From Candidatus Erginobacter occultus (GTDB lineage Bacteria; Auribacterota; Erginobacteria; Erginobacterales; Erginobacteraceae): a DNA stretch of 35,592 nucleotides. Position numbers and translations under genes: made by a program. The stretch is taken from contig JAVCCZ010000219.1 in the NCBI GenBank assembly GCA_030765265.1, forward strand, positions 1 to 35,592. The letters run 5' to 3'. Of this stretch, positions 1-35,592 are shown in pieces; within the stretch, counting starts at the first letter, position 1, and each line of letters starts with the position of its first letter. The notes below the pieces were generated by a model, which had not been told where the DNA came from, did not search any database, and saw only the letters and a program-made list of their open reading frames with translations.

Positions 1-3000
1 AAAATCGTCGAGACCGCGGAGCGGGCATATTTCCCTTCCCGGCTCCGGGACCTGCTGACCGGACGCTTCTTCTTCAGCGAGCAGGAATGCGACTCCATCC
101 CCTCCTCCATTCTCCAAAGATACGGTTTTGCTTCGCTCGACGATCAGGTAGTAAAGTCTGCCAACCATCAGCAACTGCTGGGATTGGTTCTCTCCCACGC
201 GGAGGGGATCATCGAGCAATCACGCGAATTCGGAGACCGATACGTCTCCTACCTGCAAGAGACGATCGGGGACGATAAAGGGCTGCTGGTGGATATCGGC
301 TATAACGGCACCCTGCAGAAATTCATCCGCGACCGGATGGACCTCCGGCTGGAAGGTTGCTACCTGATCGCCTCCGACCGGATCGCGATTCTCCAGCGGG
401 AGGGTTTAAAATATCAAACCTATATTCAGCCGGGCGCCCCGGAGTACCGACGCTTTTTCCGCCACGTCCAGATGTTTGAGCTGTTCTTATCCGCCCGGCA
501 CCCTTCGATCATCGACGTGAGCCAGGACGATGCCGGCCGCTGGACACCGATTTACGACAGCTGCCGGACGCCCCCCGGATGCCGGAACGCCCTCGATCAG
601 CTTCACGCCGGGGCCTTAAAAGCCGTAAACGATTATTTAAAACTGGCCCCGGAAGTCGTCACCACCGATCTCTGGCCGGCGGACGAAACCCTGCGGCGGC
701 TGCTCGGTTACCTCGAGGCCCCCGACTACGCGGATTGTCGCTGCTGGGAGGAGCTTTTTTTCGAAGATTCTTTTGCCGGGCGGTCTCGACAGTATGCCTT
801 CTCCCGGGAAGACGATGGTCCCGGCCCGGTCTGGAGCGAGGGGGAGAGAGCCCGAAAGTCAGCGATTGGGCTGGATCTGCCCTCCCCCCGCGCCCACCGA
901 AGGGATTACCTTCACGACCCTCTAACCCTGCCCATCGGCAGAGACCGCCTGGCCCTGTTCGCTTATTTCCGCGAGGAGGAAAAAGCGGATCTGGAACGGT
1001 TTTTAACCTCGCTCCATTACCAGATTCATCCTGATTGGTCTTTACTGCTCGGGATCGAAGAAGGACTGAGAACCGCTTTTCAACGGTGGCGGGCCACCTA
1101 TCAACCCGGACGCGGAACTATCCACCCCCTCTTCTATCCTCGGGCGAAGGAATCATTTTCGAAATTCATCGAGCAAGCCGGCGAGGGCGGGGATTACGAC
1201 TGGGGATTTTTTTGCCTCCCCGGGGTAAGCTTGAAACCGGAAGCGCTGGCCGAGGCGGCCGCGGCCCTGAAAGAGAACCCAGATTGCGACGCGGTATATT
1301 TCGACGAAATCCGGACCGCCGGCGGAGCCGACCGGCGGACATTTTTCAAAACCGACTGGTCACCGGAACTCCTCCTCTCCGGCCCCTACCCCGGTCCGTT
1401 CTGGGGCGCCAAGCGAGGAGTCCTGGAGCTTGCGCCCGGCAAGACTCCATCCCGGAGAAAGTGGCTGTATGAAGAACTTCTGCGGCTCGCGGAAAAAAAT
1501 CGTCGGGTTTTCCACCTCCCCCGGGCCATCTACGAATACTCCCCCCCCGGCCCGGACCCGGATTACAGAGCAATCATCCAGGAATCGCTGGAGAGAAGAA
1601 ATATCAGGGGCCGGGCCTATAAATTCTTCTCCGGGGGCGGAAAAACCGGGGACGTATATTCGCTGGAGTTCCCCGACGACGGGCCGGCGGCGGCGATTAT
1701 CATTCCGACCAGAAACCAGCTTGCCATCCTGCGGCAATGCCTCGATTCTCTCCGGCGCACTACTTACCGGAATTACCGGATCTATCTCGTGGACAACGAG
1801 AGCGACGACCCGGAAACCCTCGAATTCCTCGAAGACTGCGGCCACACCGTCTTCCGGATCGCATCCCCCCCCGGTGGGTTCAATTATTCATATCTCAACA
1901 ACCAAGCCGCCGGCCGGGTCCGGGAAGACTACCTGCTTTTCCTGAACAACGACACGGAAGTAATCAACCCGCGCTGGCTGAGCCAACTGGCGGGCTGGCT
2001 CCAGTTCCCGGGAGTGGGGGCGGCGGGCGGTCGCCTCGTCTTCGCTGACGGACGGCTCCAGCACGCCGGGATCGTCAACCGCCTGCTCGACCGGGTCCTG
2101 CCGGCCCCGGCCTTCAAGCGGCTCCCCGGCGGCGACCCGGGATACAACAATCTCGCCCTCTCTCCCCGGAACTGCTCGGCCCTGACGGCGGCCTGCCTGA
2201 TCACCCCGAGACAAATCTTTCTGGACAGCGGCGGCTTTGACGAGAATCGATTCGGGGTGGCTTACAACGACTGTGACTGGGGCTTCCGCCTGACCCGGTC
2301 CGGATACCGAAACGTATACTGTCCCGAAGCCCTGCTCTATCATCACGAAGGAACCACCCGGGGAACCGGCGCCGGCAATGACAACCCGGCAGAAGAGGCG
2401 GCCTGTATCCGGCGTTACGGCCGCTGGGCCGACCCCTTTTACAACCCTAACCTCTCGCTCGATGACACCAGCTTCAAGGTCGCCGCGCGCCAGCCCTACC
2501 TCTACCGGCGCAAGAAAAAACTGCGCCTTCTGTTCTTCTCCCACAATTTTTATTACGAAGGCGCCCCTCTGGTCCTGTACGAGATCGCCCGCGGTCTGAA
2601 AGAGCGGGGTCATTTCCCGATGGTATTCTCCACCAATCCCGGTCCCCTCAGCCGGGAATACCGGGATCTGGACATCCCCGCCGGGGTGATAACCGGTCTG
2701 GATTTTTCCGCCGCCCTCCATCCAAAAACCTACACCGGGGAAATGGAACGGATCGCCCGGGAGATCGGCCGGGTGGGAGTGGACGCGGCCATCGGGAACA
2801 CCCTCCTTTCCTGGTGGGGGTTGGCGGCGGTGGGACTGCTGGATATCCCCTATCTCTGGATCATCCACGAGAGTGAAGCGCCTTTCCGCCATCCCAATCT
2901 GCTGCTCTGCGGGGCCCTGGCCCGCAAACAGGCGGAGGCGGTCTTCTATCGAGCCTACCAGAATGTTTTCGTGGCCGATTCGACCCGGGCGCTCTACCGG

Positions 3001-3699
3001 GAGTATGGCCGGAACCATAACCTGACGGTCATCCACAACAGTTTCAATCCCGGGCCGGACCGGGAGGAATGGGCGGGGGGAGACCGCCGGGAGGCAAGGA
3101 AACGGCTGGGAATCCGGGACGGGGAACTCGTCATCCTTACCCCGGGGATTATCTGTCGGCGCAAGGCTCAGCTCGACCTGGTCGCGATGATCTCTTCCCT
3201 GCCGGAAAAATATACCGCCCGGGCCAGGTTCCTGATCGTCGGGGATCGGCCTTCCCATTACAGCAAGGCGCTCCATAAAGCGGTCAGCCGGCTCCCCCGG
3301 TCGAAAAGGGAACGGGTGGAGATCATCCCGGCCACCGGACGGATGGGCTGTTATTACCTCGGGGCCGATATTCTGGCCTTCCCCTCCCATCTGGAATCCT
3401 TCCCCCGGGTGATCCAGGAGGCAATGGAGATGGAATTGGCCATCGTAACCACCCCCGTCTTCGGGATCCGGGAGATGGTGACGGACGAGGTCAGCGCCCT
3501 CTTCTTCTCTCCGGGGGATATCGGCGCTTTCGCCGACCGGATGAAGCGGCTGCTGGATTCGGAAAGCCTGCGGAACAAATTAACAATGAACGCGAAGTTG
3601 TCTCTGGGCAAACTCCCCACCCCGATGGAGATGATCGATGATTACGAAAACCTCTTCCTGGAGGCCTGGCTGAGCGGGGCTCCCCGGAAGTTGGGGTAA
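1..3699 (+). CDS. Multidomain glycosyltransferase: HAD-like (COG5610-type) N-terminal region, degenerate GT2, canonical GT2, C-terminal GT4; 5' end truncated by the window edge
   Basis: Frame 1 is open from base 1 (KIVETAERAYFPSRLRDLLTGRFFF...) into the listed ORF at 184, so 184 is not the real start. Motifs: VDIGYNGTLQ (HAD/COG5610-like), VYFDEI...FFKTDWSPELLLSGPY (GT2 YSDED/KPDWSP-type), AAIIIPTRNQLAILRQCLDSLRRTTYRNYRIYLVDNESDD and FLNNDTEV (GT2), HLESFPRVIQEAMEMELAIVTTPVFGIREMV (GT4). Confidence 0.9.
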   Translation, partial: KIVETAERAYFPSRLRDLLTGRFFFSEQECDSIPSSILQRYGFASLDDQVVKSANHQQLLGLVLSHAEGIIEQSREFGDRYVSYLQETIGDDKGLLVDIGYNGTLQKFIRDRMDLRLEGCYLIASDRIAILQREGLKYQTYIQPGAPEYRRFFRHVQMFELFLSARHPSIIDVSQDDAGRWTPIYDSCRTPPGCRNALDQLHAGALKAVNDYLKLAPEVVTTDLWPADETLRRLLGYLEAPDYADCRCWEELFFEDSFAGRSRQYAFSREDDGPGPVWSEGERARKSAIGLDLPSPRAHRRDYLHDPLTLPIGRDRLALFAYFREEEKADLERFLTSLHYQIHPDWSLLLGIEEGLRTAFQRWRATYQPGRGTIHPLFYPRAKESFSKFIEQAGEGGDYDWGFFCLPGVSLKPEALAEAAAALKENPDCDAVYFDEIRTAGGADRRTFFKTDWSPELLLSGPYPGPFWGAKRGVLELAPGKTPSRRKWLYEELLRLAEKNRRVFHLPRAIYEYSPPGPDPDYRAIIQESLERRNIRGRAYKFFSGGGKTGDVYSLEFPDDGPAAAIIIPTRNQLAILRQCLDSLRRTTYRNYRIYLVDNESDDPETLEFLEDCGHTVFRIASPPGGFNYSYLNNQAAGRVREDYLLFLNNDTEVINPRWLSQLAGWLQFPGVGAAGGRLVFADGRLQHAGIVNRLLDRVLPAPAFKRLPGGDPGYNNLALSPRNCSALTAACLITPRQIFLDSGGFDENRFGVAYNDCDWGFRLTRSGYRNVYCPEALLYHHEGTTRGTGAGNDNPAEEAACIRRYGRWADPFYNPNLSLDDTSFKVAARQPYLYRRKKKLRLLFFSHNFYYEGAPLVLYEIARGLKERGHFPMVFSTNPGPLSREYRDLDIPAGVITGLDFSAALHPKTYTGEMERIAREIGRVGVDAAIGNTLLSWWGLAAVGLLDIPYLWIIHESEAPFRHPNLLLCGALARKQAEAVFYRAYQNVFVADSTRALYREYGRNHNLTVIHNSFNPGPDREEWAGGDRREARKRLGIRDGELVILTPGIICRRKAQLDLVAMISSLPEKYTARARFLIVGDRPSHYSKALHKAVSRLPRSKRERVEIIPATGRMGCYYLGADILAFPSHLESFPRVIQEAMEMELAIVTTPVFGIREMVTDEVSALFFSPGDIGAFADRMKRLLDSESLRNKLTMNAKLSLGKLPTPMEMIDDYENLFLEAWLSGAPRKLG

Positions 3700-3736
3700 A
3701 CGATCCGGCCCCGGGAAACACCGGAGAGTCATTGCA

Positions 3737-4918
3737 ATGACCGAGGGGATTTCCATAATTATACCCACCTTGAACGGGGGTCAAAGATTCAAGAAGTGTC
3801 TGGCGGCGATCAGAGAGCAGCGTTACGATCACCACGTGCAGTTGATCGTTATCGACTCGGGGTCGGCGGATGGGACACTCGAGGCGGCGGAAAGGGCGGG
3901 GGCACGGCTTCTCAAGATCAAACAAGAGGTTTTCCACCATAGCCGGACCAGGAACGAGGCTCTCCGATCCGCCCTCCACGACAAAGTAGTGTTTTTGACT
4001 CAAGACGCGATCCCGGATTCCGCGAACTGGCTGGAAATTATGTCCAACTCGCTGGAGCGGGATAATGTTGTCGCCGCCTACGGCCGTCACCGGCCCCACG
4101 ATGACGCCGACCTCTTCGCCTGGTTTGAAACAAAGTCCGACTCCCAATTCCTGGGCGAAGACGTCCTCATCCAGTCCCTGGACTCCCCGGACAGTTTTTG
4201 GGAAATGCCCTATAACCGGGCGGACAGGTTAACCCGATGCGACAATGTCTGCGCGATTTATCGGCGCGAACGACTGGATCAGACCCCCTTCCCCGATGTA
4301 GCTTTCGGCGAGGATATGGCCTGGGCGAAAGAGGTTATTTTACAGGGACTGAAGATTAAGTACGATCCAGCCATTCAAGTCCGGCATTCCCATAATCGCT
4401 CTCCCGATTACCGCTTTCGGAGGGCGCTGATCGCCAACATCGTCTCAGCCGAGATTTTGCAGAGAGTCAGGGAAGATCTGTCTTTTCTCTCCGCCCGGGA
4501 TCTGGACCGGGCGGAACGGATCTTACAAGCGAAGCGAGCACGGCTGGCCAGACGGCTGACCGGGAAGGGAGGCGCTCAACAGCCGGCCCCGGCGGCGCTG
4601 ATCTCGATTCTCTGCCGGATGCCCCGGGTTATCAACGCCCTGACGCCGATGTTCGAACGGCTGACGTTCACCGGGGGCCGGAAACAATGGCTGTTCACTT
4701 TTCCCAGGGTGGTTGATGCCAAGATCGGATATGTTTTGAATACGGTGAAAAAGGAAGTTCCCCGGGCGACCAACCAGGAACTGTTTTCCTGCGCGGAACA
4801 GATGATCGGATCAATCAAAGGGACCCTCTACGGCAGCGTAGCCGCCAGTTACCGGCTCCAGGGCGGACTCTCCGCGGAGCTGCGCGACACGATCGAGCCC
4901 TTGCTCGAGGGGATCTAA
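3737..4918 (+). CDS. GT2 family glycosyltransferase (rhamnosyltransferase-like)
   Basis: ISIIIPTLNGGQRFKKCLAAIREQ...VIDSGSADGTLEAAERAGARLLKI; typical GT2 N-terminus, 393 aa. Confidence 0.88.
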   Translation: MTEGISIIIPTLNGGQRFKKCLAAIREQRYDHHVQLIVIDSGSADGTLEAAERAGARLLKIKQEVFHHSRTRNEALRSALHDKVVFLTQDAIPDSANWLEIMSNSLERDNVVAAYGRHRPHDDADLFAWFETKSDSQFLGEDVLIQSLDSPDSFWEMPYNRADRLTRCDNVCAIYRRERLDQTPFPDVAFGEDMAWAKEVILQGLKIKYDPAIQVRHSHNRSPDYRFRRALIANIVSAEILQRVREDLSFLSARDLDRAERILQAKRARLARRLTGKGGAQQPAPAALISILCRMPRVINALTPMFERLTFTGGRKQWLFTFPRVVDAKIGYVLNTVKKEVPRATNQELFSCAEQMIGSIKGTLYGSVAASYRLQGGLSAELRDTIEPLLEGI

Positions 4919-4951
4919 CCGGAGACCATTCGCCCTCCCCGAGCCCGGCGT

Positions 4952-6088
4952 TCAGGCCAGGAGACCGCGGTAAACTTCCCAGGTCATCCGGGCGGTTTCG
5001 GCCCAGGAAAATCGGGCGGCATATTGCCGGCCGGTTTCCCGGCGTTCCCGGCGGCGGAGACAGTCTTCCCCGAGCAGGTTTTCCACCGCGTCCCTCCAGG
5101 CCTCGACGTCGAGAACGCCCGGCCGGACCACCGCGGGGGTGTCGAGAATTTCCGGCAGGGCCCCCCCCTCGGAAGAGACCACCGGCGTGCCGCAGGCCAG
5201 CGCTTCCAGGGGTGGAAGACCGAAACCTTCGTATAACGACGGGAAGAGCAGCGCCTCGGCTCCGCTGTAGAGGGCGGGGAGCAGATCCTCCGGCACGTAA
5301 GAGAGGAGGCGGATATCCCCGGCCCGGGGCGAGTTCTTAAACCGCTCCAGGATCGGCTCGGCCCGCCATCCGGTGGAGCCGGCGACCGCCAGCAGCCCGT
5401 CAAACTTTTCGCCTAACCTTTCCCAGACCTCGACGGCGAAGATATGATTCTTGCGCGGCTCCAGGGTGCCGACGGTCAGCAGGTAGGGACGGTCCAGGCC
5501 CAACTCCGCGCGCATAGACTTGACGGCGTCATCCCCAGTCGGCCGAAAACGCGGTTCCACACCCAGGTAGGTTACGTGGATCCGCGCCGGATCGACTCCC
5601 AGTTCTGTCGCTATCTCAGCGGCGCTAAAGCGCGAGATGGTGATGATGGCGTCGGAGCGGGCCGCCGAACGCGGCAGGAAACGGCGGAGCCGCCGCAGAT
5701 TGCCCGGCTCGGCGTACCGGGGGAAGCGCAGATACGACATATCGTGAATGGTAATCACGGATCGCCGGCCCCGGCGCAACGGCGGCGAGACGAAATTGGG
5801 GAAATGATAAATATCGGAATCGGTCCCGGCCAGTGCGGTGAAATCCGGCCAGGGTAAATAACGCCACACCCCTTCAACCAAACGGCCGGGCAGGAGGCGG
5901 AACGGTCGGAGATCGGCACCCGGAACCGCCGGAGGCGACCCTTTTCCTTGGAAATCAAAGTAAAACAGTCGTAACCGATCTCCGGAGGACGCGGCCAGCG
6001 GCGCCAGGTGTTGGGCCAGGTTCCGGGTATAACGTCCGACCCCGGCGGCCCGGCTGACCGCCGCCTGGATGTTGAGACAGACTTCCAC
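4952..6088 (-). CDS. GT4 family glycosyltransferase
   Basis: ORF is open to 6298 but homology-like sequence begins at GTG 6088 (VEVCLNIQAAVSRAAGVGRYTRNLAQHL). Contains LLTVGTLEPRKNH and PSLYEGFGLPPLEALACGTPVVSSEGGALPEI. The start is supported by the homologous remnant at 24635-24777. Confidence 0.9.
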   Translation of the reverse strand: MEVCLNIQAAVSRAAGVGRYTRNLAQHLAPLAASSGDRLRLFYFDFQGKGSPPAVPGADLRPFRLLPGRLVEGVWRYLPWPDFTALAGTDSDIYHFPNFVSPPLRRGRRSVITIHDMSYLRFPRYAEPGNLRRLRRFLPRSAARSDAIITISRFSAAEIATELGVDPARIHVTYLGVEPRFRPTGDDAVKSMRAELGLDRPYLLTVGTLEPRKNHIFAVEVWERLGEKFDGLLAVAGSTGWRAEPILERFKNSPRAGDIRLLSYVPEDLLPALYSGAEALLFPSLYEGFGLPPLEALACGTPVVSSEGGALPEILDTPAVVRPGVLDVEAWRDAVENLLGEDCLRRRERRETGRQYAARFSWAETARMTWEVYRGLLA

Positions 6089-6393
6089 GGTTTGAGTTCC
6101 TCCGGTATCGCGGCAATTATCCTGCCGGCAATAATCCCACGAATGACACAAAAGGGATAGAAAAAGTTCCCTGGTATCCCAGGGAGCGGCGCTATTTGCC
6201 AGGGAGCGCTCCGGCCGGAATCCGACAGGGCCGTCATCATTCTCTGTGACCGGCCAACCGTACCCGAAAACGTAATTGTTCGGCCCGGTTCTTGCCATAC
6301 GCCCCGGGTTGTGAGAAGATTACCCCGGTTGCCATCCCCGGGAACGCCCGGAACAGGGCCCCCCGACGGTATTCAAATCCTGATCGGTGACTT

Positions 6394-8508
6394 ATGCGTC
6401 ATACAGCCTTTTTCAGTTCAATTTCGGGAAAGATCTTAACTACCCCGCTAAACCGGGGGCGTTTCGGACTCCCCGTGCTCATCTTCTGCGGTATGCTGGC
6501 GGCGGCAGGCTGCCGCGATCCCGGGCAGACTGAGCGGGACCGGCACCGGCTGACCGTGGAGGAGCTGACCGGCGGACATACCCGGGTGGTCTGGACCCAG
6601 GATACCGAGGAACTCCGGGATGTCTTCGGCGGGGGTTCCCGGCTCCGCCTGATGGGCTACGACAGCCGCGACGGCCGGGGGGAGCGGATTATCCTCCCCG
6701 GTCCGGCCCCGATCCTCAAACCCCTGTTCACCCCGGACGGGGAGCAGGTTGTCTACTCCGTGATCGAGGAAGACGCGACCTACATCGTCAACTGGGACGG
6801 CGGCGGTCACCGCCGCCTGGCGGACGGGATGGCCGTGGCCACCTGGCGCGATCCCGCCGACGGCCGGGACTGGCTGTATATCGGCCGCGACGTGCGCGAT
6901 GAGCGGGGGTTTTGTTTTCCCCGGATCGTCCGCGCCCCGCTCGACCAGATCAAGGCCGAAGAGACCGTCTGGGACGGGCCTTTGATGGCGATGGACAATA
7001 TCCAGCTCTCCGCCGACGGCCGGCGGGCTTCCAGCTTATTCCCCTGGCCGAAGTCCGGGGTGGCTCATTTTCCCAACGGCGGGTTCGACCGGATCGGGCG
7101 CGGCTGCTGGACCGCGATGGCCCCGGATGATTCGGGTATTATGTGGACCCTGGACGGGGCACACCGCAACCTGCTGATGGCGGACACCCGGGGCGATGAC
7201 CGCTGGACGATCAACCTCAGCCAGGCCCCGGTGATCGGCGGACACGAGATTTATCACCCTCGCTGGAGCAATCATCCTTACCTGATGGTGCTTTCGGGCC
7301 CCTACACCATCCGGGCCGGGGGCAATAATATCCGCGGAGGAGGCCCCGAGGTGGAGATCCAGATCGGCCGGTTCAGCCGGGATCGCCGTTCCATCGAGGA
7401 ATGGGCTCAGGTCAGTAAAAATGACTACCTGAATGTCTACCCCGACCTCTGGGTTAAACCAGCCGCCCCGATCCCCCGTCCCTCCCCGGCCGGCGCCCGG
7501 GTCCGGAACGGTGAACCGGAAACGGCCTGGCCGGCGGTTACCGATCACCTGGCCTACCTGTGGCGAAACCGGGACGCGGCCAACCGGGTCGAAACCGGGG
7601 ACGGCGAGATTCGGGATTGCAACCCCGAACCGGCGGGCTCGGCCCGGTACGGTCGACACCTCGGTATGGACCTCCGGCGGGGTTACTTCGTCGATCGCGA
7701 CGCCGGCCCCGCCGTGGCGGAGGAGATGGGGGAGACGGGCGAGTTCACCTTCCAGGCCTGGCTGACTCCCGAGGGCGAGGGGGACCGGGCGGCGGCCATC
7801 TGGGGGGTGGGTGAGGGTGATACGGATGTCCGGGCCGGCCTGTCGATTGTCGACGGCCAGCTCTGCCTGCGCTGGCGGACGGAGTCGGCCAGGCTGAACG
7901 GCGTCGAGGAGGGCGGCGGACCAAGACACCTGGCGGTAACTTGCGCGGCGGGGAGGGTTTCAGTTTACCGTGACGGGGAACCGGTCGGTGAAGCGGACCT
8001 GCCCTCGTTTCACCCGGGTTCCTGGGCGGGCGGTCCGATCTATTTCGGGGGTACTCCGCTGGAGGGAACGAACTGGAGCGGGTTTATGGAAGGCGTCGCC
8101 TGGCATACCCGGGCACTCTCGCCGGGGGAGATCTCCCGGGAGGCCGCCGCCTACCGCGCGACGGCCGGCGGGCGGCCGGCGGCCGAAACGGTTACCGTCC
8201 GGGCGGAACTGACCGAGGCGTCCGCGATCCCCTCCCCGGCGGATATCGCGCCCTACCGGCGGGGACTGGTGGTCAACGAATACCGGGTCATCGAGGTGCT
8301 GAACGGGGACCTGGAGGCCGAGAAGATCCTGGCGGCCCACTGGGTGATTATGGACGGCCGGACCCTAAAGACGGCCCGGAGGGAACCCGGCCGGGAATAC
8401 ACGATGCGTCTCGAACCGTATGAAGGCCGGCCGGAACTGCAGGGCGAACGCCTCTCGATGGACACGGAGAATATCCTCCTGGCCACCTACTTCGATATCG
8501 ATTCGTGA
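6394..8508 (+). CDS. Putative lipoprotein: TolB/PD40-like propeller region, LamG/concanavalin A-like domain, and a C-terminal domain resembling that of the AlgJ-like protein at 10007-11701
   Basis: N-terminal hydrophobic segment with lipobox-like LAAAGC. Repeats of the form YTPDGEQVVYSV / QLSADGRRASS. Middle region GEFTFQAWLTPEGEGDRAAAIWGVG...VYRDGEPVGEADL is LamG-like. Confidence 0.75.
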   Translation: MRHTAFFSSISGKILTTPLNRGRFGLPVLIFCGMLAAAGCRDPGQTERDRHRLTVEELTGGHTRVVWTQDTEELRDVFGGGSRLRLMGYDSRDGRGERIILPGPAPILKPLFTPDGEQVVYSVIEEDATYIVNWDGGGHRRLADGMAVATWRDPADGRDWLYIGRDVRDERGFCFPRIVRAPLDQIKAEETVWDGPLMAMDNIQLSADGRRASSLFPWPKSGVAHFPNGGFDRIGRGCWTAMAPDDSGIMWTLDGAHRNLLMADTRGDDRWTINLSQAPVIGGHEIYHPRWSNHPYLMVLSGPYTIRAGGNNIRGGGPEVEIQIGRFSRDRRSIEEWAQVSKNDYLNVYPDLWVKPAAPIPRPSPAGARVRNGEPETAWPAVTDHLAYLWRNRDAANRVETGDGEIRDCNPEPAGSARYGRHLGMDLRRGYFVDRDAGPAVAEEMGETGEFTFQAWLTPEGEGDRAAAIWGVGEGDTDVRAGLSIVDGQLCLRWRTESARLNGVEEGGGPRHLAVTCAAGRVSVYRDGEPVGEADLPSFHPGSWAGGPIYFGGTPLEGTNWSGFMEGVAWHTRALSPGEISREAAAYRATAGGRPAAETVTVRAELTEASAIPSPADIAPYRRGLVVNEYRVIEVLNGDLEAEKILAAHWVIMDGRTLKTARREPGREYTMRLEPYEGRPELQGERLSMDTENILLATYFDIDS

Positions 8509-8547
8509 TTTTCATCACCGGCCGGACTGGATAACAGATAACCGGTT

Positions 8548-10005
8548 ATGGTCTTCAGTTCCAACCTCTTTATCTTCTATTTTATCCCCCTGGCGCTGCT
8601 GGGTTATTACCTGGCCCCGCGCCGCGGCAAGCACCTGGTGCTGACCGGGCTCAGTTACGCCTTTTACGGCTGGGCCAACCCGGCCTTCGGCATCCTGCTC
8701 GCCTTCTCCACGGTGGTGGACTACTTCTGCGGGCTGGTGATCGTCGGCCGCAACCCGTTCAACGGGCGGTACGACGCCGCTCCCCTGCCCCCCGACACGC
8801 CCCGCACCCGGGCCCAGAAGACCGCCGTCGCCGTATCCGTGATCACCAACCTCTCCTTGCTTGGATTCTTCAAGTACTTCAACTTCGCCGTCGAAAATTA
8901 CGACTCGCTGATCGGACTCCTCGGCATCGAGGGATTCCAGCTCGATCTCGCTCTCCGGGTCACCCTGCCCCTGGGCATAAGTTTCTATACCTTCCAGTCG
9001 ATGAGCTACACGATCGACGTCTACCGGGGACACGCCCGGGTCCTGCGCAACTTCATCGACTTCGCCTGTTATGTCTCGATGTTCCCCCAGCTGGTCGCCG
9101 GGCCGATCATCCGGTTCTCCGAGATCTCGGAACAGCTCCGCACCCGCTCCCACACCCTGACCAAGTTCGCCCGGGGCGCGGCCTTCATCTCCCTGGGACT
9201 GGCCAAGAAGATCCTGATCGCCAACCCCTGCGGCAAGATCGCCGATGTAGCCTTCGACGCCGGGGCGATCGGGGTGCTCGATTCCTGGTACGGCGTGGTC
9301 GCCTACGCCTTCCAGATCTACTTCGACTTCAGCGCCTACACGGATATGGCCATCGGCCTGGGACTGATGCTGGGCTTCGTCTTCCCCAAGAACTTCGACT
9401 CCCCCTACCTCGCGAAGTCGATCACGGAATTCTGGAAACGCTGGCATATCTCCCTCTCCTCCTGGCTGCGCGACTATCTCTACATCCCGCTCGGCGGCAA
9501 CCGCAAGGGGAAGCGGCGAACTTACGTCAACCTGGCGCTGGTTATGCTCCTCGGCGGCCTCTGGCACGGGGCGGCCTGGAACTTCGTCATCTGGGGCGGC
9601 TTCCACGGCCTCCTGCTCGGCCTCGAGCGGATGGGAGGGAAGCATTCCGCCTACCGCCGCCTGCCCGGTCCGGTTCGGGTGGCCCTGACCTTCTTCCTGA
9701 TCTGTATCTCCTGGGTCTTCTTCCGGGCCGCCGACCTGCCGGCGGCCCTGGCCTACCTGGGGGCGATGTTCGGCCTGGTCCCGGGCACGGCCACGGCCCC
9801 GCTGCTCGGCGGCCTGATCTACCAGCCCTATTACCTGGGGACATTCATCCTGGCCGGGATGATAACCTGGGGAGCCCCCCAGACCTGGGACTGGACCCGC
9901 CGGCTGCCGGCCTGGAAGATCGTCATCTGTCTCGCTCTCTTCCTGATCTCGATCCTGATTCTCGCCACCCAAGCCTATAACCCGTTCATCTACTTTATCT
10001 TCTGA
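8548..10005 (+). CDS. MBOAT family O-acyltransferase (AlgI-like)
   Basis: NLFIFYFIPLALLGYYLA, FDFSAYTDMAIGLGLMLGF, LGGLWHGAAWNFVIWGGFHG (MBOAT histidine region); multi-TM, 485 aa. Confidence 0.93.
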   Translation: MVFSSNLFIFYFIPLALLGYYLAPRRGKHLVLTGLSYAFYGWANPAFGILLAFSTVVDYFCGLVIVGRNPFNGRYDAAPLPPDTPRTRAQKTAVAVSVITNLSLLGFFKYFNFAVENYDSLIGLLGIEGFQLDLALRVTLPLGISFYTFQSMSYTIDVYRGHARVLRNFIDFACYVSMFPQLVAGPIIRFSEISEQLRTRSHTLTKFARGAAFISLGLAKKILIANPCGKIADVAFDAGAIGVLDSWYGVVAYAFQIYFDFSAYTDMAIGLGLMLGFVFPKNFDSPYLAKSITEFWKRWHISLSSWLRDYLYIPLGGNRKGKRRTYVNLALVMLLGGLWHGAAWNFVIWGGFHGLLLGLERMGGKHSAYRRLPGPVRVALTFFLICISWVFFRAADLPAALAYLGAMFGLVPGTATAPLLGGLIYQPYYLGTFILAGMITWGAPQTWDWTRRLPAWKIVICLALFLISILILATQAYNPFIYFIF

Positions 10006-10006
10006 T

Positions 10007-11701
10007 ATGAAAGTAACCCAGGAGCAACTGAGCCGGGAAGAACAAGCCTGGCGTGAGGTAGGTCATACGACCATCCGGCGGAAGTCGGCCCGGGTATTGT
10101 CCGGCTGCTTTCTGGCGGTGATTTTCGCGGTACCGCTCTACCAGTTGGCCGCCGAATACCTCGAGGCGCGGCGGACGGGACAAACCTGGCGGCCGCAGAT
10201 TCTGGAACTGGCCCGCCGGATACCGGACGTGCTCGCCCCGATCCGCGATGGAGGTTTACGGCCGGCAAACATCGTCCGGGCCAACCGCAACCTGCTCCGC
10301 GAAATCAACGATTTTGAAGACCGCCTGAACGACGCCTCGCTCCTCGGGCAGTATATCCGCCCGCGGGTGCAGGAATGGTTCAGCGGCTGGCCGGGGGTGG
10401 GAAATGAGCAGGCCTACGTGGGGCGCGACGGCTGGCTCTTCTATCGGCCCGGCCTGGACTATCTCACCGGCCCCGGCTTCCTTGACCCCCGTCAGCTCAG
10501 ACGGCGGGCCGGAGGCGGGGACGAGTGGCACGCTCCCCCCCAGCCGGATCCCCGGCCGGCCATCATCGATTTCAACGATCAACTGCGGGAACGCGGCATC
10601 GGACTGATTGTCGTTCCCGTACCCGTCAAGCCCTCGATCCACCCGGAAAAATTCTCGGCCCGCTATGAAGGGACCCGGCGCCAGGAGGAAATTCCGCTCC
10701 AAAACGCTTCCTACTCCAGGCTGATGGCCGACCTGGCGGCGGCCGGGGTGACCGTCTTCGACCCCTCGGAACTCCTGGCGGCCCGGGCGGATCGGCCCCG
10801 GTTCCTGGCCACCGACACCCACTGGCGCCCAGAAGCGATGGAGGCCGTGGCGGTCCGGCTGGCGGCGCGGATCGCCGACGTGCTCGGTGCCCCGGGACCC
10901 GGGGACGGCGGCCTCCGGCGCCGGCCGCTCGAACTGGCCGGACTCGGCGACATCGCCTTGATGCTGGATCTTCCGAAAGGGCAGACCCGGTTCCCGCCGG
11001 AATCGGTGACCATCCGGCAGGTGCTGACCGCCGACGGGCAGTTCTGGCGGGCGTCAAAAGAGGCCGAGGTTTTGGTCCTGGGCGACAGTTTCAGCAACAA
11101 TTACTCGCTCGAACCGATGGGCTGGGGCGAGTCAGCGGGGCTGGTGGAGCAGCTGAGCTACTTTCTCCACGCTCCGGTGGACCGGCTGGTCCGGAACGAC
11201 AGCGGCGCCTGGGCCACCCGGGCGATGCTGGCCCGGGAGCTGGCCCGAGGGCACGATCGCCTGGCGGGAAAACGGGTGGTGGTCTGGCAGTTCGCCGCCC
11301 GCGAGCTGGTCGTCGGCGACTGGCGGATCATACCGCTGCGCCCGGGAGAGCCGCCGCCGGCCCGGTTCGTGGTCCCCCAACCCGGCCGTCCCCTCACCGT
11401 CAACGGGACCGTCCGGGAGGCGGCGCCGGTTCCCCGCCCCGGCACGGTCCCCTACCGCGATCACGTGACCGCTGTCCACCTGGTCGACCTCCCCGAAAAC
11501 GGGGAGGCGGTGGTCTATATGTTCGGAATGGAAGACAACGAGTGGACCCGGGCGGCCCGCCTCCGGCCGGGCGAGGAGATCACGGTCCGGCTGGTCCCCT
11601 GGGCCGAGGTCGCCGACCGCTACGGCGGGATTAACCGCGGCGAGCTCAGCGACCTGGAACTCCAGCTCCAGGAACCCTGCTGGGGGGAATGGGTCGACTG
11701 A
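10007..11701 (+). CDS. AlgJ/AlgX-like SGNH O-acetyltransferase with an extra C-terminal domain
   Basis: VGRDGWLFYRPGLDYLTGPGF, VVPVPVKPSIHPEKF, TDTHWRPEA (D-x-H), LVLGDSFSNNY (GDS); starts 2 nt after the MBOAT stop. C-terminal extension from about residue 463 onward. Confidence 0.88.
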   Translation: MKVTQEQLSREEQAWREVGHTTIRRKSARVLSGCFLAVIFAVPLYQLAAEYLEARRTGQTWRPQILELARRIPDVLAPIRDGGLRPANIVRANRNLLREINDFEDRLNDASLLGQYIRPRVQEWFSGWPGVGNEQAYVGRDGWLFYRPGLDYLTGPGFLDPRQLRRRAGGGDEWHAPPQPDPRPAIIDFNDQLRERGIGLIVVPVPVKPSIHPEKFSARYEGTRRQEEIPLQNASYSRLMADLAAAGVTVFDPSELLAARADRPRFLATDTHWRPEAMEAVAVRLAARIADVLGAPGPGDGGLRRRPLELAGLGDIALMLDLPKGQTRFPPESVTIRQVLTADGQFWRASKEAEVLVLGDSFSNNYSLEPMGWGESAGLVEQLSYFLHAPVDRLVRNDSGAWATRAMLARELARGHDRLAGKRVVVWQFAARELVVGDWRIIPLRPGEPPPARFVVPQPGRPLTVNGTVREAAPVPRPGTVPYRDHVTAVHLVDLPENGEAVVYMFGMEDNEWTRAARLRPGEEITVRLVPWAEVADRYGGINRGELSDLELQLQEPCWGEWVD

Positions 11702-11707
11702 AAGAGC

Positions 11708-11758
11708 GCCGGGCGGGAAACCGGCCCCGAGACGTTCGCCCCCCCCATCCCGCCCGGC
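11708..11758. terminator. Perfect 11-bp inverted repeat between convergent genes; possible bidirectional terminator
   Basis: gccgggcggga (11708-11718) and tcccgcccggc (11748-11758), 29-nt spacer, between stops of convergent CDSs at 11701 and 11773. No clear U-tract. Confidence 0.35.
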
Positions 11759-11772
11759 CGGCCACCGGACTC

Positions 11773-12513
11773 TCAGACCGGGACAACCGTCTCAAACAGC
11801 GGTTGGCGACTCAAGCCGGTTTTATGGAGAAGATACCTGGCAACGGTATGCAAAATACTGAACCCGTAGCGCACTCCCTTGCTGAAAGGCATCTGGGAAT
11901 TCTCGTCAAGGTACCGGGTGGCGTGCGGAACTTCGGCGATTCTCTGCTTGCGGATGGCGGCTTGGATAATAATGTCGGTGTCAAAATCAAATTTTTCGCT
12001 CAACAGCTCCAGCGGAACCTGCCTCAGGAACCGGGTGGAATAGGCCCGGTAACCGTTATGATAATCGGTCAGGTTGGTTTGAAAGACTAAATTCTCCAGA
12101 TGGGTGAGAAAGCGATTCGGGATATATTTCCAGAGGGGCATACCCTGACGGAGGACATCGCCTAAAACCATCCGGGTCCCGGTGACGACGTCATAACCCT
12201 CGTCGCGGATCTTGGCGATAAACAGGGGCACCATCGCGGGATCGTACTGGTTGTCACCGTGAACCATTACAGCGATGTCCGCGCCCCGATTGATCGCTTC
12301 CTGATACCCGGTCTTCTGAGCGCCGCCATATCCCCGGTTTTGCTTATGGCTGACCACGGTCAACCCCAGGGACCGGGCGAGATCCGCCGTCCCGTCCGTA
12401 CTGCCGTCATCGACCACGATGATTTCATCCCCGCAACCCGGCGGGATGGATTTAACGGCCTGGCCGAGAACCGGGGCGACATTGTAAGCGGGTATGATTA
12501 TAATAACTTTCAT
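11773..12513 (-). CDS. GT2 glycosyltransferase, DPM1-like (polyprenyl-phosphate sugar synthase type, no C-terminal TM)
   Basis: Start reassigned to ATG 12513 (MKVIIIIPAYNVAPVLGQAVKSIP...IIVVDDGSTDGTADLA...MVHGDNQYDP). The longer ORF to 12684 runs into the divergent promoter region. Confidence 0.88.
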   Translation of the reverse strand: MKVIIIIPAYNVAPVLGQAVKSIPPGCGDEIIVVDDGSTDGTADLARSLGLTVVSHKQNRGYGGAQKTGYQEAINRGADIAVMVHGDNQYDPAMVPLFIAKIRDEGYDVVTGTRMVLGDVLRQGMPLWKYIPNRFLTHLENLVFQTNLTDYHNGYRAYSTRFLRQVPLELLSEKFDFDTDIIIQAAIRKQRIAEVPHATRYLDENSQMPFSKGVRYGFSILHTVARYLLHKTGLSRQPLFETVVPV

Positions 12514-12688
12514 AATTTCCTTGCAACTCCGGAAAATTTTATATAAATGAAGCTGGTTGATAACGAAAACCGCCGCGAATCGAGCCGCGATGGTCTCTCC
12601 GCGCTCGGGCGGCGCCGGCCGGAGGGTCTTCCTCTTCCCCCGGCCAGATTTCACCCCGATAAGCAAAAACGAACAAAATAGCACTGCT

Positions 12689-14575
12689 ATGCGATTTAAT
12701 CACTCTTTTTTTTCGTATCTGGCGGCAGCCGGCCTGGCCGGCGGCCTTTCCCTCTGGGCCGCCAAAGCTATTTACCGCTCGACGGCGATGTCTTCCGACG
12801 AGAACAGTTACGTGTTTCAAGCCCACTGCTTCGCCGAGGGGCGGATCAGCCGCCCTTATCCCGAGCCCTTTGCCCGCGCCTTCGCCAGCTATATGATCAT
12901 CCTCGATCGGGAACACGGCTGGCTGTCCCGTTATCCGCCCGGACATCCCCTTTGGCTGGCTCCCGGCATCTGGCTGGGGGAACCGCGCCTGATGGTAATC
13001 CTGGCGGCCGGACTGTCGGTCATCCTGCTGGGCAGCGCCGCGAAACAGATCGCAATCTCTCCCTGGGCGGTCATAGTGCCGCTGCTGGTCTCGCCTTACT
13101 TCATAAGTATGTACGGCACCCTGCTCAGTCACACCAGCGGCTTTCTCTATGTCTCCGCCCTGCTCGCCGCCTATCTGGCCTGGAAACGAACCCGGCGGCC
13201 ACTTTACGCCGCCCTGGCGGGACTGGCCTGGTCGCTGTTATTTCTCAACCGTACCTTTGCCGCCGGGCTGGTCGCCCTGCCGCTGGGGTTAGACGCGCTG
13301 GTTACCGGGGCCCGGCGTTGGAACCGGCGGGCGCTGGCGGGACTGTTCCTGTTGGCCGTCGCTTCAACCGCCGGCGTTTTCGCCTACTTCGAATACAACC
13401 GGCGGGCGGTCGGGGACCCCCTCACCCCGACCTATCTGTATTACGAATCCAGCGAGAAACTGGGGTTCGGCCCCCGTCACACCCAGGGAAAAACCATCTA
13501 CCATACCCCCGAAAAGGGGATGCTGGAGATGCGGGACAACCTGCTTGACCTGGACCTGTGGCTGGGGGGATTCCGGGGATCGCTGGCGGTCGCGCTCCTG
13601 CTGGCGCTCCTGGCCTGGAACCCCAACTACACCCCCTTGCTGCTGGGTTCGGCGTTTTCCGTCTGGCTGGGCTATGTCTTCTTCTGGTTCCGGGGCATCC
13701 CCGAGGTGGGCGGACCGGTTTATTACTTTGAATCCCTGCCGATGATCTTTTTGGCCGCCGGGAGCGGTTTGGGGAAACTGCACGAACGGTTGATCCGCCG
13801 ATTTCCCCGCCGGCGCCTGGTCTGGCCGCTGCTGGCCGTCCTGGCGGGGCTGAACACCGCCCTGGTCCTGCAGGGACAGGTCCGGAAGCTGAGCGCTCCC
13901 CAGGCACAACGGCGCGCGCTGCTGGATACACTGGCCGACGCTCCCCCGAAGTCCCTGGTATTTCTGGAGAACATTGACTTTCCCCGAGAAGGGGAAATAG
14001 TCTACAATCCCCGGGGGCTCGAGAGCGACCCCCTGCTGGCCCGCGGCGGCGGGGGGAGAATGGCCAACGCCTGGCTCTGGCACCAGGCCTTCCGGGACCG
14101 CTCCGCCTTCCTTCTCGACGGACGGACCCCCGGCCGGCTGATCCCCCTGAACCTGGAAGAGGAACCGGTCGAGATCTTCTGGGACGCGTCCCGGACTCAC
14201 CGCCAAGTCGGGGCCAACGAAACCGACGGCGAGGGGCGCAGTTTCCGAGTGGCCTACCCCGGAAGTGAAACGGGGTTTATGGTTTTCGGAAGTTACCTGG
14301 CCCTGATTCCGGAAAGCCGTTACCGCGCTTCATTCGAAGTCCGGACGGACGAACGGGGAGCGGCGATCCGCCTGGATGTGACCATCGATCACGGCCGAAA
14401 GATAATTGCCGAACAGGACCTTGAACTGGCGCCGGGAGAAGACCGGTTATGTATCCTGGAATTCGTGACGCCGCCGAGGATGGTCTGGGGCGAACCGAGG
14501 GTCAAGTATCTCGGGGGCGGGAAAGTGATGATCGGTCGGCTGGGTTTGGAAAAACTGGCGCCGGTTGCTCCTTGA
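12689..14575 (+). CDS. Large GT-C/GT39-like integral membrane protein with C-terminal soluble region
   Basis: Start likely ATG 12689 (MRFNHSFFSYLAAAGLAGG). SSDENSYVFQA (acidic first-loop motif), LSRYPPGHPLWLAPGIW; many hydrophobic segments followed by a beta-rich soluble C-terminus. Confidence 0.75.
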   Translation: MRFNHSFFSYLAAAGLAGGLSLWAAKAIYRSTAMSSDENSYVFQAHCFAEGRISRPYPEPFARAFASYMIILDREHGWLSRYPPGHPLWLAPGIWLGEPRLMVILAAGLSVILLGSAAKQIAISPWAVIVPLLVSPYFISMYGTLLSHTSGFLYVSALLAAYLAWKRTRRPLYAALAGLAWSLLFLNRTFAAGLVALPLGLDALVTGARRWNRRALAGLFLLAVASTAGVFAYFEYNRRAVGDPLTPTYLYYESSEKLGFGPRHTQGKTIYHTPEKGMLEMRDNLLDLDLWLGGFRGSLAVALLLALLAWNPNYTPLLLGSAFSVWLGYVFFWFRGIPEVGGPVYYFESLPMIFLAAGSGLGKLHERLIRRFPRRRLVWPLLAVLAGLNTALVLQGQVRKLSAPQAQRRALLDTLADAPPKSLVFLENIDFPREGEIVYNPRGLESDPLLARGGGGRMANAWLWHQAFRDRSAFLLDGRTPGRLIPLNLEEEPVEIFWDASRTHRQVGANETDGEGRSFRVAYPGSETGFMVFGSYLALIPESRYRASFEVRTDERGAAIRLDVTIDHGRKIIAEQDLELAPGEDRLCILEFVTPPRMVWGEPRVKYLGGGKVMIGRLGLEKLAPVAP

Positions 14576-14607
14576 CGGCGGACTCGGCCCGTGTTTAGAC
14601 TGCCTCG

Positions 14608-15639
14608 ATGAGAAGATTTAAGGGAAGACTGGCTCCGGTTCTATTTCTGCTCCCGGCCTTGCTGGCGGGCGGAACCCCCTCCCCGGCTGCGGAGCGGCTG
14701 CTGGAGCGGAGCGGCGAACTGGCGCGGGCAGCGGAGGAAGAGGGCCGGACCGTGGTAGAAGGCCGCGACGGTTGGCTCTTTCTCGTCTCCGAACTCCGGC
14801 ATCTGGCCGCCGGGCCGTTCTGGGGCGAGGCGGCCCGGACCGCCAGCCGGGCCAAGCGGGCCGAGGCCCGCGATCCCCTGCCCGCGATACTTGACTTCCA
14901 CCGGGAGCTGAAGGCCAAGGGAATCGAACTGATCCTGGTCCCGGTTCCGGCCAAGGCCGCGGTCTATCCCCATTACCTGCCCGGCGATCCCGGAGCCGAA
15001 AGCGGAGTCCGACCCGATCCCCATCACCGGGAGTTCTATTCCCTGCTCCGCGCCGAGGGGGTCAAGGTCCTGGACCTGACCGACCGGTTCCGGGAAGGGC
15101 CGGATCCGGCCAGGGGCCCATACTACTGCCGCCAGGACTCCCACTGGTCGGGGACGGGCTGCGTCCGGGCGGCCGAGATTCTGGCCGATAAAGTCCGGCC
15201 GCTGCTTCCCCGAACCACCGAGAGAAGTTATCCGGCGGCCTGGAAAGAAATCGAGATCGACGGCGACCTGCGCCGGATGCTGGACGATCCCGGGGTGCCG
15301 CCGGAGATTCTGGCGGTCCGCGCGGTCGAGGGGGAGACTCTCGACCCGGACAGTCCCCTCCTCGTTTTAGGGGACAGCCATACCCTGGTCTTTCACGCCG
15401 GGGGGGATATGCACACCCGGGGGGCCGGGCTGGCCGATCAGCTCGCCCGGGAACTGGGCCGGCCGGTCGAGCTGGTCGGCGTCCGCGGATCCGGCGCCAC
15501 GCCGGCTCGGCTCAACCTGTTCCGGAAGGCCCGGGGGGACCCCGAATACTGGAACCGCAAACGGGCGGTGGTCTGGATATTCTCCGCCCGCGAATTCACC
15601 GAGAGCGACGGCTGGCGCCTGGTCCCGCTCGGCCCTTAA
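14608..15639 (+). CDS. Second AlgJ/AlgX-like SGNH protein, short form lacking the C-terminal extension
   Basis: VEGRDGWLFLVSELRHLAAGPFWG, LVPVPAKAAVYPHYL, RQDSHWSGTGC (D-x-H), LVLGDSHTLVFH (GDS), VVWIFSAREFTESDGWRLVPL. Collinear with the protein at 10007-11701 but ends at the equivalent of DWRIIPL. Confidence 0.87.
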   Translation: MRRFKGRLAPVLFLLPALLAGGTPSPAAERLLERSGELARAAEEEGRTVVEGRDGWLFLVSELRHLAAGPFWGEAARTASRAKRAEARDPLPAILDFHRELKAKGIELILVPVPAKAAVYPHYLPGDPGAESGVRPDPHHREFYSLLRAEGVKVLDLTDRFREGPDPARGPYYCRQDSHWSGTGCVRAAEILADKVRPLLPRTTERSYPAAWKEIEIDGDLRRMLDDPGVPPEILAVRAVEGETLDPDSPLLVLGDSHTLVFHAGGDMHTRGAGLADQLARELGRPVELVGVRGSGATPARLNLFRKARGDPEYWNRKRAVVWIFSAREFTESDGWRLVPLGP

Positions 15640-15727
15640 CCCTTGAATCGGACCGGGTAATCAGCGGCCGGCGGAGGGGAGGGGGTCGACCGGGAGGTAC
15701 GCTGAGCCGGCGGTCCGGGAGGAAGCT

Positions 15728-16711
15728 ATGACCAACGTCTTTGTTACGGGAGCAACAGGTTTTCTCGGCGGCCACCTGGCGAGGACGCTGGCCCGGCGGG
15801 GTTATTCAGTCCGGGCCCTGGTCCGCCGGCCGGGCCGGGGAACCATCGGTGAAGAGCCGGGGATTGAGCTGATCGAGGGCGATCTGGCCCGGCCCGAGGA
15901 CGTGCTCGCGGCCTCCGCGGGCTGCTCCACCTTTTACCACATCGCCGCCTTATACCGGTCGGCCAAAGAGCCGGACAGCGTCTACCACGACGTCAACGTG
16001 GGTGGAACCGCCAACGTCCTCGAGGCCGCACGACGGCACGGACCCGACCGGGTGGTCCACTGCAGCACGATCGGCGTTCACGGCGACGTGGCCGAGATTC
16101 CCGCCGTCGAGAACTCCTCCTTCCGGCCGCACGATGTCTACCAGAGGACGAAGCTGGAGGGAGAACTACTCGCCCGGGCCGCGGCCCGGGAAGGGATGCC
16201 GGTGACCGTCTTCCGGCCGGCCGCCATCTACGGGCCGGGCGATACCCGTTTCCTCAAGCTCTTCAAGAGCGTCAACACCGGCCGGTTCCGGATGTTCGGT
16301 TCCGGTCAGATTCTCTACCATATGACCTATGTCACGGACCTGGTCGCGGGAATAATTCTCTGCGGCGAACACCCCGCCGCCGAAGGAGAAACCTATATCC
16401 TGGCCGGGCCCCGCTACACGACGATCGCGGAACTGGTGGCCGTCGTCGCCCAGGCGCTCGGCCGCCCCGTTCCCCGCGGGCGGCTCCCGCTGCGACCTCT
16501 CCAGCTCGCCGCCCGGGCCTGCGAGCTGATCTGCCGCCCCCTGGGGATCGAGCCGCCCCTTCACCGGCGGCGGCTGGATTTCTTCACCGTGAACCGGGCT
16601 TTCTCGATCGAGAAGGCGCGGCGGGAACTGGGCTACCGGCCCCAAGTCGATATCCTCCAAGGCTGCCGCCTGACCGCGCGATGGTACCGGGAGAACGGTC
16701 TGTTGAAGTAA
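15728..16711 (+). CDS. Extended SDR: NAD-dependent epimerase/dehydratase or 3-beta-HSD-like
   Basis: VFVTGATGFLGGHLARTLARRGYSVRALVR (TGxxGxxG Rossmann); YQRTKLEGE (YxxxK). Confidence 0.92.
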   Translation: MTNVFVTGATGFLGGHLARTLARRGYSVRALVRRPGRGTIGEEPGIELIEGDLARPEDVLAASAGCSTFYHIAALYRSAKEPDSVYHDVNVGGTANVLEAARRHGPDRVVHCSTIGVHGDVAEIPAVENSSFRPHDVYQRTKLEGELLARAAAREGMPVTVFRPAAIYGPGDTRFLKLFKSVNTGRFRMFGSGQILYHMTYVTDLVAGIILCGEHPAAEGETYILAGPRYTTIAELVAVVAQALGRPVPRGRLPLRPLQLAARACELICRPLGIEPPLHRRRLDFFTVNRAFSIEKARRELGYRPQVDILQGCRLTARWYRENGLLK

Positions 16712-16736
16712 TCCAGAAAACCGGGGCACCAGTGTA

Positions 16737-16902
16737 GTGTCTCAGAAATATAAAGTATGCCTAATGTCATTGCGATCCGGCTTTTTTATCCGGCTTTAGA
16801 CGGAAGACGGAGAAGCAATCTTTATTCATAGCAGTGGAATAGATTGCTTCGTCGCTGCGCTCCTCTCAATGACGTTATTATTCAAATTACTTCCGAGACA
16901 CG
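16737..16902. repeat. MITE-like nested palindromic intergenic element
   Basis: Outer ends gtgtctcagaa (from 16737) and ttccgagacacg (16891-16902) are inverted copies with one mismatch in the core. Inside, gtcattgcga (16766) faces tcaatgac (16866-16873), and gaagcaatct (16812-16821) is a perfect inverted repeat of agattgcttc (16841-16850). Much more AT-rich than the flanks. Confidence 0.78.
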
Positions 16903-16905
16903 ATA

Positions 16906-18360
16906 CTAATACGTCCGGCCGCGCCAGCGCCGGATCCGGTAGCCCAGCAGGTTCCAGAGATAGACCAGGAAGCCGATCTCGCCGCTGCTCATCCTCAGTC
17001 GGAAGATGTGCGTGTACCCCTTGAAAACACGGTAGATTACGTTGAAGGCAATGTTGCTCGGCCAGCGGATCAGCCGCCGCGACAACTTCATCAGGGCCGG
17101 AAATTCAATGACCAGCGCGAAGAACTTGTGCAGATTCTCGAATTCGCGCTTGGTCAGCCCCGTATTGATCGGAGACTCGACCTGATATGACGCGTGCTGA
17201 ATATGCGACGGGTTCAGGTAACCTTTCTCGAGGCAGTAGGCGTGCATCTCCGTGCGGGGGTAAGGCTGGAAGATGGAGACCCAGGCGTAGGCGGGCTTCA
17301 CCGCAATGTTGATCTTGATCGTTTCGTAAGCGTTCTCGATGCTCTCCTCCGGCAGACCCACCATATTCTGGGTCATAATCGAGATGCCATACTTATGGAA
17401 CAGTCGGGCGGCCCCGACGATCTGATCGTTGCTCATATCGCGCTTGAGAATCCGTCGGCGGATGGTCTCGTTGCCGCTTTCCACGCCCATCGCGATGGTG
17501 ACGCAGTTGGCCTCCTTGAGCAAGCGCGCCACCTCCTCGGTAACCAGGTTGGCCCGAACGTAGCAGATCAACGGCAGGCCGACCCGGTCCCGGTAGGCGG
17601 CGGAGAACTCCTGGAGCCACCGCCGGTTGACGATGAAAATATCGTCGTGAAAGTAGACGACCTTCAGGGGATAGCGGCGGCGCACCTCTTCAATCTCCCG
17701 GATCACGCTCTCGACGCTGCGCAGACGGCAGTATCGCGCGTCCCCGGCCTCATCCCGGTACAGCTTCTTTAAAAGATGGTTGAAGCAGTAGGTGCAATCG
17801 TACGGGCAGCCGCGGGTGGCGAGGAAATGCTTCACGCTGCTGTGGGCATAGGCGTAGTACTTGAGAAAGGACGCCCGGTCCGGGTAGGGAAGCGTATCCA
17901 GGTCGCGGATCAGCGGACGCATCGGGTTCTTGATCACCCGGCCGTCCTTCTTCAGCCAGAGATTGCGGACCCCGGAGTAATCCCGACCGTCCCGCAGGCA
18001 GTCGAGCAGGTCGACCAGCGCCTCGTCGCCCTCGCCGCGGCAGATGACATCCACCTCCTCGTTCTCCACGAACTCGGGAAAGAATGTGGGGTGCGGCCCG
18101 CCCACTACCGAGAGAAAATCCACCTGCCGCCGCAAGCGTCGGATCAGTTCCAGGTAGTAATCCTCGGAGCCGCTGGTCAGGGAAAACCCGATCACGTCGG
18201 GCTGATAGTCCTTAACGGCGGCAAATAAATCCTTCTCCAGATTCGTCAACAGCAGGTCGGCGTCGTGGCCGTGCTTCTTAACATTGGCGATCAGGCTCAT
18301 AATCCCCATCGGATCGGTAATATCCAGGGATGCCGTCCTGTAGACGAAAAGGCATTTCAT
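16906..18360 (-). CDS. B12-binding domain radical SAM protein
   Basis: Start likely ATG 18360 (MKCLFVYR). N-terminal B12-binding-like region (DVIGFSLTSGSEDYY...VVGGPHPTFFPE) followed by ATRGCPYDCTYCFN (CxxxCxxC). Confidence 0.92.
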   Translation of the reverse strand: MKCLFVYRTASLDITDPMGIMSLIANVKKHGHDADLLLTNLEKDLFAAVKDYQPDVIGFSLTSGSEDYYLELIRRLRRQVDFLSVVGGPHPTFFPEFVENEEVDVICRGEGDEALVDLLDCLRDGRDYSGVRNLWLKKDGRVIKNPMRPLIRDLDTLPYPDRASFLKYYAYAHSSVKHFLATRGCPYDCTYCFNHLLKKLYRDEAGDARYCRLRSVESVIREIEEVRRRYPLKVVYFHDDIFIVNRRWLQEFSAAYRDRVGLPLICYVRANLVTEEVARLLKEANCVTIAMGVESGNETIRRRILKRDMSNDQIVGAARLFHKYGISIMTQNMVGLPEESIENAYETIKINIAVKPAYAWVSIFQPYPRTEMHAYCLEKGYLNPSHIQHASYQVESPINTGLTKREFENLHKFFALVIEFPALMKLSRRLIRWPSNIAFNVIYRVFKGYTHIFRLRMSSGEIGFLVYLWNLLGYRIRRWRGRTY

Positions 18361-18530
18361 AAGCAAAATTCCATCTCTCGTAAGCAATTCGGGTTAAGTA
18401 GATTTTTCATTATGGATAAAGGGACCGGTAAAGGCAACCTGAAAGTATAGCCGGCGGGAAAGGCGACGGAACTCCGGTTCGCCCGGCGGCCCGGAAGGAT
18501 CGCCCTCCGGGCTGACGGACTAAATATAGT

Positions 18531-18558
18531 TTGTCGCTCGGCCGAAGGTGACTATAAT
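18531..18558 (+). promoter_or_regulatory. Putative sigma70-type promoter TTGTCG-N16-TATAAT
   Basis: ttgtcg 18531-18536, 16-nt spacer, tataat 18553-18558, upstream of the SGNH hydrolase and in a divergent intergenic region. Confidence 0.5.
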
Positions 18559-18658
18559 GTTTCGGCAACGGGAAACCAGGCGGAGCAGGCGGGTGCCGGG
18601 GGCGGGTTCAGTGCCGCCCGGCCGACCGAACCCGCGGGAGACGACGACGAGATACCAG

Positions 18659-20023
18659 GTGAAGAACTTGAGAACAAACCGGAAGCGGAAAAGCCGCGGA
18701 CTGCGATTCCTCCAACTCTCCCTTCTCCCGATGGTCTCCCTGCTCGTCTGCCTGATCGTCCTGGAAGGCGCGCTGGGCGCCTACCGGGCGCTGCGGCGGG
18801 GGCGGAACCCTTACGGAGCGGGGGTTCTGGCCGACTACCGTTCGCTCCTGGAAAATGTGACCGCCTCAGCGGACCGGGCCGACGCCCAGCTGCCTTCCAT
18901 AGCTCCCCACCCCTACCTGGGGTACGTGGCCAACTACGACGCCCGGAAGTCGCACAAGGGGATGCCCGTCAACCGCTTCGGATTTTTCAGCGAAGTCGAG
19001 GCGCTCTACCGGCCAGATCCCGAGGAAGAATTCGCGGTCGTCGTTCTCGGCGGCTCCGTGGCGGCGCAGCTCTGCATCGTGGGAGCCGACGCCCTCCGCC
19101 GGGGCCTGGAGAGCCTGCCGATCACCGGAGGCCGGCGAGTGGTCATCAACAGCTTGTGCCAGGGCGGCTACAAGCAGCCCCATCAGCTCCTGATCCTATC
19201 CTATTTCCTCTCCCTCGGTCTCCACGCGGATCTGCTGATCAACATTGACGGGGTCAACGAAATGGCCTTCTTCCAGCTCAACGCCCGGCAGAACAAGATC
19301 GATCCTTCCTTTCCCTGGAACTGGCTGACCCTGACCGACGCGGACCGGCCCGACCGGGAAGCGATGCGCGCCCGGCTGGCCATCATCCGGCAGCGGGAAA
19401 GCCGGGCCCGCCTGGCTTCCGTCCTGCTCCGCACCGGGCTTTACCGCAGCGTCCTTGTCCGTTATCTGCGGGAACGCCTCGACCGGATGTCGATTCACCG
19501 GGAGGGGCGGGCCGAACACCGGCTCGAGGAGCGGCTACGGGACACCAGCCGGCAGACCCCTTCCTACGGTCGGACCGGGCCGGTCTACTGGTCCGGCGAA
19601 GACCTGGACGAAGCCCTGCTGGAATCGGCCCGCCTCTGGCGGCGGGCTTCCATCGCTTTAAGTGATCTGGCCCGGGAGCAGGGCATCCCCTATGTTCACG
19701 GACTCCAGCCCAACCAGTACTTTTTCCGGGAAACCCCGCCTCCGGAAAGACCCGACAGCGGGGTTTACAACACCGAATCCCGATTTTACCGGGCGCTGAC
19801 CCGCGGTTACGCCTGTTTTATCAGCCAGTCCGAAATATTGCGGGCCAACGGCGTGCCGTTTGTCGATTATAACGAATCCTTCTTCGGTCACGTCCCGGAA
19901 ACCATCTACGAGGACGATTTTGCCCATCTCAACCAGCGGGGCAACGAGATGCTGGCCGACGCCGTTGTCGAATCCGTGGCGCGCCTGGTCTCCCCCCCGA
20001 CAGGTCCCGAGCAGGGCGAATAA
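18659..20023 (+). CDS. Membrane-anchored SGNH/GDSL-like hydrolase or acyltransferase
   Basis: ORF listed from 18548; GTG 18659 (VKNLRTNRKRKSRGLRFLQLSLLPMVSLLVCLIVLEGALG) gives a basic N-terminus followed by a TM. SGNH-like blocks: VVVLGGSVAAQ, INIDGVNEMAF, DDFAHLNQRGNEMLAD. Confidence 0.75.
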   Translation: MKNLRTNRKRKSRGLRFLQLSLLPMVSLLVCLIVLEGALGAYRALRRGRNPYGAGVLADYRSLLENVTASADRADAQLPSIAPHPYLGYVANYDARKSHKGMPVNRFGFFSEVEALYRPDPEEEFAVVVLGGSVAAQLCIVGADALRRGLESLPITGGRRVVINSLCQGGYKQPHQLLILSYFLSLGLHADLLINIDGVNEMAFFQLNARQNKIDPSFPWNWLTLTDADRPDREAMRARLAIIRQRESRARLASVLLRTGLYRSVLVRYLRERLDRMSIHREGRAEHRLEERLRDTSRQTPSYGRTGPVYWSGEDLDEALLESARLWRRASIALSDLAREQGIPYVHGLQPNQYFFRETPPPERPDSGVYNTESRFYRALTRGYACFISQSEILRANGVPFVDYNESFFGHVPETIYEDDFAHLNQRGNEMLADAVVESVARLVSPPTGPEQGE

Positions 20024-20110
20024 AGGCCCGGCCGCCCGGCCGAGGTCAGACTTCCTGGGAGCAGCGCCCGCCCCTCTCCGCCTCCGCGCGCAAAGACGGC
20101 GCGGGCCGGC

Positions 20111-21565
20111 CTAGCGGCCAAAGAACCGCGGCCGCATCAGAGCGAATACGGCAAAAAGGCCGACGGCAACCAGGGCGGAGACAATCCCGATCGACGCCCC
20201 GGCCAGGGCCAGTGAGGGGCCCAGGGCAATCAGCACGGAGGGAACCGCGATGCGGATGAGCTGCCGCGCGGCCCGCCGCACCGGTGATTTCAGCAGCAGC
20301 CGCACCCCCAGGCTGAAGAAGACGCATTCGCTGAGGCCGGTGGCGATGGCGGCTCCCATCGCCCCGAAACGGGGGATCAGGAGCAGGTTGGCGGAGATAT
20401 TGATGAGGGCGACGGCCAGCATCAGCGGGGGCAGCTTTTTCTCGGCGCCGGTCGCCAGCAGGTATTCTTCGTTGATGCTGCCGAACATCTTCACGGCCAA
20501 CCCGGGCAGGAGAACGGCCAGCAGGCCCACGGACGCGAGATAGGCGTTTCCGAAGAGGAACGGGATCAGGAGCGGCTGAAGGAACCCGGCGGCGAGCAGG
20601 GCGGGCAGGCCGAGGAGCAGGAGAACGCGGACAGCCCGGTAAATATGCCGCGGCATCCGGGCGGGGTCCTGGACGTGGCACTGGGCGAAGCGGGTAAAGG
20701 CGACGTAGAAGACCACCCGGGGTAAGGCCGCGAAGATCTCCAGCACCCGGTAGGCGGCCCCATAGTAACCGACTTCGATCTCCGGGGCCATCGCCTTGAG
20801 CATAATCATATCGACCTGGTAATAGAGGACCCAGAGCAGGCCGTGCAGGGCAAAGGGGAGCGCCCGCCGCCAGGTTTCGGTCCAGGCGGGGGTCTGGCGG
20901 TCGGCGGTGAGCTTAAAGCGGCGGCCGAGGCCGACGCCGGTGACGACGTTGTCTATGATCCGGGCGAAGACAAGCGTGGCGGTGGTCAGGACCAGGCTGC
21001 CGGTCGTGAAGAGCACGGCGCCGGCCAGGAGGGCCGAGAAGAGGCGTTCGGCAAAGACACTGAGGGATTCGAGGTGGAACCAGGAGTGCCCCTTCATAAT
21101 ACTGCGCCAGAGCATCTTCACGCTCCGGCAGAGTTCGGCGAAGACCATCAGGTAGCAGAGCGCCGCGCCCTGGCGGGAGAATCCCATCAGGTGGATCAGC
21201 AGGGGGAGGATCAGCAGGACGGGAATGGTGTGAATCAGCTGGATGGCGATGAATTGCCGGGTCTGTCGGGTTCCCTCCCGGGGATCGGCAGCCACGTTGC
21301 GGGTGAGGAGGACGGGCAGACCGAACTGGATCAAGACCCCGAGAATACCGCCGAGGGCGACGGCGGCGGAGAACATCCCATAGGGACCGGGCCCGACGGC
21401 GCGGGCGATCAGCACGTAAAAAACAAATGTAATGGCCAGGGTGGACTCCCCGAGCAGGGCGAAGAAATACGAGAAGTCCAATCGGGCCAGCCGATCCAGC
21501 CAGTTCCAGTTGGGGCGAGGCGGCCAGGCCTTCTTTTCCGGTTTGTCGGGGTCGGTATCGCGCAT
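20111..21565 (-). CDS. Wzx-like polysaccharide flippase (MATE/MOP superfamily)
   Basis: Multi-TM 484 aa; ESTLAITFVFYVLIARAVGPGPYGMFSAAVALGGILGVLIQFGLPVLLTRNVA and NISANLLLIPRFGAMGAAIATGLSE are typical of the family. Confidence 0.9.
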   Translation of the reverse strand: MRDTDPDKPEKKAWPPRPNWNWLDRLARLDFSYFFALLGESTLAITFVFYVLIARAVGPGPYGMFSAAVALGGILGVLIQFGLPVLLTRNVAADPREGTRQTRQFIAIQLIHTIPVLLILPLLIHLMGFSRQGAALCYLMVFAELCRSVKMLWRSIMKGHSWFHLESLSVFAERLFSALLAGAVLFTTGSLVLTTATLVFARIIDNVVTGVGLGRRFKLTADRQTPAWTETWRRALPFALHGLLWVLYYQVDMIMLKAMAPEIEVGYYGAAYRVLEIFAALPRVVFYVAFTRFAQCHVQDPARMPRHIYRAVRVLLLLGLPALLAAGFLQPLLIPFLFGNAYLASVGLLAVLLPGLAVKMFGSINEEYLLATGAEKKLPPLMLAVALINISANLLLIPRFGAMGAAIATGLSECVFFSLGVRLLLKSPVRRAARQLIRIAVPSVLIALGPSLALAGASIGIVSALVAVGLFAVFALMRPRFFGR

Positions 21566-21644
21566 AGTTCGGTGATGAAACGGATAATCAGTCAGGACCG
21601 GGCAACCTTTCTCACCTCGAAGCAGACGCGGCAGCTCTTCTTGG

Positions 21645-22523
21645 TTATCGTTTCGGCCATTTTCCCGCCAGCGCTTGCCCGTAGCGGATCCTTAGAATCG
21701 TCCGGAGTTTCCGGCGGCCGGCCCCGGGCAGGCGGCGGGTGAACTCGCCGCTGATCCGGACGATGGCCGCCGGATCCTGCCCGGGGACCACCAGGGGATG
21801 GCGGGGCCTGGTTCCGGTCCAGAACCCCTGATAACCGACCTGGCGGGCCAGGGCCAGCGCGGCCGGGGCGGTGTAGTAGCGGGGCCAGGCCAGGTGCCGA
21901 ACGGTTTTGTCGAGCCGTTCTTCCAGCACGGCGCGGGCCCGGCGGAGGTCTTCTTCCATTGAGAGCGGCCGGCCTCTCCGGGCGGCGGCCAGGGTTTCGT
22001 CGATCCCCGCCAGGGGGAGAGGCCGGGGCCAGTAATCCAGCGAGCGGTGGACCCAGGTGTGGGATTGGATGTCAACGAGTCCCGAGCCGGCCATCTCCCG
22101 AAGTTCCTCCCAGGTGCAGGGACGGCGTTCCCGCGCCGTTTCTTCGGCCGACCGGCGGTGCAGGCCCGGAGCGATGAAGAGAACGCACCGGCGGTTGTAT
22201 TGCCGGAGAAGCGGAAAGGCGGTTTCATAGAAATTCACGGCCCCATCATCGAAGGTCAGCACCACCGTCGGTTCCGGCAAAGTCTTCCGGTTCCCGACGT
22301 ATTCCAGAAGTTCGTCCGCGCCGGTCGTGCGATAACCATTGGCGGCGAGGAACCGCAGGTCCGCTTCAAACGATACCGGGTCCGCCAGGTGGTAGCAGAA
22401 TACGACCACCCCTCCCCGGAAGGGGGGCGGGCGGGGAGCCGTGACGAAGGCCGGTATACCCCCGGTGAGCAGCGCCCGCAACTCGGGCCAGTTCTTGGCA
22501 ATAGTTTCTTGAAGAAATCCCAT
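21645..22523 (-). CDS. Polysaccharide deacetylase family protein (NodB-like)
   Basis: Start likely ATG 22523, sharing one base with the upstream GT4 stop (TGATG). GVVVFCYHLADP, VVLTFDDGAVNFYETAFPLLRQYNRRCVLFIAPG, DIQSHTWVHRSL. Confidence 0.9.
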   Translation of the reverse strand: MGFLQETIAKNWPELRALLTGGIPAFVTAPRPPPFRGGVVVFCYHLADPVSFEADLRFLAANGYRTTGADELLEYVGNRKTLPEPTVVLTFDDGAVNFYETAFPLLRQYNRRCVLFIAPGLHRRSAEETARERRPCTWEELREMAGSGLVDIQSHTWVHRSLDYWPRPLPLAGIDETLAAARRGRPLSMEEDLRRARAVLEERLDKTVRHLAWPRYYTAPAALALARQVGYQGFWTGTRPRHPLVVPGQDPAAIVRISGEFTRRLPGAGRRKLRTILRIRYGQALAGKWPKR

Positions 22524-23650
22524 CAGATTTCCGCCATAACCGAGAAATAAATCCGCTCGAGTTTCTTGATGTGGGTTCGGATGTCGAATGACAGCGCGCG
22601 CGAGCGCGCCGCCCGGGAAAATGACCCCCTTAAGGAACTGTCCTGGAGCAGACGGATGAGGGCCGCCTCGATTTCCTGGGGCCGGCCGGGGGTGGTGAGG
22701 ATGCCCGAGCGGTTGTCTTCCACGACTTCGGGCAGGCCGCCGATCCGGGGGCAGACGACCGGAACACCGGCGGCCAGCGCCTCGATGGCCGCCAGGCTGA
22801 GCCCTTCGCTGGAAGACGTGATCACCATCAGGTCGCTGATCGCCAGCAGCTCCGGGATGTCTTCGCGCTGACCGGTGAAGATAACCGGACTGCCCCGTTC
22901 CTCGGCCAACCGGGACCACTCCTCCTTTTTCGGGCCGTCGCCGACGATCAGAAGCCGCGCCCGGGGAACCGCGGCCGCCACCGACCGCATCGCCAGGATC
23001 GCCTGGGACTGCTGTTTGACGGAATCGATCCGGCCGACGGTGACGATCACCGGGGCATCCGGCGGGAGGCCGAGCGAACTCTTCAGGGAGTTTTTTTCCT
23101 CCGCCGACCGTTCGACGGCGTAGGGCCGGAGATCGATACCGTTATACAGGGTGACGATCCGCCGGGCGGGGATGCCGAAGTGTTCGCGGGCGAACTCGCC
23201 GACGGCGTCGGAGATCACCAGGGCCCGATCCGTCCAGGACGCCATCGAGCGCTGTAGAATCCGGATGGGCGCCGACTGGGGCAGCATATCGTGGAGGTGG
23301 ATCACACACTTGCGGCCGGTCGCCCGCGCGGCGGCCCGTCCGGTCAGGATACCTTTCATCCCGGCGGTATGCACGAGATCGATCCGCTGCTTCCGGATCA
23401 GCCGGATCAGGGTCACGGTGACGGCAAGGTCCCAGCGGGGGCGGTTTAAGAACAGCGGTTTGACCCCCTGCCGTTCGAGCAGCGCCGCGGCGGGATGCCG
23501 GTTTCGGAGAAAACAGACGGTCAGGGGAAACCCGGCCCGACGGAGACGGGGCAGGACCGAGAGGAAATAGCTGGTAGCGCCGTGGATCCGGCTGCCGCCG
23601 TGACCGAGGTGATCGCTGAGGAAAAGAATATTCGGGCGATTCTCTGGCAT
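22523..23650 (-). CDS. GT4 family glycosyltransferase
   Basis: ILFLSDHLGHGGSRIHGATSYFL, VIVTVGRIDSVKQQSQAILAM, TSSSEGLSLAAIEALAAGVPVVCPRIGGLPEVV. Confidence 0.92.
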   Translation of the reverse strand: MPENRPNILFLSDHLGHGGSRIHGATSYFLSVLPRLRRAGFPLTVCFLRNRHPAAALLERQGVKPLFLNRPRWDLAVTVTLIRLIRKQRIDLVHTAGMKGILTGRAAARATGRKCVIHLHDMLPQSAPIRILQRSMASWTDRALVISDAVGEFAREHFGIPARRIVTLYNGIDLRPYAVERSAEEKNSLKSSLGLPPDAPVIVTVGRIDSVKQQSQAILAMRSVAAAVPRARLLIVGDGPKKEEWSRLAEERGSPVIFTGQREDIPELLAISDLMVITSSSEGLSLAAIEALAAGVPVVCPRIGGLPEVVEDNRSGILTTPGRPQEIEAALIRLLQDSSLRGSFSRAARSRALSFDIRTHIKKLERIYFSVMAEI

Positions 23651-23665
23651 AGAGCCCTGACAAGA

Positions 23666-24610
23666 TTATCGTAAGATTGTGTTCTCCGCCGCCCGTAAGT
23701 GCCCGCCGGAAGCGGCCCCGGCGGCGGATTGTGACTCCGATCGGATAAGAGACGGCTTTCCCCGGAGTTGGTGCCGGCTTTCCGGTTTCCGGATTGCCCG
23801 GACCCAGATATATGTCGATTCCCGCGGGTCCATCATTACCCGGGAACAACGATAGCGTTTGCGGAAAACCGCCACGTATATCCGGCTGAGCAAGGCCCGC
23901 AGCGCCCCGCCGGGGAGAAGCTGGGCCGCGCCGAAAACGCGCCAGGGCGTCCAGGCCAGATAACTCCAGTAGGTCGTCAGCCGGGGAGAAAAAAACCCGA
24001 AGCATTGCTTCACCACCCAACCGTGATCTTCCAGCAACGCTCTCCATTGCTCCGCCGTGAACGAGTGGCGAACGATCAGGCGGCGGTCCAGCGCCCGGGA
24101 GTAGCGTTGCGCCCAGTCGGGACGCCCGATATGATGAAAAAACCTCGTCAGCCAGCAATGCCGGGCATAAAGGTCGGTATTGACGGTAAGACAAAGCTGG
24201 CCGTCCGGCACCAGGACGCGGCGAGCTTCCCGCAGGGCATCGCCCAGCCCCGGATCGATGGCGAACAAGCTGGCGTTAAACATCACGGTCCGGAACGATC
24301 GGTCGACAAACGGCAGGTCGGTCGCGCTGGCGTTGATCATTCCGCCGTATCGCCGGCGCGCCTCCGGTCCGGCCCGTTTCAAGGCGTCCCGGTTGACCTC
24401 GATCCCGAACATCCGGGGACGGGTCCCGAAGGCGTCGGTCAGCAGGACGCCGAACGATCCGTCGTAGCAGCCCACATCCAGCGCCGGTTCGTCCAGGTGG
24501 ACGCCGGAGGCCAGATAGGCCCGCAGGTGGAAGGCATTGAAGAAAGCCGCCAGCGGCTTGTAGAAATACTGGCGGGAAGCTAATCTCAGCAAATCGATAT
24601 CGAACGTCAT
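23666..24610 (-). CDS. Class I SAM-dependent methyltransferase
   Basis: Start likely ATG 24610 (MTFDIDLLRLA). ALDVGCYDGSFGVLL, DLPFVDRSFRTVMFNASLFAI, LREARRVLVPDGQLCLTVN. Confidence 0.88.
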   Translation of the reverse strand: MTFDIDLLRLASRQYFYKPLAAFFNAFHLRAYLASGVHLDEPALDVGCYDGSFGVLLTDAFGTRPRMFGIEVNRDALKRAGPEARRRYGGMINASATDLPFVDRSFRTVMFNASLFAIDPGLGDALREARRVLVPDGQLCLTVNTDLYARHCWLTRFFHHIGRPDWAQRYSRALDRRLIVRHSFTAEQWRALLEDHGWVVKQCFGFFSPRLTTYWSYLAWTPWRVFGAAQLLPGGALRALLSRIYVAVFRKRYRCSRVMMDPRESTYIWVRAIRKPESRHQLRGKPSLIRSESQSAAGAASGGHLRAAENTILR

Positions 24611-24634
24611 TTTACCCCCCACCGCCGCTTTCCT

Positions 24635-24777
24635 TCAGAAATCAAGGTAAAACAACCGCGATTGGTGGCCGGCCGCAGCGGCCTGCGGACCCAGGTGTTC
24701 CACCAGGTTCCTGGTAGAGCGGCCGACTCCATAGAACCGGGTTATACCGCCGCCTGGATATCAAGACAGACTCGCAC
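24635..24777 (-). pseudogene. Remnant of the N-terminus of a GT4 glycosyltransferase, homologous to the gene at 4952-6088
   Basis: Reverse-strand reading from GTG 24777: VRVCLDIQAAV then stop; after a frame change YGVGRSTRNLVEHLGPQAAAAGHQSRLFYLDF then stop. Compare VEVCLNIQAAVSRAAGVGRYTRNLAQHLAPLAASSGDRLRLFYFDF at 6088. Confidence 0.82.
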
Positions 24778-24995
24778 ACTGAAAGTCCCGATCGCGGCTG
24801 ATTGATTCCGGGGAATAATCCCACGAATGCGGGGAAAGCGACAGGAAAAAGTTGATTCCATATTCCATAATCTTCTTGTGTCTCCCGGGGGAGCCGATTA
24901 TTGTTAATCCAGTTCGATGGCCGGAGCAGCTATCGGGAACCGCGGGTCAGCCCGATCGAACCGGCAGCCGGGATGCGGGGTGAGGAATCAGCACG

Positions 24996-27572
24996 ATGAA
25001 AAGACTTAAGCTACTGATTTTATCGTTGGGGATATCGCTGCTCGTCTGGTCGATCTGGAGCTGGCCGCTGCCCCGCAATGTCTCGCGGGGAATCCCGATG
25101 ACCCATTCGGGCGGCCAGGGCTGGACGGTCCGATTTATGGTGGCCGGCGACCATCTCCAGCTGCTGTACTACTTCTGGCTGTTCGGCGATATGCTCTCCG
25201 GCGACACCCCCTGGATGTACAACCCCTACGAGTTCAACACCGGGGACGAGACGGCGCGCTACGAACCCGGGCCCTATTACGCTCCTTTCTCCTGGCTCTA
25301 CTGCCTGCTGGCCCCGATCAGCAACCGCGCCTTCGCCTATAACCTGACGGGTTTTTTCTCGATCTGGCTCACCTATCTCTTTACCTGGCTGCTGGTCCGC
25401 CGCTACCTCTCCTCGGACGGTTTGGCCGCCGCCGGGGCCTTAATCGCCATTATCCTGCCCTACCGCTGGATCACCCTGCTCGGGGGGAGCCCGACGGGGT
25501 TCGCGATGGCCGCCACCCCCCTGCTCCTCTGGGGGCTTGACCGGGCCGTGCGCGACAGATCCCTCGCCGGCGGTTTCTGGGCCGCCGTGGCCATCGTCTT
25601 CAGCTACACCAGCGATCTGCATATTTTCTTCTTCAATGTCCTGCTGACTCCCGCCTGGTGCCTGGTCGCCCTGGCCGCCGGGGGACTGAATTGGCGCTCG
25701 CCGAAAGCCTATCGAAGGTCGGCGGCGGCAATCCTCCCGGTCGTCGCCGGGGTCGCGGTGACCGTGCTCTACAGCCTCGCCGTCAGCGAGAAACTGGCCG
25801 GTACCGTGATGGCGGAGGGCCGGACCCTGGACGAGGTGGCGATTTTTTCTCCCCGGCCCCGCGGATTTCTCGGAGGGCAGACCCATCAAGTTTCGGACCA
25901 GGTTTTTCTCGGCTACCCGCTGCTCGTTCTCCTCCTGGCCGGGGCGGGAGCAATCGGCATCCGCCTCGTCCGGGAACGGCCCCGCCCTTACCGGGACGCC
26001 CGGTTTTACCTGCTTTTGCTCGCCGCAGTGGCGGTGATCGCGATGCTGGCCACCGGACCCTTCGGCCCCCACGGCGGCGTCTTCTGGCGGAAAGCCCGGG
26101 AATGGATTCCCCACTACGAGATGATCCGTCAGACGGGCAAGGTTTACGGGATCCTGCCGCCGATCCTGGCCCTGCTGGCCGCGCTGGCCGCGGCAGCCAT
26201 CGCCCGGGCCGTCCGCCTCCGCGCGGCCGGTTACCTGGCCGCCGCGGCGTGCTTGCTCCTCTCGGGCGTTGAGTACCGCCACCGGTTTGAACCGGTCATC
26301 TGCCTGCTGTCCTTCGAACAACCGGCCTACGCGGCCGTCGCGGAAGATGCCGCGGAACGGGGGATCCGGCCGCATATTCTGGCGATCCCGCTCTGGCCGG
26401 GGGATTCCCACTATGCTTCAATCTATCAATATTACTGTTCGCTCTACCGCATCCGGATGCTGAACGGCTATACCCCGGCCGTCGGAGGCGCCTACTTCGA
26501 CGAGATCTTCCTCCCCTACCAGAGCATCAACCAGGGATGGCTCACCGATGAGCAGGCCGATTCACTTATAGACCGGGGAATCACCCACCTGGTCCTTCAC
26601 GAAGATATCTTTCCCGACAAGGTCAGCCCCTTTCCCCACAGCCATACGCTGGCGGCTCTGCTGGACAGCCCCCGCCTGGAACTGCTCCGGCGGGACGGCC
26701 CGGTCTGGGCATTCCGTATCCGGGAGGAACCTGCCCCAGCCGTCGGTGCCGTTCCCGGAACCGATCTCTACTTCCCCTCCCGGCATTGGCTGTTCGATCC
26801 GGCCGCGGAGGAGTCGGAGGGGCAGACCGCGGTCCGCGATGACCGGACCGCCAGCCGGGGACGTTATCTCGAACTCTCTCCAGGCGCCGCCGTCCTGATC
26901 AGCCCGACCGATGCCCCCCCGGCGCCGGATCTGCGCTGGATGATTCGCCTCCGGGGCCGGGGACGGCTGCTGGCGGAGGTCATAATCGATGATCGGGTCA
27001 GCCCCGCGGAGGCCATACCCGTTAATTCGGCGGACTGGTCCTGGGTGTCGGTTCCCGCCCCGACTGATGATTTTTCCCGGCTGTCGCTGCGGCTGACCCT
27101 GCAATCCGGGAGCGCCGACCTCTGCTCCGCCCTGTTGACCGCCGGGGGTACGGTCCGGCCGGGGGAGGAGGATATCCTCGTCCTCCCGGCCTACCGGTTC
27201 TTTCATCGGGGCAGTTCAGATCCCGATCAGCAGGACGTTCACTTCCGCGGCGGGATCGACCAACCCGGCTGGGCGCTCTGGGGCCCCCAACTCCCGCTCC
27301 CGGCCGGCCGCTACGAGGTCAGCCTCCACTTTGACAGCCCCGCCCCCCCGGGCACCGTCCTCGGCAGCTTCCATTTTGAACAGTTCTTTACCGAGGCCGG
27401 GCGCGTTGGAATCCCGGTGACCGCCGGCGCCCCGGCCGGCATCAAATTCACCATCCAGGAAAATCTGCCCTGGAAAGCCGCTTGTTACTTTTACGGCAAC
27501 GCCGATCTCACCATCCGGGACCTGGCAATCCGGCGGCGGGACCGAGAGGAGCAAACCGATTATGGGCAGTAG
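24996..27572 (+). CDS. Large integral membrane protein, YfhO/GT-C-like, with soluble C-terminal region
   Basis: 858 aa; GDHLQLLYYFWLFGDMLSGDTPWMYNPYEF loop then many TM-like segments; C-terminal third is soluble and beta-rich. Confidence 0.75.
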   Translation: MKRLKLLILSLGISLLVWSIWSWPLPRNVSRGIPMTHSGGQGWTVRFMVAGDHLQLLYYFWLFGDMLSGDTPWMYNPYEFNTGDETARYEPGPYYAPFSWLYCLLAPISNRAFAYNLTGFFSIWLTYLFTWLLVRRYLSSDGLAAAGALIAIILPYRWITLLGGSPTGFAMAATPLLLWGLDRAVRDRSLAGGFWAAVAIVFSYTSDLHIFFFNVLLTPAWCLVALAAGGLNWRSPKAYRRSAAAILPVVAGVAVTVLYSLAVSEKLAGTVMAEGRTLDEVAIFSPRPRGFLGGQTHQVSDQVFLGYPLLVLLLAGAGAIGIRLVRERPRPYRDARFYLLLLAAVAVIAMLATGPFGPHGGVFWRKAREWIPHYEMIRQTGKVYGILPPILALLAALAAAAIARAVRLRAAGYLAAAACLLLSGVEYRHRFEPVICLLSFEQPAYAAVAEDAAERGIRPHILAIPLWPGDSHYASIYQYYCSLYRIRMLNGYTPAVGGAYFDEIFLPYQSINQGWLTDEQADSLIDRGITHLVLHEDIFPDKVSPFPHSHTLAALLDSPRLELLRRDGPVWAFRIREEPAPAVGAVPGTDLYFPSRHWLFDPAAEESEGQTAVRDDRTASRGRYLELSPGAAVLISPTDAPPAPDLRWMIRLRGRGRLLAEVIIDDRVSPAEAIPVNSADWSWVSVPAPTDDFSRLSLRLTLQSGSADLCSALLTAGGTVRPGEEDILVLPAYRFFHRGSSDPDQQDVHFRGGIDQPGWALWGPQLPLPAGRYEVSLHFDSPAPPGTVLGSFHFEQFFTEAGRVGIPVTAGAPAGIKFTIQENLPWKAACYFYGNADLTIRDLAIRRRDREEQTDYGQ

Positions 27573-28305
27573 CAAGCAGTATAAGTTCAAGGACAGCCTG
27601 GTCGACAGTGCCACACCGGCCTTCCGGCAATACCGGGATCTCTGTTACGGCCGGACCTCCCTCTGGTATTTCCTCAAAGCCGAGCTGATCGTCACCCTGA
27701 CCGCCGGCCTCTCCGGGGCGCTCGGCCTGGCCCTCCGCCGCTGGCTCTACCCGTCCCTCTTCAAATCCTGCGGCCGCAAGGTGATATTCGGGAAAAACCT
27801 CACGCTCCGCCACGCCCGGAAAATATCCCTGGGGGACAATGTGGTCCTCGACGACAACGCGGTGGTCGACGCCAAGGGCGAAACCAACCGGGGAATCACG
27901 ATCGGCGACAACGTCTTCGTGGGCCGCCATACCGTCATCTATTGCAAGAACGGGGACCTGGTACTGGAACGCGACGTCAACATCTCGTCCAACAGCCTGC
28001 TTTTCTCCTGCAACCGTCTCACGATCGGGGAAGGGACCGTGATCGCCTCCTTCAACGAGATTCTCAGCGGCGGCCAATACGACACCTCCGGCCAGGCCCG
28101 GCCGTTTTCGGAACAGAGCGGAATGATCACCCGGGGCCCGACGACCGTGGGCCCCAACTGCTGGCTGGCGGCCCAGGTGGTGATCGCGGACGGAGTGACC
28201 ATCGGCGAACATTGCGTGATCGGGGCCGGTTCCGTGGTTATGGACGACATCCCCCCCAACAGCCTGGCCGTTGGCAGGCCCGCCAGACCGGTGCGGTCGC
28301 TGTAA
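27562..28305 (+). CDS. Left-handed beta-helix (hexapeptide) acyltransferase
   Basis: Hexapeptide-like repeats ISLGDNVVLDDNAVVDA, ITIGDNVFVGRHTVIYCK, CVIGAGSVVMDDIPPNSLAVGRPARPVR; overlaps the upstream stop by 11 nt. Confidence 0.9.
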   Translation: MGSSKQYKFKDSLVDSATPAFRQYRDLCYGRTSLWYFLKAELIVTLTAGLSGALGLALRRWLYPSLFKSCGRKVIFGKNLTLRHARKISLGDNVVLDDNAVVDAKGETNRGITIGDNVFVGRHTVIYCKNGDLVLERDVNISSNSLLFSCNRLTIGEGTVIASFNEILSGGQYDTSGQARPFSEQSGMITRGPTTVGPNCWLAAQVVIADGVTIGEHCVIGAGSVVMDDIPPNSLAVGRPARPVRSL

Positions 28306-28399
28306 ATTCCCAACGGCGCCTTTTCCCTGGTGGCCGCCGGCGACGGATCCGCTCCGATTTCCTTTCCTTAACCCCGTCGACGCCGAGGCCGGCGGGAAA

Positions 28400-29578
28400 T
28401 CATCCCGGGTTCGGGAGTGATTCGTAGACCCGCCGCAGACGCCGTTTGAACTCGCCGAAATTATAAGTAGTGCCGATCAGTTCCTTCCCCCGGCAGGCCA
28501 GACGTTCACGGCCCACAGGGTCGGATATCAGACGGCAGACACCAACGCTGAAGGCTTCCGGGTCGGGACGGACGAAGCAGGCGGACTCCTCGCAGAGGAT
28601 CTGGCGGTTGGCCCGGTTATCCGTCGCCAGGATGCAGCGGCCGGCTTTGAGATAGTCCAGCAGCTTGAGCGGGGTGTTGGTTCCGGCCAGCCGGGGTGAG
28701 AGGAGGAGGTCGGACGCGGCCAGGTAATCCGGGAGACGGTCCGGGGGCACCTTCCCCGGGAAACTCACCGCCCCTTCCGCCCCGGCGGCGCGCAGCTGAC
28801 GCTTCCGGGCTTCAATCTCTTCCGGCGTGCCGCCGATGATGATGAACCGGGCCCGGGGCTCCCGGCGGACGATCCGGGGAATGGCGTCGAAGAGCAGTTC
28901 AATCCCCTGGTAAACGGCGAACGAACCGACATAGGTGATCAGGATCTCGCCGGCCCGCCGGCGCAGGGATTTCTTCAGCTCCCGGACCCGTTTCGGGTCC
29001 GGCTCGACCAGCGACGAGGGGATATCGAAGATATGATAAATCGGCTTCTCCGGGACGATGGACCGCGCCTGCTCAACCAGGCTCTCCCCCGTCCCGATTA
29101 CGGCATCGGCGTGTCGAATCGCGTGGGCCTCGGCCCGGCTGTAGAGCGTCATAATCAGGTTGCGCATCCCGCCCCCGCGATAGGAGTCGGGATCGGAGTG
29201 TTTCTCGAAGATCAGCCTGGCCCGGCTGAACCGGGCCAGGGAGACCGCGAAGATCCCGGCGTCCTCCACCGCGTGAATGACATCGTAGGGCCGCTCCCGG
29301 ATCAGTTTCCGGGCCCGGATCCAGAGCTTGGCGGCAAAGACGAACTTCCAGATTGAGGGCCCGATCGGGATATTTTCCCGTCCGCAGACATTGGCCACCC
29401 GGATGATCCGGAGACCGGGCAGGGGGTAATCCTCGCCGAAGGGCAGGGTCAGCAGGTCGATCTCGCAGCCCAGCTCCGAGAGCGCCAGCAAATTGAAGCC
29501 CACGCGAATCGGCGACCCGCGCCACTGGAAGAACGGCTGAGGGGAGATGAAGAGAACTCTGGAAGGAGGAGCGGTCAT
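28400..29578 (-). CDS. GT4 family glycosyltransferase
   Basis: RVLFISPQPFFQWRGSPIRVGFNLLALSELGCEIDLLT, ILITYVGSFAVYQGIELLFDAIP, LDYLKAGRCILATDNRANRQIL. Confidence 0.88.
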   Translation of the reverse strand: MTAPPSRVLFISPQPFFQWRGSPIRVGFNLLALSELGCEIDLLTLPFGEDYPLPGLRIIRVANVCGRENIPIGPSIWKFVFAAKLWIRARKLIRERPYDVIHAVEDAGIFAVSLARFSRARLIFEKHSDPDSYRGGGMRNLIMTLYSRAEAHAIRHADAVIGTGESLVEQARSIVPEKPIYHIFDIPSSLVEPDPKRVRELKKSLRRRAGEILITYVGSFAVYQGIELLFDAIPRIVRREPRARFIIIGGTPEEIEARKRQLRAAGAEGAVSFPGKVPPDRLPDYLAASDLLLSPRLAGTNTPLKLLDYLKAGRCILATDNRANRQILCEESACFVRPDPEAFSVGVCRLISDPVGRERLACRGKELIGTTYNFGEFKRRLRRVYESLPNPG

Positions 29579-30357
29579 CTCGGAGCCGGGCTCCGGCGGT
29601 TATGCCGAAAGAGACGGCCGCCCGCCCGCCAGGGCGGGTTCCGCCGGCCGATCGGCCGACGGGAAGCGGCCGGGTCGACGAGCAGGCGGCGGAGCGAGGA
29701 GAGGGGACGGCGGCGATCGAAATCTCCCTCGATCCGGACCCCGTAACGCCCCGCTTCCGACTCCTCGCCCGCCAGCGGCAGCGGGTCCGACCCGGCCAGG
29801 ATCACCCGGTCCGGGTCGCGCATCGGCGCCGGCCTCGGCCAACCGAGGGGGCGGAGGGAGGTGTCGCCAAGGAGCAGGAGACCGGGGCCGAAGTCCTCAA
29901 GGAGGCGTCCGACTACCCCGGCGCGCTTGAACATCCACTTCCCCGGCGCCCAGGCCAGGACCGGCACCCCCCCCCGGTCGAGCACGGCTTGCACGGCCGC
30001 CGACGCCTCCAGCCCATCTTCGATCTCTCCCGTCAGCGCCAGGGCCAAAATCTCAACCCGTTCGGCCGTCACCAGCTGGCGGCCGGCCAGGATCCAGGCG
30101 CTCTCCCCCTCGTCCCAGGTCACCCGGACCGATCCGGGCTCGGCCGCTCCCTCGACTTTGAATGACCCGGGAAGCCCGTGGGTCCCGGACAGGAGTCGAT
30201 CGAAGAAATGAATCCCGCGGCCTTCGGCCAGAAACAGGACCGGGACCGCGGCCGGAGACGGGGCGGCGCGGAGCAGCCGCCGGGCAGCGCCCCGGATCAG
30301 GGCCGCCGCGTCGTGAACCGGGTAGATATGGATATGAGTGTCGGCGGCAATCTCCAA
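29575..30357 (-). CDS. Protein of unknown function with N-terminal PHP/amidohydrolase-like DTHIH motif
   Basis: MEIAADTHIHIYPVHDAAALIRG; ATGA overlap (29575-29578) with the downstream GT4 start supports a real coupled gene. Confidence 0.65.
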   Translation of the reverse strand: MEIAADTHIHIYPVHDAAALIRGAARRLLRAAPSPAAVPVLFLAEGRGIHFFDRLLSGTHGLPGSFKVEGAAEPGSVRVTWDEGESAWILAGRQLVTAERVEILALALTGEIEDGLEASAAVQAVLDRGGVPVLAWAPGKWMFKRAGVVGRLLEDFGPGLLLLGDTSLRPLGWPRPAPMRDPDRVILAGSDPLPLAGEESEAGRYGVRIEGDFDRRRPLSSLRRLLVDPAASRRPIGRRNPPWRAGGRLFRHNRRSPAPR

Positions 30358-30423
30358 GCTTCACCTCTTTCTCCGGCCGGATTTCCTTGTCAGGACGGCG
30401 CCGGATAGTTTACTGTTAGCACA

Positions 30424-31212
30424 ATGCAGGCCAGCGAGTCCACCACAATCACCCCGCCGCCGTCCGCCGAAACTCCGTTCCGGGAGACGGCGGATATCGA
30501 AACCTCTTCCGACGGTTACGCCCGGCGCTTCGCCGGACCGACCGGCCGGTGGATGCTGGCCGTTCAGGAAGAGCGGACCCGAGCGCTGCTCCGTCCCTAC
30601 GGCCCGGGAAGGTCCATCCTCGATGTCGGCGGCGGCCACGGGCAGCTGGCGATCCCGTTCTGCCGGGAGGGCCACCGGGTGACCGTGCTCGGCAGCGCTC
30701 CGGAGTGCTCGACCCGGATCCGGGAAGCCGTCGAGCACGGGACCTGCCGGTTCTGCGTCGGCAACGTAATCTCGCTGCCGTTTCCCGACCGGTCGTTCGA
30801 CCTGGCGATCTCTTTTCGCCTGCTGACCCACTGCGGCCGCTGGCCGGCCCTGGTCGCCGAACTCTGCCGGGTGGCCCGCCGGGCCGTGATCGTCGATTAC
30901 CCAACCAGCCAGAGCGTCAACCGTCTGGCCCCGAGACTCTTCGCGGCCAAGAAGAAACTGGAAGGCGATACCCGGACCTGGAAGCTCTTTACCCACGCCG
31001 AAGTCCGCGAGGTCTTTGCCGACCAAGGTTTCCGGGAAAGTCAGAGGTACAAGCAATTCTTCCTGCCGATGGTCGCGCACCGGATGCTGAAATGCCGTCC
31101 GCTCTCCGCCGGTCTGGAAGCCCTGGCCCGGGCGGCCGGGCTCACCCGTCTGGCCGGTTCCCCGGTGATCGGCTGTTACGAGCCGGTTGGGAGCGGAAGA
31201 GATACACGGTGA
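30424..31212 (+). CDS. Class I SAM-dependent methyltransferase
   Basis: ILDVGGGHGQLAIPFCREGHRVTVLGSA, NVISLPFPDRSFDLAISFRLLTHCGRW. Confidence 0.88.
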   Translation: MQASESTTITPPPSAETPFRETADIETSSDGYARRFAGPTGRWMLAVQEERTRALLRPYGPGRSILDVGGGHGQLAIPFCREGHRVTVLGSAPECSTRIREAVEHGTCRFCVGNVISLPFPDRSFDLAISFRLLTHCGRWPALVAELCRVARRAVIVDYPTSQSVNRLAPRLFAAKKKLEGDTRTWKLFTHAEVREVFADQGFRESQRYKQFFLPMVAHRMLKCRPLSAGLEALARAAGLTRLAGSPVIGCYEPVGSGRDTR

Positions 31213-33232
31213 AATTACCGTCGCGGGCGGCGGGGTCGGCATAGCGGGGCAGGCGATCGTTCCTTCTCTCCCAGAGGGGCGAGTGAAATACCATCCTGTC
31301 CGTTAAAAGCCAACCGGCCCCCAAACCGGGCGGCTGGTCCCGGTCGCGCAGCCAGTACACCCTTCCCGCGGCCCGGGCGGCGGGAGCGGCCAATTTTTCG
31401 AAGACCGGCTCCAGGCTGTCCGAACCGTAGTAAACCGGCATAACCTTCAGGCCGTAAATCAAGTCAAGCGGCGTCGGTATCTTGTCGACGAACTCGCCTT
31501 CCACGAATACTATTTCGGCACCGGCGAGCTTCCCGGAGAGTTCTTCCATAAATTCGGCCGCCCCCCGGTACTCGCGGTGAAAGAAGAGGGGGCGGCTGTT
31601 GAGGATGGAAGCTCCCAGCAGCAGGAGGAAAACAACCCGGGCGATCCAACGGCCTCCCCTCCCCCTTCGGAAAGCTACTATCAAGGGGTACATCGAGAAG
31701 GCAATCAGCCCGGGGATCACCGCTTCGGCCAATCGGCGGGACGCCCACATATAATTATAGTGGACCATCTTGCGGGATATGAACACCGCGGCCGGGACGG
31801 CGATGATCAGGAAGAAGAGCCAGCCCGCCGGGGACCGTTCCCGGCCGATGAAGAGGAGGATCCCCACTACAGCGGCCGCCAGCAGCCAGGGACCCAGCAA
31901 CCAGCCGATCTCCACCAGGTTGTTGCTATCCGGGGTCCGGTCCCCGATAAGTGGCCGGAGAAAATAAGCGTAGCCAAATAGTCCGGCCGCCGCCGCGGCC
32001 AGCAGCCGACGGCCGGAAGAACCGCCGAAGGCCCGGGATATCCCTTCGCGACGGCGGAAGGGAAGCAGCCGCAAGCCGACGGCCAGGAAGATCCCGGCCC
32101 CCGCCAGGACCAACCCCGGCTTCGAGGCGGCCCCGGCAAAGCGGAACTGGGCCGCGCTCTTGGTAAAGTAGCGCCAGTCCCCGAAGAGCTGGGGGAGAAA
32201 GGAGATCAGGGTAAAGAGGATCAGAGGGATGATGAGATAGAGATCGTCCTTCCTGACTCTCTTCCACCACCGGCAATAAAAGAAGATCACCACCGGCGGC
32301 CAGATCAGGAGTGAGGTGATCCGGCAGAGCATAAACAGGCCCCAGACCGCGGCGGCGGTTATCGCCCAGAAAGGCTTGCCCTGCCGCAAATAGTTAAAGG
32401 CCGCCGCCGCTCCGGCAAAAAGGAGAAACTGGCTGAGCATCTCGGCGGTGGGATAACGGGCCTGCCAGATCTGGGCCACGTTGAAGACCAGGAGCAATCC
32501 GGCCGCCAGGGCGGCCCGGGCTCCCCACAACTCTCTCAACGCCAGATAGAAGGCCGCCAACGCGGCCAGGCCGGCCAGGGGGGTCAGGCAGAACAGGCCG
32601 CCCAGGCCCGCCCAGGAGTAAAATACGGCCATCCAGACGGGAAAGAGGTGATAGAATTCCGGGATCAGACGACCGGTCGCCGGCAAGGAGTAGCGAAACC
32701 CGGGGTACTTCTCCGGGTAACCGGCGGAGTGTCGCCAGGCGAGGCGGAGGACCTCTCCCGGCTCCAGGTCGGCAGCCGTGGGATCGACAGGAAAGATGGT
32801 TCCTTCCCGCGCCAGATGCCCGGCGGTATTGACGTAGACCCCGGGATCTAAGCCCCCGAAGATATAGGGGACCGGCCGGAAGAAAAGCGCCGCGCCGAGG
32901 CCGAGCAGGAGGAGCGGCGCCAGCAGGCACCCGGCCCGGGACGGAGAGAAAACCGGCCGGGCCCCGGAACGGATCAGGACCGGGACAAACGCCAGGGAAA
33001 AGAGCAGGGCCAGGAGGGCCAGCCGGGGCACCGAGAACGCTCCCAGGTAAGCCAGGATTAGGCCTGAGATTGAAGAGAAGGCAAAAGAGATGAGTCCGGC
33101 ATAGAAGGACATCTCCCCGGGGCCCCGAAACTCGGCCCGTTTCCCGCGGCCGGCGGCCACCGTCAGCAACGCCCCGGGGAGAAAGAGAATCAACACCGCC
33201 TGGACCACAATCAGGAATCGGGAGATAATCAT
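31142..33232 (-). CDS. Large GT-C/GT39-like integral membrane protein
   Basis: 696 aa multi-TM; GGLDPGVYVNTAGHLAREGTIFPVDP loop and LIPEFYHLFPVWMAVFYSWAG typical of PMT-like membrane glycosyltransferases. Confidence 0.78.
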   Translation of the reverse strand: MIISRFLIVVQAVLILFLPGALLTVAAGRGKRAEFRGPGEMSFYAGLISFAFSSISGLILAYLGAFSVPRLALLALLFSLAFVPVLIRSGARPVFSPSRAGCLLAPLLLLGLGAALFFRPVPYIFGGLDPGVYVNTAGHLAREGTIFPVDPTAADLEPGEVLRLAWRHSAGYPEKYPGFRYSLPATGRLIPEFYHLFPVWMAVFYSWAGLGGLFCLTPLAGLAALAAFYLALRELWGARAALAAGLLLVFNVAQIWQARYPTAEMLSQFLLFAGAAAAFNYLRQGKPFWAITAAAVWGLFMLCRITSLLIWPPVVIFFYCRWWKRVRKDDLYLIIPLILFTLISFLPQLFGDWRYFTKSAAQFRFAGAASKPGLVLAGAGIFLAVGLRLLPFRRREGISRAFGGSSGRRLLAAAAAGLFGYAYFLRPLIGDRTPDSNNLVEIGWLLGPWLLAAAVVGILLFIGRERSPAGWLFFLIIAVPAAVFISRKMVHYNYMWASRRLAEAVIPGLIAFSMYPLIVAFRRGRGGRWIARVVFLLLLGASILNSRPLFFHREYRGAAEFMEELSGKLAGAEIVFVEGEFVDKIPTPLDLIYGLKVMPVYYGSDSLEPVFEKLAAPAARAAGRVYWLRDRDQPPGLGAGWLLTDRMVFHSPLWERRNDRLPRYADPAARDGNFTVYLFRSQPARNSRSPGNRPDG

Positions 33233-33456
33233 AAGCGAATACTAAAGCAAAGGATTGACCGGGGCAACGGCAAAGTGCCCGCGGCCCGAGGCGGCTTTAT
33301 CCGGTCTTCTCCTCCGGAAACCGGCGGAGTTCGTTCTTGCATTATCCGGTCTTTTCCCCGAAAATTATCCAGCCTCCTTTTCCAGCGGGGAGATGGCTGA
33401 AAGTCGAAAATATCCAAAAGGCGGGGTCCCAAACAATCAAAGGAGGGACGGTCGGA

Positions 33457-34419
33457 ATGGACATATCAATCGTGGTGCCGGTATTCAACGAAGTCGAAAG
33501 CATCGAGGCGCTCGGCCGGAGTTTGCACGAAACCCTCTCCCGGAGCGGGCGGACCTATGAAATCATCCTGGTTGATGACGGAAGCACGGACGGGTCTTTT
33601 GAAGCAATGGCCACCCTGCGGAGCGAACTCCCCCATCTCCGGGTCATCCAGTTCCGGCGGAATTTCGGCCAGACCGCGGCCATCAGCGCCGGCTTCACCC
33701 AGGCCCGGGGCGAGGTGGTGGTCACGATGGACGCCGACCTGCAGAACGATCCCGGAGATATCCCCCGGTTACTGGAAGAGATGACCGCCGACACCGACGT
33801 GGTCAGCGGCTGGCGGAAGAAGCGGCAGGACGCATTCTTCAGCCGGCGGGTGCCCTCGCAACTGGCCAACGCCCTGATCAGCGCCATTACCGGGGTCAAG
33901 CTCCACGACTACGGCTGCACGCTCAAGGCCTACCGGCGCGACATCGTCCGCGATATCCGTCTCTACGGCGAGATGCACCGGTTCCTGCCCGCCCTGGCCA
34001 GCTGGGTGGGCGGAAGGGTGAAGGAAATCCCCGTCACTCATCACCCGCGCCGGTTCGGAACCTCTAAATACGGCCTTTCGCGGATCTCGCGGGTCGTGCT
34101 GGACCTGATGACCGTCAAATTCCTGATGCGGTTCAGCACCAGGCCGATTCACGTCTTCGGAAAATGGGGCCTGATCTCCGCCGCCGCCGGCCTGGCCGTT
34201 ATCGCCGTTATGGTGATCCCGCACCTGTCGTTTCAGCTCTTCGGCACCACCTTCGCCGCCGACCTGATCAAGCGGCCGTTCTGGATTATGTCGGCCTTTA
34301 TGCTGATCTTCTTCTCCCTCCAGTTTATCAGCATCGGGCTGCTGGCCGAGCTGCAGATCCGCACCTATCACGAATCCCAGAACAAGCCGATCTACGTCAT
34401 CCGCACGATACTGGGCTAA
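33457..34419 (+). CDS. GT2 glycosyltransferase, ArnC/GtrB/DPM1-like with two C-terminal TM segments (polyprenyl-phosphate sugar synthase type)
   Basis: Start ATG 33457 with AGGAGG at 33441-33446; MDISIVVPVFNEVESIEALGRSLHETL, ILVDDGSTDGSFEAM, RRNFGQTAAISAGFTQARGEVVVTMDADLQNDP; two hydrophobic C-terminal segments. Confidence 0.92.
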   Translation: MDISIVVPVFNEVESIEALGRSLHETLSRSGRTYEIILVDDGSTDGSFEAMATLRSELPHLRVIQFRRNFGQTAAISAGFTQARGEVVVTMDADLQNDPGDIPRLLEEMTADTDVVSGWRKKRQDAFFSRRVPSQLANALISAITGVKLHDYGCTLKAYRRDIVRDIRLYGEMHRFLPALASWVGGRVKEIPVTHHPRRFGTSKYGLSRISRVVLDLMTVKFLMRFSTRPIHVFGKWGLISAAAGLAVIAVMVIPHLSFQLFGTTFAADLIKRPFWIMSAFMLIFFSLQFISIGLLAELQIRTYHESQNKPIYVIRTILG

Positions 34420-34441
34420 AGGCTTTCCCGGGGGACCTCTC

Positions 34442-35592
34442 TCAGCGCGATTCCCTCCGGGGGACGGTTTGCCCGCCTTCCCAAAGCCCATCGGAATACC
34501 TCCCCAGGAATTCATCCAACCAGGATAAGCGTTCCAGCGCTTCGCGACGCAGTCCGGCCCAGGCCTCTTCCCGGGTGATGCCCCGGGCGTAGCGGTCTCC
34601 CCAGACGGAGGAATCCCATTCGGCATATCCGGAAAGTCGCCGGTTCATCCCATCGATCCTCGCCGTGACGGAAGCCTCGCTCAACGGCCCCGGACGCAGC
34701 TGACGCCACCGCGCCGCCAGGGCGTTTTGATAGTCGGGATGATCTCGCCAGAGGCGGTCGGTTAACGCATTCGAAAGCCAGGGAGAACTCTGCCTCCCGC
34801 GGAAGGTCCCGTCATAATCCCAGGGAATGAAATAGAAACGGGAATCGGCCCCAACGCCGCGGGCTAAATACATATTGGTGCTGATCCCGTCACGGTTGTC
34901 GGTGTAATTGACCAGCAACTGCCAATCGATCGCGGAGTCGAGATTCACTATCCGCTCGATCCGATCGCCGAATTCTTGCGCCGAAGCTCCGCGGAGAAAG
35001 TCCATCAGCTCCTCATAGGGTTCGCAATGCAAACCATAAAATTGCGGCGGATATTTGACCGAATACGCAACGGAGCATTCTTCCCCTAATTGGAGAAACT
35101 TATAGAGCAGGGCCGGCTCAGTCTCTTCGGGGTCGTAGCGGTCCCAGCCGAGCAGGTGCCGGTCGACCCGGGTTCCCAGTTCGTAAAGACCCCGGTAGCG
35201 GCCGTTGACGAAGACCTCCGCCCAGTCGATGTCCGGGGCCGGGCGCGGTTCACCCCCGACTTCCCCCATCGCCTTGAAGAGATCATAAGAGAGTTTGTTG
35301 CGCAAAAACGAGATGTCGCTGTAACCGCCGCCCAGATAGAAATGATGGGTATTTGAATCGTTCAATATCCGGTGAGGCTCTTCACAGCGCACCGAAAAGG
35401 GTATCTTCCGCAACGTCCAGTCGTGCTCATCAGTGCGATTGACCTGCCAGAAATTCGTGTTCCCTCGAAACTTGACCCCCGCCCGCTCTCCCTGGAACGC
35501 GCGATATTTCACCGGGGAGAAGACGTCCCGGGGGTAGTGCTCGAACCGGAGATCAACCCTCCCGGTCTTCCGGAGCGGCTCGTTGACGTAGA
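34442..35592 (-). CDS. CotH kinase family protein; 5' end truncated by the right window edge
   Basis: Frame remains open from 35512 to the edge (YVNEPLRKTGRVDLRFEHYPRDVFSPVKYRAFQGERAGVKFRGNTNFWQ), so 35512 is not the true start. VKFRGNTNFWQVNR...KIPFSV, VFVNGRYRGLYELGTRVDR, FYFIPWDYDGTFRG. Confidence 0.85.
   Translation of the reverse strand, partial: YVNEPLRKTGRVDLRFEHYPRDVFSPVKYRAFQGERAGVKFRGNTNFWQVNRTDEHDWTLRKIPFSVRCEEPHRILNDSNTHHFYLGGGYSDISFLRNKLSYDLFKAMGEVGGEPRPAPDIDWAEVFVNGRYRGLYELGTRVDRHLLGWDRYDPEETEPALLYKFLQLGEECSVAYSVKYPPQFYGLHCEPYEELMDFLRGASAQEFGDRIERIVNLDSAIDWQLLVNYTDNRDGISTNMYLARGVGADSRFYFIPWDYDGTFRGRQSSPWLSNALTDRLWRDHPDYQNALAARWRQLRPGPLSEASVTARIDGMNRRLSGYAEWDSSVWGDRYARGITREEAWAGLRREALERLSWLDEFLGRYSDGLWEGGQTVPRRESR

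Follow-up and report, generated by a model that had tools for sequence, protein, structure and literature searches.

A C-terminal domain shared by a LamG lipoprotein and an AlgJ-like protein points to an additional component of an MBOAT-SGNH O-acylation system

Alginate, cellulose, peptidoglycan, and secondary wall polymers are substrates of MBOAT-SGNH systems; what couples the membrane acyl loader to the correct polymer is, to our knowledge, unsettled. In one of the closest described systems, AlgI-AlgJ-AlgX-AlgF of Pseudomonas, which carries out alginate O-acetylation, an MBOAT operates with two SGNH/ALGX proteins that carry D[TS]HW and GDS motifs and with one extra periplasmic protein, AlgF, which is a non-enzymatic mediator of contacts between AlgJ and AlgX (PMC10641220). 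The peptidoglycan O-acetyltransferase PatA-PatB has two components, an MBOAT that ends in an FXYXXF motif, the Tyr of which is acetylated, and a separate SGNH protein; the acyl-Tyr shuttle of PatA provides a precedent for the MBOAT step (PMC12148441). No paper was found in the literature on LamG-MBOAT or propeller-MBOAT systems.

Here, we describe a locus within a 35,592-nucleotide stretch of DNA from Candidatus Erginobacter occultus (the whole stretch analyzed, hereafter the window) in which genes for a predicted lipoprotein and an AlgJ-like protein flank an MBOAT gene, all three on the same strand (Table 1). Two inserted genes separate the AlgJ-like gene from that of a second, AlgX-like SGNH protein, which lies directly 3' of AlgJ in G004 and L003. 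As in the alginate system, the locus encodes an MBOAT, two SGNH/ALGX proteins with D[TS]HW and GDS motifs, and an extra non-catalytic protein, but in place of AlgF it has a LamG lipoprotein with a C-terminal domain (CTD), and the locus is surrounded by glycosyltransferase genes rather than embedded in an alginate operon. The AlgJ-like protein also carries a CTD, whereas P. aeruginosa AlgJ is not described with one. PatA-PatB likewise ends its MBOAT in an acyl-Tyr motif and employs a separate SGNH protein, but has neither CTD proteins nor a second SGNH protein, both of which are present in the window. On balance, we favor the view that the CTD lipoprotein, the MBOAT, the AlgJ-like SGNH protein, and the second AlgX-like SGNH protein form a four-protein O-acylation system.

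Table 1. Positions of predicted genes, domains, and motifs of the MBOAT-SGNH locus in the window.
Feature	Position	Strand	Evidence or remarks
CTD lipoprotein (704 aa, predicted)	6394..8508	+	Lipobox, propeller-like N-terminal half, LamG, CTD
Lipoprotein N-terminal region, residues 50-358, propeller-like	6541..7467	+	Weak similarity only
LamG / Laminin_G_3 domain, lipoprotein residues 447-581	7732..8136	+	Pfam PF13385, E = 5e-14
CTD, lipoprotein type, residues 597-704	8182..8505	+	AlphaFold2 model five-stranded, pLDDT 84
MBOAT O-acyltransferase (putative), 485 aa	8548..10005	+	PF03062, E = 2.3e-34; NCBIfam DltB, E = 4e-45, under the DltB cut-off
MBOAT C-terminal hexapeptide FIYFIF	9985..10002	+	Fits the FXYXXF acyl-tyrosine motif of PatA
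AlgJ-like protein, 564 aa	10007..11701	+	N-terminal membrane anchor, then SGNH/ALGX, then CTD
SGNH/ALGX domain, AlgJ-like residues 138-430	10418..11296	+	PF16822, E = 1.2e-27
CTD, AlgJ type, residues 461-564	11387..11698	+	Profile comparison
Second AlgX-like SGNH protein, without CTD	14608..15639	+	PF16822, E = 2.4e-28

By analogy with AlgIJX and PatAB, the catalytic part of the locus is a standard MBOAT-SGNH system, because the FXYXXF hexapeptide and the SGNH motifs are retained. A hexapeptide of this type ends every full-length MBOAT that was compared, with the form FIYFIF in the window and in most relatives. The AlgJ-like protein contains the motifs LIVVPVPVK, TDTHW, and GDS, and motifs of the PxK, D[TS]HW, and GDS types, as defined previously (PMC4148444), are kept in both SGNH proteins of the window. 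When the whole AlgJ-like protein was compared with solved AlgX, the match was confined to the SGNH part.

A preliminary description of the locus had proposed that the lipoprotein and the AlgJ-like protein end in the same module. In a BLASTP comparison of this single pair the two tails share 26% identity (E = 1e-5), and the sole other match in a whole-genome search with the lipoprotein tail was the AlgJ tail, at a weak E of 0.065; these two results are a lead, not proof. Relatives were collected from a Desulfonatronum MAG and further genomes, and a profile-profile comparison of 10 lipoprotein-type tails with 7 AlgJ-type tails returned a significant match (P = 1.9e-8). Its score was 49.7 across 80 columns, against at most 20.2 in 300 column shuffles (mean 11.4, sd 2.4) and 9.2 for the reversed profile. 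The P-value stayed below 1e-7 when the window and its nearest relatives were omitted and reached 1e-12 in a comparison of 33 with 22 sequences, while sliding windows of either protein outside the CTD did not match the profile (P of at least 0.016). Genome scans were reciprocal, in that the profile of each CTD type retrieves the tail of the other protein. Moreover, five AlgJ-like proteins (L090 and L105-L108) act as bridges that match both CTD types over their full length (P = 3e-20 and 8.5e-22). Judged from these comparisons of sequence, the lipoprotein tail and the AlgJ tail are almost certainly homologous, and their placement in the preliminary description agrees with the boundaries in Table 1. 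That the resemblance reflects chance or composition, as might be argued from the limited identity between single sequences and from one motif (NG) that is indeed a chance match, has a negligible probability and is refuted by the shuffle control, the profile P-value, the bridge sequences, and the reciprocal genome matches.

The order of motifs proposed for the two tails was largely retained: EAxxxPxP, PYR, AR, PGxE, and TxRLxP align in register, and only NG drops out, since it is lost in close relatives of both proteins. The similarity had been thought to end at TxRLxP; instead, homology reaches both C-termini, because the bridge proteins match both types over their full length. In an unrooted tree of 60 CTDs (119 columns), the lipoprotein-type and AlgJ-type domains form two separate supported groups that span phyla, and the five bridge sequences branch beside the AlgJ-type group. 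A recent duplication within this genome was rejected on the basis of this split.

The CTD is ~105 residues long, and its most constant positions are one Pro, a PY pair, and one Gly; the P, PY, and W positions are invariant or near-invariant, and the alignment contains no conserved catalytic residue. In the window itself, both tails are free of Pfam domains. Assignment of the CTD to a known family of Pfam, NCBIfam, or the PDB was rejected, as none matched: Pfam scans of 21 CTD members gave no relevant match (and no NTR/TIMP or other such family at E ≤ 1), NCBIfam holds no model for it, and no solved chain, AlgX included, matched CTD profile A8 at E ≤ 10. The AlgF family was likewise absent from Pfam scans of the window proteins and the 21 CTD members, and a search of viral contigs for CTD relatives found none. 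AlphaFold2 (three sequences) predicts the lipoprotein CTD to be a single domain (pTM 0.78), while the model of the AlgJ CTD, from a two-row alignment, had a pLDDT of 46, which is too low to use. Foldseek returned 310 matches to the lipoprotein CTD model; the top neighbors are agrin NtA (which is related to N-TIMP-1), complement C3, RPA, SSB, and PriB, and most of these five are OB-type folds. Agrin NtA, TIMP, and complement C345C, NTR-type OB folds of animal proteins, stand at the top (probability 0.99, E = 0.04, TM-score 0.46, 13% identity), but the similarity to them is not significant and has no counterpart in Pfam. Thus, "OB/NTR-like" is used here for the modeled lipoprotein copy as a working label only, because no Foldseek match passes E = 0.001 and all TM-scores are below 0.5. 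From the model, the CTD appears to be one small, undescribed, beta-rich domain that is probably OB-fold-like.

The gene order CTD lipoprotein, MBOAT, AlgJ with CTD, and AlgX-like protein is shared by the window, G004 (where it is split between two contigs), and the Desulfonatronum MAG, in which another lipoprotein copy lies near the locus. In all three, as in numerous loci from further phylum-level groups, the gene directly 5' of the MBOAT gene encodes a CTD, and throughout several phylum-level groups the CTD-linked MBOATs fall into one subfamily. While the loci of other phylum-level groups were found via the CTD, a reverse search started from the MBOAT and covered the 85 genomes of one phylum. 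The MBOAT subfamily was detected in 30 of these and the CTD in 30, with both in 29 and neither in 54, such that the two sets coincide in 29 of 31 cases; the mismatches are G709, with a CTD and no such MBOAT, and G743, with a partial MBOAT and no CTD. The P-value of this co-occurrence (Fisher's test, 2e-20) is not to be taken literally since the genomes are related. Linked CTD and MBOAT genes in this phylum share a strand, whereas no CTD lies in the vicinity of the more divergent MBOATs (42-45% identity) that the same genomes encode. Some CTD proteins are encoded away from any MBOAT; most of these are additional copies in genomes that have the system. Pairwise distances of the lipoprotein and AlgJ CTDs are correlated (rho = 0.65); this was not accepted as proof of contact, since distances of AlgJ and MBOAT correlate equally (also 0.65), which indicates joint inheritance rather than contact. 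Collectively, the recurrence of the LamG-MBOAT-AlgJ arrangement that had been anticipated supports the proposal that the LamG lipoprotein repeatedly accompanies the O-acylation operon as an additional component, and we regard its membership in the system as very likely.

The domains joined to the CTD 5' of the MBOAT vary and include a propeller with LamG, a propeller alone, one or two LamG domains, PepSY-like with GDSL-like regions, and a membrane anchor only. The upstream proteins of L083, L085, L086, and L087 combine a propeller and a CTD without a LamG match, those of the L095-L101 type comprise PepSY-like repeats, a CTD, and a GDSL-like region similar to TIGR02171, and L027 (8507-9286) encodes a CTD protein with only a membrane anchor. 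LamG was therefore discarded as the defining part, given that the first two sets carry a CTD without it; the constant part is the CTD. Fusions were also identified. In L028, a 1231-aa ORF directly after the MBOAT gene encodes an AlgJ-like SGNH domain, a propeller-like region, LamG, and a CTD; L094 joins LamG, a CTD, and an SGNH domain in a single protein cut short by the contig end; and in L026, AlgJ, its CTD, and an AlgX-like domain are combined in one ORF. The AlgJ-like part is without its own CTD in L028, L085, L087, and L088, where the CTD is on the lipoprotein-type part. The proteins of the last three of these loci show that two CTD copies are not essential.

The N-terminal half of the lipoprotein is weakly similar to a TolB/PD40 beta-propeller, a call based on a TolB model match (E = 0.014) and on PD40 in a distant relative. 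Its lipobox, LAAAG-Cys40, was recognized by inspection, and Cys40 is invariant in the four closest homologs. The residue after Cys40 is Arg, and in Escherichia coli an Arg after the lipidated Cys favors the outer membrane. By analogy, the E. coli rule would place the lipoprotein in the outer membrane, from where it may reach outward from an inner-membrane acylation complex.

We propose that the MBOAT would place an acyl group on the Tyr of its C-terminal FIYFIF peptide, that the SGNH domain of the AlgJ-like protein would take the acyl group from this Tyr, and that one of the two SGNH proteins would transfer it to an extracytoplasmic polymer, the putative substrate. The CTDs would act as a non-catalytic assembly module: those of AlgJ and the lipoprotein may join the catalytic pair with a polymer-sensing or anchoring protein, either by pairing with each other or by both docking on one partner. 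An adaptor or assembly module of an MBOAT-SGNH O-acyltransferase, similar to AlgF in how it works, is what we judge the CTDs more probably to be, and docking is by the same measure the probable main role. The two modules would share the proposed function of a non-enzymatic mediator of contacts among acylation proteins (PMC10641220), but AlgF comprises two beta-sandwich domains and the CTD a single predicted OB-like domain, with no homology found between them. That the CTD remains constant amid changing partners, is present on both proteins, and recurs in fusions is most simply explained by an assembly module. Docking is favored over carbohydrate binding and acyl handover, though the data do not separate the three. 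Weighing against the proposal are the CTD proteins encoded away from any MBOAT, the genome G709, the AlgJ-like proteins that lack a CTD, the non-significant Foldseek matches, and the low confidence of the AlgJ CTD model. Direct acyl handover by the shared module, one of the functions considered in the preliminary description, is improbable, given that the CTD lacks conserved catalytic residues.

Alternatively, the CTD could be a carbohydrate-binding module comparable to the one at the C-terminus of AlgX and keep polymer close to both proteins. We consider this rather unlikely, even though the CTD comes after the SGNH domain, which is also where AlgX has its carbohydrate-binding module (PMC4148444; PMC9734138). 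The frequent joining of the CTD to LamG, a lectin-like fold, is in keeping with such a role, and the P, PY, and W residues could form a ligand site. However, no sequence match to AlgX or to solved carbohydrate-binding modules was obtained even at E = 10, the lipoprotein CTD model resembles OB/NTR folds, and polymer binding would give less reason to expect a CTD that is confined to a single MBOAT subfamily and found on both partners. More doubtful still is a reading in which the lipoprotein acts separately in the envelope and has no more in common with AlgJ than an old, generic domain, its position then reflecting co-regulation in a polysaccharide cluster. Orphan CTD proteins do occur away from any MBOAT, and the two separate groups in the CTD tree imply an old duplication, but three observations argue against this explanation: among the 85 genomes, those with the CTD and those with the MBOAT subfamily are nearly the same, the two genes are direct neighbors in different phylum-level groups, and two proteins fuse a CTD with an SGNH domain (L028 and L094).

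Extending the assembly reading, we tentatively suggest, as a possibility that falls somewhat short of probable, that the OB/NTR-like CTD is the assembly code of a widespread MBOAT-SGNH class, in which the CTD copies of AlgJ and of an upstream envelope protein would either pair up or attach to one common face of the MBOAT, and interchangeable N-terminal parts (propeller, LamG, PepSY, or GDSL) would choose the polymer or envelope site to be acylated. What is new here is the undescribed CTD, as the MBOAT-SGNH machinery itself is known. A domain without a database model that occurs on the SGNH partner and on an upstream envelope protein, and almost only with one MBOAT subfamily, provides a concrete handle, and it can serve as an annotation marker for MBOAT-SGNH systems in little-studied phyla. 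Its recurrence beside the MBOAT in several phyla points to an unrecognized part of a polysaccharide-decorating machine.

The two SGNH genes, those of AlgJ and the AlgX-like protein, adjoin each other in genome G004 and in the Desulfonatronum MAG, whereas two genes intervene in the window (see table). The true start of the second of these, which encodes a multi-pass membrane protein, is likely the ATG at 12689, and with this start its overlap with the glycosyltransferase gene disappears. At one compared locus, L026, both SGNH proteins appear to be naturally fused.

Coordinates of genes discussed in the window and at compared loci
Feature	Locus	Coordinates	Strand	Remark
Family-2 glycosyltransferase gene	window	11773-12684	-	between AlgJ and AlgX-like genes, on the opposite strand
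Multi-pass membrane protein gene	window	12557-14575	+	between AlgJ and AlgX-like genes
CotH kinase family protein	window	34442-35512	-	PF08757, E=5e-37; edge of polysaccharide cluster
AlgJ, its CTD, and AlgX-like SGNH domain in a single ORF	L026	5536-8952	-
SGNH-like protein	L040 (G308)	4509-6125	-	upstream of MBOAT
SGNH-like protein	L040 (G308)	6062-7942	-	upstream of MBOAT

The multi-pass membrane protein of the window and another membrane protein, the product of 10155-12875 at locus L006, have in common a C-terminal module of ~95 aa (FGxYLxLxPxxRYRASFExRT...GGGKVMIGRxxLExLxP), and are unlike along most of their length apart from this tail. It is possibly a further shared tail in polysaccharide clusters. 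Within the polysaccharide cluster of the window, three ORFs of 260-491 aa (18548-20023, 29575-30357, and 30361-31242) had no Pfam match at E<=0.01.

Proteins of about 565-575 aa are encoded upstream of MBOAT at five loci (L095, L096, L099, L100, and L110), and comprise, in order, PepSY-like repeats, the CTD, and a C-terminal GDSL-like region. In the L095 protein, this last region has a match to a portion of TIGR02171, an NCBIfam model for a Fibrobacter lipoprotein family. G308 is the sole genome with an AlgJ CTD that lacks a CTD lipoprotein. Both SGNH-like proteins of its locus carry an N-terminal CTD-like stretch (one at E=8e-4, the other recognized by eye), and G308 may therefore also have a CTD upstream of MBOAT.

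Where AlgJ bears a bridge-type CTD, matching both lipoprotein-type and AlgJ-type profiles (L090, L105, L106, and L107), the MBOAT C-terminus is FLYFQF or FLYYQF; in systems with an upstream CTD protein, it is FIYFIF or FIYFVF. The CTD type and the acyl-tyrosine peptide of MBOAT thus seem to vary together.
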